Shown here: positions 1-64,000 of the stretch, piece after piece | How positions within the stretch are numbered: the stretch's first letter is position 1 | Layout: each line of letters starts with the position of its first letter | Assembly: GCA_027449025.1 (NCBI GenBank) | Contig: DAIDMK010000009.1 | Coordinates: 1 to 64,000, forward strand | Direction: 5' to 3' | Source: Lutibacter sp. | Lineage (GTDB): Bacteria > Bacteroidota > Bacteroidia > Flavobacteriales > Flavobacteriaceae | DNA length: 64,000 bases | The notes under the pieces: generated by a model | Databases searched by the model: none | Seen by the model: the letters and a program-made list of their open reading frames with translations, nothing else | Told to the model about the DNA's origin: nothing | Made by a program: the position numbers and the translations under genes

Positions 1-1985
1 CCTATTTGGTGACCTTCAAAAATAAGGAGGTCATAAAAACATCAAGCTTGGGAGGCTTCGATTTAAAAGATATGGCATCCTTAAAAGAAAACTTTGAAAT
101 TATAAATGCTACTTCAAGCAATTTTAATGAAGTATGGGAAATGCCGTGGGGAGAACAAACCAAAGTTGAAAATAATTACAACGAGCTTAAAATTGAGCTT
201 CAGGAAAAAGTGGATTTAAAACGAAAATTAACGATTGTTTTTAGGGTTTATAATGATGGATTGGGATTCAGGTATGAGTTTCCTGAACAAGAAAATCTTT
301 CCGAAGTGATTATCACCGATGAAAACACCCAATTTAATTTAACGGGCAACCATATGGTTTGGTGGGCTCCAGGCGATTGGGATATTTATGAGCATTTGTA
401 CAATACTTCAAAATTTACCGAAATTGATGCACTTTCAAAAGCAAACCACCCAGATTTAGCACAAACATATATTCCTGAAAATGCGGTAAATACACCAGTT
501 ACCATGAAAACGAATGAAGGTTTGTATTTGAGTTTTCACGAAGCAAGTTTGGTTGATTATTCGGATATGACTTTAAAAATAGACAAAGAAAATTTATCTA
601 TGACCAGTGAATTGGTGGGGTCTGAACGCACAGGCTATAAAGTAAAAAGAACTATTCCTTTTCATACACCTTGGAGAACCCTTCAAATTGCAGAAAAAGC
701 TGGTGATTTAATTGAATCTAAATTGATTGTAAATCTGAACGAACCAAATAAAATTGGTGATGTTTCTTGGTTTAAACCCACAAAATATACAGGAATTTGG
801 TGGGAAATGCATTTGGGAAAATCAACTTGGGATATGAGTGCACAACAAGATATGAGTTCACATACCACACAGGCAAGACCTCATGGAAAGCACGGAGCAA
901 CCACTGAAAACACAAAAGCTTTTATAGATTTTTCGGCAAAAAATAATATAGGTGCTGTGTTGGTTGAAGGCTGGAACACTGGCTGGGAGCATTGGATTGG
1001 CTTTGAAGACCGTGAAGGTGTGTTTGATTTTGTGACGCCATATCCAGATTATGATTTAAAGGAAGTGGTTCGCTATGGTAAAGAAAAAGGCGTTGAAATT
1101 ATTATGCATCATGAAACTTCTGCAGCTACCGAAACCTATGAAAAACAACAAGATACCGCTTATGCCTTAATGCAAAGTTTGGGAATTCATGCGGTAAAAA
1201 CTGGTTATGTCGGTAAAATATTGCCAAAAGGGGAATACCATCACGGACAATATATGGTGAACCAATACAACAATGCGGTGATTAAAGCGGCAACATATCA
1301 AGTGGCCATCAATGCCCATGAACCTATTAAAGATACCGGTTTGCGCAGAACCTATCCGAATACCATTTCCCGCGAAGGTTTACGCGGACAAGAATTTAAC
1401 GCTTGGGCTTCTGATGGCGGAAATCCCCCGGAACATTTACCTATTGTGGCTTTTACAAGAATGTTGGCAGGTCCAATTGATTTTACACCCGGTATTTTTG
1501 ACATTAAATTTGACAAGTGGAAAAAGGGCAATCAAGTCAATACAACCATCGCCCAACAACTGGCTTTGTATGTGGTAATTTACAGTCCGATTCAAATGGC
1601 AGCCGATTTAATGGAAAATTATGAAGGAAATCCTGCCTTTCAGTTTATAAAAGATGTTGGTGTCGATTGGCAAACTACAAAAGTATTGAATGGAGAAATA
1701 GGCGATTTTGTGACCATTGCCAGAAAAGAACGAAATTCTGAAAATTGGTTTGTGGGTGGAATTACAGATGAAAATGCAAGAGAAATGGACATCAAATTTG
1801 ATTTTTTAAGTCAGAATGTAACCTATGAAGCCATTATTTATGAAGATGGTGAAAACGCACATTGGAATGAGAATCCGACCGCCATCAACATCAGAAAAAT
1901 GGAAATCACCAATCAAACAATTTTGAAATTAAAATTAGCACCTGGTGGTGGATTTGCCATCAGTTTAAAACCCTTAATTAAATAA
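1..1985 (+). CDS. GH97 alpha-glucosidase (SusB-like), 5' end cut by the window
   Basis: The reading frame is open to the left edge, so the true start and probably a signal peptide lie outside. The first in-frame start-like codon (TTG at 6) is not credible. About 660 residues remain of a family usually near 700. The N-terminal beta-sandwich is followed by a catalytic barrel carrying GH97 hallmark blocks HEPIKDTGLRRTYPN and EGLRGQEFNAW, whose glutamates are the expected calcium and acid/base ligands, then LAGPIDFTPGIF. GH97 enzymes hydrolyse alpha-glucosides (SusB type) or alpha-galactosides. The GH13 neighbour 7 bp downstream favours maltodextrin use in the periplasm, and the two genes probably form one operon. 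Substrate is inferred; family assignment is firm. Confidence 0.9.
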   Translation, partial: YLVTFKNKEVIKTSSLGGFDLKDMASLKENFEIINATSSNFNEVWEMPWGEQTKVENNYNELKIELQEKVDLKRKLTIVFRVYNDGLGFRYEFPEQENLSEVIITDENTQFNLTGNHMVWWAPGDWDIYEHLYNTSKFTEIDALSKANHPDLAQTYIPENAVNTPVTMKTNEGLYLSFHEASLVDYSDMTLKIDKENLSMTSELVGSERTGYKVKRTIPFHTPWRTLQIAEKAGDLIESKLIVNLNEPNKIGDVSWFKPTKYTGIWWEMHLGKSTWDMSAQQDMSSHTTQARPHGKHGATTENTKAFIDFSAKNNIGAVLVEGWNTGWEHWIGFEDREGVFDFVTPYPDYDLKEVVRYGKEKGVEIIMHHETSAATETYEKQQDTAYALMQSLGIHAVKTGYVGKILPKGEYHHGQYMVNQYNNAVIKAATYQVAINAHEPIKDTGLRRTYPNTISREGLRGQEFNAWASDGGNPPEHLPIVAFTRMLAGPIDFTPGIFDIKFDKWKKGNQVNTTIAQQLALYVVIYSPIQMAADLMENYEGNPAFQFIKDVGVDWQTTKVLNGEIGDFVTIARKERNSENWFVGGITDENAREMDIKFDFLSQNVTYEAIIYEDGENAHWNENPTAINIRKMEITNQTILKLKLAPGGGFAISLKPLIK

Positions 1986-1992
1986 AACAACA

Positions 1993-3354
1993 ATGAAAAA
2001 AGTACTTTTTATAATAGCGCTAATTGTTTTGGCTTCTTGTAAAACAGAAACCAAAGAAGTTAAATCAAATGAAAACAAACTAGATTCCATAGCACCGATT
2101 TCAGATGAATCATTGGAAAACGCCATCATTTATGAAGCTAATATCCGTCAATATTCTCCTGAAGGAACTTTTGCAAAATTTACAGAAGATATTCCTAAGT
2201 TAAAGGCATTGGGCGTAAAAATTATTTGGGTTATGCCTATTTATCCAATTTCAACAACAAAAAGTAAAGGAAGTCTGGGCAGTTATTACGCCATTTCCGA
2301 CTATACAAAAGTGAATCCCGAATTTGGAAATTTAGATGACGTAAAAAATTTGGTGAATACTGCACATGAAAATGGTATGTATGTGATTTTGGATTGGGTT
2401 GCAAATCATACAGGCTGGGACCACGTATGGTTAAAAGACCATCCTGAATATTATACCAAAGATGAAAAAGGAGTAATTACACATACCGTAGGAACAGACT
2501 GGACAGATGTGGCAGATTTAAATTATGACAATTTGGAAATGCGTGCTGAAATGTTGGAGGATATGAAATATTGGCTGAAAGAAGTTAATGTGGACGGATT
2601 TAGATGTGATGTTGCAGGCATGGTGCCACTTGATTTTTGGCAACATTCTATTGCTGAATTAAAAAAGATAAAACCAATTTTTATGCTTGCTGAAGGTTGG
2701 GAACCTAATTTGTTTGATAATGCTTTTGAAATGGGATATAGCTGGGATACACATCATAGAATGAACGCCATTGCACAAGGTAAGGAAACCGTTAAAAACT
2801 GGGATGAGCGAATGACTCAAATTGATACGCTTTATAAAAAAGATGATATTTTGATGAATTTTGTGACCAACCACGATGAAAATTCCTGGAGTGGGACTGT
2901 AAAAGAACGCATGGGAGATGCTTCTGAAGTGATGTTGGCCTTATCATACTGTGCACCCGGTATGCCATTGATTTATAGCGGACAGGAATACGATATGAAC
3001 AAACGTTTGCGATTTTTCGAAAAAGACACCATCCCAAAAATAATAGGTAAAGTATGGCCATTATTGGTGAAATTAGGGGAACTAAAAAACAATAATAAAG
3101 CATTAAACGGTGGTAAAGATGCAGCCTCGTACACAAAAATTCCTTCTTCTGATGATAAAAATATTTTGATTTTTTCAAGAGAAAAGGACGGTGACAAAAT
3201 AACTTTCATGGCAAATCTATCCAAAAAAGAAGTTACTTTCACCACTGGAATATCAGGGGAGTCAATCGATTTTTTTAGCAATGAAAAATTTGTGCTTTCA
3301 AAAGAAAAGCCCATAACTTTTAAAGCTTGGGAATATAAAATATTGATTGATTAA
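1993..3354 (+). CDS. GH13 alpha-amylase family lipoprotein
   Basis: The 453-residue protein begins with a lipoprotein signal (lipobox LASC, lipidated Cys near residue 16). The four GH13 regions are present: DWVANHTG, GFRCDVAGM, LAEGW and FVTNHDENS. These give the triad Asp206 (nucleophile), Glu234 (acid/base) and Asp295. It should cleave alpha-1,4-glucans at the cell envelope and supply the GH97 enzyme encoded just upstream. The short C-terminal beta domain is present, so the protein looks complete. Exact specificity (amylase, neopullulanase or cyclomaltodextrinase) cannot be read from the sequence. Confidence 0.92.
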   Translation: MKKVLFIIALIVLASCKTETKEVKSNENKLDSIAPISDESLENAIIYEANIRQYSPEGTFAKFTEDIPKLKALGVKIIWVMPIYPISTTKSKGSLGSYYAISDYTKVNPEFGNLDDVKNLVNTAHENGMYVILDWVANHTGWDHVWLKDHPEYYTKDEKGVITHTVGTDWTDVADLNYDNLEMRAEMLEDMKYWLKEVNVDGFRCDVAGMVPLDFWQHSIAELKKIKPIFMLAEGWEPNLFDNAFEMGYSWDTHHRMNAIAQGKETVKNWDERMTQIDTLYKKDDILMNFVTNHDENSWSGTVKERMGDASEVMLALSYCAPGMPLIYSGQEYDMNKRLRFFEKDTIPKIIGKVWPLLVKLGELKNNNKALNGGKDAASYTKIPSSDDKNILIFSREKDGDKITFMANLSKKEVTFTTGISGESIDFFSNEKFVLSKEKPITFKAWEYKILID

Positions 3355-3383
3355 GTTATTGATTTTTTAAAAATCAATAACTT
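3353..3383 (+). terminator. perfect inverted repeat at the end of the GH97-GH13 operon
   Basis: Two 15-nt arms around one central base form a perfect palindrome that starts inside the GH13 stop codon. There is no strong U-tract, so it may stabilise the mRNA end as much as terminate transcription. Confidence 0.5.
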
Positions 3384-3437
3384 CTAATATAAAACATTTA
3401 ACAAAGCACTTTTAACACATAATAAATATCAATTTAG

Positions 3438-3474
3438 GCAAGATAAGGGGTTTAATTTAAACGCCTTATCTTGC
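3438..3474 (+). terminator. strong hairpin in the GH13-pfkA gap
   Basis: An 11-bp stem (GCAAGATAAGG with CCTTATCTTGC) continues through one mismatch into GTTT/AAAC. It is the second hairpin after the GH13 gene and lies upstream of the pfkA promoter, so it probably separates the two transcription units. Confidence 0.5.
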
Positions 3475-3512
3475 TTTGTGTAACGAAATCGTTTTAGTGA
3501 ATATTAGGCAGT

Positions 3513-3547
3513 TTTGTAGGCGGAAAATGCTTTTAAAAGTAACTTTG
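3513..3547 (+). promoter_or_regulatory. candidate Bacteroidetes promoter for pfkA
   Basis: TTTG at 3513-3516 and TAACTTTG at 3540-3547 match the Bacteroidetes -33/-7 consensus (TTTG...TAnnTTTG) with a 23-bp spacer, the long end of the accepted range. Transcription would begin about 100 bp upstream of the pfkA start. Confidence 0.5.
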
Positions 3548-3654
3548 TATTATATTTTTCAATCCATGAAATGAGCATAGCAGAAACATGAAACAATCAC
3601 CGTTAAAAATATGCGAATTCCAGATGACCGATTAAAAACAAATAATATTAACAG

Positions 3655-4641
3655 ATGAATGAACCAATAAAAAAAATAGCAGTTTTAACATCTGGAGGCG
3701 ATGCACCCGGGATGAATGCCGCGATTAGAGCCGTTGTAAGAGCTTGCACTTATTATAGGATTGAGTGTGTTGGCGTTTACAGGGGCTACCAAGGCTTGAT
3801 TGAAGGCGATTTTGAATTACTTTCCGCACGCCACGTCAGCAATATTATCAATAAAGGTGGCACAATTTTGAAATCTGCGCGTTCTAATGAATTTAAAACG
3901 GTTGAGGGAAGGGTAAAAGCTTATAACAGTTTAAAAGAAGCTGGTGTTGGTGCTTTGATTGTTATTGGGGGTGATGGTAGTTTTACTGGAGGCATAAAAC
4001 TTATTGAAGAGTTTAATTTTCCAATTGTTGGAATTCCCGGTACCATTGACAATGATATTTTTGGAACGGACAATACTATCGGTTATGATACTGCCCTAAA
4101 CACAGTTGTGGAAGCGATTGATAAAATTCGCGATACCGCAAGTTCCCACAATAGATTATTTTTTATTGAGGTTATGGGGCGCGATGCAGGTTTTATTGCA
4201 TTAAACTCAGGAATAGGTGCTGGTGCTGAGGAAATCCTGATTCCTGAAAAGGATTTAGGATTGGACAGGTTGGTGGAGTCTCTTCAAAAAAGTAAAGATA
4301 AAGGTAAAACAAGCAGTATTGTAGTGGTTTCCGAAGGAGATAAAATTGGCAAAAGTGTATTTGAATTGGCTGATTATATCAATGAAAACTTTCCGTATTA
4401 CGATATCAGAGTGTCGGTTTTGGGACATATGCAGCGCGGAGGTTCTCCAAGTTGTTACGACAGAGTTTTGGCAAGCAGATTGGGTGTTGCGGCTGTTGAA
4501 GCTTTGTTGGACAGATCAACAGGGATTATGGTGGGTATCACAAACAATCAAGTCTCTAAAGTTGATCTCCATAAAGCCATAAAAATGAATAACGAGATTA
4601 ACAAAGAGTTACTTAAAGTTGCAGAGATAACTTCAATATAA
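3655..4641 (+). CDS. pfkA: ATP-dependent 6-phosphofructokinase
   Basis: This 328-residue protein has the full PfkA signature: GGDAPGMN at the N-terminus, GGDGSFTG for ATP binding, GIPGTIDND with the catalytic Asp, and HMQRGGSPSCYDR near the fructose-6-phosphate and effector sites. It phosphorylates fructose-6-phosphate to the 1,6-bisphosphate in the cytoplasm. The glycine in GGDGS is typical of ATP- rather than pyrophosphate-dependent enzymes. The gap gene starts 37 bp downstream on the same strand, so this is a small glycolysis operon next to polysaccharide-degrading genes. Length is normal for the family. Confidence 0.96.
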   Translation: MNEPIKKIAVLTSGGDAPGMNAAIRAVVRACTYYRIECVGVYRGYQGLIEGDFELLSARHVSNIINKGGTILKSARSNEFKTVEGRVKAYNSLKEAGVGALIVIGGDGSFTGGIKLIEEFNFPIVGIPGTIDNDIFGTDNTIGYDTALNTVVEAIDKIRDTASSHNRLFFIEVMGRDAGFIALNSGIGAGAEEILIPEKDLGLDRLVESLQKSKDKGKTSSIVVVSEGDKIGKSVFELADYINENFPYYDIRVSVLGHMQRGGSPSCYDRVLASRLGVAAVEALLDRSTGIMVGITNNQVSKVDLHKAIKMNNEINKELLKVAEITSI

Positions 4642-4672
4642 AAATAAAGAGTATAATAAATAAAAAAAATAA

Positions 4673-5683
<1,011 letters not shown>

Positions 5684-5711
5684 GAAATAACAAGTTTAAA
5701 AAAATAAAAAA

Positions 5712-6572
5712 ATGATTCTAATAGCAGATGGAGGTTCAACAAAGGTCGACTGGATTTTACTGGGTAAAGATGGAAATCAGGTATTAAAAACTAGATCCAA
5801 AGGATTAAATCCGGAGATCTTGTCTGCTGATATATTGAAAGCCAGAATTCAGACCAATGAAGAAATCACCAGTTACAAAGATAAAGTGACTGAGGTCTAT
5901 TTTTATGGTGCCGGATGCGGAACAGAGAGATTGACATCGCTTTTGAAGTCTATATTCGAATCATTTTTTAAAAATGCTAAAATTGTTGTAAAGGAAGATA
6001 CTTTTGCAGCAGTTTATGCCGTAACCACAAATCCTGGAATTGTTTGTATTTTGGGAACAGGGTCAAATAGCTGTTATTTTGACGGAAAAAATGTGGATGT
6101 TAGGGTTCCATCATTGGGCTATATTTTGATGGATGAAGCCAGTGGTAATTATTTCGGTAAAAAACTAATACGGGATTATTACTACAATAAAATGCCTAAA
6201 CCTATTGCCAAACTATTTGAAACGCAATTTGATTTGGATGCTGATGTCATCAAAAGAAATATTTATAAAGAAGAAAATCCGAATGTCTATTTAGCACATT
6301 TCGCCGAATTTATTTTCAGAAATGACCGCACACCTTACTTTAATAAAGTGTTGCGTAAAGGGCTTAAAGATTTCTTTAAAAACAGGGTGTTACCTTATGT
6401 AGAATCAAGCCATGTTCCAGTACATTTTGTTGGGTCAATCGCTTTCTTTTCACAAGATATTATCAATGAAGTTGCGAATTATCATTTGATTGAAATTGGT
6501 AAAGTTATTAGGCGGCCTATAGATGGTTTAATTGAATACCATAGAGAAAAAATAAAATTAGAGAAGGTCTAA
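5712..6572 (+). CDS. BadF/BadG/BcrA/BcrD-type ATPase, probable N-acetylglucosamine kinase
   Basis: This 286-residue protein has an ASKHA fold: a phosphate-1 loop DGGSTKVDW at the N-terminus and a second glycine-rich loop ILGTGSNSCYFDG near residue 118. A third block, GSIAFF, lies near residue 236. Homologues are annotated as N-acetylglucosamine kinase-like proteins. The family assignment is solid. The substrate is inferred from homologues and from its place after pfkA and gap. Its 3' end overlaps the 3' end of the convergent murF by 15 bp. Confidence 0.8.
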   Translation: MILIADGGSTKVDWILLGKDGNQVLKTRSKGLNPEILSADILKARIQTNEEITSYKDKVTEVYFYGAGCGTERLTSLLKSIFESFFKNAKIVVKEDTFAAVYAVTTNPGIVCILGTGSNSCYFDGKNVDVRVPSLGYILMDEASGNYFGKKLIRDYYYNKMPKPIAKLFETQFDLDADVIKRNIYKEENPNVYLAHFAEFIFRNDRTPYFNKVLRKGLKDFFKNRVLPYVESSHVPVHFVGSIAFFSQDIINEVANYHLIEIGKVIRRPIDGLIEYHREKIKLEKV

Positions 6573-7817
6573 CAATCTTTCTAAAGCCATACCGCGAGAT
6601 CCTTTTATAAGAATTGTGGCATTGTTAATGTTTGAATAATTAGTTAAATTTTTGAAAGATTCATAGCTTTCAGAAACAAAAGCATTTTTCGCACCAGTTG
6701 TGGAAAATGCTTTTCCTATTAAAAAAACTTTCGAAAAGTGATAAGAAGCCACTAAATTGGCTATTTTTTTATGCTCCGCTTCACTATCTTTTCCAAGTTC
6801 AAACATATCGCCTAAAAACACAATTTTGTTTTCGTCCTTCAGTTGTGAAAAATTTTCAAGTGCAGCCTGCATACTGGTCGGATTTGCATTGTAGGCATCC
6901 AAAATTATTTTGTTGGAGCCTTTTTGGATGATTTGTGAACGGTTATTTGTAGGAATATAGTTTTCAATGGCAATTTTGATGTCGGTTTTAGAGATATCGA
7001 AATAATTGCCAACCGCAACTGCAACCGCGATATTGTTATAATTGTATTTTCCGATGAGCTTACTTTCAATTAAGATATTTTTAAATTGAACTTTTACAAA
7101 CGGATTTGCGTCCATAAATTTAACGATACCATTATTAAATTCAATAGTATTTATGCCGGCCGATTGCTTTTCCTGAAGATCATCATCAGTATTTATAAAA
7201 ACAGTTCCTTTATTTAATCTTATAAAATCATACAATTCCGATTTTCCTTTAATTACGCCTTCGAAACTTCCAAATCCTTCTAAATGTGCCTTTCCAAAAT
7301 TTGTGATTAAGCCATAAGTTGGTTCGGCTATTTTGCATAAAAATTCAATTTCCTTTAGATGATTAGCACCCATTTCAACAATGCCTATTTCTGTTTTTGG
7401 GGTCATTGATAACAGCGTAAGTGGTACGCCAATATGGTTGTTTAAATTGCCTGCAGTTGCAACAGTTGCATATTTTTTGGATAAAACAGCATTAATAAGC
7501 TCTTTGGTGGTGGTTTTTCCATTGCTTCCTGTTAATGAAATAATAGGAATCGCAAGTTGCTTTCTGTGAAAATTCGCCAACTTTTGAAGTGTTTCTAAAA
7601 CATTTTTTACCAAAATTGTTTTGGAATTGGTTTTGTATTTTTCTTCATCAATTACAACATAATTTGCGCCACTTTTTAGCGCTTCTTCTGTAAATTCATT
7701 GCCATTGAAATTATCGCCTTTTAGGGCAAAAAAAATGGTTCCCTTTCTTATTTTTCGCGTGTCGGTATCCACCAAATAAGTTTGGCTATATAACTGATAT
7801 AATTGTGCAATATTCAT
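6558..7817 (-). CDS. murF: UDP-MurNAc-tripeptide--D-Ala-D-Ala ligase
   Basis: The 419-residue Mur ligase has the N-terminal substrate domain (SRxIRKGTIFFALKG-like), the ATP-binding loop TGSNGKTTTKE near residue 96, and the central EMGANH and DAYNANP blocks. The protein adds D-Ala-D-Ala to UDP-MurNAc-tripeptide, the last cytoplasmic step of the peptidoglycan pentapeptide. It lies just downstream of gldJ, a neighbourhood conserved in Flavobacteriaceae, but a terminator lies between them. Its 3' end overlaps the convergent kinase gene. Confidence 0.95.
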   Translation of the reverse strand: MNIAQLYQLYSQTYLVDTDTRKIRKGTIFFALKGDNFNGNEFTEEALKSGANYVVIDEEKYKTNSKTILVKNVLETLQKLANFHRKQLAIPIISLTGSNGKTTTKELINAVLSKKYATVATAGNLNNHIGVPLTLLSMTPKTEIGIVEMGANHLKEIEFLCKIAEPTYGLITNFGKAHLEGFGSFEGVIKGKSELYDFIRLNKGTVFINTDDDLQEKQSAGINTIEFNNGIVKFMDANPFVKVQFKNILIESKLIGKYNYNNIAVAVAVGNYFDISKTDIKIAIENYIPTNNRSQIIQKGSNKIILDAYNANPTSMQAALENFSQLKDENKIVFLGDMFELGKDSEAEHKKIANLVASYHFSKVFLIGKAFSTTGAKNAFVSESYESFKNLTNYSNINNATILIKGSRGMALERLLDLL

Positions 7818-7828
7818 AAGTTAAATAT

Positions 7829-7858
7829 AAAAAAAACCTCACTGAAAATTCAGTGAGG
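7829..7858 (-). terminator. Rho-independent terminator after gldJ
   Basis: CCTCACTGAA and TTCAGTGAGG form a 10-bp stem (7837-7858). On the minus strand it is followed by a run of eight U, so it should end gldJ transcription before murF. Confidence 0.8.
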
Positions 7859-7882
7859 CTTGGGTTTATTTTAAAAATTGTT

Positions 7883-9589
7883 TTAATACCTAATTTTTGT
7901 TGTTGTTGGTTTCCTTTTTTTATAGGTCATAGGACCGATTCTGTCCGCAGCACATCTAAAACCAATATAGTTAGTGGCCATATATTCAGGCAAATACCTG
8001 CGTTGTGAAGGGTCTAACCAGTATTCCATATCCTTCCATGAACCTCCTTTGTAAACACGAGAGATATCGCTAATTAAAGTGCTTCTTTTCTCTACATCAT
8101 ATTCTTGCATCAACAAGCCGCTTTCACCAATTACCCGAGGTTTTAAAGGTGAATTATACATACGAGGTTTGGTTTCCAATTCATCTTCATTTTTAGCGTA
8201 CATTTTTGTTGAGGCCAAATCACCATCTTTTGCGTCAACATTATATGCTTTTTCATAATTATTTCTCATATAAGCATCGCGCTTGGTGATAGGTTGATAC
8301 TTCACACTTCCTGGCAATTCCTTAGGAACTATCCTGCCATTTTCTAGGGTGTCATATTGAACAGAAAGGTCATTTGCAATTACAACGTTCCCTTCGGCAT
8401 CAATCATTTTTTTTGTAAAAATATTCCCCCTGAAATAGTTAAAGTCGTTTGCTTCACTGTCAATAATAGGTCGGTAAACATCCGCAACCCATTCTGCAAC
8501 ATTGCCAGACATATCGTACAAGCCAAACGCATTTGGTTCATAAGACTTAACTTGAATGGTAATATCGGCGCCATCGTTACTCCATCCTGGAACGCCGCTG
8601 TAATCTCCTTTTCCTTGTTTAAAGTTGGCCAATTGGTCTCCTTTATATCTTTTTGATTTGTCACGTGTATATTTTCCTTTCCAGGCATATTTTTTTCTTC
8701 CTCTTGTATTGTTGTATTCACGGTCTTCAACAACTGCTTTTGCCGCATATTCCCATTCGGCTTCGGTAGGAAGTCTGAATTTTGAACTTAAAATTCCGTC
8801 AGAAACTTTAACCTGTCTGCCCGTAAAAGAACCTCTTGATGGTTTGGCTTCTCCTTTTTTAAGTTGCTTATTGGTTGGCAATCCTTTTCTGTAGATGGAA
8901 GAATCTCCGTCAAAAAGCGCGTAAGGATTGGTTAAATAAGTATCCGTGTTAAAATTATTTTGCCCTTTTACCTCTAATGAATCTAATCTAAAAAGCGGTT
9001 TTAAAATACCCTTATCCATTAATATTTTTTCATTAACCCTGTCGGTTCTCCAATTGCAATATTGTGTAGCTTGAATCCAGCTAACACCAATTACAGGATA
9101 ATCTGCATAACCGGGATGTCTCAAATAATTTTCAGTCAGTAGTTCGTTTAATCCCAAAACATCTCGCCAAACTAGAGTGTCGGGCACTGCCGATGCATAA
9201 ATATGTGCGTAGTTTGGGTCGCTTGGAGGAAATACTTTTTCCATCCAATCTAAATAAAAGATATACTCGGAGTTGGTTACTTCTGTTTCATCCATATAAA
9301 ATGAACGAACTTGTTGTTGAACCGGAGTTGTATTCCAGTCAAATAACACATCATCTTGTACGTGTCCCATGGTAAAAGAGCCACCTTCTATCAATACCAT
9401 TCCCGGAGGCGCTTCCTGTCCTTTATATTTTGTGTCTCCTGCAAAACCACCAGCTTTCTTATCTTTTGAACTCCAACCGGTAAGAGATACATTATTTCTT
9501 GGATTTCTATTATGGCAACTCACAAAGAAAACAACAGTAATAGCTAATATGATTAACTTATATATGTTATTTAGATTTTTCAAGTTCAT
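7883..9589 (-). CDS. gldJ: gliding motility lipoprotein GldJ
   Basis: The protein is a lipoprotein with a formylglycine-generating-enzyme (FGE-sulfatase) fold: GMVLIEGGSFTMG near the N-terminus, MDETEVTNSEY, FRLPTEAEWEYAA, YDMSGNVAEWVADVY and, at the end, YKGGSWKD and YIGFRCA. This arrangement, next to murF, matches GldJ. GldJ stabilises other Gld proteins and is needed for gliding and type IX secretion. I chose the ATG at 9589 because it places a normal lipoprotein signal (lipobox FFVSC) at the N-terminus. An upstream in-frame start at 9622 would add 11 residues. The catalytic chemistry of FGE enzymes is not expected here. Confidence 0.9.
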   Translation of the reverse strand: MNLKNLNNIYKLIILAITVVFFVSCHNRNPRNNVSLTGWSSKDKKAGGFAGDTKYKGQEAPPGMVLIEGGSFTMGHVQDDVLFDWNTTPVQQQVRSFYMDETEVTNSEYIFYLDWMEKVFPPSDPNYAHIYASAVPDTLVWRDVLGLNELLTENYLRHPGYADYPVIGVSWIQATQYCNWRTDRVNEKILMDKGILKPLFRLDSLEVKGQNNFNTDTYLTNPYALFDGDSSIYRKGLPTNKQLKKGEAKPSRGSFTGRQVKVSDGILSSKFRLPTEAEWEYAAKAVVEDREYNNTRGRKKYAWKGKYTRDKSKRYKGDQLANFKQGKGDYSGVPGWSNDGADITIQVKSYEPNAFGLYDMSGNVAEWVADVYRPIIDSEANDFNYFRGNIFTKKMIDAEGNVVIANDLSVQYDTLENGRIVPKELPGSVKYQPITKRDAYMRNNYEKAYNVDAKDGDLASTKMYAKNEDELETKPRMYNSPLKPRVIGESGLLMQEYDVEKRSTLISDISRVYKGGSWKDMEYWLDPSQRRYLPEYMATNYIGFRCAADRIGPMTYKKRKPTTTKIRY

Positions 9590-10259
9590 TTTAAATTGGT
9601 TAGGGTTAAATTTTTCCCGCAATTTACATTAAATTAATTTTTTTGCAAGAAATAATTTTAATAAATATTTGCTACGCTTTTACTAACGGCAGTTTTCAAC
9701 CTTTAGTATGTGAGACTTTGTAATATATTTCAATAATACGGCTATTTTTTTCATTATATCGTCTCTTAAAGTTAAATTAATATGATAATTCTTGGATTCA
9801 AAATTACTTTATTTTAAGGAATGACTCAAATTTTAAGTACAAGAATTAAAAATAATTAGCAAAAGAAGCTATTAAGAAGGATTATTAATTTTTTTTACAG
9901 AAAATGATTGCAGTGATTGTTGATTTAAGTAATTGAATATGTGTCGCTTATAAAATTATACGGATTTAAAATATCAAATATTCTAATCGAATAGTATATT
10001 TAATGAATTGGCATATAAATTCGGGTTATTCTAAAAGTGCTTGAAGCTTACAATAATATGATTAAAGGAACGTTTTTTTTCTTTGAAGCTATTTGTAATT
10101 TTTATAAATGGTAAATGGAAATTTATATGTTTGAAAGTTATGCCATAAGTGTGTATATGGATATTAAATTGAATTTCTTGCATTTATATATAAATTAATT
10201 AAAAATCAGGATACTTCAATAAAAAATAAGATATTTGTTCCTTTAAAAATATATAATTA
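9590..10259. other. 670-bp AT-rich gap where porU is usually found
   Basis: The gap holds divergent promoters for gldJ and porV but no reading frame of useful length on either strand, and no recognisable porU remnant. In gliding flavobacteria the usual order is gldJ-porU-porV. Confidence 0.6.
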
Positions 10260-11399
10260 ATGAAAAAGAGATTAGGATTTGCATTAATGGTTATTATACT
10301 AGTTGTAAAGACCTATGCGCAAGAAAATTATAATCCAATTACCACAGCCGCTCCATTTCTATTGATTGCGCCAGATGCTCGCGCTGGGGGAATGGGAGAT
10401 GTTGGCGTTGCAACTTCGCCCGACTCTTATTCACAACACTGGAATGCCTCGAAATTTGCATTTATGGATGCGCAATTTATGGTGGGCATTGTTTATACAC
10501 CCTGGTTGCGGGAGTTGACAAATGACGTTTTTGTTGGAGGTTTCTCATTTGCAAATAAGATAGATGAAAGAAGCGCTTGGGCGGCAAGTTTAAAGTATTT
10601 TGATTTAGGGGAAATTGAACTTCGACAAACAGGAGATGCTGACGAGGTGCCTACAATTGAAAAATTAAATGAATTTTCTTTAGATGGCTCCTATGCTTTA
10701 AAGCTGAGCGAAACATACTCAATGGGCGTAACCCTGCGCTATATTCGTTCTGATTTGGGGATTAAATCTGTGGATTTATCAACAAATCCAGTAAACACTT
10801 TTGCCGTCGATATTTCTGGGTTTTATCAATCTGAGGAAAAAAATTATGGCAATTTTAATGGTGTTTGGAGAGGTGGTTTTAATGTTTCAAATATTGGTCC
10901 AAAAGTTTCTTATACAAATGATGGACAAGAAAACTATATCCCGACAAATTTAAAACTTGGGGGTGGTTTTGATTTTATTTTAGACAGAAGCAACAATGTA
11001 AGCATCAATTTAGAATTTAATAAATTATTGGTGCCTACACCAAGTGTTTCCGTTTATGAAGATGGTAAAGCGCCTTATAAACAAGAAGATGTGAATTTTT
11101 TTGAGGGTATTTTTAAATCATTTAGTGATGCACCGGATGGATTTAGTGAAGAAATTAAAGAAGTTACCTGGGGATTGGGTGCAGAATATATGTACGACAA
11201 TGCTTTTGCTTTAAGAGCGGGGTATTTTAATGAAAGTGATTTAAAAGGGGCTCGCAAATATTTTACGGTTGGTACCGGATTTAAGTTTAAAAGTTCTAAA
11301 CTTGATATTTCCTATTTAATAAATGCTTCAGATGTTAAAAATCCACTTGAAAATACGCTTCGATTCTCCCTATCAATTGATTTTGGAAATTCATATTAA
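10260..11399 (+). CDS. porV: type IX secretion system outer membrane protein PorV (LptO)
   Basis: The 379-residue protein has a cleavable signal ending near KTYAQ and a FadL-like beta-barrel with the PorV-typical start TTAAPFLLIAPDARAGGMGD. That is followed by QHWNASKFAFM and a barrel ending in a terminal aromatic strand. PorV shuttles type IX cargo from the translocon to the PorU-containing attachment complex in the outer membrane. It is followed 33 bp later by a cytidine deaminase gene, as in other Flavobacteriaceae. The expected upstream partner porU is absent from this position. Confidence 0.9.
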   Translation: MKKRLGFALMVIILVVKTYAQENYNPITTAAPFLLIAPDARAGGMGDVGVATSPDSYSQHWNASKFAFMDAQFMVGIVYTPWLRELTNDVFVGGFSFANKIDERSAWAASLKYFDLGEIELRQTGDADEVPTIEKLNEFSLDGSYALKLSETYSMGVTLRYIRSDLGIKSVDLSTNPVNTFAVDISGFYQSEEKNYGNFNGVWRGGFNVSNIGPKVSYTNDGQENYIPTNLKLGGGFDFILDRSNNVSINLEFNKLLVPTPSVSVYEDGKAPYKQEDVNFFEGIFKSFSDAPDGFSEEIKEVTWGLGAEYMYDNAFALRAGYFNESDLKGARKYFTVGTGFKFKSSKLDISYLINASDVKNPLENTLRFSLSIDFGNSY

Positions 11400-11432
11400 G
11401 AAACCAACTAATTACCATAACAAAATTTGTTA

Positions 11433-11915
11433 ATGAAGAAAATTGAAATTAAAACCCAAATTACCATTTTTGGCTCCACTGAAGAATTGCCAACCATCGT
11501 AAATGATTTGATGAATAGAGCCATTGAAGCCAAACAAAATGCCTACGCACCTTATTCTAAGTTTAAAGTTGGCGCTGCCATGCTTTTGGAAGACGGAACC
11601 ATTATAACAGGAAACAATCAGGAAAACGCCGCGTATCCTTCTGGAATATGTGCAGAGCGCGTTGCTGTTTGGAAAGTATCTTCGGAATTTCCCAATAAAA
11701 AAATACTGAAGCTGGCCATTTCTGCGAGCTCATCATCCCAAATCCTTACGAAACCTGTTGCACCTTGCGGGGCTTGCAGGCAGACCTTATCGGAATATGA
11801 AATTAAGCAAAAAGATAATATTGAAGTTTATTTTATGGGTGAAGAAGGTGAAATTATTAAGACTGAATCGGTTTTAGATTTACTTCCAATAGCTTTCAAT
11901 AATACTTTTTTATAA
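11433..11915 (+). CDS. cdd: cytidine deaminase
   Basis: This 160-residue protein has the zinc-dependent deaminase signature CAERVA (first ligand Cys and catalytic Glu) and PCGACRQ (two further zinc cysteines). The N-terminal YAPYSKFKVGAA and GNNQENAAYPSG blocks fit cytidine rather than dCMP or guanine deaminases. It converts cytidine or deoxycytidine to uridine for pyrimidine salvage in the cytoplasm. I use the ATG at 11433; a TTG six bases upstream is less likely. The globin gene begins 7 bp after the stop. Confidence 0.92.
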   Translation: MKKIEIKTQITIFGSTEELPTIVNDLMNRAIEAKQNAYAPYSKFKVGAAMLLEDGTIITGNNQENAAYPSGICAERVAVWKVSSEFPNKKILKLAISASSSSQILTKPVAPCGACRQTLSEYEIKQKDNIEVYFMGEEGEIIKTESVLDLLPIAFNNTFL

Positions 11916-11922
11916 AAACTGA

Positions 11923-12309
11923 ATGAAGCGAGCTATTGAAAATCGAGAGGATATTTACTTGCTGGTAAAAGATTTTTACGTAAAATTAATGAATGATGAT
12001 TTATTGCATCATTTTTTTTCAGCATTTTCCGATCCTGAGTTGTTAGAGAAACATTTACAAATTTTAGTCGATTTTTGGGATAATATCCTTTTTTTTTCAG
12101 GTACCTATCAAAAAAATGCGTTGCGACCTCACTTAGATTTACAACTAAAAAAGCCTTTTAAAAGCGAACATTTTAATCAATGGCTTTTGCATTTCAATAA
12201 CACCGTTGATGAACATTTTATAGGCGAAATTGCGCATGCAGCCAAATCACGCGCACTTTCTATTGCAACAGTAATGCAAATTAAAATAGCGGAACTGGAC
12301 AAGCAATAA
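11923..12309 (+). CDS. group III truncated hemoglobin
   Basis: The 128-residue protein matches group III truncated globins, with the family pattern HFNQWLLHFNNTVDEHF followed by AKSRALSIA. His83 is the probable proximal haem ligand. Such globins bind O2 or NO in the cytoplasm; a role in nitrosative stress or oxygen handling is possible but not shown. It is tightly spaced after cdd (7 bp) and probably co-transcribed. A new promoter appears to start directly downstream for the synthase gene. Confidence 0.85.
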   Translation: MKRAIENREDIYLLVKDFYVKLMNDDLLHHFFSAFSDPELLEKHLQILVDFWDNILFFSGTYQKNALRPHLDLQLKKPFKSEHFNQWLLHFNNTVDEHFIGEIAHAAKSRALSIATVMQIKIAELDKQ

Positions 12310-12319
12310 AAAAACTTGG

Positions 12320-12327
12320 TATATTTG
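12320..12327 (+). promoter_or_regulatory. candidate -7 element before the FabH-type gene
   Basis: TATATTTG is an exact match to TAnnTTTG and ends 17 bp before the start codon. No clear TTG is seen at the -33 position, so this is a partial match. Confidence 0.4.
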
Positions 12328-12344
12328 CATTTTAAATAAATACA

Positions 12345-13415
12345 ATGACAATAAATTCAGTAATAACAGGAACAGGAAGCTATATCCCTACAGTGGTTAA
12401 AAAAAATTCAGATTTTTTAACCAATCAATTTCTAAATGATGATGGCACGCCTTTTGGCTATGAAAATGATGTTGTGATTGAAAAATTCAAGTCGATTACC
12501 GGTATCGAGGAACGACGCTATGCAAGTCCCGAACTTAACTCATCCGATTTGGCATTTTTTGCTGCAGAAAAAGCAATTGCCGATGCTAAAATTAATCAGG
12601 AAGATTTAAATTATATAATTTTAGCACATAATTTTGGAGACGTAAATAGTGTTGCCAACCAAAGCGATATATTACCAAGTTTGGCTTCAAGGGTAAAACA
12701 CAGATTGGGCATAAAAAACCCGAATTGTGTTGCTTATGACATTCTTTTTGGGTGTCCAGGATGGATTCAAGGGATGATTCAGGCTGAAGCTTATATAAAA
12801 TCTGGAATGGCAAAAAAATGTTTGGTGATTGGTACTGAAACACTTTCAAGAGTTTTAGATGACCACGACAGGGATTCAATGATTTACTCTGATGGTGCAG
12901 GTGCGTGTGTGGTTGAGGCTGTTGAAAGCAATATTAATACTGGTATTTTAAGTTTCGCTGCGCAAACCTATACTTTTGAAGAATGCTATTATTTGTTTTT
13001 TGGGAAATCATATGATAAAACTGAGGATGAGAAAGTGCGTTATATAAAAATGTACGGTAGAAAAATATATGAGTTTGGATTGAACTTCGTTCCAATGGCT
13101 ATGAAAGAGGCATTGGATAAAAGTGGTATTGATATTTTGGATGTAAAGAAAATATTAATTCATCAGGCCAATGAAAAAATGGACGAGGCCATTATTAAAC
13201 GATTTTACAGATTATACAAAACAGATATTCCAAACGCCGTGATGCCAATGAGCATTCATACATTGGGAAATAGTTCTGTAGCCACGGTAATTACCCTGTT
13301 TGATCTAATCAAACACGGAAACCTAAAACCTCACAGTCTGAATAAAGGCGATGTGATATTGATGGCTTCAGTGGGGGCGGGGATGAATATAAACGCGATA
13401 GCGTATAAATATTAA
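12345..13415 (+). CDS. 3-oxoacyl-ACP synthase III family protein
   Basis: The 356-residue thiolase-fold protein has the FabH-type triad: a Cys in DILFGCPGW, a His in IHQANEKMDE and an Asn in HTLGNSSVAT. DGAGACVVEA matches the family as well. FabH enzymes condense acyl-CoA with malonyl-ACP to start fatty acid synthesis. At 356 residues it is longer than a standard FabH (about 320-335), with an extended N-terminal segment. It may therefore be one of the divergent paralogues that flavobacteria use for branched starters or specialised lipids. Confidence 0.85.
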   Translation: MTINSVITGTGSYIPTVVKKNSDFLTNQFLNDDGTPFGYENDVVIEKFKSITGIEERRYASPELNSSDLAFFAAEKAIADAKINQEDLNYIILAHNFGDVNSVANQSDILPSLASRVKHRLGIKNPNCVAYDILFGCPGWIQGMIQAEAYIKSGMAKKCLVIGTETLSRVLDDHDRDSMIYSDGAGACVVEAVESNINTGILSFAAQTYTFEECYYLFFGKSYDKTEDEKVRYIKMYGRKIYEFGLNFVPMAMKEALDKSGIDILDVKKILIHQANEKMDEAIIKRFYRLYKTDIPNAVMPMSIHTLGNSSVATVITLFDLIKHGNLKPHSLNKGDVILMASVGAGMNINAIAYKY

Positions 13416-13439
13416 AACTGTTAAAATATTATTGAAATT

Positions 13440-13461
13440 AGCCCGTTTATCGGGCTTTTTT
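13440..13461 (+). terminator. Rho-independent terminator after the FabH-type gene
   Basis: AGCCCG-TTTAT-CGGGCT is followed by a T-run on the plus strand. The convergent gene ends at 13460. Confidence 0.8.
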
Positions 13462-14974
13462 AGGCCTCTTTTTTACTGGAAACTTCTAAAATGGCTGCTG
13501 CCAAATAATCAAAAATACTGCTTGCGGTAAAAGTTTCATAACCAGTTGTTGGGAAAGCGATATCCGCCGTTTTTCCGTGAAAATAAACACCCAATATTGC
13601 CGCATTTACTGGCTCGTAACCTTGGGCAATAAGTCCAGTAATCAATCCTGTCAACACATCACCGCTTCCTCCAGTTGCAAGAGCCGGATTCCCGGTTGAA
13701 TTGAAATAAAGCTGATCATTTTGGATAACAACAGTATGCGCTCCTTTTATAACGAATATCGCCGAATACTTTTTTGAAAATTCCGATACCTTTTCAAGTT
13801 TTTCGTAATCGTTTTTCCAAGCACCAATCAATCGCTCCAATTCTTTTGGATGCGGAGTTAAAACAGTGTTTTTGGGTAAATAATTCAGCAATATTTGATT
13901 TTTTGAAAGCAAATTAATACCATCGGCATCAATTACCAAAGGCAATTTATTGTCTTTTATAAAATTTTCAAAACCTTGTGCAGTTTTATCTGTGGTTCCC
14001 ATTCCCGGTCCGATGCCAATAACGGTCGGATTTGTTTTAAAATTGAAATAAGCTAATTCGTCATCAGTATCAACCTCAACCATCGCTTCCGGTACAGATA
14101 CTTGTAAGATAGGATAACCACACTTTGGAATATAAGCAGAGACCAATCCGCTTCCAATTTTAGAGGCTGCTTTTGAAGCCAAAGTAACCGCGCCCATTTT
14201 ACCATAACTTCCACCAATAATCAGCGAATGCCCATAAGTGCCTTTGTGACCCCATTTATTGCGGGTTTTGTATATTGGAATAATGTCTGCCAGTGTTGTA
14301 TATTGAGTTTTAGGTTTTAAACTTTCAATATAATTTTGGTCTAAACCTATATCAATAACCTCCCAAGTATTAACATAGCCTTTATTTTCTGGTAATAAAA
14401 AAGCTGTTTTTGGAGTTTGAAATGTGAGAATATGGCTAGATTTTAAAACAGAAGCTGCGTCGGTAACCGATTTGTCTCCAAACAATCCTGAAGGGAAGTC
14501 TATGGTTAAGACGAAAACTTTTTTACTGTTAAGATATTGGATTAATTTTTTGGTGAATCCTTCTGGATTTCTGCTAAGCCCATTTCCGAAAATAGCATCA
14601 ACAACTACATCATTAGCATCAATTTCTGGAAAATCTTGCTCCTTGTTTAGTTCGATTGGGGTTAAGCCAATTTCAACCAACCTGTTATGATTAACTATAA
14701 ATTCTTCAGTTCGCTTATCGCTGAAATTAACGATATAGCAATTTACGCGATAGTTATGTTTATGTAAATGCCGCGCAATCACCAAGCCGTCACCACCATT
14801 ATTTCCGATTCCACAAAATACATGAAAGTTAATACTTTCCCCCTGAAACTTGTTGTGCAACCATTGAAAGCAACTTGTGGCGGCAGCTTCCATTAAATCG
14901 ACAGCAGTAATGCCTTTATTTTTAATGGTTGCTTTATCGGTTTTTGCTGTTTGTTGTGGCGAGAGAATGTACAT
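13460..14974 (-). CDS. nnr: bifunctional NAD(P)H-hydrate epimerase / ADP-dependent dehydratase
   Basis: The 504-residue protein fuses two repair enzymes. The N-terminal YjeF domain (about 1-210) has GNNGGDGLV and DAIFGNG and epimerises damaged NAD(P)HX. The C-terminal ribokinase-like domain (about 225-500) has GSYGKMGAVTLA, VLTPHPKELERL and NPALATGGSGDVLTG. That domain dehydrates S-NAD(P)HX using ADP. Both domains look complete. It is convergent with the FabH-type gene across a shared terminator. Confidence 0.93.
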   Translation of the reverse strand: MYILSPQQTAKTDKATIKNKGITAVDLMEAAATSCFQWLHNKFQGESINFHVFCGIGNNGGDGLVIARHLHKHNYRVNCYIVNFSDKRTEEFIVNHNRLVEIGLTPIELNKEQDFPEIDANDVVVDAIFGNGLSRNPEGFTKKLIQYLNSKKVFVLTIDFPSGLFGDKSVTDAASVLKSSHILTFQTPKTAFLLPENKGYVNTWEVIDIGLDQNYIESLKPKTQYTTLADIIPIYKTRNKWGHKGTYGHSLIIGGSYGKMGAVTLASKAASKIGSGLVSAYIPKCGYPILQVSVPEAMVEVDTDDELAYFNFKTNPTVIGIGPGMGTTDKTAQGFENFIKDNKLPLVIDADGINLLSKNQILLNYLPKNTVLTPHPKELERLIGAWKNDYEKLEKVSEFSKKYSAIFVIKGAHTVVIQNDQLYFNSTGNPALATGGSGDVLTGLITGLIAQGYEPVNAAILGVYFHGKTADIAFPTTGYETFTASSIFDYLAAAILEVSSKKEA

Positions 14975-14978
14975 TGCA

Positions 14979-15018
14979 GTTTAAAGTTTAAAGTTTAAAG
15001 TTTCAAAGTTTAAAGCCA
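14979..15018. repeat. short tandem AAAGTTT-type repeat
   Basis: Several copies of a 7-bp AAAGTTT unit occur in the gap upstream of nnr. This simple repeat is of a kind scattered through flavobacterial intergenic DNA and has no visible coding role. Confidence 0.6.
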
Positions 15019-15115
15019 ACAAGCCGAAAGTTTAAATGTTACAAGATACGAGAATTAAAAACTAACAACTAACAACTCGTAACTTAACACACATAACTAA
15101 ACCACAATTCACAAT

Positions 15116-16069
15116 TTAACCTTTAAAAACACCCATATTGGCGTATTTTTCCATACGTTTTTTTACGAGTTCATTAGGCGTCAGCTTTTTTAATTTATCA
15201 TATGCTTTCAAAATGGTTTTTTCAACTTCTTTAAAGGCAGTTTCTCTGTCAAAATGGGCGCCACCTAGAGGTTCTTTAATGATTCCATCAATCAATTTTT
15301 GCTTTTTCATGTCTTCCGCAGTCAATTTTAAAGCTTCTGCAGCCTCTTCTTTATGTTCCCAGCTTCGCCATAAGATAGAAGAACAAGACTCAGGAGAAAT
15401 AACGCTATACCACGTATTTTCCATCATATAAACTTGGTCGCCAACACCAATTCCCAACGCACCACCCGAAGCGCCTTCACCAATTACTATGGTAATAATT
15501 GGGGTTTTTAAACGTGTCATTTCAAAAATATTGCGTGCAATGGCTTCACCTTGTCCGCGTTCCTCAGCTTCCAATCCAGGATAAGCACCAGGTGTGTCTA
15601 AGAAAGTAACTACAGGAATGCTAAATTTTTCAGCCATTTTCATCAATCGTAATGCTTTTCTATAGCCTTCAGGATTGGACATTCCAAAATTTCTATATTG
15701 GCGTGTTTTAGTGTTATATCCTTTTTGCTGACCAATAAACATGAATGATTGATTTCCTATTTTTCCCAATCCACCAATCATAGCTTTATCATCTCTAAAT
15801 GTTCGGTCGCCGTGTAATTCCATAAATGTTTCACCTGCAAACGCTGTGATATGATCTAAGGAATATGGTCTGCTAGGATGGCGGGAAAGTTGCACTCTTT
15901 GCCAAGAAGTCAGGTTTTTATATATTTCAGTTTTGGTCTTTAGCAATTTTTTTTCAATGTTTTTACAACTTTCGGTCATATCAACATCACTTTCTTTACC
16001 AATTAAAACACATTTGTCATACTGTTCCTCTAATTCTTTAATTGGCAATTCAAAATCTAAATATTCCAT
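15116..16069 (-). CDS. accA: acetyl-CoA carboxylase carboxyltransferase subunit alpha
   Basis: The 317-residue protein aligns over its whole length with AccA: an N-terminal helical part, then the crotonase-like core with [29 protein letters not shown] and [12 protein letters not shown], and the C-terminal [12 protein letters not shown]. With AccD it transfers carboxyl from biotin to acetyl-CoA, making malonyl-CoA. It sits alone rather than next to accD, which is common. The start at 16069 gives the usual [14 protein letters not shown]-terminus. Confidence 0.96.
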
Positions 16070-16121
16070 ATTTTAAAGTTTGGTTGAACTACAAAGATAA
16101 CAACTAATCAATTTTAGAAAG

Positions 16122-17006
16122 TTAAATTATAGTCTTTTTTTTGTTTTTTAAAATTCCGTTAACAACAACAATCAATAAAATTACTGTTGCCCCAATATAA
16201 AATTGCGTGCTCATTTTTTCTTTTTCGCCAAATATCAACACTGCTAAAATGATACCGTAAACGGGCTCTAAATTTAAAGTGAGAATGACAGTAAAAGGTG
16301 TTAAATGCTTCATTATTTTTACTGATACAATAAAAGCATAAGCAGTACAAATACTGCTTAATATCAATAAATAAATAAAGTCGTTACTATTTAAAGAGAA
16401 TTGTTCAAAAGTAAATCCCGTAGTTGCAAAAACATAAAGTGTAATAAAGCCCACACCAAAAAGCAATTGATAAAAAGAAATTACCTCTGCTGTGTATTTT
16501 CTTACATATAAACCGTTAAGAACTGTAAACAGCACCGATAAAAAGGAGGCAATTAAGGCGTATATAATTCCCCGCGTGTAGCCGCCTTCAAAATTTAAGA
16601 TGATATACAAACCAGCTATTACTATAAGTCCGAACAGCAATTCCAGAAAATTAATGCGTCTTCTGAAAAACAAAGGTTCTAAAAATGAGGTAAATAAGGC
16701 ACCTGTACTCAAGGCAATTAAAGCAACAGATACATTTGCAACCTTAATTGACGAGAAAAAAAAGATCCAATGTACCGCAATGATAACACCGCCAATAAAA
16801 AATTTTAGCAATGCTTTTGGTCCTATGCTAAGCGACTTTTTTTTAATGATAAAATAAATGAACACAAATATTACCGCAAAAAGCATTCGATACCAAACCA
16901 ATGGTATGGCATTGACGCTTATTAAGGCACCTAAAATGGCTGTAAATCCCCAAATAAATACTAGTAAATGGAGATGGAGGTAGTTTTTTAGCTTAGTTTT
17001 TGGCAT
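16122..17006 (-). CDS. EamA/DMT family transporter
   Basis: This 294-residue membrane protein has about ten hydrophobic segments in two homologous halves, typical of EamA drug/metabolite exporters (start HLHLLVFIWGFTAILG). The substrate is unknown. Its start overlaps the 3' end of the upstream permease gene by 14 bp, so the two are co-transcribed. Confidence 0.85.
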   Translation of the reverse strand: MPKTKLKNYLHLHLLVFIWGFTAILGALISVNAIPLVWYRMLFAVIFVFIYFIIKKKSLSIGPKALLKFFIGGVIIAVHWIFFFSSIKVANVSVALIALSTGALFTSFLEPLFFRRRINFLELLFGLIVIAGLYIILNFEGGYTRGIIYALIASFLSVLFTVLNGLYVRKYTAEVISFYQLLFGVGFITLYVFATTGFTFEQFSLNSNDFIYLLILSSICTAYAFIVSVKIMKHLTPFTVILTLNLEPVYGIILAVLIFGEKEKMSTQFYIGATVILLIVVVNGILKNKKKTII

Positions 17007-18081
17007 TCTTCAAGTATAAATATATTGCTAATGCACCAAATACAATATTTGGTAACCAAACTACAAATAATGAATTTTTTTCGGCGCCGGCACCCAAAAC
17101 TTCAGCAATTTTAAGTAAAAATACATAAACAAACATTAAAGAGATACCGATAGCCAAATTAACGCCCATGCCACCTCTACGTTTTTTTGAGGCCAGTGAA
17201 ACGGCTAAAAATGTTAAAATATAAGATGATACTGGCAAGCTGGTTCTTTTATGAAGTTCAACCAAATAAACATTTAAATTACTAACACCTCTGTCTTTTG
17301 AAGTATTGATAAATTCATTCAATTTGATTGAATTCATTTCTTTTGCCATATAATCAATATTAATTAAATCTTCGTCTGTAAAACTAAAAGTTGTATCTAA
17401 TTTTGGACCCGATTCAATAATGTCCCTATCCTTTAAAAGAAATCTTTTTTTATAGTTGATTAATTGAAAAGTGCTGTCCGCTTCCCTCCAACGAATATTG
17501 TCTGCAAACAATTTATATTTTAGCTGTGTGCCTTCAAACTTTTCATACGAAAAATTATAGCCCACGTTAGCATCAACAGTATAGCTTTTTAGAAACACAT
17601 AATCATTTGGCCCCAATTGCAAGTTAATATTGGTTAAATAATTAGTGTTTAATTGTTTCTTTTTTAAATAATTTCTGTTGAATTCTTCAAATGTTTTATT
17701 GCTGTTTGGAACCACAAAATGGTTCATAATCAATGCAAATACAGTTACAATGGATGCGCCAATAAAATAAGGTTTTAAAAAACGCGTAAATGATATTTTT
17801 GCAGAGTGAATGGCAATAACTTCAGTATTTCCGGCAAGTTTTGATGTAAAAAATATGACGGCAATAAACAAGGCCAATGGCATAAAAGTATTGCCATAAA
17901 TGATGATGAAATTTAAGTAATAGTCTTTAAGAATTTCTGGCAACTCCAAATCGGCTTGCCGCAAAAATTTATCGACTTTTTCCGACACATCAATAGCAAT
18001 GGCAATTGGAATTAATAACATTAATACCAACAGAAATGAGCTTAAATATTTTTTTAGTATGTATTTGTCGAGTATTCTCAA
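16993..18081 (-). CDS. LptF/LptG-type permease (YjgP/YjgQ family)
   Basis: The 362-residue protein has the typical order of the family: two or three N-terminal membrane segments (start ILDKYILKKYLSSF), a periplasmic jellyroll region of about 160 residues, and three C-terminal membrane segments. LptF and LptG form the inner-membrane channel that lifts LPS into the Lpt bridge. I cannot decide between LptF and LptG. The gene is the first of a two-gene unit with the EamA transporter. Confidence 0.85.
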   Translation of the reverse strand: MRILDKYILKKYLSSFLLVLMLLIPIAIAIDVSEKVDKFLRQADLELPEILKDYYLNFIIIYGNTFMPLALFIAVIFFTSKLAGNTEVIAIHSAKISFTRFLKPYFIGASIVTVFALIMNHFVVPNSNKTFEEFNRNYLKKKQLNTNYLTNINLQLGPNDYVFLKSYTVDANVGYNFSYEKFEGTQLKYKLFADNIRWREADSTFQLINYKKRFLLKDRDIIESGPKLDTTFSFTDEDLINIDYMAKEMNSIKLNEFINTSKDRGVSNLNVYLVELHKRTSLPVSSYILTFLAVSLASKKRRGGMGVNLAIGISLMFVYVFLLKIAEVLGAGAEKNSLFVVWLPNIVFGALAIYLYLKNAKN

Positions 18082-18214
18082 GTTAATTGTTTAATCGTGT
18101 AAACGTTGAATTGTGTAATCGTTTTTTTGATTATTTGTTTAATAAATCTAATTGAATTTTTTAGACTTTTCTCCCTTCTCCCTTCTCTCTTTTCAATTAT
18201 CAATTTTTCATTGA

Positions 18215-19345
18215 TTACATCCTATTTTCCATCTGTTTTATCATCTTGTTTTTCCAAGGCGTAAAATCTCCGGCTAATATATGCTTTCTTGCTTCACGAA
18301 CCAACCATAAATAAAAACCCAAATTGTGTATGGAAGCTATTTGTTTTCCCAGCAATTCTTTTGAGATAAATAAATGACGCAAATACGCTTTTGAATACAT
18401 TTTGTCAACAAAAGTAATATCCATCTCATCAATGGGTGAAAAATCATTTTCCCATTTTTTATTTTTGATATTGATGGTTCCGTTGGCTGTAAATAACATG
18501 CCGTTACGCGCATTTCTGGTTGGCATCACACAGTCAAACATATCTATGCCCAAGGCGATATTTTCTAGAATATTGGCAGGTGTTCCCACGCCCATTAAAT
18601 AACGCGGTTTGTCCTCAGGTAAAATTGCGGTTACTATTTCAGTCATTTCATACATTTCTTCTGCTGGTTCTCCTACTGAAAGTCCGCCGATTGCATTCCC
18701 TTCCGCACCAACGGAAGCAATAAATTCGGCTGATTGTTTTCTTAAATCTTTATAAGTACTGCCTTGTACTATTGGGAAAAAAGCCTGACTATACCCATAT
18801 TTAAAAGGTGTTTTTTCTAAATGGGTGATGCAACGATTTAGCCAACGGTGGGTCATGTGCATGGATCGTTTTGCATAATTGTAATCGCAAGGATATGGAG
18901 TGCATTCATCAAATGCCATAATAATGTCTGCGCCTATAGTGCGCTGAATTTCCATCACATTTTCAGGGGTGAAGGTGTGATAGGAACCATCAATATGGCT
19001 TTTAAATTTCACGCCTTCTTCTTTAATTTTCCTATTTTCTGAAAGGGAATAGACTTGATAACCACCACTATCTGTCAAAATATTGCGATCCCAATTCATA
19101 AATTTATGCAAACCGCCGGCTTGCTCTAATATGGTTGTTTGCGGACGTAAATATAGGTGGTAAGTATTTCCTAAAATGATATCAGGGTTTATCTCGTCTT
19201 TTAATTCGCTTTGGTGTACGCCTTTTACGGAACCCACGGTGCCAACGGGCATAAAAATAGGCGTTTCAATTTCTCCGTGATCGGTAGTGATTACTCCTGC
19301 TCGCGCCTTGCTTTGAGGATCGGTTGTTTTTAGTTCAAATTGCAT
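18215..19345 (-). CDS. tgt: tRNA-guanine transglycosylase
   Basis: The 376-residue TIM-barrel protein has the catalytic and substrate motifs of bacterial Tgt: GNTYHLYLRP, DSGGYQVYSLS, GGLSVGEP, and FDCVMPTRNARNG with the nucleophilic Asp. It swaps guanine-34 for preQ1 in tRNAs with GUN anticodons. The usual zinc site CxCxxC before the conserved YSKAYLRHL helix is missing: the segment reads SPIDEMDITFVDK with no cysteine, while the His of ASIHNL remains. I believe this is shared by other Bacteroidetes Tgt proteins. The ATG at 19345 is preferred over a TTG nine bases upstream. Confidence 0.94.
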   Translation of the reverse strand: MQFELKTTDPQSKARAGVITTDHGEIETPIFMPVGTVGSVKGVHQSELKDEINPDIILGNTYHLYLRPQTTILEQAGGLHKFMNWDRNILTDSGGYQVYSLSENRKIKEEGVKFKSHIDGSYHTFTPENVMEIQRTIGADIIMAFDECTPYPCDYNYAKRSMHMTHRWLNRCITHLEKTPFKYGYSQAFFPIVQGSTYKDLRKQSAEFIASVGAEGNAIGGLSVGEPAEEMYEMTEIVTAILPEDKPRYLMGVGTPANILENIALGIDMFDCVMPTRNARNGMLFTANGTINIKNKKWENDFSPIDEMDITFVDKMYSKAYLRHLFISKELLGKQIASIHNLGFYLWLVREARKHILAGDFTPWKNKMIKQMENRM

Positions 19346-19462
19346 AGTCGGCAAAGATACTGATTAGAATTAAAGTTGAAAGTTAAAAGTTTGATTTAAA
19401 ATGCGGAAAGTTTGAAAATCGAATTTCCATCCCTCAATAACAAAGATAGAGAGTTCAAATTT

Positions 19463-20227
19463 TTATTTCTTTTGATGTGCATCTGTTGAAGCCTCTTCTG
19501 TTTTGGAGGAAACTGAAATCATATTATTGATTTCAAACATCTCTTTTTCAGTTAGTTCTCGCCATTCTCCAACTTTTAGGTCTGCTAATTTCACATTCAT
19601 AATACGGATGCGTTTTAGGCTGGTGACTTCATAATTCAAATAATCACACATTCTTCGGATTTGGCGATTTAAGCCTTGGATGAGCACAATTTTAAAGCTG
19701 TAATCATTTAATTTTGTGACCTTACATTTTTTGGTGATGGTGTCCAAAATTGGAAGTCCTCCACCCATTTTCTGAATAAATTCTGAAGTAATTGGTTGCC
19801 TTACCGATACGATATATTCTTTTTCATGATTGTTACCGGCTCTTAAAATCTTATTTACAATATCCCCGTCATTGGTCATAAAAATCAATCCTTGCGAGGG
19901 CTTGTCCAACCTTCCAACTGGGAAGAGTCGTTGCTGATGCTTGATAAAATCGACAATGTTATTAGGCTCTTTTAAATCGGTGGTGCAAACAATGCCAACT
20001 GGTTTGTTAAAAGCAATGTATAAAGTTTTGGGCTTTGCATTTAAAGGTTTGCCGTAAATTTTCACTACATCGCCTTCAAATACCCGATTCCCTAATTGTG
20101 TGGGTTTGTTATTAATGGTAACACAACCATCAACAATCAGTTTTTCTGCTTCTCTGCGCGAACAAATGCCTGTGCTACTGATGTATTTGTTTAAATTAAC
20201 TGAATTTTCGTTTGTTTTTTCCACCAT
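19463..20227 (-). CDS. rluF: 23S rRNA pseudouridine synthase (RluF-like)
   Basis: The 254-residue protein has an N-terminal S4 RNA-binding domain (LNKYISSTGICSRREAEKLI) and an RsuA/RluF catalytic domain with the nucleophile motif GRLDKPSQGL and the later GLNRQIRRMCDYL. The latter resembles RluF, which modifies U2604 in 23S rRNA. A few polar residues extend the C-terminus. RluB or RluE activity cannot be excluded from sequence alone. Confidence 0.85.
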   Translation of the reverse strand: MVEKTNENSVNLNKYISSTGICSRREAEKLIVDGCVTINNKPTQLGNRVFEGDVVKIYGKPLNAKPKTLYIAFNKPVGIVCTTDLKEPNNIVDFIKHQQRLFPVGRLDKPSQGLIFMTNDGDIVNKILRAGNNHEKEYIVSVRQPITSEFIQKMGGGLPILDTITKKCKVTKLNDYSFKIVLIQGLNRQIRRMCDYLNYEVTSLKRIRIMNVKLADLKVGEWRELTEKEMFEINNMISVSSKTEEASTDAHQKK

Positions 20228-20316
20228 TATTCATTTCAAAATGCAAAGCTAGTAAATAAAGTGCTACATTAAAAAGCGGCTAAAAAGTTGGCATAAAAAG
20301 ATTCAAATTTTCGACA

Positions 20317-20324
20317 TATCTTTG
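20317..20324 (+). promoter_or_regulatory. candidate -7 element for the DUF502 gene
   Basis: TATCTTTG matches TAnnTTTG exactly and lies about 100 bp upstream of the start. The nearest TTG is 26 bp upstream, too far for the consensus, so support is partial. Confidence 0.35.
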
Positions 20325-20425
20325 AACAATGTTTTTACTGGCGAAATTGCACTATTTTTTTATTCAGAAAAAGGGATTTTCCCAGCATACAAATTATAAA
20401 ATATCAAACAAAATATTAAGATATT

Positions 20426-21004
20426 ATGATGAAAAGATTGGTCAATTATTTACTTGAAGGTATCCTGTATATCGCACCATTAACAATAACAGGCTATATT
20501 ATCTACTCGGTTTTTATGTTTATGGATGGTTTGTCAAAAGATTTAATATTTGAATTTTTCGACATAAAAATTCCTGGATTGGGTGTATTAACGCTGTTGA
20601 TATTTTTAGTTTTTATTGGTTTTGCTGGAAGAACCTTTATTGCGAAGCCTTTAAAGTCGTTATTTCATAATTTGATTGGCAGAATTCCTTTGGTGAAATT
20701 TGTTTATTCATCTTTTAACGATTTGTTTTCAGCATTTGTTGGCAAAGAAAAAAAGTTTAACCAACCGGTTTTGGTAAAGGTGAACCTAAGTTCCGACCTT
20801 GAAAAAATTGGTTTTATTACAGAAGAAAATTTATCACTCTTGGATGAAGAGGATAAAGTGGCGGTATATTTTCCACATTCCTACAATTTTTCCGGAGAGT
20901 TGTTTATTGTGCCAAGAGCCAATATAAAACCAATAGACATCAGTTCAAGCGATGTGATGAAATTTGTTATTTCAGCAGGATTAACAGGTTGGGAGAAGAC
21001 CTAG
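20426..21004 (+). CDS. DUF502 family membrane protein
   Basis: This 192-residue protein has two N-terminal membrane segments (about 8-30 and 45-65), the KPLKSLFHNLIGRIPLVKFVYSS motif region typical of DUF502, and a soluble beta-rich C-terminal half. The function of the family is not known. It stands alone and is followed by a strong terminator. Confidence 0.8.
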   Translation: MMKRLVNYLLEGILYIAPLTITGYIIYSVFMFMDGLSKDLIFEFFDIKIPGLGVLTLLIFLVFIGFAGRTFIAKPLKSLFHNLIGRIPLVKFVYSSFNDLFSAFVGKEKKFNQPVLVKVNLSSDLEKIGFITEENLSLLDEEDKVAVYFPHSYNFSGELFIVPRANIKPIDISSSDVMKFVISAGLTGWEKT

Positions 21005-21020
21005 TTCCAAAATGAAATTA

Positions 21021-21050
21021 AAAAAAGGATTGCCAAAGCAATCCTTTTTT
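21021..21050 (+). terminator. Rho-independent terminator after the DUF502 gene
   Basis: AAAAAAGGATTGC-CAAA-GCAATCCTTTTTT is a perfect stem with flanking A and T runs, usable from both strands. Confidence 0.85.
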
Positions 21051-21296
21051 TTGGTTTACAATTTTATAATTCCTTTATTTTTTTTACCACTTTTAACGCA
21101 AAAGTTGCCATTTCATGAATGGTATCAACAGCTTTCTTAAGCCTTAAAATTGCGCAAACTTATTGGATATTTTTCACAGCAAGCCATATGGGGGCGCTAA
21201 ATTTTTAGTGTTGTTAGGTTCATGGATTTTTATCCAATGTTCCAGGTATAACAACGATTTTAATTTACAAACTAACAAATTAGCTCAAAATAGTGA

Positions 21297-21500
21297 TTAA
21301 GCTAAAATTCCGAAAGTGATTTTTGCGGTTATACGGTATTCTGATATTTTATTGCCGTTTACCTTCACTTGCATATGTTTTACATATACAGACTGGATAT
21401 TTTTCACCGTTTTAGAAGCTTCATTAACTACATTTTGAACGGCATCTTCAAAACTAATGGTGGAATTCCCCATGAGTTCAATAACTTTTAGTACTGACAT
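21297..21500 (-). CDS. dodecin family flavin-binding protein
   Basis: The 67-residue protein has the dodecin pattern: MSVLKVIELMGNSTISFEDAV, a central helix, then a strand with KVNGNKISEYRITAKITFGI. Dodecins assemble into hollow dodecamers that store or buffer flavins. The usual flavin-stacking Trp is not visible (the KNIQSVYVKHMQ stretch has Tyr), so flavin binding may differ. It lies upstream of nothing co-directional, and a two-domain Usp gene is its upstream neighbour. Confidence 0.8.
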   Translation of the reverse strand: MSVLKVIELMGNSTISFEDAVQNVVNEASKTVKNIQSVYVKHMQVKVNGNKISEYRITAKITFGILA

Positions 21501-21631
21501 AATGTTGGATTTTATGATTAATAATTCTTGTTTAAATTACTTATTATCATTTTTTAATGAAATGATATCCCTCAATTTGAAGCTGTTTTTATGATAAGCA
21601 TTTTGATATCCAGACATTTAAATATTTAGCA

Positions 21632-22474
21632 CTAATAATTGACTTCGTTAAAACTCAATAGCGGAATTTTTTCAAAGGATTCCATTTCTTTAACCATATC
21701 TCTTTTAAACAGATTTTTTAAAAATCCGCTTTTTTCTCGTTCTAGCATGGCAACCATGTCTGCATCATTGCTGTCTATATAATTCTTAAGTGTTTCAAAG
21801 ATTTCTTCGGAAAACAGAACTCTATATTTAATTTTTTTATAGGTTACTTTTTGTTGTACCATTTCTTTAAACCATTCCATTTTTAAATTTCCATCACCAA
21901 GACTATTTGGAGCAATATGCACAACTACAATTCTTGCATTAAATTTTCTAGCAATTTGAGAAACAATAAAAATGGCACCAATATCTTCCTGTTCAAAATC
22001 TGTTGCATATACAATCAATTTTAAATTTTCGTTTGCATTTGCAGGCACCAATAGTACAGGGCTTGGCGATTTTTCAATTAAACTCATAGAAGTGTCACCC
22101 ATAAAAAGTTCCTTGATAGCACTTTCTTTTTTCATTCCAATGACAAGCATAAATGCATTATATTCATTTGTTTTTGAAAGGATTCCTTGGGAAACGGACA
22201 AATTTTCAAAAGCTTCGGTTTGTATTTTCATTCCAGTTAAATCTTTTCCCAAGTGCTTTTTGCAGAAATTTTTAAGTTTTGTGTTGTGTTTTTTGAGCGT
22301 TTTTTTTTCGAGATTTTCATAAAAATCTTCAAATTCCATTCCAAACATCATAGGAAGGTTATACACATGAATCACCAATAAGTTTGTGCCTAATTTGGAG
22401 CTTAACCCGTATGCATATTTTAAAGCGGTTACTGAATTCTTTGAATAATCCGCAGCAAAAATTATTGTTTTCAT
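21632..22474 (-). CDS. universal stress protein, two-domain
   Basis: The 280-residue protein has two UspA-type domains (about 1-145 and 150-280), the first starting TIIFAADYSKNSVTALKYAY. An ATP-binding GMKKESAIKELFMGDTS stretch is in domain 1. The second domain is degenerate. Usp proteins support survival in stress or stasis. Dodecin downstream and a coiled-coil protein upstream fit a small stress region. Confidence 0.85.
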   Translation of the reverse strand: MKTIIFAADYSKNSVTALKYAYGLSSKLGTNLLVIHVYNLPMMFGMEFEDFYENLEKKTLKKHNTKLKNFCKKHLGKDLTGMKIQTEAFENLSVSQGILSKTNEYNAFMLVIGMKKESAIKELFMGDTSMSLIEKSPSPVLLVPANANENLKLIVYATDFEQEDIGAIFIVSQIARKFNARIVVVHIAPNSLGDGNLKMEWFKEMVQQKVTYKKIKYRVLFSEEIFETLKNYIDSNDADMVAMLEREKSGFLKNLFKRDMVKEMESFEKIPLLSFNEVNY

Positions 22475-23141
22475 CTTGATTGATTTTTAGCAGGTTATCG
22501 ACTAAAGATAGGGAACCAAATGCCATAATAGAATGATATAACTCATTTACGAACCTACAATAATTGATATTGGTCATTTATTTAGCTGAAACGTTTTACT
22601 AAATTCTAAGTTTAAATATCGCTGTTTCCTTTGATGTTTTACAAGGGCAACTTAAAATTTTTGAAAAATGAATATAGAATCCATATAAGTATGATTTCCA
22701 TCAATTTAGAGTTGATTACACACTATTTGAAGATAGCATCACAAGTTTATTGAAGGTTTTTAGAATGAAAGAAATGATGATTGACAGCAGCTAGTTTATT
22801 CATCAGTTTGCAGTGAAATAAAGTTGTTTTCTAAACTTTTGAATTGTAAAGATTTAATTTTTGATGTTGATTTTGAAGTGGTCCAACAACAAATTTTTCC
22901 TGCTTATTGATAATTTGCGAATTAAGGGTTAAAAGCACAAAGAAAAAGGCAAGAAATCAATGATAATCAGTATTTTTATAATGCATTTTAAATATTATAA
23001 AATTTGATTAATCGGGCTAAGACAGTAGCATTTATAATAACCGGTCAAAATTAATAGGGAAATCAAAAGCTAAAAGCTCCTGATAGCAGTCCCTTTAAAA
23101 AGCTAAAAAACTTAAATAAAATTAATTTAAAACCACTTAGT
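22475..23141. other. 667-bp intergenic gap without recognisable genes
   Basis: The gap separates the divergent usp gene and the coiled-coil gene. It is AT-rich, with no reading frame that looks coding and no clear structured RNA. It presumably carries both promoters. Confidence 0.5.
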
Positions 23142-23528
23142 ATGAAAAAAGAAGTCATTTTTAATTCGGATTTGCATTTTGAGCACAAACAGTGGAGACG
23201 TGAGCTTCTTTTTTGGGAAGATGAGCTAAAATCATTGCAAAAAAGATCTAGTGAGTTGGTGATGCGTTGGACAGATAAAGAGATGCTGGCGCAATTGGAG
23301 CGTTTTCAAAATCAGTTTATCATTCAGGGAAATGTGATAGATGAGTTACAGGAACTTATTAATCTTCACGAAACCAATATAGCCAATCATACCAAAAAAG
23401 GGGAGGACGTGCTCAACCAAGAGCTTGTGAAAAAGCATCTGGAATTTAGAAATCAAATGGATACGCAAAGAATTTTGTACAACGATTTTAAAAAGGAATT
23501 CTTTCGTTTCCTATCAGAATATATGTAA
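23142..23528 (+). CDS. hypothetical coiled-coil protein
   Basis: I do not recognise this 128-residue protein. It is highly charged and predicted all-helical, with long heptad stretches (WEDELKSLQKRSSELV, VIDELQELINLHET) and no signal peptide or membrane segment, so it is probably cytoplasmic. Its position beside the usp and dodecin genes suggests, but does not prove, a stress link. It has no partner gene close by. Confidence 0.65.
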   Translation: MKKEVIFNSDLHFEHKQWRRELLFWEDELKSLQKRSSELVMRWTDKEMLAQLERFQNQFIIQGNVIDELQELINLHETNIANHTKKGEDVLNQELVKKHLEFRNQMDTQRILYNDFKKEFFRFLSEYM

Positions 23529-23542
23529 GAAAAAAGATTAAA

Positions 23543-23590
23543 GCTCAAAGCTGAAAGTTTACCTGCCGGAGGCAGGCTCAAAGCTGAAAG
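23543..23590. repeat. small hairpin flanked by 15-bp direct repeats
   Basis: CCTGCCGGAGGCAGG (23562-23576) lies between two copies of GCTCAAAGCTGAAAG (23543-23557 and 23576-23590). The layout resembles a small inserted palindrome with a target duplication, although the flanking unit is also a simple repeat. Confidence 0.5.
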
Positions 23591-23651
23591 CAAAAAGTTC
23601 AAATTTTAGCACATAACACATAGATTTAATATCTAACTTAAATTCATTCCC

Positions 23652-24947
23652 ATGGACACTAATTTTTTGAGCCCGATAGAAAATGGACAGCTTACAGAAT
23701 TCGATTTTGTAATAAGAATGTTGGTAACTGCAGGTATTGGTTTTGTGTTAGGTTTGGAACGGGAATATTCCCAATATTCTCAAAAAGTGGAAATTTTTGC
23801 GGGTTTGCGAACGTTTATGCTGGTTGCCTTGTTGGGTTTTTTAACGGCGTTTTTGGGAACTGAGTTTTCAAACTGGATATTTATTGTTGGTTTTCTAAGT
23901 GTAGTTTGCATTGTCGCAATTTCCTATTGGGTAACATCCAACAAAGGCAATATTGACGGTACCACAGAGTTTGCCATCATTTTTACATTTTTGTTGGGCG
24001 GCCTGGTTTTTACTGGTAATATCAATTTGAGTTTGGCAATTACTGTAATCACAGTAGTTTTATTGTCGCTAAAGGTTACATTGAGATCTATAATAGGGCA
24101 AATTACCCAAACGGAGCTATTTGCGTTTGTTCGTTTTGTGGTGATAGCGCTTTTAATATTGCCTTTTTTACCTAACGAATATTATGGCCCTTATGAGGTG
24201 ATTAATCCTAGGGAAGTGGGGTGGGTAATTGTATTGACTTCAGGAATTGGTTTTGTTGGCTATATTTTAATGAAATTTTTGGGAACCAACAGAGGTATTT
24301 TATTAACCAGTATTTTGGGAGGTTTGGTATCGAGTACGCTTGTTACTTTCACGTTTTCGAAAAAAAGCAAGGAAAATCCGGAACTTTCACAAAATTATGC
24401 TGTCGGTATTTTTGCTGCGGCTACCATTATGGTGCTCAGAATATTTTTATTGGTTTTTATTTTCAATAAAATGATGCTTATTCAATTGACAATCCCTTTG
24501 TTAATAATCCTTATAACAGCTTTTGGTATTACTTTGTTTTTATACAATAGCAACTTTGGGAAACCTCAAACAATAGACAAAATTGTTTTAGGAGATCCGC
24601 TTAATATTAAAAATGCGGTATTTTTCGGTATTTTTTATACGGGAATATTACTGTTGGTAAGTTATGCCAATGAGACGTACGGCACAAGTGGAATTTACAT
24701 ATCAAGTGCCATAAGCGCGCTGACGGATATTGATGCCATCGCTATTTCGGTTTCTAAATTGGGCGGAAACACCATGAATACTTTATTTGCCCAAAATGCA
24801 ATTTTAATTGCAACATTGTCCAATACAATTGTAAAAATTGGAATTGCTGTTTTTACCGGAAGCCAAAAGTTGAAAAAATATGTGTTGGTAGGTTATGGTT
24901 TTATTTTTATTGCCGGCATTATTGGTTTTTTGGTGTTGAATTTATAA
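23652..24947 (+). CDS. MgtC/SapB family membrane protein with DUF4010 domain
   Basis: The 431-residue protein has an N-terminal MgtC-like domain with the motif AGIGFVLGLEREYSQ and GLRTFMLVALLG. A C-terminal DUF4010 region has many membrane segments and the conserved SSAISALTDIDAIAIS block. About twelve hydrophobic segments are visible. Family members are linked to magnesium limitation and membrane potential, but the transport role is unproven. It ends 11 bp before a REP-like palindrome. Confidence 0.82.
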   Translation: MDTNFLSPIENGQLTEFDFVIRMLVTAGIGFVLGLEREYSQYSQKVEIFAGLRTFMLVALLGFLTAFLGTEFSNWIFIVGFLSVVCIVAISYWVTSNKGNIDGTTEFAIIFTFLLGGLVFTGNINLSLAITVITVVLLSLKVTLRSIIGQITQTELFAFVRFVVIALLILPFLPNEYYGPYEVINPREVGWVIVLTSGIGFVGYILMKFLGTNRGILLTSILGGLVSSTLVTFTFSKKSKENPELSQNYAVGIFAAATIMVLRIFLLVFIFNKMMLIQLTIPLLIILITAFGITLFLYNSNFGKPQTIDKIVLGDPLNIKNAVFFGIFYTGILLLVSYANETYGTSGIYISSAISALTDIDAIAISVSKLGGNTMNTLFAQNAILIATLSNTIVKIGIAVFTGSQKLKKYVLVGYGFIFIAGIIGFLVLNL

Positions 24948-24958
24948 TTCCGTAGAAG

Positions 24959-24978
24959 GGACAGGTCGCGACCTGTCC
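24959..24978. repeat. REP-like palindrome, copy near the tracrRNA
   Basis: GGACAGGTCGCGACCTGTCC is a perfect 20-bp palindrome. The same palindrome with similar flanks (CGTAG before, GTAC and AATCATGAAT after) recurs at 32441, 32567, 32692, 32820 and 33020. This outlying copy lies 62 bp from the tracrRNA 3' end. Confidence 0.9.
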
Positions 24979-25039
24979 GTACACAATTTAAGTGGAAAAT
25001 CATGAATTTATTTTAATTGGTCTTACCAATATAAATGAT

Positions 25040-25129
25040 AAAAAAAAGTCCCACCGAAGCAGGACTAAAGATTTTCATCTACGGCATATAGCCTTATTGT
25101 GATAAGATTAAAGATTAGAGTAATTTTTT
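25040..25129 (-). ncRNA. tracrRNA of the type II-C system
   Basis: Reading the minus strand from about 25129: an anti-repeat (25097-25124) whose complement shares TTGTG and then 15 uninterrupted bases, GATTAAAGATTAGAG, with the CRISPR repeat. A short nexus-type stem around GGCTATATGCC (25083-25093) follows, then a 3' hairpin GTCCTGC-TTCG-GTGGGAC (25048-25065) and a U-run. This is the standard tracrRNA layout. It is transcribed away from cas9. Ends are estimated from the -7 element and terminator. Confidence 0.88.
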
Positions 25130-25136
25130 CACATTT

Positions 25137-25144
25137 CAAATATA
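25137..25144 (-). promoter_or_regulatory. -7 element for the tracrRNA
   Basis: TATATTTG on the minus strand is an exact TAnnTTTG match, placed so that transcription would start about 7 nt on, just before the anti-repeat. No TTG was found at the -33 position. Confidence 0.55.
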
Positions 25145-25278
25145 TAAATTTTTTTAATAGTATTTATTTTAAACCTTAATTTTTACTCATTCTAAATATT
25201 AAGCAAATTATTATTTATATCACAAAAATTGTTTAATTTTAGATTTCTGTAATATAAATTGCTAATTACACATACATT

Positions 25279-28200
25279 ATGACAAAAATTTTAGGTTTGG
25301 ATTTAGGTACCAACTCTATTGGTTGGGCTATTGTGGAAAAAGAGAATGATGAATTTTCTTTAATTGATAAAGGAGTAAGAATATTTTCTGAAGGAGTAAA
25401 ATCGGAAAAAGGAGTTGAAAGCTCAAGAGCCGCAGAAAGAACAAGTTTTAGAAGTGCCAGAAAATTAAAGTTTCGCAGAAAATTAAGAAAGTATGAAACC
25501 TTAAAGGTTTTGGCTGAAAATAAAATGTGTCCACTTTCTATCGAAGATGTGGAACAATGGAGAAAATCTGGTTTTAAAGATTATCCTGTAAATGATGAAT
25601 TTTTGAAATGGTTGCGAACAGATGATGATAAAAACACCAATCCTTATTTGTTTAGAGATAGGGCAAGTAAAGGTGAAGTAAATTTATTTGAATTAGGAAG
25701 AGCGTTGTATCATATTGCTCAAAGACGTGGTTTTTTAAGCAATCGGTTAGACCAATCTGCTGAAGGAATTTTCGAAGAACATTGTCCAAAAATTGAGGAT
25801 GCCATTGAAGATGTTTTAACTATTGAAGAGTTGAAAAATGAAATTTATGACTATTTTGAAGGTACAGATATCATTGATAGAACGGAGAAATCTGGATTTA
25901 AAAAGGATTTGGATGACGGAGAAAAAAAACTTAAATCACTCTTAGTGGCGCTTGAAAAAATTATAAAAAGCAATGAAAATGATTTTGAAAAAGCCAAAGA
26001 TGAAATAATTTTAAGATTAAACCGTAAAGATGATTTAGGAGTAGTTAAAAAGAAGATACACGAAATTTCTCAAGCCATGGCTGATGGGAATTTTAAAACA
26101 CTTGGTCAATATTTTTATAGCTTGTACAATAAGGATATAATTATTGAACATACTGTTTCAAAAGAAAAAGAAAAATTTAATCGCGCTAAGATTAGGAATC
26201 AATACACAGCTAGAGAGGAGCATTATTTAGCTGAATTTGAAATTATTTGCAAAGCGCAAAATATTGAAGGAATAATTGAAAAAGAACTGTTACCTGAAAA
26301 AAGGTTTGTAGGTTTAGTTAAGAATTTATATAAAGCTATTTTCTTTCAACGACCGTTAAAATCACAAAAAGGATTGATTGGTAGATGTTCATTTGAAAAA
26401 AGTAAAAGTCGTTGTGCAATCTCACATCCTGATTTTGAGGAATACAGAATGTGGACTTATATCAATACTATAAAAATAAAAACACCTGAAGATGAAACCT
26501 TACGTTTTTTAACTTCAGAAGAAAGGCAAAAACTAGTTCCGAAATTTTTTAGAAAAAAAGATAATTTCAATTTTGAGGATTTAGCTTCAACCTTGGTTAT
26601 TAAAGGAACAAAATTTGATTTTTATAAGTCATTTAATGCGAAATCTGCACATTATTTATTTAATTACAAACCTAAAGATTCCGTTCCGGGTTGCATTGTT
26701 TCAGCATCACTAAAAAATATTTTCGGTGATGAATGGAAAACTAAAACATTTTCTTATCAAACTAAAACAGGTAAAGGAGAAATCGTAAACCGAAAAGTTG
26801 ATTATATAGATTTGTGGCATTTGCTCACTGTTTCTAAATCAGATCTTTATTTGCAAGAATTCGCAAAAGATAAACTAGGATTGGATGAAAAGCAAGCCAA
26901 ATCTTTCAGTAAGATCAAATTAAAAAAAGATTTTGCAAGCTTAAGTTTAAATGCCATTAATAAAATTTTGCCTTATGTTAGGGAAGGTTTACTGTATTCG
27001 CACGCTGTTTTTATGGCGAATATTGAGAATATTGTGGATGTGAAAATTTGGAATAACCCAACGCAACGAAAATATATTCAAAATGAGATTGCTAAAATTA
27101 TTGAGACTAATACTTATGATAATGGGCTTTTGGAAATTTTAAATAGTTTAATAAAAGATTGTAAAAACGATAATGCCTATTATTCTAAAGAAGCAGATAC
27201 AACTTATAAAAACGATTTACGGAAAAAACTAAATTCATTTTATAAATTCCACAAAATTGAGGAAAATAGGGAACAAATTTTAAATGCATTGTTTCCTGTT
27301 TTTATAGAACAATTAAAAAAATATGAGTTCATTAAAATAAAACGATTAGATGAAAAAGTGTTGGAGTTTTTGGGTGGTAAAAATGAAGATGGAGAAGTTT
27401 TTTGCAATAATGAAAAACGATTGAGGAAACTTTATCATCCTTCTGACATAGATGTTTTTAAAAAGAAGATTATTAAAGATGAATTTGGAAATGAAAAAGT
27501 AGTTTTGGGAAGTCCGTTAACAGCTTCCATCAAAAACCCCATGGCAATGCGGGCCTTGCATCAATTAAGAAAAGTATTGAATGCATTAATTTTAGAAGGA
27601 TTGATAGATTCAAAAACTAGAATACATATTGAAATGGCGCGTGAACTTAACGATGCCAATAAGCGCAAAGGAATTCAGGATTTTCAGAATGAGAATAAAA
27701 AAGCAAGAGAAAGTTATCGGGAAGAAATAAAGAAGCTCTATTTTGAAGAAACGAAGAAAGAAATTGAACCCACTGAAGATGATGTGTTGCGTTTCCAATT
27801 ATGGATAGAACAAGACAAGAAGGAAATTTATGAAGAAGGGAAATGCATCAGTATTTCACAAATTATTGGAAACAATCCCGATTATGATATTGAGCACACC
27901 ATACCAAGAAGCATTTCACAGGACAATTCTTTGATGAATAAAACCCTTTGTAGCCAGCGATTTAACAGGGAGGTGAAGAAAACTAAAATGCCTTTTGAAT
28001 TGGCAAATCACGAAGAAATAAAATTGAGAGTTGACCATTGGCGAAAAGAAGCAGATAAACTAACTTGGGAAATTGACCAAATTGTTAGAAATACAAAAGG
28101 TGCTACAACCAAAGAGGCGAAAGATAAAAAAATAAGAAGAAGGCATTATTTAACCCTAAAACGGGATTATCTTAAAGGGAAATATGATCGTTTTATTTGG

Positions 28201-29697
28201 GAAGAACCAAAAGTTGGATTCAAAAACAGCCAGATACCCGATATTGGGATTATCACTAAATATTCACAAGCTTATTTAAAATCATATTTTAATAGGGTAG
28301 AATCCGTAAAAGGAGGAATGGTTGCCGAGTTTCGAAAAATTTGGGGAATACAAGAAAGTTATCAGGAAAATGGCAAAAAGTATTATGAAATAAAAGATCG
28401 AAGCAAACATACACACCATGCTATTGATGCCATAACGATGGCTTGTATGACCAAAGATAAGTATGATATATTGGCAAGTGCCTGGACTTTGGAAGATAAA
28501 GAACAAATTAGTGATGCCAGGAAATTATTGGCAAACTCAAAACCCTGGAAAACTTTTACCGAGGATTTAAAGCAAATAGAAAATGAAATTTTGATTTCAC
28601 ATTTCACACCCAATAACGTAAAAAAACAATCAAAAAAGATTGTGAGAATTAGAGGTAAAAAGCAATATGTGGTGAAAGTTGAAAATGATTTAAACGGAAA
28701 AACAATTCCACAAAAAGACACAAATGGCAAAATAATTTATAAGCTAGACGGAAATGGAAAAAGAATTCCAAGATTACAACAAGGCGATACTATTCGTGGT
28801 TCATTACATCAAGACAGTATATATGGTGCGATTAAAGACCCATTAAACCAAGAAGAAATTCGTTATGTTATTCGTAAAGATTTAGAAAGTATAAAAGCAA
28901 CTGATATTGAAAATATTGTTGATGAAGCCGTAAAAGAAAAAGTGAAAGCAGCCAAAGAAAATAAAGTGCTTGTTTTTTCTAGTAATGCACAACAAAAAAA
29001 CAAATTAAATGGTACCGTTTGGATGAATGAAGAAAAAGGAATTCCAATAAATAAAGTACGTTTATATGCCAATTCTGTAAAAAATCCTTTGGAAATAAAA
29101 GATCACGCTGCATTATCAAAATCAAGACACAAACACAAGCAGAAAGTGTATGCGCAAAATGATGAAAATTATGCAATGGCAATTTATGAATTAGATGGTA
29201 AAAGAGAATTTGAGTTAATTAATAACTTTGATTTGGCAAAAATGATAAAACAGGATGAAGGTTATTATCCGTTATTTAAAGAAAAAATAGTAAAAGAAAA
29301 AATTATTCATATACCTATTGCAAAAAGTAATAAACGAGATTTGGTATTAAAAAGAGGGCAACAAGTTATTTTTTATGATAAAGATGTTGAAAGTCCAAAT
29401 GATATAGAAGATTTAATTGATTTTAAAGGGAGAGTTTATATTATAGAAGGACTGTCAATTCAGAGAATCGTTAGACCTTCAAATAAGATTGATGAATATG
29501 GTGTAATAATGTTTAAATATTTCAAAGAAGCTCGAAAGTCTGATGAAATTAAAAACGATAAATTTAAACCTGATGGAGTTTTCAAATTAGGAGAAGATAA
29601 GCCAACTCGAAAAATGAATCATAATCAATTTTCTGCATTTGTTGAAGGAATCGATTTTAAAGTTTTGTCAACTGGTAAAATAGTTAAAACTTTATAG
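25279..29697 (+). CDS. cas9: type II-C CRISPR-associated endonuclease Cas9
   Basis: The 1472-residue protein has the complete Cas9 architecture. RuvC-I is ILGLDLGTNSIGWAIVE with Asp8. An arginine-rich bridge helix spans about 50-75. RuvC-II is RIHIEMAREL with Glu785. HNH is DIEHTIPRS with His873. RuvC-III is THHAIDAI with His1047 and Asp1050. All catalytic residues are present, so it should be an active crRNA-tracrRNA guided nuclease. It is longer than many II-C Cas9 proteins (about 1000-1100) but normal for Bacteroidetes, which have an expanded REC lobe. No csn2 or cas4 is nearby, which supports subtype II-C. cas1 and cas2 are separated and inverted, 4 kb away. Confidence 0.97.
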   Translation: MTKILGLDLGTNSIGWAIVEKENDEFSLIDKGVRIFSEGVKSEKGVESSRAAERTSFRSARKLKFRRKLRKYETLKVLAENKMCPLSIEDVEQWRKSGFKDYPVNDEFLKWLRTDDDKNTNPYLFRDRASKGEVNLFELGRALYHIAQRRGFLSNRLDQSAEGIFEEHCPKIEDAIEDVLTIEELKNEIYDYFEGTDIIDRTEKSGFKKDLDDGEKKLKSLLVALEKIIKSNENDFEKAKDEIILRLNRKDDLGVVKKKIHEISQAMADGNFKTLGQYFYSLYNKDIIIEHTVSKEKEKFNRAKIRNQYTAREEHYLAEFEIICKAQNIEGIIEKELLPEKRFVGLVKNLYKAIFFQRPLKSQKGLIGRCSFEKSKSRCAISHPDFEEYRMWTYINTIKIKTPEDETLRFLTSEERQKLVPKFFRKKDNFNFEDLASTLVIKGTKFDFYKSFNAKSAHYLFNYKPKDSVPGCIVSASLKNIFGDEWKTKTFSYQTKTGKGEIVNRKVDYIDLWHLLTVSKSDLYLQEFAKDKLGLDEKQAKSFSKIKLKKDFASLSLNAINKILPYVREGLLYSHAVFMANIENIVDVKIWNNPTQRKYIQNEIAKIIETNTYDNGLLEILNSLIKDCKNDNAYYSKEADTTYKNDLRKKLNSFYKFHKIEENREQILNALFPVFIEQLKKYEFIKIKRLDEKVLEFLGGKNEDGEVFCNNEKRLRKLYHPSDIDVFKKKIIKDEFGNEKVVLGSPLTASIKNPMAMRALHQLRKVLNALILEGLIDSKTRIHIEMARELNDANKRKGIQDFQNENKKARESYREEIKKLYFEETKKEIEPTEDDVLRFQLWIEQDKKEIYEEGKCISISQIIGNNPDYDIEHTIPRSISQDNSLMNKTLCSQRFNREVKKTKMPFELANHEEIKLRVDHWRKEADKLTWEIDQIVRNTKGATTKEAKDKKIRRRHYLTLKRDYLKGKYDRFIWEEPKVGFKNSQIPDIGIITKYSQAYLKSYFNRVESVKGGMVAEFRKIWGIQESYQENGKKYYEIKDRSKHTHHAIDAITMACMTKDKYDILASAWTLEDKEQISDARKLLANSKPWKTFTEDLKQIENEILISHFTPNNVKKQSKKIVRIRGKKQYVVKVENDLNGKTIPQKDTNGKIIYKLDGNGKRIPRLQQGDTIRGSLHQDSIYGAIKDPLNQEEIRYVIRKDLESIKATDIENIVDEAVKEKVKAAKENKVLVFSSNAQQKNKLNGTVWMNEEKGIPINKVRLYANSVKNPLEIKDHAALSKSRHKHKQKVYAQNDENYAMAIYELDGKREFELINNFDLAKMIKQDEGYYPLFKEKIVKEKIIHIPIAKSNKRDLVLKRGQQVIFYDKDVESPNDIEDLIDFKGRVYIIEGLSIQRIVRPSNKIDEYGVIMFKYFKEARKSDEIKNDKFKPDGVFKLGEDKPTRKMNHNQFSAFVEGIDFKVLSTGKIVKTL

Positions 29698-29732
29698 CTG
29701 TTGGTATTTTATAAACACTATAAAAAAGTCAA

Positions 29733-29762
29733 TTGTATATACCGTATGTATCATGTATATTT
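29733..29762 (+). promoter_or_regulatory. promoter of the toxin-antitoxin pair
   Basis: TTG at 29733-29735, a 19-bp spacer, and TATATTTG at 29755-29762 form a near-perfect Bacteroidetes promoter. The predicted start at about 29769 lies 8 nt before the chosen antitoxin ATG, so the upstream in-frame ATG at 29753 would fall inside the promoter. Confidence 0.7.
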
Positions 29763-29776
29763 GTAAAAAAAATATT

Positions 29777-30031
29777 ATGCGCAAAAATATAGACATAGAC
29801 GAGACCACCTTAACCAAACTAAAAATACTTGCCGTTTTTGAAAACAACAGCGTAAAAGGCTTAATGGAAGAAGCAGTAAGTTGGTTTGTGGCTGAAAAAG
29901 AAAAACAACGTTTTGATAATTTAACTCAAGCGGAAAAGGAAGACTTAGGGCTTTTGTTGCTCATACAACAAGCTGATAGATCTGATTTTGTAAGCAGAGA
30001 AGCAATTATGGATATTTTAAACGAAGAATGA
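29777..30031 (+). CDS. antitoxin, ribbon-helix-helix type
   Basis: The 84-residue protein starts RKNIDIDETTLTKLKILAV, which looks like a ribbon-helix-helix strand followed by two helices, and it ends with an acidic tail suited to wrapping a toxin. It probably represses its own promoter and neutralises the downstream toxin. The start at 29777 is fixed by the promoter just upstream. The stop overlaps the toxin start by four bases (ATGA), typical of type II modules. The module sits between cas9 and the CRISPR array. Confidence 0.8.
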   Translation: MRKNIDIDETTLTKLKILAVFENNSVKGLMEEAVSWFVAEKEKQRFDNLTQAEKEDLGLLLLIQQADRSDFVSREAIMDILNEE

Positions 30032-30294
30032 AAGTCGTATTTTTAAGCAGTTTTAAAAAGGATTTGGTCAAAATTAACAATTTAAAATTGAAAGGTCAAA
30101 TTAAAGCAGTTATTATCGCTGTTGAGGCAGCGGATAGTTTAAAAGAATTGCCCAATGTTAAAAAGATACAGGGTTATCCAACTGCTTACAGAATTAGAAT
30201 TGGGGATTACCGGTTGGGTTTGTATATAGAAAATGGAATAATTGAAATGGCTCGATTGGTAAAACGTAACGATATATATAAGGTTTTTCCTTAA
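30028..30294 (+). CDS. RelE/ParE-family toxin
   Basis: This 88-residue basic protein has the RelE/ParE fold pattern: a start of VVFLSSFKKDLVKI, then helices, and a C-terminal sheet IQGYPTAYRIRIGDYRLGLYIE followed by ARLVKRNDIYKVFP. The arginines in YRIRIGDYR and the final Tyr are typical of RelE-like mRNA interferases. ParE-like gyrase poisons share the fold, so the target is not certain. It is translationally coupled to the antitoxin. Confidence 0.82.
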   Translation: MKVVFLSSFKKDLVKINNLKLKGQIKAVIIAVEAADSLKELPNVKKIQGYPTAYRIRIGDYRLGLYIENGIIEMARLVKRNDIYKVFP

Positions 30295-30349
30295 AAAATA
30301 AAAGTTCTTTGACATAATAAAAGTCAAAACATCTTAAACAGCTAATCCG

Positions 30350-30380
30350 CAACAAAACCGAGCGAAGCGAGGTTTTGTTG
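30350..30380 (+). other. hairpin across the leader-first repeat junction
   Basis: CAACAAAACC (30350-30359) is perfectly complementary to GGTTTTGTTG (30371-30380). The last four bases of the right arm are the first four of CRISPR repeat 1. The 11-base loop is GAGCGAAGCGA. Confidence 0.7.
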
Positions 30381-32190
30381 TGGTTTGATTAAAGATTAGA
30401 GAGTACGATATTATAAACGAAGCAAATAATATAAACTTTGAAGTTGTGGTTTGATTAAAGATTAGAGAGTACGATATTTTTAGCGCAAAATGGCACACAA
30501 GAAGTTGTGTTGTGGTTTGATTAAAGATTAGAGAGTACGATATTCGTAAACTTTTCAGCAACCACAACCAACTAGTTGTGGTTTGATTAAAGATTAGAGA
30601 GTACGATATTTCATAAAGTTTTGGTATAGAATCTTTTTCAGTTGTGGTTTGATTAAAGATTAGAGAGTACGATATTCCGTGTAAATAAAACAGTAAATTT
30701 GAATTAGTTGTGGTTTGATTAAAGATTAGAGAGTACGATATTTCAACAAACGTATAAAAGAATTGAAATAATGTTGTGGTTTGATTAAAGATTAGAGAGT
30801 ACGATATTTTATTTAAAGTTTTTTGAGAATCTACTGGAGTTGTGGTTTGATTAAAGATTAGAGAGTACGATATTATTGAAATAGATGGTAGAAATTGGCT
30901 TATAGTTGTGGTTTGATTAAAGATTAGAGAGTACGATATTAGTTTCAGCAGGCGCAACAGTAAACGCAGAGTTGTGGTTTGATTAAAGATTAGAGAGTAC
31001 GATATTTTTAATGCTTCATTTATAGAGTTTAACCACGTTGTGGTTTGATTAAAGATTAGAGAGTACGATATTCGTACACTAACAGGTGTAAACGGCACGT
31101 TAGTTGTGGTTTGATTAAAGATTAGAGAGTACGATATTTCTACTGCCGTTGCTTCAATAGTGTAAGAGTTGTGGTTTGATTAAAGATTAGAGAGTACGAT
31201 ATTTTGTTTTCCCTTCAGGATCCTTTATCAATGGTTGTGGTTTGATTAAAGATTAGAGAGTACGATATTAAAAGGAAAATCTAAAATTAACGAGTGATGG
31301 TTGTGGTTTGATTAAAGATTAGAGAGTACGATATTCAAGCTAAAGAATGGGAAGAAGAAGTTATAGTTGTGGTTTGATTAAAGATTAGAGAGTACGATAT
31401 TTGCCACCAACCCAAGCAGCTCGCACAAAGCGTTGTGGTTTGATTAAAGATTAGAGAGTACGATATTTAATAAAGAGATTGCAGAACTAAGCACACGGTT
31501 GTGGTTTGATTAAAGATTAGAGAGTACGATATTCTTTTCTCTTTTGCTTTGTTCGGTAATATTGTTGTGGTTTGATTAAAGATTAGAGAGTACGATATTT
31601 AAATGCCAAACATTAAAACGATGGATATGTTGTGGTTTGATTAAAGATTAGAGAGTACGATATTTCGCACACGCTTAATAGCAACGGTTACTTTGTTGTG
31701 GTTTGATTAAAGATTAGAGAGTACGATATTTTATGGTTTGCCAATCGGTTGTGTTATTTGGTTGTGGTTTGATTAAAGATTAGAGAGTACGATATTATTT
31801 TTATTACAGACAGAAACCACGCTTGGTTGTGGTTTGATTAAAGATTAGAGAGTACGATATTATTGTTGTATGGCTCAAATCCCCAAGCGGTGTTGTGGTT
31901 TGATTAAAGATTAGAGAGTACGATATTATCACCGTAATTATCACTATCAGTTCCTAAGTTGTGGTTTGATTAAAGATTAGAGAGTACGATATTCTAAACA
32001 ACAAAGGGCGTATCATATTGCACGTTGTGGTTTGATTAAAGATTAGAGAGTACGATATTTTTAAAACGCTCTTACGCGCCTCAACTAAGTTGTGGTTTGA
32101 TTAAAGATTAGAGAGTACGATATTTGAATAATAATAAAAGTATTTTTTTCATAAGTTGTGGTTTGATTAAAGATTAGAGAGTACGATATT
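30377..32190 (+). CRISPR. CRISPR array: 28 repeats of 36 bp, 27 spacers
   Basis: The repeat starts GTTGTGGTTTGATTAAAG and ends in GAGTACGATATT. All 28 copies read as identical. Twenty-three spacers are 30 nt and four (numbers 12, 19, 22 and 26) are 29 nt. The tracrRNA anti-repeat shows that the crRNA is the plus strand, so the leader is the left end (30295-30376), next to the toxin gene. Type II crRNAs keep the spacer 3' portion and repeat 5' portion. No degenerate terminal repeat is visible at the right end. I found no obvious match between any spacer and the rest of this window. Confidence 0.97.
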
Positions 32191-32400
32191 AGTTGGCTCA
32201 TTACCTTCTAGTAATCAAGATTTTAAAGTGAAATATCGTAAATAAAAATGCTTCTTTTTTGTATTGATAATGCAAGATTGGGGCATTTTTTAATTCCTAA
32301 GGTGGTTTACAAACACCACATTTTATTTTTTTGGTGTGTTTGTGAATCGAAAAATAGGAATTTTTTGGCCTTTATTCATCTTTTCTATTTTTTTGGAATT

Positions 32401-32960
32401 GGAATTCCGCGCAAAAAATGGTGCGATGCGTATTTTGTAGGGACAGGTTGCGATCTGTCCGTACATGATTTGGGTGGAAATCATGAATTCATTTCAATTT
32501 GGGATTATTTTTAATTTTTTTGGAAATGGAATTCCGCGCAAAAATTCTGCGAAGCGTATTTCGTAGGGACAGGTCGCGACCTGTCCGTACATGATTTGGG
32601 TAAAAATCATGAATTCATTTCAATTTGGGATTATTTTTAATTTTTTTGGAATTGTAATTCGAGCAAAAATTCTGCGATGCGTATTTCGTAGGGACAGGTC
32701 GCGACCTGTCCGCACATGATTTGGGTGGAAATCATGAATTCATTTCAAATTAGGGATATTTTTAAATTTTTTTTGGAATTGGAATTCCGAGCAAAAATGG
32801 TGCGATGCGTATTTCGTGGGGACAGGTCGCGACCTGTCCGCACATGATTTGGGTGGAAATCATGAATTTATTTCAAATTGGGGATATTTTTAAATTTTTT
32901 GGAATTGGAAATCTGCTCGGAGAATCATGAATTCATATTAAATAAGAATTATTATTTTTT
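32401..32960. repeat. tandem REP-like element, about 126-bp period
   Basis: Four near-identical units, each with AATTCCGCGCAAAAAT or AATTCGAGCAAAAAT, then GGACAGGTCGCGACCTGTCC, then ATGATTTGGG and AATCATGAATT. The palindromes start at 32441 (imperfect), 32567, 32692 and 32820, giving periods of 126, 125 and 128 bp. A fifth, decayed unit without the palindrome runs to about 32940. With 32191-32400 the rest of this gene-free stretch shows nothing clear beyond the array end. Confidence 0.9.
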
Positions 32961-33019
32961 CATAAATTCGATATTCAATCCACAATTGCGATAATGATTA
33001 TTTAAATTGCAATTAAATG

Positions 33020-33039
33020 GGACAGGTCGCGACCTGTCC
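33020..33039. repeat. REP-like palindrome just upstream of the transposase gene
   Basis: A perfect copy of GGACAGGTCGCGACCTGTCC, ending 15 bp before the RAYT start codon. It would lie in the 5' leader of the transposase mRNA. Confidence 0.85.
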
Positions 33040-33054
33040 GTACATGAATTTGTT

Positions 33055-33588
33055 ATGAAAAAAAGAAAAAGAAATAGAATGTTGGGGTATGATTATTCGC
33101 AAGATAATTTATATTTTATCACTATATGTGTGAAAAACATGGAATGTTGTTTTGGTGGTGTTTCCGTAAAGACAGGTTGCGATCTATCCGTATTTGAACC
33201 CAGATTAAAATCCAAAAAAATAATTTTAAATGAAATTGGAGAAATTGCAAAAGCCCAATGGAATTGGCTAGAGAAGCAATATCCTTATATAAAATTGCAT
33301 AAATTTATTGTTATGCCAAATCACATTCATTGTATTGTTGAAATTGATAGAGATTTAATTACAGATAAGCATATTAAAATAAAATCGTTGTCGGCAATAG
33401 TGGGCGCATACAAAATGACTACCTCGAAATTAATTCATTTATATGGATTTCTGGATTTTGCTTGGCATCGTTCGTTTCACGACCATATCATCAGAAACAC
33501 AAATTCGTACAATAATATTTTCAATTATATTGAGACAAACCCTGATAATTGGGATAACGACAAATATAATGGCAACAGGAAAGCATAA
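33055..33588 (+). CDS. REP-associated tyrosine transposase (RAYT, Y1/HUH family)
   Basis: The 177-residue protein starts KKRKRNRMLGYDYSQDNLYFITI, a typical RAYT N-terminus. It has the HUH motif in FIVMPNHIHCIVEI and the tyrosine helix in SYNNIFNYIETNPDNW. RAYTs act on single-stranded REP palindromes, and the adjacent REP array is the likely substrate. The ATG at 33055 is chosen by family alignment; an upstream frame start at 33007 would translate a REP copy. Residues KTGCDLSV near position 40 are encoded by a degenerate REP palindrome (33170-33189) inside the gene. Its stop is 4 bp from the convergent cas2 stop. Confidence 0.88.
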   Translation: MKKRKRNRMLGYDYSQDNLYFITICVKNMECCFGGVSVKTGCDLSVFEPRLKSKKIILNEIGEIAKAQWNWLEKQYPYIKLHKFIVMPNHIHCIVEIDRDLITDKHIKIKSLSAIVGAYKMTTSKLIHLYGFLDFAWHRSFHDHIIRNTNSYNNIFNYIETNPDNWDNDKYNGNRKA

Positions 33589-33592
33589 TAAA

Positions 33593-33922
33593 TCAAAACA
33601 ATTCTAATTGTGATGGCTGCGGTTCTTTGGGGACTTCAAATTTCCCCCAAAAATTTAAGATATTCCCAAATTGTTTGTCCGTTATTCGCAAAACGCTTAC
33701 TTTTCCCAGAGGCGGCAATAAATGGTTGATTCTTTTTTCGTGGACATCAGCGCTTTCACTGCTCGCGCAGTGCCTTGTATAAACAGAAAATTGCATCATT
33801 GTAAATCCGTCTTTAATAAGGTTTTTTCTAAATTGCTGCGCATTTCGTCTATCCTTTTTAGTTTCGGTTGGCAAATCAAAAAATACAAATAACCACATAA
33901 TTCTGTAACCATTTAACTCCAT
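33593..33922 (-). CDS. cas2: CRISPR-associated endonuclease Cas2
   Basis: The 109-residue protein has a ferredoxin-like Cas2 fold: RIMWLFVFFDLPTETKKDRR with the conserved Asp16, then QFSVYTRHC and a C-terminal strand region. Cas2 bridges Cas1 dimers during spacer acquisition. The start overlaps the cas1 stop by 10 bp, so they are co-transcribed. It is convergent with the RAYT gene, with only four bases between stops. Confidence 0.94.
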   Translation of the reverse strand: MELNGYRIMWLFVFFDLPTETKKDRRNAQQFRKNLIKDGFTMMQFSVYTRHCASSESADVHEKRINHLLPPLGKVSVLRITDKQFGNILNFWGKFEVPKEPQPSQLELF

Positions 33923-34797
33923 AAACCTGGATAATTTATTTTACGCGCTGTACCTGCATAACATTGCTGCAGTGAATTTGTGGTTCTTGTTAAAGCCACC
34001 ATTAAAGGACTTTTGATATCATCAAAATAAACTGTTTGCGTTAATACCTTTAAAAGTTCTGCCTTTATTTGTGTTGTTAATTCTTGTTCGTGAAAAGTAT
34101 TTATTATTTCAATTACTTTGGCGTCAACAATGGGGCGAAAAGGTTCCATAATATCGTCAGCCAAACAAAACGCATTGTATTTATTGTGATGATGGATGCC
34201 CAAAGTGCTTAAAAGTCCGCTTCCGGCTATGGCTCTTGCAACTGCTGCCCTTAAAATAATGTAGCCATAATTTAAAAACAAATTTGGGTAATCGCCATAG
34301 CGTTCTCTTTTAAATTCAAAATCGAAAATATGCTTCCAATAATGGGCAGCCGCAACACCTTCCCTGTTTTCTGTATCGCCACTTAAGACTTTAGATTCAT
34401 GAAAATTTAAAACCTCATAGGGTTTGTTTAATAATTGTAAGTGTTGTGCCTGATGTTTAATTTTTGTCTTTACGGTTTGTTGCCAAAGTTGTTTTTTTAG
34501 TGGTTCGGTAGCGTTAATTTGATTTGTAAATAGTTCTTGCTGAATGTGATGGTTGTCTAAATTTAGCAACATGCTGCAAGGCATATGTTTTGCGTCACAA
34601 AAAATAACTGCAACATTGTTTTCGGTTAGTTTTGTTAAGGTAGGGATTGAAACGTAAATTTCGGGATGTTCCATAACCACAAAGCCAATATCTTCAATGG
34701 GGATTGAGGCATTTCTGATTTCCGATTTTACTACAAGTTGTTCATATTGTGTTGTTAAAGAGCATTTGTTTGAGAAAAAGAGTGTTTTTTTGAGCAT
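33913..34797 (-). CDS. cas1: CRISPR-associated integrase Cas1, type II
   Basis: The 294-residue protein has the Cas1 metal-site residues: Glu146 in REGVAAAHYW, the His run 202-204 in LGIHHHNKYNAF, and Glu218 and Asp225 in DDIMEPFRPIVD. It integrates new spacers together with Cas2. In most II-C loci cas1 and cas2 follow cas9 on the same strand. Here they face the opposite way on the far side of the array and the REP region. It is complete and looks functional. Confidence 0.95.
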   Translation of the reverse strand: MLKKTLFFSNKCSLTTQYEQLVVKSEIRNASIPIEDIGFVVMEHPEIYVSIPTLTKLTENNVAVIFCDAKHMPCSMLLNLDNHHIQQELFTNQINATEPLKKQLWQQTVKTKIKHQAQHLQLLNKPYEVLNFHESKVLSGDTENREGVAAAHYWKHIFDFEFKRERYGDYPNLFLNYGYIILRAAVARAIAGSGLLSTLGIHHHNKYNAFCLADDIMEPFRPIVDAKVIEIINTFHEQELTTQIKAELLKVLTQTVYFDDIKSPLMVALTRTTNSLQQCYAGTARKINYPGLWS

Positions 34798-34867
34798 TTT
34801 TATTTAAATTTAGTACTTTTCTAAATGTTATTTTAATACTCTTAAAAATTTAAAACCATTCTAAATA

Positions 34868-34898
34868 AAAAAGCTCCTAAAATTTTCAGGAGCTTTTT
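34868..34898 (-). terminator. bidirectional terminator upstream of cas1
   Basis: AAAAAGCTCCT pairs with AGGAGCTTTTT around a 9-base loop. It ends the unknown gene at 34922 and separates it from cas1 (start 34797), so cas1 needs its own promoter. Confidence 0.85.
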
Positions 34899-34921
34899 AA
34901 AATTATTTAAAAATTTAATGG

Positions 34922-35593
34922 TTAATCATTATCAACAGGAATTTCATAATCACCTTCAAATTCCAGCGCAGGGAAATCTGCATCTTTTATAAGGTTTTCT
35001 GAAGCTGCAATCTTAAAATTGCTATTGTCTTTTGTTTTTAATTCCCATACAATACCTTCAGCTTCTGGAAATTCTGCATTTTCATCCATTTGTGCACTAA
35101 ACAATCTTTTTAGGATATTTCTGTCGGAAAGGCCATTGCTAAATAATTTCAGCAAAATTTCTTTGGTAATTATAACATCAGCGTTTGCGTCCATTGGTGT
35201 AATTGAACAATCGATTAAGGTTGCATTAGCGCTTGGGAAAGTTCCGTTGAATGCTTTATAAAGTAGCTGATTGCAATTGAACAAGGCATATTGGAGTTCT
35301 ATTTCCGGATATTCTTCACAAACGGTATCAATTAACATATCATTTGAAATTTGGTCAATTTGCCCTTCTGTTAATTGTTCCCCTAATTTGTGCTGCAAAA
35401 CAATAACAGCGGCTTCTTTTGGTTCAAAATCGGTAATTGCCATTAATAACAATTCATATAAATTTTCTTTTTTGGCAGTTCCGGCATCGGGAAAATTATA
35501 CTTTTCCAACAATTGAATATAATCTTCAGTGGTCCAATAATCCTTTATTTCATCAACAGTTTTTATGTTGTTTATTTTTATGTTGTATTTCAT
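34922..35593 (-). CDS. hypothetical acidic protein upstream of cas1
   Basis: I do not recognise this 223-residue protein. It is strongly acidic, has no signal peptide or membrane segment, and is probably cytoplasmic and mostly helical (IKDYWTTEDYIQLLEKYNF; EYPEIELQYALFNCNQLLYKAF). It ends VDND. It is on the cas1-cas2 strand but a terminator separates them, so a CRISPR role is only suggested by position. A start at 35593 is the first ATG and fits normal spacing. Confidence 0.65.
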   Translation of the reverse strand: MKYNIKINNIKTVDEIKDYWTTEDYIQLLEKYNFPDAGTAKKENLYELLLMAITDFEPKEAAVIVLQHKLGEQLTEGQIDQISNDMLIDTVCEEYPEIELQYALFNCNQLLYKAFNGTFPSANATLIDCSITPMDANADVIITKEILLKLFSNGLSDRNILKRLFSAQMDENAEFPEAEGIVWELKTKDNSNFKIAASENLIKDADFPALEFEGDYEIPVDND

Positions 35594-35846
35594 TTGTTAT
35601 TTTTTATTGTTTTTTTGTCAAATGGAACGCCTAGCAGCTTACTTTTTTTATTAGATTATTTTGTTGTAGGCGTTTCATCTGTTTAATTTTTATTTTTTTG
35701 TTGGTACAGCTGCTGTTCGCCATTAATCATTTTGCTGTGTATCAAAATTTGTTATGGCTCGTTATATTTTTTAGTTATTTATGTAATTATTATTCAGCAA
35801 CGTTTATAAGGGATACTGGTTTCATTATTCATTATTAATAGTAACT

Positions 35847-36010
35847 GCGTATTCTATTATAAAAGGCAAGATAATTATAAAAAAACGCCGAACCAAAAAT
35901 TAATTAACCGCAAAGCACGCAAATAAAAACTGCAAATCGCGCAAAAAAGTTTTAAGTTTTTTAAATTCTAATTTATAAATCATCTTGCATATTCTATTAT
36001 AAAAAGCAAG
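35847..36010. repeat. pair of 24-bp direct repeats
   Basis: TATTCTATTATAAAA followed by RGCAAG occurs at 35847-35870 and 35987-36010, two mismatches apart, 140 bp between starts. Confidence 0.6.
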
Positions 36011-36087
36011 TAAAATATTAAAAACCAAATCCAGAATCTAAAGATTTCTTCTTCTAAAATCGTAAATTAACTATCGTAAATCAATTT

Positions 36088-36160
36088 GCGGAAGGGATTG
36101 AAGAGGAAAACCTTTTTGAGCTTTTTTAGCGAAAAAAGTTTGGAACGAAAAGCCCGACCC
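36088..36160 (+). ncRNA. candidate structured element, possibly Flavo-1-like
   Basis: The order GGATTGAAGAGG, CCTTTTT, a variable centre with AGCG, AAAAAAG, then GAACGAAAAGCCCGACCC resembles an intergenic element I recall from many Bacteroidetes genomes. It may belong to the Flavo-1 RNA motif. This is pattern recognition from memory without a covariance search. Two strong GC-rich hairpins follow at once. Confidence 0.35.
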
Positions 36161-36428
36161 CACCCGCCTTTTCGGCGGGGAGGGAAACGCCCACCAAAAA
36201 GGCGGGCAGTTCTAAAATAATGTTTTGGTAAAATTACAGGTATTTATGGAATTTAGCTTTTATTTTAAGGTAAAATTCAACAATTGGCAATAAATTAATT
36301 GCAGTAAAAATATTAGAAAGAAAAAAGGACAGGGGTTTATTCCATGTCCTCTTTTCATTCAACAAATTCTAAAACAAGTTAAAGAATTTAATAAGGTTTT
36401 GTCATTTTGTCTTGACAATCATTAATGA

Positions 36429-36731
36429 TTATAATAAAATGATTAAAAGTAAAATAATAATAATGGCGCCAACTGAAATATAAATACCGTTTCCGGTCGA
36501 TCTTATTTCTGCGTTAATGGCACGAACTTCTTTTCGAAGTGCTTTTTTCTCTGAACGTTCAAGTTCTGATTTGTCCATATCTTTAATTTCTTCCAAACGA
36601 TTAAGCATCACTTGAATTTCTGCAGGAATTTCTTTAGGGGCTGTTGTAGGATTTTTTTCTGAAGCGTTAACTGTTGTAAATGCACCTAATGATAACATCA
36701 TTATCATTAAATAAAGTCTTGATTTTTTCAT
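36429..36731 (-). CDS. small exported or membrane protein, unknown function
   Basis: The 100-residue protein has an N-terminal signal (KKSRLYLMIMMLSLGAFTTVNA), a charged helical middle (IQVMLNRLEEIKDMDKSELERSEKK) and a C-terminal membrane segment (IYISVGAIIIILLLIILL). The ATG at 36731 gives a proper signal peptide. It is the leftmost member of the group of genes with the shared 21-bp direct-repeat promoter (36768-36836). Confidence 0.8.
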   Translation of the reverse strand: MKKSRLYLMIMMLSLGAFTTVNASEKNPTTAPKEIPAEIQVMLNRLEEIKDMDKSELERSEKKALRKEVRAINAEIRSTGNGIYISVGAIIIILLLIILL

Positions 36732-36767
36732 TTTGTCGCTGTTTAAAATTGTTAAATAAGTTATATA

Positions 36768-36836
36768 GTAAATGTGCAATATATTGTGACTTATAAAGTT
36801 ACATATTTTTTATTATAATTTACATAATTCACACAT
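36768..36836 (-). promoter_or_regulatory. shared regulon promoter, copy 1
   Basis: In gene orientation: distal half-site TGTGAATTATGTAAA, proximal half-site AATATGTAAC 21 bp later, then 23 bp to the -7-like ACATTTAC (plus-strand 36768-36775). The TTAC cores start at 36799 and 36820 on the plus strand. It is the weakest -7 match of the eight but is in exact register. Confidence 0.75.
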
Positions 36837-36845
36837 AAAGATATA

Positions 36846-36877
36846 AAAAAATGACAGGCTATAAACCTGTCATTTTT
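36846..36877 (-). terminator. terminator after the OmpA-family gene
   Basis: AAAAATGACAGG-CTATAAA-CCTGTCATTTTT forms a 12-bp stem 36 bp beyond the stop, with U-runs on either strand. Confidence 0.85.
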
Positions 36878-36912
36878 CATTTCAAACAATTTTCTATAAT
36901 AAATTATACAAT

Positions 36913-38937
36913 TTATTTTTGTGGTACTACGTCAATAATTACGGTACGGTTATAAGATCTTTCTTCAGGAAGTTTATTTCCGAAAGGGGCTGTACTTTCA
37001 TTTTCACCCGATCCACTAACTTCAAATGTAACGCCTATTGTGCCTAATTTAGCCACACTGTTTTGTAAAGTAGTTTTAACATCATTTGCTCTTTTTACAG
37101 ACAATGTTTGGTTATAAGCTTCCTCACCAATAACATCGGTATGACCGTGGATAATAACTTTTGCGTTAGCTGGAATTTTTGGAGCCACAACTTCTGAAAG
37201 ATATTTGTTGTACATCGCTATAGCTTTTGCATCATCAAATTCGTATATAATACTGAATCTCATTCCTTCTTCAACTTTAGAAGGTGTCCAAGCTACAATG
37301 TGTGCGGCAGATTCTTTAGTTACAATTTCACCGGTTTTGTTTGTGCCGATCATTTTCACTTTGTAATCTCCTTCAAGACTTGTGCCTAAAATTGTGTTTC
37401 CGGAAATACGCACTTCTTCTTGTGTGTAAGGACCGAAATGTTGTACGGTTCCGTTTTCGTCTGTAATTTCCATTTGCCAAGTGCTAAATGCTTCCTCTGC
37501 TCCGTCAACTTTAAAAGTAACGTAACTTTCAATTGGAGCTTCAGGCACTTTAATAATTTTTACTGGTTTCAACGGCGCATCTGGGCCACTTTGGAATTCC
37601 ATTAACAAGGCAGGGGAGTTGCTTTCAACAGAAACTCTGCGGTCACCTTCTCTTAGCAATGCCAACTCACGTGTTCCTCCTGGCTGTTCTTCAGCAATTT
37701 TTGGTTTGTTTCTTCCTTCAATGGCAATTCTTGTTGCATCGATTGCGAACACATCCACCAAATATTTTTTAACAGATTCTGCCATTATTTTTCCTTCTGC
37801 AGGGCCATTTTCCGATGATCCAACCAAAACAATTGTTGAGGTAGGATTTTTTCCCATACGGTCACCAAGAATATTTAAAATATTGTAATAAACTGTCATT
37901 TCACGTTTTGAACGGCCTGCCAATTCTGTATTAGGCGCAAACACTTCAACTTGATCTTCTTTAAAGTCACTTACCTGATCCTTGTTCAACAATACATAAC
38001 GTTTTGAGATATCTGTAGATTCTTGATCAAAATAGATATAGTTACGCAATGGGAATGTTTCGGTTACCCTTATTTCTCCTGGAACGTTTAAAGGGGCATT
38101 CACCGTAAATTCAACTTCTGGGATTACTGCAACCACTTCTTCAACCTGTAAAATTTTATGGCCGCTACCAATTTTAAGAACAACACCCGCTCTTATAGTA
38201 GTTACGTTCCAAGTTTCTATTGAACGTGGATCTTGTCCGAAATAAGGATGATAAGCTACAAAAGGCGAAAGCACCAATTGTGTTTTGCTGGTTGCTTTTG
38301 ACAATTGCATATCGTATCCCATACCAATTTGTGCAGAGATAATTGTTTCTTCAACATCGCTAAAATCTCCTTTAACATCTGCTGGGGCAACCTGATTAGG
38401 GAAATTTGGATTTATTGCTTGTTTATAAGTAAATGCTTTGTCTTGTTTGAAAGCAAATCTTGGACCGCCATACAAATAGAAATTTCCTTTAGTTGGCGCA
38501 AAACGCAAACTTGGTTCTATAGTAATATAACTTAAGTCGGTTGACAAGTCGGCCGGACAATCACAATCGGTTAATTGTTGATCGAAATCACCTTCACGGC
38601 TGTCTAATCCGGCTTGTATAATAAATCCGAATCTTGTGTTAGGTTTGTGAAATTCTATGCTTGGCGCAAGAAACAAACCGATACCATCACCTTTATGAAA
38701 AGTGGTAGGAGGTGTAAATGCTGCATTCAACTGTTGTGTTGAGCCATCATAGAAATTAAAGTTTGCACCACCAGCAACACCAAAGTACCAAGAAGGTTTT
38801 GAGTATTCTACTTCCTGTGCTTGAAGCGGAGATTGAATCCCTGTTATAATCAAGGCACCTACAATAAGGCCTTTTAGGGTTAGTTTAAAGGAACTGGCAA
38901 AACCGGATCCTTTTTTTAAATTAGTTTTATTTTTCAT
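36913..38937 (-). CDS. OmpA-family outer membrane protein
   Basis: The 674-residue protein has a signal peptide (cleavage near SPLQAQ), an N-terminal beta-barrel of about 250 residues (WYFGVAGGANFNFYDGS; LSYITIEPSLRFAPTKGNFYLYGGPRFAF), a middle extracellular or periplasmic region, and a C-terminal OmpA-like peptidoglycan-binding domain (about 560-670: IYEFDDAKAIAMYNKYLSEV, IHGHTDVIGEEAYNQTLSVKRA). It likely anchors the outer membrane to the wall. It lacks the direct-repeat promoter of its neighbours. Confidence 0.88.
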   Translation of the reverse strand: MKNKTNLKKGSGFASSFKLTLKGLIVGALIITGIQSPLQAQEVEYSKPSWYFGVAGGANFNFYDGSTQQLNAAFTPPTTFHKGDGIGLFLAPSIEFHKPNTRFGFIIQAGLDSREGDFDQQLTDCDCPADLSTDLSYITIEPSLRFAPTKGNFYLYGGPRFAFKQDKAFTYKQAINPNFPNQVAPADVKGDFSDVEETIISAQIGMGYDMQLSKATSKTQLVLSPFVAYHPYFGQDPRSIETWNVTTIRAGVVLKIGSGHKILQVEEVVAVIPEVEFTVNAPLNVPGEIRVTETFPLRNYIYFDQESTDISKRYVLLNKDQVSDFKEDQVEVFAPNTELAGRSKREMTVYYNILNILGDRMGKNPTSTIVLVGSSENGPAEGKIMAESVKKYLVDVFAIDATRIAIEGRNKPKIAEEQPGGTRELALLREGDRRVSVESNSPALLMEFQSGPDAPLKPVKIIKVPEAPIESYVTFKVDGAEEAFSTWQMEITDENGTVQHFGPYTQEEVRISGNTILGTSLEGDYKVKMIGTNKTGEIVTKESAAHIVAWTPSKVEEGMRFSIIYEFDDAKAIAMYNKYLSEVVAPKIPANAKVIIHGHTDVIGEEAYNQTLSVKRANDVKTTLQNSVAKLGTIGVTFEVSGSGENESTAPFGNKLPEERSYNRTVIIDVVPQK

Positions 38938-39013
38938 TTTTTTATGAATTAAATTTTATCAAATGTGATTAAGATTAAAATATTCCCCCCGAAGGGGGAA
39001 CATCTAAATTTTA

Positions 39014-40984
39014 TTAAGGTTTAACAACACTGCTAGCATCTAATGTAACCGCTGTTTGTGCTAATAAACTACCTTTAATGGTTGCTCCAGTATTCAAGGA
39101 AATTAAAGTTTTAGATAAGATATTTCCTTGGAATTGAACAGTTGTTCCAAGAACTGCCTGACCAGTAACTAACCAGTAAATATTTTCAGCCTTTGCGCCA
39201 TTTGTTAAAGTAATAATAGCACCATCTCCTACTGTAAGGTCTTGGGCAATTTGGAATACGAACATTGCGCAATCATCACCGCCACCATCTAGGGTTATTC
39301 CATTTGTTATTGATAGTCCTGTTCCCCATTTGTAAACACCTGCAGCCAAAGTTTGACCATTAAGATTTCCTGCCAACAGTTCAGTTGTGCCTGCTGCCAA
39401 CCCATTTCCTGTGGTAAACGCAGTATGCATGTCATTTATAGCCGTGTTTAGATTAGCAGGCGTTGGAACTGCATAACTTGGTGCGTAAATTTTACCTGTT
39501 ACCAAACTTGAGGTAGAGTATGCTGCACCGGCTGTAAGATTTAATGCAAATCCTGTTATATAGGTGGCTTCTGCTGGAAATATTCCCATATCGCCTACAA
39601 CTGAAGTTGTACCTGTTGTTGAAATTCCAGATTCTGCCAATACCACATAATTGCCAGCAGTTCCTAAATCTATTGCTGGTGTACACGTAGTGGTTGCTAT
39701 TAAACTAAAATTCGCTGTAATATTTTTATTAGCATTCATTAGTACCGTTAACGGATTGTTAGATCCTGTAGCATCACCACTCCAAGAGGTAAATTCATAC
39801 CCTGAATTTGGTGTTGCTGTTAATACTACGTTATCTCCATTGTTGTAAGTTAAATTATCTGGATTTTTCACAACAGTTCCGTTTACTGCAGTTACATTTA
39901 ATGTAAATGCGGCAATTGGACTAAAATTGGCTGTAATGTTTTTATTGCCATTCATAGTCACTGTTAATGGATTGTTAGTTCCTGTTGCATCACCGGTCCA
40001 AGAAGTAAATAGGTAACCTGTGGCTGGTGTAGGCGTAAGCACCACTATAGCTCCATGATTATAGGTAGCTTGTACTGGGTTTATTGCCACTGTTCCATTT
40101 ACTGAAGTTACCTGTAAAGTATAAGTTTTAAGTACAAAATTAGCAACTAAGGTTGTGTTTGCATTTAACGTGAATGTGTAATTTGCATTGGTTGAAACTT
40201 CAACTCCAGCCAATGTCCAGTTTACAAAGGTGTATCCAACATTTGCAGTTGCTGCTACAGGAACATTAGTTCCGGCATCAAATGAACCAGATCCATTTGT
40301 TGATCCGCCTTCAACTGGACTTGATGATAAGTTTACGGCAAATTGAGATGCAGGGATAATACTATAGTTAGCAACCAAAGTTCTGTCTGCTGTCAATAAA
40401 AATTGATAATTTGCACTTGTAGAAACTTCAATTCCGTTATCTGTCCAATTTGTAAATGTATAACCTGCATTTGGCACAGCTGTTACAGTTACTGCTGTAC
40501 CTTGTTCAAATAAACCACCACCAGCAGTTAAACCACCAATAGTTGGATTTGATGACACGTCAACAGAAAATTCTGGTAAAGGAGGAACTGTTACAAATGA
40601 CCACACATAATCTTCTTGCAACGCATTTCCTCTTTCATCTTTAGCCAAAGTTTTAATGGTACCAGTATATTCGGTGTTTTCAGCAAGTAGTGATGAAGGC
40701 GTAAAAACAGCCGTTGAATCGGTATAGGTAACCGTTCCATTAATCAAAGCACCATTAGCGCTTACAGTAAATGAAGCTCCAGTAATTGTTGAAGGATTCA
40801 TTTTTTCGTTGAAAGTTGCCGTGATTATCTGGTTTAAAGGTACATCAATATCCCCGTTTTCAGGAACTGTTGCGAACACAAGTGGGCAAAGACCATCAAC
40901 TTCATTGAAGTCATCTTCTGCACAACCTGAAAATAATAAAACAAATGCAAATGCAATTGTTGAAAGTAATTTTTTTGTGATCAT
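39014..40984 (-). CDS. ice-binding-type (DUF3494) lipoprotein with Ig-like and InlB-type repeats
   Basis: The 656-residue protein has a lipobox (LLFSGC), a bacterial Ig-like domain (about 30-133, NEKMNPSTITGASFTV), and four divergent InlB-B-type repeats of about 70 residues (about 137-426; GYTFTNWTDNG, GYLFTSWTGDATG). The C-terminal DUF3494 ice-binding domain runs from about 433 to 656 (AGNYVVLAESGISTTG; GNILSKTLISLNTGATIKG). The repeats would hold the ice-binding domain away from the cell. The DUF3494 end closely resembles the shorter protein at 45568-46380, and both have the shared promoter. Confidence 0.88.
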   Translation of the reverse strand: MITKKLLSTIAFAFVLLFSGCAEDDFNEVDGLCPLVFATVPENGDIDVPLNQIITATFNEKMNPSTITGASFTVSANGALINGTVTYTDSTAVFTPSSLLAENTEYTGTIKTLAKDERGNALQEDYVWSFVTVPPLPEFSVDVSSNPTIGGLTAGGGLFEQGTAVTVTAVPNAGYTFTNWTDNGIEVSTSANYQFLLTADRTLVANYSIIPASQFAVNLSSSPVEGGSTNGSGSFDAGTNVPVAATANVGYTFVNWTLAGVEVSTNANYTFTLNANTTLVANFVLKTYTLQVTSVNGTVAINPVQATYNHGAIVVLTPTPATGYLFTSWTGDATGTNNPLTVTMNGNKNITANFSPIAAFTLNVTAVNGTVVKNPDNLTYNNGDNVVLTATPNSGYEFTSWSGDATGSNNPLTVLMNANKNITANFSLIATTTCTPAIDLGTAGNYVVLAESGISTTGTTSVVGDMGIFPAEATYITGFALNLTAGAAYSTSSLVTGKIYAPSYAVPTPANLNTAINDMHTAFTTGNGLAAGTTELLAGNLNGQTLAAGVYKWGTGLSITNGITLDGGGDDCAMFVFQIAQDLTVGDGAIITLTNGAKAENIYWLVTGQAVLGTTVQFQGNILSKTLISLNTGATIKGSLLAQTAVTLDASSVVKP

Positions 40985-41044
40985 AATTTTTGGGTTTTAA
41001 AGTTCATAATTTTTGTTAATGGGGTATTAAAATTTTTCATTGAA

Positions 41045-41112
41045 CAAAGGTGGTTACATATAAGAGTCAAAGCATTACACAATTTTGTCAAAGACTTGTA
41101 TAATTCACACAT
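41045..41112 (-). promoter_or_regulatory. shared regulon promoter, copy 2
   Basis: Half-sites TGTGAATTATACAAG and AATTGTGTAAT are 21 bp apart, then 23 bp to the -7 CACCTTTG (plus 41045-41052). The cores start at 41075 and 41096. It drives the larger ice-binding protein. Confidence 0.85.
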
Positions 41113-41214
41113 TGGTTTTATGAAGAGATTTTTTTAGACTGAGACTTAACCTAGGAAAGTCAAATTTTTTTTGATGAAAGGCAGTTTTTATCTGATTTGA
41201 AGAAAATGTTTGAC

Positions 41215-41250
41215 AAAAAAATATCGGCATTTGATATACCGATATTTTTG
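41215..41250 (-). terminator. bidirectional terminator
   Basis: AAAAATATCGG pairs with CCGATATTTTT. It lies 25 bp after the stop of the small membrane protein gene at 41275. Confidence 0.85.
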
Positions 41251-41274
41251 TTTGTCCAATAAGAAATTGTTATA

Positions 41275-41418
41275 TCATCCTCTAATAATTCTTAGTATAA
41301 CTGCAATAACTGCAATAACCAAGAGGATGTGAATGATTCCTCCTACGTGAAACCCTAAGAACCCGATGGCCCAAAGAATCACTAAAATAACTGCAACGGT
41401 GTAAAGTAGATTTCCCAT
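41275..41418 (-). CDS. lmo0937-family small membrane protein, copy A
   Basis: This 47-residue protein begins MGNLLYTVAVILVILWAIGF and is almost entirely hydrophobic, forming two membrane helices with a Gly-His turn (GFHVGGIIH) and a basic tail (RIIRG). The lmo0937 family is widespread and of unknown function, often stress-induced. A paralogue (41675-41830) lies 256 bp upstream and shares the first 22 residues. Confidence 0.85.
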   Translation of the reverse strand: MGNLLYTVAVILVILWAIGFLGFHVGGIIHILLVIAVIAVILRIIRG

Positions 41419-41674
41419 AATTTATATATTTAGTTGTTACAGCCGTCGGCTGACAGATTTGTTTTTATCAACCAGTTCTGGTCAATAAATTGTTTAATTT
41501 TTAAATGCTTCAATCTTTTAATGATTGCGTTTTCTAAAATTAACAATAACTTTTATGCTATGGATTGATAATGATCAATTTATGGAATGATTTATCTTAT
41601 TTTTTGATAAAAAAATACCGAAGCTTCACAAAAAACAACGATATTTTATACCAACGTAAATCAATCTGAATGTT

Positions 41675-41830
41675 TTAAAGTATCCTTCTTCCTGAAATAA
41701 GTCTGAAAATTACTGCAATTATGGCAATGACCAATAAAATGTGAATTAAGCCGCCCATACTATATCCAAGGAAGCCAATGGCCCAAAGAATTACTAAAAT
41801 GACGGCAACGGTGTAAAGTAGATTTCCCAT
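41675..41830 (-). CDS. lmo0937-family small membrane protein, copy B
   Basis: This 51-residue paralogue of the gene at 41275 has an identical N-terminal membrane helix, the turn GYSMGGLIH, and a longer basic tail ending SGRRIL. The coding DNA of the first 22 codons differs from copy A mainly at third positions, so the duplication is under protein-level selection. Function is unknown. Confidence 0.85.
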   Translation of the reverse strand: MGNLLYTVAVILVILWAIGFLGYSMGGLIHILLVIAIIAVIFRLISGRRIL

Positions 41831-42013
41831 GATATATATGTTTAGTTGTTTATTCGTTTAACTGTTTATTCGTGTCCCTACGACTGTACTTCGGCTAAGC
41901 TCAGCAGCCACACTCAGGATGGCAAATTGCTATTATGTTTATTTGTGTAATTGAATTTTTAACTTTTGCCTACTGCCTTCTCTGCCTACTGCCTATTGGA
42001 TTTTACCTAATTT

Positions 42014-42451
42014 TTACTCGTTTTTAACCGTAAAGTTTTTAAAGGCTTCGCCCAAATCATTCATATCTTTGTTGAACTCTGTTTTAAATGATTCCCAATT
42101 GTCTTTTCCGCTTTCTTTATAAGCATCTAGTTTTTGTTTCATGGCAATATTTTTTTGTTCCAATATGGCAATTTGTTCCTGATAGTAAATTTGTGCGTCT
42201 TTTTTTGAAGAGGCAATTTTCACTTTAAAGTCGGCAATCATTTGGTTATTGGCGTCTATCTTTGCTGTTGTTTCTATCTTAAAATTTTTGATATCCGCTA
42301 AATATTCCTCTTTTGCGATATTGAAATCTTCATCTGCTTTGATCGATTTGTCTTCTGCCTTGTTCACCTTTTCAGCAGCAGTGTTGCAACTTGTGAAAAT
42401 TGCACCCGATAACAATATGGCAGCGCTAAGTGTAAAAATTAATTTTTTCAT
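42014..42451 (-). CDS. small lipoprotein with coiled coil
   Basis: The 145-residue protein has a lipoprotein signal (lipobox FTSC) and a long charged helical region with heptads (QMIADFKVKIASSKKDAQIYYQEQIAILEQ). No known domain is recognised. It lies 29 bp downstream of the csbD-like gene and should share its regulon promoter, pointing to an envelope stress role. Confidence 0.75.
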   Translation of the reverse strand: MKKLIFTLSAAILLSGAIFTSCNTAAEKVNKAEDKSIKADEDFNIAKEEYLADIKNFKIETTAKIDANNQMIADFKVKIASSKKDAQIYYQEQIAILEQKNIAMKQKLDAYKESGKDNWESFKTEFNKDMNDLGEAFKNFTVKNE

Positions 42452-42480
42452 TTTTATGGTTTTTTTTATTAATTAAAAAA

Positions 42481-42669
42481 TTATAGTGTGGCGATAATAT
42501 TAAGGATTTCCTCTTCTGATTTCCCAAGCTTTATCTGAAGTTTTTTTACCAATTCCTCTTGTTTTCCTTCTTCAAACAACAAATCATTGTCTGTTATCTT
42601 GGCAAATTTATGCTTCAGCTTTTGTTTTGTTTCGTACCAGTTTTTTCTCATCTCTATTGCATTTTTCAT
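42481..42669 (-). CDS. CsbD-like general stress protein
   Basis: The 62-residue protein has the CsbD pattern: a start of MRKNWYETKQKLKHKFAKITDNDLLFEEGKQEELVKKLQ-type helices and a hydrophobic end. In other bacteria CsbD proteins belong to the general stress response. It is the first gene after regulon promoter copy 3 and is probably transcribed with the following lipoprotein. Confidence 0.8.
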   Translation of the reverse strand: MKNAIEMRKNWYETKQKLKHKFAKITDNDLLFEEGKQEELVKKLQIKLGKSEEEILNIIATL

Positions 42670-42708
42670 GTCTTTTCCGGCTCAAATTGTTCAGTAATCT
42701 TTATATAA

Positions 42709-42775
42709 CAAAGGTAAGTCACATTATTATTGATGTTATTACATAACTTTTTAAATAAGTTACATAATTCACACC
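42709..42775 (-). promoter_or_regulatory. shared regulon promoter, copy 3
   Basis: Half-sites TGTGAATTATGTAAC and AGTTATGTAAT are 21 bp apart, then 23 bp to TACCTTTG (plus 42709-42716). The cores start at 42739 and 42760. This copy has a perfect TAnnTTTG -7 element. Confidence 0.88.
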
Positions 42776-42843
42776 TTAAATGGATTTTGAGTATTTAGAA
42801 TATAGAAATCAATTCTATCTGTTTTTAATATCAGGAACTCTGC

Positions 42844-43560
42844 TTATTCTTTTTTGGCCTCAGCGGCTTCTTCCTTTTTTTTCTCAGCCGCTCTTTCTTT
42901 TTTCCTGAAATAGCCTCTCAAAAGAAAATTACTCTTGGCAGCTTCCATATTTTCATTCAATCCTTTACTGCTTTTTTGCAAGTTGCCCATTGTTTTGTTA
43001 AGACTTTTTGCCATAGTGGAATCCTGTATTAGCATCCCAAGCGTTCCCTTTCCTTGGTTGATGTCATACAATATTTCTATCAGTTGTCCTGAAATGATCT
43101 CCGCATTTTGCACGGTAATATCTAGGCTGGCCATAATGGCATCAGTTTCCACAGGTTCAACTGATGAAAGAAATTGTCCGCTTTTTACCGATTTTGTATC
43201 GGCGCTTCCCTGAGTAATAATTAAAACCCGATCGCCTATAATTCCTTCTGAACCGATAAGCACCATGCCATCTGTTTTGATAAATGGCTGCACTTTTTTT
43301 TGAACCACCATACTCACTTGCACGGTTGAATCATTGATAATTTTAATATTGTCAACTGTTCCAACATTGATTCCTGAAAACCGGATGTTGTTGCCAACCT
43401 GCAAACCGCTTACATTATAGAAAGTTGTGGAAAGGCTAAAAACAGGATTAAATAAGTTTTTTTGTCGGCCAATTAAAAATATTGCAATGGCAAAGAGTAC
43501 AAACCCCGCAGCCACGAAAAGACCTAATCGTACTTTGAATTTTGTTGAGTGCGTATTCAT
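42844..43560 (-). CDS. mlaD: MlaD-like MCE family lipid transport protein
   Basis: The 238-residue protein has one N-terminal membrane segment (GLFVAAGFVLFAIAIFLIG) and a single MCE domain (about 40-120: SGLQVGNNIRFSGINVGTVDNI). A helical, highly charged C-terminus ends KKKEEAAEAKKE. MlaD forms the hexameric periplasmic ring of the phospholipid transporter. It is the third gene of the mlaE-mlaF-mlaD unit. Confidence 0.88.
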   Translation of the reverse strand: MNTHSTKFKVRLGLFVAAGFVLFAIAIFLIGRQKNLFNPVFSLSTTFYNVSGLQVGNNIRFSGINVGTVDNIKIINDSTVQVSMVVQKKVQPFIKTDGMVLIGSEGIIGDRVLIITQGSADTKSVKSGQFLSSVEPVETDAIMASLDITVQNAEIISGQLIEILYDINQGKGTLGMLIQDSTMAKSLNKTMGNLQKSSKGLNENMEAAKSNFLLRGYFRKKERAAEKKKEEAAEAKKE

Positions 43561-43629
43561 ATTATTTTTTTTAAATATTGTTACTTAGTTTTTTTATTGC
43601 ATTGTTTTGAATGCGATTTTTAATTTTAA

Positions 43630-44412
43630 TTATTTGAAGAAGGACATAATCAAAGGATCATCTGATTTTTCAAATTCCGAAAGTTTTCCTTCTGCATAAA
43701 CATAGCCTTCATGCAACATAATAATGCGGTCGGCGGTAATGCGCACACATGCAATATCATGGGTGATAATGATGGAAGAAGTCTTGTATTTTTTTTGAAT
43801 GGAATTGATCAATTCGCTTATTTCGTCGGAAGTTACCGGGTCGAGTCCAGTTGTAGGTTCATCATACAACATAATCACTGGATCTAAAATAATGGAACGC
43901 GCCAAACTTATTCGTTTTCGCATTCCGCCGGATAGTTGCGAGGGCATTTTATCTAGCACATCAGCAAGTCCAACATTGTCCAAGACTTCTTTTACTTTAT
44001 TGTCAATTTCCTGTTCATTCAGATTTCTTTTAATTCTGCGAAGCGGAAATTCTAAATTTTGTTTAACCGTCATAGAATCGTACAAAGCACCACTTTGAAA
44101 TAGAAAACCAATTTTTTTTCTTACTTCTGATAATGCTGCACCTTTTAAGGAAACCACATTTTTGCCTAGTAGGTTAATTGTTCCGCCATCAGGATTTAAC
44201 AATCGCACAATACATTTTATGAGTACCGATTTTCCTGATCCCGATTTGCCGAGAACAATTAAGTTTTCGCCATTTCGAAGTTTTAAAGAAATGTCTTTTA
44301 ACACTTCCAGTCTTCCAAAAGATTTCTTTAGGTTTTTTATTTCTATCAATGTTTCAGAAGTTATTTTTTCTTCTGAAATAATGTCTAAACTAGTTTCTTG
44401 TGAATTTTTCAT
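43630..44412 (-). CDS. mlaF: MlaF-like ABC transporter ATP-binding protein
   Basis: The 260-residue ABC ATPase has Walker A GKSGSGKSV, signature LSGGMRKRISLARSI, Walker B VIMLYDEPTTGLDP and the switch His in ITHDI. The partner MlaE and MCE protein identify it as MlaF. The ATG at 44412 overlaps the mlaE stop by four bases (ATGA), indicating translational coupling; a GTG six bases upstream is less likely. Confidence 0.93.
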   Translation of the reverse strand: MKNSQETSLDIISEEKITSETLIEIKNLKKSFGRLEVLKDISLKLRNGENLIVLGKSGSGKSVLIKCIVRLLNPDGGTINLLGKNVVSLKGAALSEVRKKIGFLFQSGALYDSMTVKQNLEFPLRRIKRNLNEQEIDNKVKEVLDNVGLADVLDKMPSQLSGGMRKRISLARSIILDPVIMLYDEPTTGLDPVTSDEISELINSIQKKYKTSSIIITHDIACVRITADRIIMLHEGYVYAEGKLSEFEKSDDPLIMSFFK

Positions 44413-45254
44413 AACCACATATCTGTTATTTGTACGGCAATCATATCTACAATAATGATAAGCAAGGACGACAAGACTACCGCTTCATTTGCGGCTTTTC
44501 CTACACTTTCAGTGCCTCTTCCGGCAGTGAATCCTTTATAACATCCTACAATGCCGATGACCGCGCCAAAAAGGAAAGTTTTTATTAAGGCAGGAAAGAA
44601 ATCTAAAAAATCGACGGACCCAAATGCCTGAAATATATATAAAACCAAACTCACATCTCCTTTTATGTTTACGCCAATCCAGCTTCCCAAAAAACCAAAT
44701 GCATCTGCAAAGAGTACAAGAATGGGTAGCATCAGTGTTGCAGCAAGCACACGTGTTACAACAAGATACCTGATAGGATTGGTTGCAGAAACTTCCATGG
44801 CGTCAATTTGCTCTGTTACTTTCATGGATCCTAATTCTGCACCCATACCTGAACCAATTTTGCCGGCACAAATTAAAGCGGTGATAATTGGGCCGATTTC
44901 ACGAATAATCGAAACGGCCACCATTCCAGGCAACATAGTGACGGCGCCAAATTTTGCCATTGCCGGCCGTGATTGAATGGTGAGCACAAGTCCCATAATA
45001 GTGCCTGTGATGATAATGAGCGGCAGTGACTTATTACCTATTTCATAACACTGGCGCAAAAACTCCTTAAATTCAAAATTTCGCGAAAAGGTTTCTTTGA
45101 ATATTTGTTTTATGAAAAGCGACATATCACCAACTTCTTCCAAAAAACCATTGGCTCTTTCTTTTTGATCCAGCGTATTTTCGCTAAGCTTAATGGAACG
45201 TGTGGTAGCGATACTTTGTGCCTTTTTTAAATCAATAATTTTTAGTTTTTTCAT
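44409..45254 (-). CDS. mlaE: MlaE-like ABC transporter permease
   Basis: The 281-residue protein has the MlaE family core: LIIITGTIMGLVLTIQS, MVAVSIIREIGPIITALICAG, GSGMGAELGSMKVTEQIDAM, and a C-terminal AANEAVVLSSLLII. It is the first gene of the Mla unit and is preceded by regulon promoter copy 4. MlaB and MlaC are not next to it. The system moves phospholipids between the membranes to maintain outer membrane asymmetry. Confidence 0.92.
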   Translation of the reverse strand: MKKLKIIDLKKAQSIATTRSIKLSENTLDQKERANGFLEEVGDMSLFIKQIFKETFSRNFEFKEFLRQCYEIGNKSLPLIIITGTIMGLVLTIQSRPAMAKFGAVTMLPGMVAVSIIREIGPIITALICAGKIGSGMGAELGSMKVTEQIDAMEVSATNPIRYLVVTRVLAATLMLPILVLFADAFGFLGSWIGVNIKGDVSLVLYIFQAFGSVDFLDFFPALIKTFLFGAVIGIVGCYKGFTAGRGTESVGKAANEAVVLSSLLIIIVDMIAVQITDMWL

Positions 45255-45362
45255 ACGTTTTTTTATAATGGCCTTCGAGTAGTTTAATAAGAATGATAAT
45301 TATTGCTGCATTAAAACCCGTTTTGGGCATTTTTAAACTATTATTCTATAAGCATTGATTCG

Positions 45363-45430
45363 TAAAGGTAATTTCATATATCCCAGATTTTGTTACATAA
45401 CTTTTTAAAAAAGTTGTAAGATTCACATAT
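45363..45430 (-). promoter_or_regulatory. shared regulon promoter, copy 4 (Mla unit)
   Basis: Half-sites TGTGAATCTTACAAC and AGTTATGTAAC are 21 bp apart, then 23 bp to TACCTTTA (plus 45363-45370). The cores start at 45393 and 45414. It drives mlaE-mlaF-mlaD. Confidence 0.85.
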
Positions 45431-45513
45431 TGAAAATTTATAGAATGATTAAGGTGAAGAGCGATTTAAGTATTAGGACAAAAGGAAGTTTATTTTGATA
45501 AATAATGTTGAGC

Positions 45514-45541
45514 AAAAAAAAAGCTGCCTTTTCAGACAGCC
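45514..45541 (-). terminator. terminator after the short ice-binding protein gene
   Basis: GCTG...CAGC hairpin (45522-45540) followed on the minus strand by a run of nine U. Confidence 0.75.
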
Positions 45542-45567
45542 CTTTAAAAAGGGTAAATTGTTTAAAT

Positions 45568-46380
45568 TTATTCTGGTTTTGTAACCGAATTCATTTGTAA
45601 AGTTACTGCTGTTTGGGCCAACATTCTTCCATTCATGGTTGCGCCTGTTTGCATATTGATACCTGTTTGTCCTAAAATGTTTCCTTCGAAATGACTTGTT
45701 GTTCCAAAAGTCACAGCGTCAGAAACTACCCAGAAAATATTTTTTGCCAAAACGCCACCTTCTAAGGTAACTCTTACTGAAGAACTCATTTTTAAAGTAC
45801 CAGCAACTTGGAAAATAAAAATATCTGTTGGGCTACCAGAAATTGTGATATCTGTTGGGATATTCACAGAGCTAGACCATTTATAAAGACCAGGTAACAA
45901 TGTTTTTCCGCCAATAGTTCCTGCGCCTAAATTCAAGTAATCTGGATTTGATCTTCCTGCAGCATCAGTATAAGCTGTTTGCATATCACCAATTGCTGAG
46001 GTTAGCATAGTGGCACTTGTAGTTTTACAGGCTGGACCTGCAGCATCTACTGAAAATACTGAACCTGTTACTTCTGTACAATTTACTACCATTGCTGCTC
46101 CGGTGATTGGGCTAGTACCAATATTTCCTGTAATAGATGATTTATAAACACTGGTAATTCCAGTTTTTGATAAAATTACGAAGTCACCTGCAACGCCTAA
46201 GTTGACTGTTTTTAATACTGCGTTTTTTGATTGTTCAAATGAAATTTCTTTGCCTAATACATAAGCTCCTTCTTGGGTTGATGCTTCATTGGTTAGTTCA
46301 GCGTCTTGATCATTTGTACAACTTCCAAGTAATACGAATAATAGCATTGCGACTATCTGGGTTATATTATTTATTTTCAT
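45568..46380 (-). CDS. ice-binding-type (DUF3494) lipoprotein
   Basis: The 270-residue protein has a lipobox (LLGSC), a short linker and a complete DUF3494 domain (about 60-268: AGDFVILSKTGITS, GNILGQTGINMQTGATMNG, ending LAQTAVTLQMNS). DUF3494 proteins fold as discontinuous beta-solenoids that bind ice. Here lipidation would keep it on the outer membrane. It shares domain and promoter type with the larger protein at 39014-40984. Confidence 0.88.
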   Translation of the reverse strand: MKINNITQIVAMLLFVLLGSCTNDQDAELTNEASTQEGAYVLGKEISFEQSKNAVLKTVNLGVAGDFVILSKTGITSVYKSSITGNIGTSPITGAAMVVNCTEVTGSVFSVDAAGPACKTTSATMLTSAIGDMQTAYTDAAGRSNPDYLNLGAGTIGGKTLLPGLYKWSSSVNIPTDITISGSPTDIFIFQVAGTLKMSSSVRVTLEGGVLAKNIFWVVSDAVTFGTTSHFEGNILGQTGINMQTGATMNGRMLAQTAVTLQMNSVTKPE

Positions 46381-46428
46381 TGGTGATGATTTTAAACTGT
46401 GGCTTAGTTGTCCCAGTTATATAAGAAG

Positions 46429-46496
46429 CAAAGGTGACCTCATTAATTTTGGTATGGGTTACACAATTTTTTAAAATAGTTGCACAATTCACACAT
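46429..46496 (-). promoter_or_regulatory. shared regulon promoter, copy 5
   Basis: Half-sites TGTGAATTGTGCAAC and AATTGTGTAAC are 21 bp apart, then 23 bp to CACCTTTG (plus 46429-46436). The cores start at 46459 and 46480. The gap 46381-46713 shows nothing else. Confidence 0.85.
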
Positions 46497-46713
46497 TTTT
46501 GAATTATAATTGCCATTAAATGTTTTTAAATAACTAGGGCCAAACAATTTGGGTTTCTAAAAACAGCGGGGCTTTTAATAAATAAAACAACATAACTTAT
46601 AAAAAAATTATGCTGTTTTATAAATATATAAAAAATGAGTGATCCAATACAACCTTTACAATCGACAGTTCATTATTTTTAGGTATTTAAACTTAAAACT
46701 AATAACTTAAAAC

Positions 46714-46932
46714 TTACAACTTTTTCTTGTCTGTGGCAACAATTACAATACCGCCAACCAATAAAATTACACCAACAATTGGTGACCATTGTACAGGGTT
46801 TTCTTTTTCCACACTCATTTGCATCGGACCTAAGTCGATTACTTTTTCGGTGGTTACATAACTGAATCCAGTATAAATGATCATCAATATTCCTATAATG
46901 GCCATAACGATTCCTATTGTTTTTGTTTTCAT
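46714..46932 (-). CDS. small two-helix membrane protein
   Basis: The 72-residue protein has two membrane helices (IGIVMAIIGILMIIYTGFSYV and WSPIVGVILLVGGIVIVA) around a polar loop, and a basic C-terminus. It resembles small conserved membrane proteins of unknown function in Bacteroidetes. It is followed on the same strand by other small envelope genes but has no direct-repeat promoter. Confidence 0.75.
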   Translation of the reverse strand: MKTKTIGIVMAIIGILMIIYTGFSYVTTEKVIDLGPMQMSVEKENPVQWSPIVGVILLVGGIVIVATDKKKL

Positions 46933-47001
46933 AATGTGAGTGTTTTTAGTTATTTTTTATGGTACTTTCTATATAAATGTCGTGGCAAATAGCGTTATGT
47001 A

Positions 47002-47196
47002 TTACGCCTCGTCTTTTGTGGTGCGTATTAGGCTAATGCCGGCAATAAAAAACACGATACCCAGCACCCCAAAAACCACAAGGTTTTTTATTGCGTAATT
47101 GCTATTTGAACTATTTACAAATAATATGGCAGTATAAATTAAACCACCTATTCCGAGAGACGTTAGCAATGCCCCAAAGGTTCTTTTTAAATTCAT
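47002..47196 (-). CDS. small two-helix membrane protein
   Basis: The 64-residue protein has two membrane helices (FGALLTSLGIGGLIYTAILF and NLVVFGVLGIVFFIAGISLI) and a charged C-terminal tail. No function is recognised. It sits 69 bp upstream of the similar gene at 46714-46932 and may be co-transcribed with it. Confidence 0.72.
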   Translation of the reverse strand: MNLKRTFGALLTSLGIGGLIYTAILFVNSSNSNYAIKNLVVFGVLGIVFFIAGISLIRTTKDEA

Positions 47197-47220
47197 TTTT
47201 TAGGTTTTATGGTTTTTTGT

Positions 47221-47276
47221 AAAAAAAAACATTGGAGATTTAGGCTGTTGTTCAGGCCAAATAACCAATGTTTTTA
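47221..47276 (-). terminator. terminator after the outer membrane barrel gene
   Basis: ACATTGG and CCAATGT arms enclose an inner GGCTGTTGTTCAGGCC hairpin. On the minus strand a run of nine U follows. Confidence 0.75.
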
Positions 47277-47294
47277 TGTTTAATTATTTAGCTT

Positions 47295-47795
47295 TTATAA
47301 TTTGAAGGTAAGTCCAAATTTTCCTCCAGAGAAAGCGTTTCCGCCACCGAATTCAAGATTTAAACCAACTTTGCTGGATAAGTAATATCTGAAACCAAGT
47401 TGCGCACCAACACCAACTTCCGAACTATATCTTCCATGATAGCCATCTGGAGATGAAAAAGAATAGAACCCTAAATTTGGACCTATATAAAAATCCCATT
47501 CGTTAGACATTTCTAAGGCATGGTTAAAATGATAATTTAAATTTGCTGAAATTCCTAAAATGTTGTGGTCGTAATGATCGTTATCCCATTTCTCATCATA
47601 AGAACGATAGGAAAGTTCCCCACCAATGGTAAAATCTCTGCTAATGCCGTGATCCAATCCTAAATAGACAGGTACGCCCCATCCTGATAAACCAACACCA
47701 ACATTCAATTGATTTTGCCCAACGCCTAAAGGATTCTGGCTAAAGCCAACCGCTGAAACCATTGCCAATACTACTCCTAAAATTAATTTTTTCAT
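47295..47795 (-). CDS. outer membrane beta-barrel protein
   Basis: The 166-residue protein has a signal peptide (LILGVVLAMVSAVGFSQ) and an alternating barrel pattern typical of OmpX/OmpW-size eight-stranded proteins, ending in GGKFGLTFKL with a terminal aromatic-hydrophobic strand. The function is unknown. It is preceded by regulon promoter copy 6, about 170 bp upstream of its start. Confidence 0.82.
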   Translation of the reverse strand: MKKLILGVVLAMVSAVGFSQNPLGVGQNQLNVGVGLSGWGVPVYLGLDHGISRDFTIGGELSYRSYDEKWDNDHYDHNILGISANLNYHFNHALEMSNEWDFYIGPNLGFYSFSSPDGYHGRYSSEVGVGAQLGFRYYLSSKVGLNLEFGGGNAFSGGKFGLTFKL

Positions 47796-47968
47796 CTTTT
47801 TAAATTTTAAATTTATTTCTTACTTTTATTTGCCTTACAAATTACCCTAAACAGTTGTCAGATTCGTATAACCAAGCAAGCCGTTTTTAAAGTGGGGTCT
47901 GGTCTCCACTATATTGCTTATGTTGTTTTTGTGATATCTATTAGATGGTCACAATTATAACTACGATG

Positions 47969-48036
47969 TAAAGGTGAAGAGTTTTAGGAAAGGGGGTGTT
48001 ACATAATTTTACGAATAAGTTATATGATTCACACAT
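47969..48036 (-). promoter_or_regulatory. shared regulon promoter, copy 6
   Basis: Half-sites TGTGAATCATATAAC and AATTATGTAAC are 21 bp apart, then 23 bp to CACCTTTA (plus 47969-47976). The cores start at 47999 and 48020. Confidence 0.85.
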
Positions 48037-48220
48037 TACACTAATTAGTTCAGGTTGCTAATTGCAACAGGACACTAATAGGTGAATTGTTATATGAGAT
48101 TTGTTTTTTAGTAATGGGATGAAAAAATGCAGGTTATAGTGTTATCCAAACGATAAGAGAACTTGCTATAGAAAGCAGCAATCGCTTTACATTTTCCTCA
48201 ACTGTTATTAAAGATAAAGC

Positions 48221-48305
48221 AAAAAAAATCCTGTCAGGGATAAATCAAAGTCAGTTGTATAAATTTAGGGTACTTTATAACTGCATTTTGAAAATCTGAC
48301 AGGAT
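48221..48305 (-). terminator. large branched terminator after the YtxH gene
   Basis: ATCCTGTCAG (48228-48237) and CTGACAGGAT (48296-48305) form a 10-bp stem enclosing an inner partial hairpin (CAGTTGTATAAA with TTTATAACTG). The minus strand continues with eight U. The long loop is unusual for a plain terminator. Confidence 0.65.
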
Positions 48306-48354
48306 ATCAAAAAATGTATTTTATAGACAATAAGAAGCTTATCGCTTTGAATTC

Positions 48355-48612
48355 CTATTTCTTAACTGCTTCAGACTTTGGCATTTTTTTTTCAACAAAT
48401 TCATTAACGTCACTCTTTAATTTGTCGAATTTTTTGTTGGCCATGTCCATATTTTTACTGAATTTTTTTTCCAGTTTTTTTTCATAGTTTTTACCCTTTT
48501 TGATAATTTTTTTTCTTGTGCCCGAACCTTTGTCCGGAGCAAATAATAGACCTGCAATGGCACCTGCAGCAACGCCCGCCAATAAACCTAACACTACTTT
48601 TCCTGAACTCAT
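48355..48612 (-). CDS. YtxH-domain protein
   Basis: The 85-residue protein has the YtxH pattern: SGKVVLGLLAGVAAGAIAGLLFAPDKGSGTRKK, a glycine-rich membrane helix followed by the APDKG motif, then a lysine-rich coiled region. YtxH proteins are general stress proteins of unknown mechanism. A second one lies at 56151-56471. Regulon promoter copy 7 is directly upstream. Confidence 0.85.
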   Translation of the reverse strand: MSSGKVVLGLLAGVAAGAIAGLLFAPDKGSGTRKKIIKKGKNYEKKLEKKFSKNMDMANKKFDKLKSDVNEFVEKKMPKSEAVKK

Positions 48613-48647
48613 AATTTTTTGTTTTTAGTGATTATATTAATTATACG

Positions 48648-48716
48648 CAAAGGTCATACCATTGTCAACTAAAGAGTTACATAATTAATGAAAATAGTTA
48701 CATGATTCACATATTA
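48648..48716 (-). promoter_or_regulatory. shared regulon promoter, copy 7
   Basis: Half-sites TGTGAATCATGTAAC and AATTATGTAAC are 21 bp apart, then 22 bp to GACCTTTG (plus 48648-48655). The cores start at 48677 and 48698. It is the only copy with a 22-bp rather than 23-bp gap. Confidence 0.82.
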
Positions 48717-48896
48717 AGCTTAGATCCCCAGGTTGTAACCTACTTTAATTTTCAGATTGTCAATTTAGGTTGTTGAAAATATTTGGATGGTTTTTTGTTA
48801 GTGAGCTGAATTATAGTTGGTTAGCTGTATTGTGATTAAAAATTTGTTTTTTATTGAAACAAGCTAAAAAGGTTTTATGATGTTGTTTTATGGATA

Positions 48897-49352
48897 CTAC
48901 ATTCTTTCCATATACCAATTCAATTGTTTTTTTATTTTTTTGAATTCGAAAATGGCTGTAATAATTTTTTGAAGCCGCACAAAAGCAGTTTCGCTTTTTA
49001 CCACGTAATCAAATGCGCCATGGTGCATACAGCTAATGGCAATGTCAATTTTGTCCTGGGAAGATAACATAACCACAGGAATATTTGGATTTACGGCTTT
49101 AATCTTGTCTAATGTTTCTATGCCATCCATCGCATTTTTGTCCACACCATCCAAGTAATAATCTAAAATTATGACATCGGGTTTGTGCGATAAATTTGCC
49201 AAACACATTTCACCTGTTGGATAAGTTTCAATATCAAAATCTGCATGTTGCAGGAATTCAATCTCCATTAATTTTAAGTAAATAGCATCATCATCTACCA
49301 GGAATAGTTTTATCTTGCCTGTCGACAGACTGGTTTTATTCTCTTTAGTCAT
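48897..49352 (-). CDS. single-domain response regulator
   Basis: The 151-residue protein is a lone receiver domain: IKLFLVDDDAIYLKLME with the acidic pair, the phosphorylation site in DVIILDYYLDG, and VMLSSQDKIDI. There is no output domain, so it acts by protein contact or as a phosphate relay. Its start overlaps the kinase stop by one base (TAATG), so the two are translationally coupled. Confidence 0.9.
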   Translation of the reverse strand: MTKENKTSLSTGKIKLFLVDDDAIYLKLMEIEFLQHADFDIETYPTGEMCLANLSHKPDVIILDYYLDGVDKNAMDGIETLDKIKAVNPNIPVVMLSSQDKIDIAISCMHHGAFDYVVKSETAFVRLQKIITAIFEFKKIKKQLNWYMERM

Positions 49353-52300
49353 TATTTATTGTTTTTAAAAGCATTAAATTCTATTTTTAATTCATCGCAA
49401 GCCTGCATACAAACTTTTTCAAGTTTTATGACCATTTCTGAAATGCCTTCAGTTTGTTGGTGTGAGATTGCATATTCCTGAACCTTTCTTGCCATATTTT
49501 CATAATCGGCACTGATACCCATGATTGAAAAGGAAGGAATCAATTTATGGACGGTTGCTTGCAATGATTTCCAGTCTTCATCAAGTAAGCTTTGTTTCAT
49601 TGTGTCAATTAATGGTGGCGTTTGTTCCAAATAAAGGGAAATCATTTCCATCATTAATACCCGATTGGATTTAGTTCGTTCATTCAAGTAATTTAAATTG
49701 GTACATTTAATCTTTACAGACTTAGCCAATCCACTTACATTAGGCGCTATTACATCAGGCTCCATTGTAACTGGGTTCTTTTTTAAAAAACCTACCATTT
49801 TACTGTACAATAACCTTTCGTCGACGGGTTTTGCTATGTAATCATTCATTCCGACCGCTTTGCATTTGGCCAGATCAACGGTGGTGACATCGGCTGTTAA
49901 GGCGATGATGGGAATATTTGAATTCATAGTGTTTCTAATGTATTCCGTGGCTTCAAATCCGTTCATTTCCGGCATTTGTAAATCCATCAAAACAAGATCG
50001 TATTTTTTGCTTTGCATTTTTTCGATGGCTATTTTCCCATTGCTGGCAATATCGCATTCAAATCCAAAATCATCCAAAAGCGTTCTCATTAATAATTGAT
50101 TGAGCGCAATATCTTCAACCACCAATACTTTTACATCAGTTAAATCATTATCCAAATCTACCATCACCAGTTCTAATTCAGCTTTCGCTTTTGTTTTTTG
50201 AAAGCTTAATGTAAAGCAAAAAGTAGAGCCTTCATTTACTTTACTTGTTACATGAATGCTTCCACCTTGGGGTTCTATCAATTGTTTAACAATTGCCAAA
50301 CCCAATCCGGTTCCTCCATACAAACGCGATGTGCCGCTTGAGGCTTGTTGAAAATTTTCAAAAATACTGTCTATTTTATTTTCAGGAATTCCAATCCCGG
50401 TATCTATAACCGAAAACTCGATGGTAACTTTTTGTTCATCCTCACTTAATAATTTAGCGCTCACCGTAATTTTTCCTTTTGTTGTGAATTTAATGGCGTT
50501 GCTTACCAAATTCATTATGATTTGGTGTAATCGCACGGGGTCGCCAACCAATACGCTTGGTATTTTTTCATCGTATTCTTTTACCAATTTTAAATTTTTT
50601 TCGTAAATTTTGGTTTCAAACAGATGTAGCATTGCGGAGATGGACAAAGACATTTTAAACGGTATTTGTTCGAATGTCATTTTTCCGGCATCTACTTTTG
50701 CCAAATCAAGGATGTCATTGATAAGCACAATTAATGCATCACCGCTAATTTTTATGGCTTTTAAATATTCTTTTTGTTTTGCAGTCAATTCTGTTTTTAA
50801 CACCACTTTTGTAAAGCCGATAATCGCATTCATCGGCGTACGAATTTCATGGCTCATATTTGACAGAAATTGTTGTTTGGCTTTCATCGCATTTTCCGCA
50901 ATTATGGTGGCTTTTTCAGCCTTAATTTTTGCTTCCTCGGCAATGACTGTAGCCAATTCAGCAAATACCATAGCTTCGTTTAGTTCTGCGGCAATCCTTT
51001 TTTGTTCAGTAACATCACGCGCAACAATTACAACCCCATCAACATTTCCATCATCATCTTTATAAACCGATCCGTTGAATAATACATCGGTAAGTTTGCC
51101 GTTTTTATGGCGAAGCGTAAGTGGTGAATTGGTAACAGAACCATTTGCGAATACTTCTTGGTAAACAGCCCGCGCTTTTTGAGGTTCGGTAAAATAATCT
51201 AAAAAATCAGTGTCTGTCAATTCATCCCTTGTAAGGCCGGTAATGTTTGTTAAAGCCTCATTCATATCTGTAATTTTACCTGCCGGACTGATGGTAACTA
51301 AAGGGTCAAGACTTGCTTCAATAAGACTTAAAGAATATTGAGAGTCTAATTTTATATCTAGGTTTGAAGCTTCAAGTTCTCTATTTGTAATGCCTTGTTT
51401 AATAGCTTCTATATTTTGTTTGGCAAGTTCTTCATTGGCAAGAACCAGTTCAGCTGCGCGTTTTTCTTTTACTTTTGTTTGAAATACAAGTTCTTCGTTA
51501 GCAATAACCAACTCAGCTGCACGTTTTTCTTTCTCTATATTTTGGAATGCAAGTTCTTCATTGGCAATAATCAATTCAGCAGCGCGTTTTTCTTTTACTT
51601 CATTTTGAAAAGCTAGTTCACCGTTGGCAATCACCAATTCTGCTGCCCGTTTTTCTTTCTCATTGTTTTGAAAGGCAAGCTCCTCATTGGCAATAATAAG
51701 TTCTGCAGACCGTTTTTCTTTCTCATCGTTTTGAAAGGCAAGTTCTTCATTGGCGATTACCAATTCAGCAGCCCTTTTTTCTTTTTCCTCATTTTGAAAT
51801 GCCAGTTCTTCATTGGCAATGACCAATTCTGCAGCCCTTTTTTCTTTTACTTCATTTTGAAAGGCAAGTTCTTCATTGGCGATTGCCAATTCAGCAGCTC
51901 GTTTTTCTTTTTCATCGTTTTGAAAGGCCAATTCTTTGTTGGCAATAATTAATTCTTCTGCACGTTTTTCTTTTTCATCGTTTTGAAAAGCCAGTTCTTT
52001 GTTGGCAATGGCCAATTCTTCTGCACGTTTCCCTTTTTCATTGTTTTGAAACTCAAGTTCTTCATTGGCAATAACCAATTCATCAGCACGTTTTCCCCTT
52101 TCTTCATTTTGAAAGGCAAGTTCTTTGTTGACTTTTCTTAAATTTATTGCCCATTTTTGAGCAGAAACATCTCTTGCAGCAGCAAAAACACCGATAATAT
52201 TACCCGCATTGTCTTTATAAACAGACGCATTGTAAGAAACATCGGTTAAGTTCCCGTTTATATGCTTTATGGTTAGCGGATAATCTATCACAAAACCTTT

Positions 52301-52525
52301 TTTAAAAACCTGAAGATAACCTTCCTGGGCTTTTATTGGATCGGTAAAATAATCAGAGAAGTTAGTGTTTATTAGTTTTTCTCTAATAACACCTGTTACT
52401 TTTATGGAAGCTTCATTAACGTCAGTTATTTTCCCTTCCAAGCTGATGGTTACAAATGGATCTAAACTTGCTTCTATTAAGCTTCTGGTGTATTGAGAGT
52501 TATTTATTATTGCTTGTGGTTCCAT
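49352..52525 (-). CDS. hybrid sensor histidine kinase with two PAS domains and a 21-residue repeat coiled coil
   Basis: The 1057-residue protein has no clear signal peptide or membrane segment and is likely cytoplasmic. The order is PAS (about 10-125), coiled coil of 11 full 21-residue repeats (133-363), PAS (about 390-510), HisKA with His559 (SHEIRTPMNAI), HATPase (SRLYGGTGLGLAIV), receiver with Asp848 (LVLMDLQMPEMNGFEA) and HPt with His993 (TVHKLIPSFS). It can therefore run a full internal phosphorelay and may pass phosphate to the coupled receiver protein. The AraC-type gene lies directly upstream. The signal is unknown. Confidence 0.92.
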   Translation of the reverse strand: MEPQAIINNSQYTRSLIEASLDPFVTISLEGKITDVNEASIKVTGVIREKLINTNFSDYFTDPIKAQEGYLQVFKKGFVIDYPLTIKHINGNLTDVSYNASVYKDNAGNIIGVFAAARDVSAQKWAINLRKVNKELAFQNEERGKRADELVIANEELEFQNNEKGKRAEELAIANKELAFQNDEKEKRAEELIIANKELAFQNDEKEKRAAELAIANEELAFQNEVKEKRAAELVIANEELAFQNEEKEKRAAELVIANEELAFQNDEKEKRSAELIIANEELAFQNNEKEKRAAELVIANGELAFQNEVKEKRAAELIIANEELAFQNIEKEKRAAELVIANEELVFQTKVKEKRAAELVLANEELAKQNIEAIKQGITNRELEASNLDIKLDSQYSLSLIEASLDPLVTISPAGKITDMNEALTNITGLTRDELTDTDFLDYFTEPQKARAVYQEVFANGSVTNSPLTLRHKNGKLTDVLFNGSVYKDDDGNVDGVVIVARDVTEQKRIAAELNEAMVFAELATVIAEEAKIKAEKATIIAENAMKAKQQFLSNMSHEIRTPMNAIIGFTKVVLKTELTAKQKEYLKAIKISGDALIVLINDILDLAKVDAGKMTFEQIPFKMSLSISAMLHLFETKIYEKNLKLVKEYDEKIPSVLVGDPVRLHQIIMNLVSNAIKFTTKGKITVSAKLLSEDEQKVTIEFSVIDTGIGIPENKIDSIFENFQQASSGTSRLYGGTGLGLAIVKQLIEPQGGSIHVTSKVNEGSTFCFTLSFQKTKAKAELELVMVDLDNDLTDVKVLVVEDIALNQLLMRTLLDDFGFECDIASNGKIAIEKMQSKKYDLVLMDLQMPEMNGFEATEYIRNTMNSNIPIIALTADVTTVDLAKCKAVGMNDYIAKPVDERLLYSKMVGFLKKNPVTMEPDVIAPNVSGLAKSVKIKCTNLNYLNERTKSNRVLMMEMISLYLEQTPPLIDTMKQSLLDEDWKSLQATVHKLIPSFSIMGISADYENMARKVQEYAISHQQTEGISEMVIKLEKVCMQACDELKIEFNAFKNNK
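51437..52129 (-). repeat. 63-bp tandem repeats encoding the kinase coiled coil
   Basis: Eleven full units and one partial unit encode the pattern NEELAFQNEEKEKRAAELVIA. Each unit is 21 residues, exactly three heptads, so copy number can change without breaking the coiled-coil phase. Confidence 0.92.
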
Positions 52526-52578
52526 TTATATTGATACCCTTATAAAAGTTGGTAATTTTAATTTTTTCTTTAAGCGTC

Positions 52579-53160
52579 TTACTGGTCACTAATCTGGTTT
52601 CCAATTTCCTCGATAGGACTTCTCCTTTTATTTTTCATTTGTTTAAAATGGGAAGGTGAGAGTCCTGTAACTTTTTTAAACTGATTGGATAAATGTGCCA
52701 CACTGCTGTAATTCATTTTCCAGGCGATTTCGGTAATATTTAATTCGCCATAAATAATTAATTCTTTGATGCGTTCAATTTTATGACCAATGATAAATTG
52801 CTCGATGGTAGTTCCTTGCACTTCTGAAAATAAATTTGCCAGATAGGTGTAATCGTGATTTAATTTTTCACTTAAATAGTCGGAGAAATTTACTTTGATG
52901 GTTTCTTCAGAATAATGAACCATCTCAACAATCACATTTTTTATTTTTTCAATCAACATCGCTCTTTTGTCGTCCATCAATTCAAGTCCAGAGTCTAATA
53001 GTTCCAGTTTTAACTGAGCTCGCTGCACTTCGGTAAGATCTTCCATGATATCAACTTCGCCTAAATCGACTACAATAAAATGAAGTTTAAACTTTTTTAA
53101 TGCATTTGATACCGCTATTTTGCAACGGTTGCTTACCATGTATTTGATGTATAACTTCAC
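52579..53160 (-). CDS. AraC-family transcriptional regulator
   Basis: About 193 residues. The N-terminal half (KLYIKYMVSNRCKIAVSNALKK, FIVVDLGEVDIMED) is of a type common in Bacteroidetes and is not the arabinose-binding cupin. The C-terminal half has the two AraC helix-turn-helix units (YTYLANLFSEVQGTTIEQFI; NITEIAWKMNYSSVAHLSNQFKKVTGLSPSHFK). I prefer the GTG start at 53160 because it keeps the conserved LYIKYMVS block; ATG 53139 is an alternative. It precedes the hybrid kinase and is the best candidate for the factor binding the shared direct-repeat promoters. Confidence 0.85.
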   Translation of the reverse strand: MKLYIKYMVSNRCKIAVSNALKKFKLHFIVVDLGEVDIMEDLTEVQRAQLKLELLDSGLELMDDKRAMLIEKIKNVIVEMVHYSEETIKVNFSDYLSEKLNHDYTYLANLFSEVQGTTIEQFIIGHKIERIKELIIYGELNITEIAWKMNYSSVAHLSNQFKKVTGLSPSHFKQMKNKRRSPIEEIGNQISDQ

Positions 53161-53208
53161 AAGTGTAATTTTTTTGCAAGGTACATTAAACACCTTATAA
53201 TAAAACAT

Positions 53209-53672
53209 TTATTGCTAAAAATAAAATTGATCAAGATTGTGTTTTTAAATGGAAAACCACTTATTATTTTAAAGATGGGCCTTTAATATTATAATAATTT
53301 TCTTTACTGTTTAACGCATCAAAACAGGTAATTTTACCTGTTCTAAATTGTTTAAAAATTTTAAAACTCCATTTACTTTATGTTTATAAATAAGAGACGT
53401 TGGCGTTTATTATTTCGGGATTTACATTCAAATAAACGCCGTCATCTCACTAAGTCACAATCAATCTAAATTTATAAAAAATTATCAAAATTGTAAAATA
53501 TGCTTTAGGGTTGATTATATATTATTTTATGCCAAGACTTTATTTTTATGGAGTCCTAAACCATCATTTAACGTATTGTTTTAAATTAAATTTTTAATTT
53601 ATATGAATCTTTTGGGGTTATAAGATTCATATTCTCAATACAGGCCTTGCAATATTTTTCGTATTGTGCTGG
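53209..53672. other. gap upstream of the AraC-type gene, with one palindrome
   Basis: No coding frame is convincing here. AACAGGTAATTTTACCTGTT at 53323-53342 is a perfect 20-bp palindrome about 165 bp upstream of the regulator start; it could be an operator or a weak terminator. Confidence 0.45.
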
Positions 53673-54137
53673 CTAATGTTTTTTTCCTTTTTTGTTTCCG
53701 TTACCTTTTGATTTACCGTTTCCGTTACCTTTTGACTTATAGTTACCGTTTCCTGGTTTGTTCCCAATATTTTTTTGTGGGGCGCCACGATAGCCTTTGG
53801 CATATTTAACTTTATGTTGTTTATAATAAGTATAAGGTGCTTTGCCACGATAATCGGTCAATACCACTTTATAGCCATTATACAAATCATAATTTCTATA
53901 TTGATTTGGAAGATATTTTCTGTGCACCCATGTGTTTCCAGAATAATAAATAAATCTGGATGTTTGAACATCATAATAAGAATCAACATCTGGAAGATAA
54001 TAATATCGTACATCTGAATAACCTGATGGACCCCAAAGCGGCGGTGTGCCAATGTTTACATTTACTGAAATTTGCGCCTGCATTTCGCTTGCGAAAAATA
54101 GACCTATTCCTATTGCTATAAATTTTAATGCTTTCAT
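53673..54137 (-). CDS. secreted basic protein of unknown function
   Basis: The 154-residue protein has a signal peptide (KFIAIGIGLFFASEMQAQ), a tyrosine-rich middle (DVRYYYLPDVDSYYDVQTSRFIYY) and a low-complexity basic C-terminus rich in Gly, Asn and Lys (from about 125). The Tyr/Trp-rich middle resembles small periplasmic proteins seen near stress genes in Bacteroidetes. It has regulon promoter copy 8. An overlapping frame at 53627-53848 is a shadow of its repetitive end. Confidence 0.78.
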   Translation of the reverse strand: MKALKFIAIGIGLFFASEMQAQISVNVNIGTPPLWGPSGYSDVRYYYLPDVDSYYDVQTSRFIYYSGNTWVHRKYLPNQYRNYDLYNGYKVVLTDYRGKAPYTYYKQHKVKYAKGYRGAPQKNIGNKPGNGNYKSKGNGNGKSKGNGNKKGKKH

Positions 54138-54195
54138 CTTACTTATATTTTAAATTAATGTAATCTTTGCTTAATGTTTATTTAATAGAGATATA

Positions 54196-54262
54196 CAAAG
54201 TTGCGAAGCATAAAACACAAATGTGTTACACAACTTTAGGCAAAAGTTGCATAATTCACACT
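54196..54262 (-). promoter_or_regulatory. shared regulon promoter, copy 8
   Basis: Half-sites TGTGAATTATGCAAC and AGTTGTGTAAC are 21 bp apart, then 23 bp to CAACTTTG (plus 54196-54203). The cores start at 54226 and 54247. Confidence 0.82.
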
Positions 54263-54386
54263 TTTGTTGTTGAATCGTTGAATTGTTTAGTTGTGTTTTA
54301 AAAATCAAAATTCATAAGCCACAATTGGCTAATTAATTCATCGGCCAATTAGCTTAACCTTTCCAATAAAAGTTCTCCTGCTGGCG

Positions 54387-54460
54387 CGAGCGTCACGCTC
54401 GTGCTTTTGTTTAAATTTTAGTTGTCATAGTTGTTACGAACTGGAGCTCGCGATAGCGAG
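54387..54460. repeat. two short GC-rich hairpins
   Basis: CGAGCGTCACGCTCG (54387-54401) and CTCGCGATAGCGAG (54447-54460) stand out in AT-rich DNA between 54263 and 54601, a stretch otherwise without features. They look like REP-type elements of a different family from the CRISPR-linked one. Confidence 0.5.
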
Positions 54461-54601
54461 GAATCGTTTATTCTTTGAATTGTGTAATCGTTTAATCGTA
54501 AATCGTAAATCTAAAATCGTAAATCATAATAACTGCCAACATTTATAAATTGATGAAAGTTTGGATAGAAATTTAAAATCCAAAATTGCATTGACTTATA
54601 A

Positions 54602-55030
54602 TTATTTTCTATCCTGCATAATGGCGCCAAACCAATCGCAAATTTGTATGTTTTTTGTGGTTTTGCCGTTTTGGACTTTAAAAATAAGTAAAGAATGGTC
54701 TTTGCATTCAATAGTTAATCCGCAAGGAACTGCATGTGTATATCCGCCGTTTGTTATAGTTGATTTATCATCATCGCTTGAAACTTTCTGCACAGTGTAT
54801 GCAAAAGCAATATAATTTCCTGCAGGTATTTTTCTAAACTTGAAAGGTTTCTGATTTTCTTCGATATTTAAAGAATATATTTTACTGGTTTCTTTGTTTT
54901 TCAAATAAACATTCATTGCCGGAATGTATTCGGCAGGGTAACATACAGTTCCTTTAACGGTTCCGCTTGTGCTACTGCAACTTGTCAATAAAATTGCCGA
55001 TAAAAATAAAAGTATAAATAGATTTTTCAT
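54602..55030 (-). CDS. lipoprotein with carboxypeptidase-regulatory-like fold
   Basis: The 142-residue protein has a lipobox (LLTSC) and an Ig-like beta pattern (GTVKGTVCYPAEYIPAMNVYLKN, FRKIPAGNYIAFAY) resembling carboxypeptidase-regulatory or SpaA-like domains. Two C-terminal cysteines could form a disulfide. Function is unknown. No regulon promoter is visible upstream. Confidence 0.75.
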   Translation of the reverse strand: MKNLFILLFLSAILLTSCSSTSGTVKGTVCYPAEYIPAMNVYLKNKETSKIYSLNIEENQKPFKFRKIPAGNYIAFAYTVQKVSSDDDKSTITNGGYTHAVPCGLTIECKDHSLLIFKVQNGKTTKNIQICDWFGAIMQDRK

Positions 55031-55209
55031 AATTGTGGTTTTTATAGCAGATAAGTTATTGATTTATGTTGCAATTTACGCAATTATATGGTTCAAGTTT
55101 AGTAAACTGATGAGCAGTTCTGTTTTTAAAAGTGAATTAAAAGTATTTGGAAATTTGGGATAGAAGCAAAGAATCAATATTAAAAATATTAGCGGTCTTT
55201 ACTCGAAAT

Positions 55210-55677
55210 TTAATAAATAGTTTCCAAATCTATGGGGTCTGTTTTTATATCTTTATGAATGTCATCTTCTTTATTGTCAATATCTTCATCAATATTTTCT
55301 TTGGATTTCTTTGTGAAAACATTCAGCAATAATGATGAAAGTGAGCTTACAACTTCAGGATTTTTTACAATCAGATTTTCTACACCAATCATTAAAGCGC
55401 TGCCGAAAATCTTTTTAAACGGAACCCTAACAACTCTTTGAAATAATATTTTTGAGAGATAGCCAAAGCCCAATCCAACAGAAGTATTTATCAAGCTGTC
55501 CCTTATGGTTTGTGTTTCAACAGATTCTTTAAATAAGTTTTTAATTATGTTTATTGGCTTAACACTCTCATAAGTCAGGAAAGATATTTCTTTCAGTAAC
55601 TGTTCTTCTTCAGCCTTCCTAAACTCCAATAGTTTTATGGCGTCTTCAAGTTCCGATAAGGATTGTATTTTTTCCAT
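55210..55677 (-). CDS. hypothetical protein of the holin/YtxH stress cluster
   Basis: The 155-residue protein has an N-terminal charged helix (SLSELEDAIKLLEFRKAEEEQLLKE), a weakly hydrophobic centre (TSVGLGFGYLSKILF) and an acidic tail. I do not recognise a domain. It starts 3 bp after the stop of the holin-like gene, so both belong to one operon with the YtxH gene upstream. Confidence 0.72.
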   Translation of the reverse strand: MEKIQSLSELEDAIKLLEFRKAEEEQLLKEISFLTYESVKPINIIKNLFKESVETQTIRDSLINTSVGLGFGYLSKILFQRVVRVPFKKIFGSALMIGVENLIVKNPEVVSSLSSLLLNVFTKKSKENIDEDIDNKEDDIHKDIKTDPIDLETIY

Positions 55678-55680
55678 AAT

Positions 55681-56028
55681 CTATTGCTGTTTAAGTATTT
55701 GCTTAACAATTGAATCTCCAATTGGTTTTTTAATCCAGTTATGTAAAAAGAAATAAAAGATAATTCCTATCACAAGATAAAATGCTGCAACAATTAGGAA
55801 TCCGGTATATAAATTATTAAATAATTCATTTAGGTAAAAGGCAATTCCAATACTCAAAATAAGCATAAAGAAAAAAAACACCAACACAACAATAAGCCTT
55901 GAAATTAATGAAGGAACAATAATGGAGGTTGTTTTTAATAATTTGAACTTTATAAGTTCATAGTTAGTTTTGCTGTATTCTTCAATTTTCTCAAATAATA
56001 ATTCAATTAAACTTTTAGAAGTACTCAT
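55681..56028 (-). CDS. holin-X-like membrane protein (phage holin family/DUF1469-like)
   Basis: The 115-residue protein has an N-terminal amphipathic helix (STSKSLIELLFEKIEEYSKTNYELIKFK) and two membrane helices separated by a short loop (VVLVFFFFMLILSIGIAFYL; FLIVAAFYLVIGIIFYFFL). Proteins of this shape are annotated as Holin-X family, although they are chromosomal envelope proteins and not phage lysis genes. The ATG at 56028 is preferred; a start at 56070 would add a polar stretch. Confidence 0.75.
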   Translation of the reverse strand: MSTSKSLIELLFEKIEEYSKTNYELIKFKLLKTTSIIVPSLISRLIVVLVFFFFMLILSIGIAFYLNELFNNLYTGFLIVAAFYLVIGIIFYFFLHNWIKKPIGDSIVKQILKQQ

Positions 56029-56150
56029 TTTTTTGTTTTTTGAAATTTGAATTGAAAAATTATTTGACAATTAGGCGAAAAATTATTTAAAATTCCCGCT
56101 AATTGTCAAATTTTTATTCTTTTTCATTTATTGAGTTTGTGGCGTATGGA

Positions 56151-56471
56151 TTATGCCTCAACTTCCTCTCCATGTTTAGTTTTTTTTGCTATTTTTTCGG
56201 CTTCATGTTTTGCTTTTTCAGTCAACTCATCGGCTTTACGTTTTGCTTTTTCGGTCATGTTGATAGCTTTTTCTTTTAGATCTTCATATTTTTCGGTGAT
56301 GTTTTCTATAAAATCATCATATTTACCCTCTAAATCATCAGCAAATTTTTCTCCTTTTTTAGCGATTTTTTTGCGAGTGGTGGAACCTTTATCTGGTGCA
56401 AACAAAATTCCAAAAGTAGCTCCAACAGCCATTCCAGCCAATACGCCTAATAATATTTTTCCGGTTTTCAT
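56151..56471 (-). CDS. YtxH-domain protein
   Basis: The 106-residue protein has the same layout as the gene at 48355: KILLGVLAGMAVGATFGILFAPDKGSTTRKKI, then a long charged coiled region (EKYEDLKEKAINMTEKAKRKADELTEKAKHE). It is the likely first gene of the YtxH-holin-hypothetical unit. Unlike the other YtxH gene it has no direct-repeat promoter. Confidence 0.85.
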   Translation of the reverse strand: MKTGKILLGVLAGMAVGATFGILFAPDKGSTTRKKIAKKGEKFADDLEGKYDDFIENITEKYEDLKEKAINMTEKAKRKADELTEKAKHEAEKIAKKTKHGEEVEA

Positions 56472-56518
56472 AATGTTGTCTTTTAATAATTGAACAATAA
56501 GTTTTAATTTTATGATTA

Positions 56519-56549
56519 TAGACTTTATTTGTGGGGGAAATAAAGTCTA
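56519..56549 (-). terminator. hairpin after the hsp20 gene
   Basis: TAGACTTTATTT and AAATAAAGTCTA form a 12-bp stem with a G-rich loop 24 bp after the hsp20 stop. The U-run is weak. Confidence 0.6.
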
Positions 56550-56572
56550 AAATAAATTACAAGAATCTCCTT

Positions 56573-57013
56573 TTACAAAATTTCTATCTTTTTTGGTTTT
56601 TGTTTTTTAGCTTCCTCTTTTTTGGCAAGACTAAATTTTAAGATGCCGTTTTCATATTTGGCTTTTATTTTTTCATCAATTACCGTGTCAGGAAGTTGTA
56701 AAGATTTTTCGAAAGAATTGAAATTAAATTCTTTTCGAGTGTAGTTTTCTTCTTTTTCTTCTTTTCTTTCTTCTTTTTTTGCCTTAATATTTAAGCATCC
56801 CTCAGCGATATTAACTTCAAAATCTTTTTTATCGAATCCCGGAGCGGCAAGCTCAATTTCGAATTCGTCCTTTTTTTCTTTGATGTTTAAAGCTGGTTCG
56901 TTCATTTTTTTGAACCATAATTTATCATTCAATAAATTGCCAGGTTCAAAATCCAACAAATCTGATGTAAACAGATTTTCCCATGGTCTTTGTCTAAATT
57001 TTACGAGTGTCAT
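56573..57013 (-). CDS. Hsp20/alpha-crystallin small heat shock protein
   Basis: The 146-residue protein has an N-terminal arm and an alpha-crystallin domain (about 38-130: PALNIKEKKDEFEIELAAPGFDKKDFEVNI, SFEKSLQLPDTVIDEKIKAKYENGILKFSL). A C-terminal KIEIL fits the IxI oligomerisation motif. It holds unfolding proteins in an ATP-independent way. It lies upstream of the YtxH unit on the same strand but is probably transcribed alone. Confidence 0.92.
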   Translation of the reverse strand: MTLVKFRQRPWENLFTSDLLDFEPGNLLNDKLWFKKMNEPALNIKEKKDEFEIELAAPGFDKKDFEVNIAEGCLNIKAKKEERKEEKEENYTRKEFNFNSFEKSLQLPDTVIDEKIKAKYENGILKFSLAKKEEAKKQKPKKIEIL

Positions 57014-57299
57014 GACATTTATTATTTAAGTTAAACATAATTTCTAATTCAAATTTACCATCAAATAGGTTCTTATAAAATGATTTCCCTCAATTCACAA
57101 ATAAATAGCAATCTCTAATAAAAACAGGTAAAATACTGTAACATAGATTTTTAGATAAATATATTAGATTTTGTGGTGATTGTTTACCTTAAAAAATAAT
57201 GATAAAAATCAATTCTTCTGTTTAAAAGAGATAAAATATTTTAAGTAACTCTTAAGAATGGGTTATCAATGGTTTAACTTTATAGATTAATTTTGTGTT

Positions 57300-57968
57300 A
57301 TGAGAATTTTAATAGTAGAAGACGAACCTGGAATTTCCAATTTCTTGAAACAAGGCTTGCAAGAAGAATCTTTTTCTGTTGATATTGCAGAGAACGGCAA
57401 CAAAGGTCTTCAAATGGCACTTTCTGGAGATTATGATTTGTTGCTGTTGGATTGGATGATCCCAGGCATTAGCGGAATTGAAGTTTGTCGCTACTTCAGA
57501 AAAGAATTTAAAGAAACTCCCATAATTTTTTTGACGGCCAAAGACACGGTTGATGAAACTATTTTCGGATTGCAGGCAGGTGCCAACGATTATATTAAAA
57601 AACCCTTTCATTTTGAAGAACTTTTGGAACGAATCAAAGTTCAATTAAGACCAAAATCTGGCGAACATTCTGTTTTTATTTTAGGGAATATTACTTTAAA
57701 TACCGCCAATCATCAGGTTTTAAAAAATGGAGAAGAAATTAGTTTGACACAAAAAGAGTTTTCGCTTTTGGAATTTTTGATGCGAAATAAAGGAACTGTT
57801 TGTCGTAGAACCCGAATTATTGAAAGTGTTTGGGACATCCATTTTGAATATAATACGGGTGTTATTGATGTGTACATCAATGCATTAAGAAAAAAGCTAA
57901 GGTTGCGGGATGATGAACATTATATTCAAACCGTGAGGGGAATTGGTTATATGGCAAAAGAACTTTAA
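57300..57968 (+). CDS. OmpR-family response regulator
   Basis: The 222-residue protein has a receiver domain (RILIVEDEPGISNFLKQGL, phosphorylation Asp in DLLLLDWMIPG) and a winged-helix output domain (GEEISLTQKEFSLLEFLMRNKG, TGVIDVYINALRKKL, TVRGIGYMAK). It resembles CusR/QseB-type regulators. The cognate kinase starts 23 bp downstream. Targets are unknown. Confidence 0.93.
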   Translation: MRILIVEDEPGISNFLKQGLQEESFSVDIAENGNKGLQMALSGDYDLLLLDWMIPGISGIEVCRYFRKEFKETPIIFLTAKDTVDETIFGLQAGANDYIKKPFHFEELLERIKVQLRPKSGEHSVFILGNITLNTANHQVLKNGEEISLTQKEFSLLEFLMRNKGTVCRRTRIIESVWDIHFEYNTGVIDVYINALRKKLRLRDDEHYIQTVRGIGYMAKEL

Positions 57969-57991
57969 CAAGAGTCACATAAATTAAATAG

Positions 57992-59380
57992 ATGATTTTA
58001 AGTTTCAGAAATAGAATTGCACTGCATTATATGATTGCCACAGCCCTCATTGTTGCTGTTATTTTTAGTGTGGTCTTTTTTGTAGTTCAGGAAACGGTTT
58101 ATCAAAATTTGGATAGTGGTCTTACTTATGAAGCCGAAAAGCACACAGGTGAAATTAAAATTGTTGGTGACAGCATTTATTTTATAAACAAGGAAGAATG
58201 GGCTGAAATAGAGCATCGTGAAATTCAGGTAAATCCAGTTTTTATTCAAATTTTTGATAAAAGTGGAAATTTGATGGACAAATCTCCCAACCTTAAAAGC
58301 AATCAGCTCTCATTTAGTGAACAAGAATATTTTGGTGGACGTTTCAATAAAAAATTGGACAATCGTCCTATTCGTCAAATTCAAATTCCCATTGAGCAAA
58401 ACGGAAAAATAATAGGCTATGTGGTTGCTGCAATGTCTTTGGAATCATCAAACATGGTGTTTTTGAAATTAAGGAAGGTGCTTTTTGTTTCCTATTTGAT
58501 ACTTTTAGTGGGTTTGTATTATGTTTCAAGATTTTTGGCTGGAAGAAGTATTATTCCAATTAAAAATATTATTGAAACAACCAACAGAATAACAAAAAAC
58601 AATTTGAATGAAAGGGTAGAATTACCGGCTCATAAAGATGAGTTATTCCACTTGTCTGCCAGCATCAATGAATTGTTGCAACGTATAGAAAATGCTATTG
58701 AAAAAGAGCGCCAATTCACTTCAGACGCTTCGCATGAATTGCGAACCCCACTGTCATCCTTGCGAGGAACTTTGGAGGTTTTAATAAGAAAACCGAGAGA
58801 ACAATTGGAGTACCAAGAAAAAATAATATACAGTCTGTCTGAAATAGATAGGATGACCACGATTATTGAGCAATTGTTGCTGCTGGCAAGATTGGATTCA
58901 AATGCTAACTCAAATAATCTAGTGTCAAAAACAACAATTTACCAACCATTGCCAATCCTTATTGATGAAATTTTATCGCGTTATAGAAATGAAATTTCCG
59001 CCAAGAATTTAACCTTGGATTTGGATATGGAAACAACAAATGAATCTTTGGTACAACAATATTATGCCAATCTAATTTTGGACAATATGATTGGTAATGC
59101 CATAAAATATGCGAAGGAAAATTCCAGCCTACAGATTCTTGTTTCTGATACTGAAAGCGGGATTGAATGCAAAATTACAGATGAAGGCATTGGAATTAAA
59201 AAAGAAGATATTGAGAAACTTTTCAATCCGTTTTTTAGGTCGGATGCCCTAAATCATAAAGAAATTTTTGGAAATGGACTCGGACTTTCAATTGCCAAAA
59301 AAGCTGCTGATGCCATCAATGCAAAACTATTTGTAGAAAGTGAATTGGGTGTTGGTACCAAAATTACAATCGTTTTTTAA
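57992..59380 (+). CDS. HAMP-type sensor histidine kinase
   Basis: The 462-residue kinase has two membrane segments (about 12-32 and 158-178) flanking a periplasmic sensor of about 125 residues, a HAMP region, and HisKA with TSDASHELRTPLSSLRGT. The HATPase domain has DNMIGNAIKYAKE and GNGLGLSIAKK. It pairs with the regulator just upstream. The periplasmic domain gives no clear ligand. Confidence 0.92.
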   Translation: MILSFRNRIALHYMIATALIVAVIFSVVFFVVQETVYQNLDSGLTYEAEKHTGEIKIVGDSIYFINKEEWAEIEHREIQVNPVFIQIFDKSGNLMDKSPNLKSNQLSFSEQEYFGGRFNKKLDNRPIRQIQIPIEQNGKIIGYVVAAMSLESSNMVFLKLRKVLFVSYLILLVGLYYVSRFLAGRSIIPIKNIIETTNRITKNNLNERVELPAHKDELFHLSASINELLQRIENAIEKERQFTSDASHELRTPLSSLRGTLEVLIRKPREQLEYQEKIIYSLSEIDRMTTIIEQLLLLARLDSNANSNNLVSKTTIYQPLPILIDEILSRYRNEISAKNLTLDLDMETTNESLVQQYYANLILDNMIGNAIKYAKENSSLQILVSDTESGIECKITDEGIGIKKEDIEKLFNPFFRSDALNHKEIFGNGLGLSIAKKAADAINAKLFVESELGVGTKITIVF

Positions 59381-59589
59381 GCGGATTTTAAGAAAGTGGA
59401 AAGAATTCTCTTAGTTTAGGAATTTATTTTTGCTTAATATTTTAAATAAATCTTTTAAAAAATATGGGAAAGAATTACTCTTTATTCTATAGTATTTATA
59501 AAATTTTTTATAATGAAGTTTGCTGCGAATCCGATCTTAGCTTATAAATTTCTATTTTTGATTTCAATAACTTAATTTCAGAATAAGCC

Positions 59590-60684
59590 ATGAAACTTGA
59601 AAAAGCCATACAAACAGAAATTGATACCGCCTTTCTTTATCACGAAATGGTGAAACTTTCCGTAGATGAAGAACTGAAATTTTTTTACGGAGAAATGGCA
59701 GCCATTGAAAACAGGCATGTCGAAAATTTCTTCGCAAAAATTATTGCTAATAATCCGAAATATAAACTTAAAGGGCCATCACTTAGGGCAAGAATTATCG
59801 CCAATTTGGGTAATCGTTTTGGCACGAATATTATTTTAAGCATACTTACCAATACCGAAAAAAGTTTGAGTTTGGCTGCTTTACAAAAGAAACAAAAAAA
59901 TAATGAGCCAATTATAGGAAGTGAAGCAAGGCATTTTAATATCCTTAAATCTATGGAATCCTTTACGGGTGGTGGAATAGGCAAAATTGAGGGTAGGCAT
60001 AGAACTGTTGGTGGTAATGCCTTAAGAGCTGCGGTTTTAGGCGCTAATGATGGTTTGGTTTCAAACTTAAGTTTGGTTATGGGTGTTGCTGGGGTGACCA
60101 TGGAAGGCAATGGCGTTTTAATTGCCGGACTTGCAGGTTTGCTTGCTGGCGCTATTTCTATGGCATTGGGAGAATGGATTTCTGTAAGAAGTTCTCAAGA
60201 GTTGTATGAACGCCAAATAGAACTTGAATTTGAGGAAATAGAAAACAATCCTGAAGAAGAAAAACAAGAGCTGATTCTTTTGTATCGTGCCAAAGGTTTT
60301 AGTGAACAAGAAGCTACAAATGCTGTTACCCAAATTTGGGATGATCCAGAAAAGGCAAAGCAGGTGCTCATTACAGAAGAGTTGGGTATTAATCCCGAGG
60401 AATTGGGTGGTTCAGCATGGGAAGCCGCTTTTGCCTCATTTTTTCTATTTATAATAGGCGCCATCATTCCTGTTTTTCCTTTCTTTTTTGCAAAAGGTTT
60501 CAGTGCCATTGTGTTTAGTGCCATTGCAAGTACCATTGGTTTGTTTGGTATTGGAGCAGCCATAACCTTGATTACGGGAAAATCATTTGTAAAATCGGGA
60601 CTGCGACAAGTGTTGTTTGGTTTGGCGGCAGCAGCCATTACATTTGGCATAGGACATTTAATTGGTGTTTCAATTGCTGGCTAA
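59590..60684 (+). CDS. MbfA-like protein: ferritin-like domain fused to VIT1/CCC1 transporter
   Basis: The 364-residue protein has an N-terminal ferritin-like di-iron domain (about 1-125) with Glu10, Glu40-x-x-His43, Glu90 and Glu112-x-x-His115. A VIT1/CCC1 domain follows, with AAVLGANDGLVSNLSLVMGVAG and AISMALGEWISVRSSQE, and five membrane helices. MbfA-type proteins export iron and protect against iron and peroxide stress. Manganese or iron specificity cannot be read from sequence. Confidence 0.87.
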   Translation: MKLEKAIQTEIDTAFLYHEMVKLSVDEELKFFYGEMAAIENRHVENFFAKIIANNPKYKLKGPSLRARIIANLGNRFGTNIILSILTNTEKSLSLAALQKKQKNNEPIIGSEARHFNILKSMESFTGGGIGKIEGRHRTVGGNALRAAVLGANDGLVSNLSLVMGVAGVTMEGNGVLIAGLAGLLAGAISMALGEWISVRSSQELYERQIELEFEEIENNPEEEKQELILLYRAKGFSEQEATNAVTQIWDDPEKAKQVLITEELGINPEELGGSAWEAAFASFFLFIIGAIIPVFPFFFAKGFSAIVFSAIASTIGLFGIGAAITLITGKSFVKSGLRQVLFGLAAAAITFGIGHLIGVSIAG

Positions 60685-60863
60685 GGTTCCCTTGCCCCCG
60701 AATGGGCCAGCTGGAGCATTAGGCTTTGAAAAGTTAAAAGCTCAAAGCTCAAATTTAATGAATCAAATTGCCCTATAGAGAAGCCTGTTCCGCTTTTTCA
60801 GCGGGAGGGATAGGGGTGTGTAAAAAACATCTAACATCTAACAATTATAAAAAAAGTATTTTT
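60685..60863. other. intergenic stretch with palindromic GC-rich segment
   Basis: Contains CCGCTTTTTCAGCGG at about 60789-60803, followed by GGGAGGGATAGGGGTG, a GC-rich patch of a type also seen at 36160-36210. No gene. Confidence 0.5.
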
Positions 60864-61352
60864 ATGAACGAAGCTCATTTTCATTTAGTGGTCAATCATT
60901 TGCCGATTGTGGGATTATTGATTGGATTTTTGGTATTGGTCACAGGTTTTTTATTGAAAAAACCAGAAGTAAAAGTTACAGCACTTGGTATTTTTGTTTT
61001 TAGTGCTTTGGCTTCAATTGCAGCTTTTTATTCAGGGGAAGGTGCTGAAGAAATTGTGGAAAGAGTTTCTGGGATAAGTGAGACCTTAATCAATAAGCAT
61101 GAGGAATCTGCTGAAATATTTTTTATCTTTATTTTAATTTTAGGTGCAATTTCACTTATTACCATGTTTTTGGAAATCAAAAAATTGAAATTTTCCAAAT
61201 TCGGATTTGCTTTGGTGATTATACTTTCATTGGTTGCTGGCGTCTTGGCCATAAATGTTGGTACAACTGGCGGCGAAATTCGGCACACAGAAATAAAAAA
61301 TGGTGCTAATTTGATTCAAATCCATTCGGATGACAAACATCATGATGATTAG
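60864..61352 (+). CDS. DUF2231-like four-helix membrane protein
   Basis: The 162-residue protein starts NEAHFHLVVNHLPIVGLLIGF and has four membrane helices. Conserved histidines lie in HFHLVVNHLP, NKHEESAE and GGEIRHTEI, and the C-terminus is His/Asp-rich (HSDDKHHDD). Related DUF2231 proteins are suspected haem- or metal-binding. The ATG at 60864 is chosen; an upstream frame start at 60768 would translate intergenic repeat DNA. Confidence 0.75.
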   Translation: MNEAHFHLVVNHLPIVGLLIGFLVLVTGFLLKKPEVKVTALGIFVFSALASIAAFYSGEGAEEIVERVSGISETLINKHEESAEIFFIFILILGAISLITMFLEIKKLKFSKFGFALVIILSLVAGVLAINVGTTGGEIRHTEIKNGANLIQIHSDDKHHDD

Positions 61353-61866
61353 CGAAGTGTTTTATTTTGTTAAATCGCAATTTTAATTTCACTTTAAGTT
61401 TATCTGATTAACCTATAACCTGCGATAAATGCAACAGTTTATAGCTGTTAAGTTGGTTGAAGCTTCTAATTAATTCAAACTGCACTAGCGATTACTTCAC
61501 CCTTTATTAATTTTGAATTGGAGTTCAGTGAACCTTGTTTGTAGTGGCATACTTTTTTGAAGAGAAACGGAAAAAAAGATATAACAGAAAGCGCGGCGCG
61601 ATAGGGAACGCCCAATTTTTTATGCTGCTTTTAAAAATTGTATCCTTAGATTTTTGCATTTTTAACAAAACTTTCTCAATTATTTTTGATGGATCGCCTA
61701 CAATTGTAATCGATTCAAGAATAGTGATTTAACACAGTGGTTTTTTTATGTTTTAATTTATAACCAAGTGATAAACAAGGATTTAGACTAGTGTTTTCTA
61801 GAGTTTTTACAAATTATTTTTAATTGTTATATTTGGATATTATTAATCAAGTAAAAAATTAAGATT
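61353..61866. other. 514-bp gap before lemA
   Basis: One 65-codon frame (61535-61732) lacks homologue-like features and is not accepted as a gene. TATATTTG at 61828-61835 is the probable -7 element for lemA. Confidence 0.45.
61828..61835 (+). promoter_or_regulatory. candidate -7 element for lemA
   Basis: An exact TAnnTTTG match 31 bp before the start codon. No clear TTG occurs at the -33 position. Confidence 0.4.
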
Positions 61867-62427
61867 ATGGGAATATTTATTGTTTTAGGAATTATTGCAG
61901 TGTTGGCCATTTGGCTGGTGGCTATTTACAATGGTTTGGTTGGATTTAGAAACAATCGGGAAAATGCTTTTGCCGATATTGACGTGCAATTAAAACAACG
62001 TCACGATTTAATTCCGCAACTTTTGGGAGCGGTGAAAGGGTATATGGAACACGAAAGAGGTACGTTGGAAGCCATTACCAATGCAAGATCCAGAGCAATG
62101 AATGCTGGAACCATCAACGAAAAAATTGCTGCTGAACAAGATTTGGGCGCTGCATTGAAAGGATTGAACATTCAGGTTGAAGCGTATCCAGATTTAAAAG
62201 CAAGTCAGAATTTCATGCAATTGCAAACTGAAATTTCGGACATAGAAAATAAATTGGCAGCCGTAAGACGGTATTTTAATGCTGCAACCAAAGAACTTAA
62301 TATAGCGGTTCAAAAATTTCCAAATAACATTTTTGCAGGAATGTTTGGTTTTAAAACCGAACCAATGTTCGACTTGGGCGTTGCGGGAAGAGAACAAATG
62401 GACGTTGCCCCAGAGATTAAGTTTTAA
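61867..62427 (+). CDS. lemA: LemA family protein
   Basis: The 186-residue protein has an N-terminal membrane helix (IFIVLGIIAVLAIWLVAIYN) and the LemA helical domain: AFADIDVQLKQRHDLIPQLL, NIQVEAYPDLKASQNFMQLQTEI and RRYFNAATKELN. LemA proteins are membrane-anchored and often paired with an M48 protease, as here, with only 3 bp between genes. The role is probably membrane quality control. Confidence 0.93.
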   Translation: MGIFIVLGIIAVLAIWLVAIYNGLVGFRNNRENAFADIDVQLKQRHDLIPQLLGAVKGYMEHERGTLEAITNARSRAMNAGTINEKIAAEQDLGAALKGLNIQVEAYPDLKASQNFMQLQTEISDIENKLAAVRRYFNAATKELNIAVQKFPNNIFAGMFGFKTEPMFDLGVAGREQMDVAPEIKF

Positions 62428-62430
62428 GCA

Positions 62431-63381
62431 GTGGCATTTGTTGGAATTCAAACTCAAATAAAAAGAAACAACAGAAAATCTGTGCTTCTATTAATTGCAT
62501 TTCCTTTATTGGTTTTGGCAGCGGTATATGCTGTGGTGTATTTTACCACACGCGATGCCTACGGAAATCCGAGTCCAGAACTGGCAACCGACATGTTTAT
62601 ACAGGCAGTACCGTTTGTGACCACTATTGTTTTGGTATGGTTTCTTATCGCCTATTTTGCCCACGGAAAAATGATTGCCTTAGCAACTGGCTCAAAACCG
62701 CTGGAGCGTAAAGAAAATATGCGGGTTTACAACTTGGTGGAAAATCTTTGTATGAGCGTGGGCATGAAAATGCCTGCCGTAAATATTATTGAAAGTGATG
62801 CTTTAAATGCTTTTGCAAGCGGTTTGCAAGAAAAAAACTACACGGTAACTCTTACACGAGGCATTATTGATAAACTTGACGACAATGAGCTGGAAGGTGT
62901 AATTGCACACGAGTTGACGCATATTCGTAACAAAGATGTGCGGTTATTGGTGGTTACCATTGTTTTTGTGGGTATTTTTTCTTTTGTGGTTCAAATTGCG
63001 TTTCGCAGTTTTTTATACGGCGGAATGGGCAGAAGAAGAGACAATAAAGATTCAGGAAAATTAATGATTGTGGTTTTAGTGGTTTCTTTAATAGCCTACT
63101 TAATTTCGATGTTGTTTAAGTTTTCATTGAGTCGATCTAGAGAATATATGGCCGATAGTGGTGCCGCTGAAATGACCCGAAAACCTTGGGCGCTGGCTTC
63201 TGCTTTGAAAAAAATCTCAGGAAATCATCATATTGCAGATGTGAAAACGGAAGAAGTACAGCAAATGTTTATTGAAAACACACCACAAGATACTTCAGCA
63301 AATTTATTTGGTGGTTTAAATGGCTTATTTTCAACACATCCGCCCATTGAAAAACGCATTCAGTTTCTGGAGCAGTTTTAG
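62431..63381 (+). CDS. M48 family metalloprotease (HtpX-like)
   Basis: The 316-residue protein has N-terminal membrane segments, the zinc motif HELTH in EGVIAHELTHIRNKDVR, and the downstream Glu in SREYMADSGAAEM. The C-terminal STHPPIEKRIQFLEQ is typical of HtpX. A GTG start at 62431, 3 bp after lemA, fits translational coupling. It degrades damaged membrane proteins. Confidence 0.92.
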   Translation: MAFVGIQTQIKRNNRKSVLLLIAFPLLVLAAVYAVVYFTTRDAYGNPSPELATDMFIQAVPFVTTIVLVWFLIAYFAHGKMIALATGSKPLERKENMRVYNLVENLCMSVGMKMPAVNIIESDALNAFASGLQEKNYTVTLTRGIIDKLDDNELEGVIAHELTHIRNKDVRLLVVTIVFVGIFSFVVQIAFRSFLYGGMGRRRDNKDSGKLMIVVLVVSLIAYLISMLFKFSLSRSREYMADSGAAEMTRKPWALASALKKISGNHHIADVKTEEVQQMFIENTPQDTSANLFGGLNGLFSTHPPIEKRIQFLEQF

Positions 63382-63490
63382 GCTAACAGTTTTTTTAATT
63401 TTTATTTTAAAAAAGCATTATAATTAGAATTTTTTATTAAATTTGACCTGTTGAGTTTCATAGCCTCAACATCTTTTTCATAGCAATTTT

Positions 63491-63521
63491 CCACCTCTTT
63501 CCTTAAGGGGTGGTTTTTTTT
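63491..63521 (+). terminator. Rho-independent terminator after the M48 gene
   Basis: CCACCTCTT-TCCTT-AAGGGGTGG is followed by eight T. The gap 63382-63690 shows nothing else. Confidence 0.85.
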
Positions 63522-63690
63522 GTTCAAATAATTAATAATTTATTTAAATAAGAATACTTGTAGCTTGGCTTTTTCCTCATATTTTCTCAAATCAACAGCA
63601 CTAAATTCGGGTAATTTGAAAACTATATTGACCTATTTTTTTGGGAGGAATTCTTTGTTTTAAGTCAAGATTGCCTGATTTTTAGGTATT

Positions 63691-64000
63691 TTAGAAAGCT
63701 TTAAAAAATATGGAAACATAATAAATCCCGGTCAGTATAAATACCACACCGGCAATAATGCGCATCACTTTTTCAATTTTGGCTATTTTATTATAAAATA
63801 AGCCAACACTTCCTGCAGCAAAAGCCAACAAATAAGTAAATAGCACTACTGGCAATCCGGTTCCAAAAGCAAAAACTATGGGTAAATACAATCCGTCAAT
63901 GCTAGAAATGGTCATTGGAATGAGCATGCCAAAATATAAAGCGCCACTATACGGACAAAATGCCAAAGCAAAAACAGCGCCTATTAAAAATGCACCCAAC
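63691..64000 (-). CDS. CcdA/DsbD-like membrane transporter, 5' end cut by the window
   Basis: The frame runs off the right edge, so the start is outside. The visible 103 residues hold four membrane helices with a Cys-Pro motif in ALAFCPYSGALYFG and a Gly-rich PIVFAFGTGLPVVLFTY stretch. This layout fits the cytochrome c biogenesis CcdA/DsbD transmembrane family, including ArsG-type efflux proteins. The substrate cannot be named. Confidence 0.72.
   Translation of the reverse strand, partial: LGAFLIGAVFALAFCPYSGALYFGMLIPMTISSIDGLYLPIVFAFGTGLPVVLFTYLLAFAAGSVGLFYNKIAKIEKVMRIIAGVVFILTGIYYVSIFFKAF

Follow-up and report, generated by a model that had tools for sequence, protein, structure and literature searches.

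Among the activators of the AraC/XylS family, AraC carries an N-terminal sugar-binding domain while MarA and SoxS have none. Response regulators of the LytTR type bind pairs of 9-bp direct repeats spaced by about 21 bp, and the ordinary −7 box of Bacteroidota promoters reads TAnnTTTG. The Bacteroidota are not known to have SigB, RpoS or PhyR, and the control of general stress responses in these bacteria is an open question. In Bacteroides the predicted motifs of AraC-type HTCS regulators are direct repeats lying 21 bp apart on average (PMC3878776). In the biofilm of Flavobacterium psychrophilum three AraC-family genes are reported to be up-regulated, without a link to the present regulator (PMC5787105). 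No published description of this regulator or its motif was recognised among the matches listed in a literature search. The locus considered here lies in a 64,000-nucleotide stretch of a Lutibacter genome (contig DAIDMK010000009.1 of assembly GCA_027449025.1), hereafter the window.

The AraC-type regulator and its candidate promoter sites

The regulator is encoded on the minus strand at 52579..53160 as a protein of 193 amino acids with a GTG start, an assignment based on Pfam, homologue starts, a predicted model and fold matches. The open frame extends further, to 53208 (52579-53208, minus strand), and as the first residues of the homologues are [M]KLYIKYMVS the likely start is the GTG at 53160, in agreement with the coordinates (52579-53160) given in an earlier, sequence-only reading of this DNA. 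An HMA-like domain occupies about residues 1-63 and an AraC-type DNA-binding domain about residues 64-180, the latter matching HTH_18 at 3e-16 (60 bits, cut-off 33.6) and HTH_AraC at 1.8e-7. In the predicted model (mean pLDDT 80) residues 64-180 resemble AraC-type DNA-binding domains, with 6swi at Z 14.2 over 116 residues and MarA (1bl0) at Z 12.8. The protein thus has the C-terminal AraC-type helix-turn-helix of the AraC/XylS family, given the HTH_18 score above cut-off and the 6swi fold match. A search of its own genome returned the regulator itself and three weak AraC-type matches of 28-30% identity, all outside the window, in keeping with the earlier observation that this is the only AraC-type gene there.

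As that reading had also noted, the gene lies directly upstream of a hybrid histidine kinase gene (49352..52525, minus strand) and then a stand-alone receiver gene (48897..49352, minus strand), both on the same strand, with 53 bp between the AraC and kinase genes. The kinase comprises PAS, coil repeats, PAS, HisKA, HATPase and receiver segments together with a weak Hpt match below the Pfam cut-off; the receiver protein, assigned by Pfam, has no DNA-binding domain in the Pfam scan. The coil units of the kinase are encoded by 63-bp tandem repeats at 51350-52216, a kind of sequence at which short-read assemblies may break, so that the neighbouring AraC gene may go missing from drafts; regulator fragments lie at contig ends in genomes G253, G259 and G261.

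The window holds eight minus-strand sites with the consensus GTGTGAATyATGTAAC-N12-TTrTGTAAC, and the 21-bp half-site spacing claimed for eight promoters was confirmed in 8/8. A −7 box (TTTG/TTTA) begins 25 bp after the 37-mer in seven sites and 24 bp after it in one. When at most two mismatches are allowed, the upstream-half consensus recovers seven of the eight and nothing else in the window, where 0.29 matches are expected and the largest count in 100 shuffles was 2. With a matrix built from the eight, the sites themselves score 39-50 bits compared with 5.1 for the next best place in the window and a maximum of 7.9 in three shuffles. Site 1 (36798..36834) precedes an ORF at 36429-36779, site 2 (41074..41110) an ice-binding-like protein (39014-40984) and site 3 (42738..42774) a CsbD-like gene (42481-42669; Pfam CsbD E 1.9e-8, below the CsbD cut-off). 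Site 4 (45392..45428) lies before 44409-45254, presumably MlaE-like, and the two genes that follow it, site 5 (46458..46494) before a second ice-binding-like protein (45568-46380), site 6 (47998..48034) 202 bp before an outer-membrane beta-barrel protein (47295-47795) and site 7 (48676..48712) before a YtxH gene (48355-48612). No site directly precedes the AraC gene in the window, the nearest being site 8 (54225..54261) before ORF 53673-54137, the preceding gene, with 512 bp between its end and the AraC start. The intervening 512 nucleotides upstream of the AraC gene (53161-53672) contain no motif site; as RNA this stretch is predicted to fold better than shuffles (z −4.0), with strong hairpins.

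Elsewhere in the same genome, a pattern of 16 fixed bases allowing 0-1 mismatch gave 16 matches, nine exact (eight of them in the window) and seven with one mismatch, compared with no match when the spacer was made wrong by one base. Seven of the eight matches outside the window have a plausible gene downstream at the right distance, the targets being YtxH followed by a holin-like ORF, a ribosome-hibernation-type protein, a CsbD-like protein, a ferritin-like protein, two lipoprotein-like ORFs and a 79-aa ORF. The match at C6:477 looks spurious and was set aside.

Other features of the window include, at 25279-34797, a large ORF (1472 aa), an array with a 66-bp period (30376-32206) and Cas1- and Cas2-like ORFs, which we take to be a type II CRISPR-Cas locus. 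At 32440-33588 repeated near-palindromic GGGACAGGT...ACCTGTCC elements lie beside a transposase-like ORF that presumably resembles a REP-associated transposase. An OmpR-type response regulator and a HAMP histidine kinase are encoded near the block containing the AraC gene (57300-59380).

Association of regulator and sites across the Bacteroidota

Orthologues 74-92% identical to the regulator were followed at 80 loci, the best 80 of 333, with taxon labels that include Lutibacter, Flavobacterium and Bacteroidales; as a good number of them are MAGs, part of this labelling may be wrong. A matrix built from 85 sites, trained on Lutibacter and G154 sites, found 201 sites of at least 15 bits in 70/80 loci, among which at least L184 and L186 come from matrix-training genomes and near-copies exist (e.g. 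L195 and L198); a single Markov-shuffled version of every locus gave no site, nor did the reversed sequence. At ten of the 80 loci, seven of them Flavobacterium, nothing in the DNA searched reaches 15 bits. A matrix-free count of TGTAA pairs gave 89 at 21 bp, in 42/80 loci, compared with 3-40 at the other distances from 8 to 44, where smaller maxima fall at 18 bp (40) and 33 bp (33). The box TTTG/TTTA, which is not part of the matrix, starts exactly 26 bp after the 35-mer in 173/201 sites, with no conserved −33 element between the sites and the −7 box.

The fixed spacing to the −7 region and the lack of a conserved −33 element between could be read as pointing to recognition by an alternative sigma factor and not by an activator. 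We regard this reading as highly improbable, since two repeats 21 bp apart extend further upstream than would be expected of a single sigma factor and the −7 box is like the ordinary TAnnTTTG of the Bacteroidota.

In 48 loci the gene that a simple rule places first after a site is that of the regulator itself, the other first-gene groups, named partly by eye, being ice-binding-like, CsbD-like, OmpA-like, Dps-like, YtxH, lmo0937-type and receiver proteins. Genes of the window block in which the AraC gene lies recur in 3-17/80 loci, compared with 0-1/80 for each of the other 16 window ORFs tested.

Among 30 Lutibacter genomes exact sites number 9-18 in ten genomes and 0-2 in 20, with none in the reversed-read control of all 30. 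A close regulator orthologue (at least 84% over the matched part) is present in nine of the ten motif-rich genomes, in three of them as fragments at contig ends, and in 0/20 of the motif-poor ones, where the best match is 46%. In an rpoB tree of 28 genomes, from which the window's own genome (no rpoB match) and G264 (fragment only) are absent, nine motif-rich genomes form one side of one branch. They therefore represent one evolutionary event, and the Lutibacter co-occurrence was dropped as proof of a link in itself. The tenth motif-rich genome, G270, is without the regulator; one of its contigs ends 138 bp after a site-8-like site and another starts at a site-6-like site, breaks that point to a likely assembly gap, and it was not retained as a counterexample. 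In G274, which is outside the clade in the rpoB tree, two sites precede genes that also bear sites in the motif clade; our guess is contamination of the bin. Three Lutibacter genomes (L158, L159 and L160) contain a 67-70% AraC paralogue with a site before a DUF326-type protein, Pfam having been run on one of the three loci; DUF326-type proteins are copper-binding four-helix bundles.

The pattern extends to more distant homologues. At 26 Flavobacteriaceae loci with homologues of 54-66% identity the 21-spaced repeat is present in 21, other spacings reaching at most seven, the repeat pattern having been picked after some of these sites had been seen; a −7-like box is found in many of them. Control loci retrieved via the motif were judged unfair and replaced by arbitrary stretches of the same genomes. 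When 20 of the 26 loci were compared with 20 such stretches (L097 and L106-L110 being left out to match their number), every locus outscored every stretch (U=400, p=3.4e-8) and the repeat was present in 17/20 loci vs 1/20 stretches. At homologues of 33-46% identity it was found in 4/17 loci.

In a class-wide set of 396 Bacteroidia genomes, searched with a strict pattern that includes the −7 box, sites were present in 24/30 genomes with a close orthologue (E 1.1e-80 or lower; 20 families), in 15/55 genomes at E 1.3e-79 to 2.3e-60 and in 18/311 others, with two sites in all 396 genomes in the reversed-read control. The co-occurrence of regulator family and motif that the sequence-only reading had offered as a check is therefore found, at 24/30 compared with 33/366 for the rest (Fisher p=1.5e-17), though as the strict pattern was drawn from orthologue-locus sites the figure is biased towards genomes with an orthologue. 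Six close-orthologue genomes (G322, G531, G483, G621, G517 and G497) have no strict site, though in three of them a less strict match (15-31 bits) adjoins the regulator gene.

That reading had also held that sites in genomes lacking the regulator would refute it, and here the outcome is mixed, with one clear unexplained case and a few others with 2-4 sites. G511 has eight strict sites, no regulator homologue at E≤1e-8 and no match to the kinase PAS domain at E≤1e-12, so another binder may exist. The sites in G511 (L389-L392) have an unusually conserved spacer and −7 region and lie before YtxH and other genes. No regulator homologue at E≤1e-8 was found in G391 (three sites) or in G425 and G398 (two each), while G362 (four sites) has homologues only of 48% or less and G111 (three sites) one of 54%. 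G467, with 17 sites and outside both orthologue classes, has a contig that breaks off within the coil-repeat region of a kinase relative, which points to a likely assembly gap, and it was rejected as a counterexample.

The G511 sites bear on the suggestion that another regulator binds these promoters, either a distant one, for example of LytTR type, or the nearby OmpR-type protein (57300-57968), with the AraC gene one of its targets. The geometry of LytTR sites is matched equally well by 9-bp repeats separated by 12 bp, the AraC gene is itself often preceded by a site, and a DNA-binding response regulator is present in the window. Against this, the OmpR-type gene, like the HAMP kinase gene close to it, occurs in 0/80 orthologue loci, no LytTR domain was found in the 20 window ORFs scanned, and in genera whose AraC homologues do not have this kinase and receiver as neighbours the sites still adjoin the homologue, which a distant regulator does not predict. 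On balance this suggestion is improbable.

The regulator gene and the sites occur together in many Bacteroidota groups, and the proposal that the AraC-type protein is the likely activator of the shared promoters is well supported by this co-occurrence and by co-localisation. Judged from sequence, the AraC-type protein very probably binds the paired half-sites and activates envelope- and stress-type promoters from a −7 box at fixed distance. On the basis of the sites, their geometry, co-occurrence and co-localisation we infer binding, activation and a two-subunit mode, and from the target types a stress role. The regulator would occupy two direct-repeat half-sites 21 bp apart on one helix face, probably as two subunits, and would then activate transcription from the −7 box downstream without a conserved −33 element, probably including that of its own gene in many relatives. 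The putative regulon would be of envelope and stress type, comprising ice-binding-like, OmpA-like and beta-barrel proteins, YtxH, CsbD, lmo0937-type peptides and ferritin/Dps-like and ribosome-hibernation-type proteins.

The HMA-like domain and the kinase as possible inputs

The N-terminal half of the regulator is predicted to resemble a copper-chaperone (HMA) domain. In the model the elements of residues 1-63 follow the order beta-alpha-beta-beta-alpha-beta, as in the ferredoxin-like fold, and match HMA copper-chaperone structures at Z 7-8, a middling score for the tool at which other ferredoxin-like folds score alike. Among the HMA matches is 2xmv (Z 7.9, 59 aligned, rmsd 2.2), and the prephenate dehydratase 2qmw also reaches Z 7.9; Pfam gave no HMA match at E≤1. 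HMA copper chaperones bind metal through a CxxC motif, in place of which the window regulator and all 80 orthologues have SxxC. CxxC is present in 18 homologues of 34-54% identity. The 21-spaced repeat occurs in 48/70 loci with SxxC vs 6/18 with CxxC, and a site of 31 bits is present at the CxxC locus L374, so the split was rejected as a clean predictor of sites. The HMA-like domain may itself be the direct input.

The sequence-only reading had proposed a chain from signal through phosphorelay to the AraC protein, in which the hybrid kinase phosphorylates the receiver protein and this directly switches the regulator on, a step that would be added to, and is compatible with, activation by the AraC-type protein. 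The part concerning gene order stands. In 80/80 loci the AraC gene is followed, on its own strand, by a kinase match whose best segment starts within 1.1 kb at 74 loci and at a distance of 3.4-6.9 kb at the other six, and a receiver match is found in 65/80, so that the recurring order ties kinase and receiver to the AraC gene. The kinase moreover has HisKA, a receiver domain and the weak Hpt match. The phosphate route is less secure, as Pfam finds no receiver domain in the AraC protein, whose input half looks HMA-like, and no route for phosphate to it is visible. Homologues with similar sites also exist without this kinase adjoining, the 26 loci of 54-66% homologues having no match to the window kinase or receiver within about 1.5 kb on each side, and kinase and receiver could target something else. 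The full chain is thus rather doubtful.

Comparison with known regulatory systems

The analysis names one regulator, a likely binding site, a promoter geometry and a target list, and since gene and sites are present in culturable species (several Flavobacterium isolates and Labilibaculum sp. K2S) the idea is directly testable. A clear signalling question arises from the HMA-like domain in the input half of the protein and from the kinase gene that recurs next to the regulator. It is conceivable, if somewhat short of an even chance, that the three-gene module of HMA-like/AraC regulator, hybrid kinase and receiver is a widespread, horizontally moving general- or envelope-stress system of the Bacteroidota in which an activator takes the role of SigB or RpoS, with the copper-chaperone-like domain and its single cysteine (SxxC) as a redox or metal input. 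The CsbD-, YtxH-, ferritin/Dps- and hibernation-factor-type targets are like those of the SigB or RpoS general stress regulons, from which the present case differs in its proposed control by an AraC-type protein rather than a sigma factor.

The predicted fold of residues 1-63 may be akin to that of the HMA copper chaperones Atx1, CopZ and GolB, from which the domain departs in having SxxC for CxxC, no Pfam HMA match and a fusion to a DNA-binding domain. With AraC, MarA, SoxS and Rob the regulator shares the predicted DNA-binding fold and a putative proximal half-site beside the core promoter but, unlike these activators, it has an N-terminal HMA-like domain. The likeness to the Bacteroides HTCS lies in the AraC-type DNA-binding domain, the predicted direct repeats 21 bp apart on average and the involvement of a kinase (PMC3878776). 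An HTCS is a single polypeptide that unites the sensor, kinase, receiver and AraC domains. In the present locus three separate genes encode the kinase, the receiver and the AraC protein, which itself has no receiver domain, and the putative targets belong to envelope and stress functions rather than to polysaccharide use.
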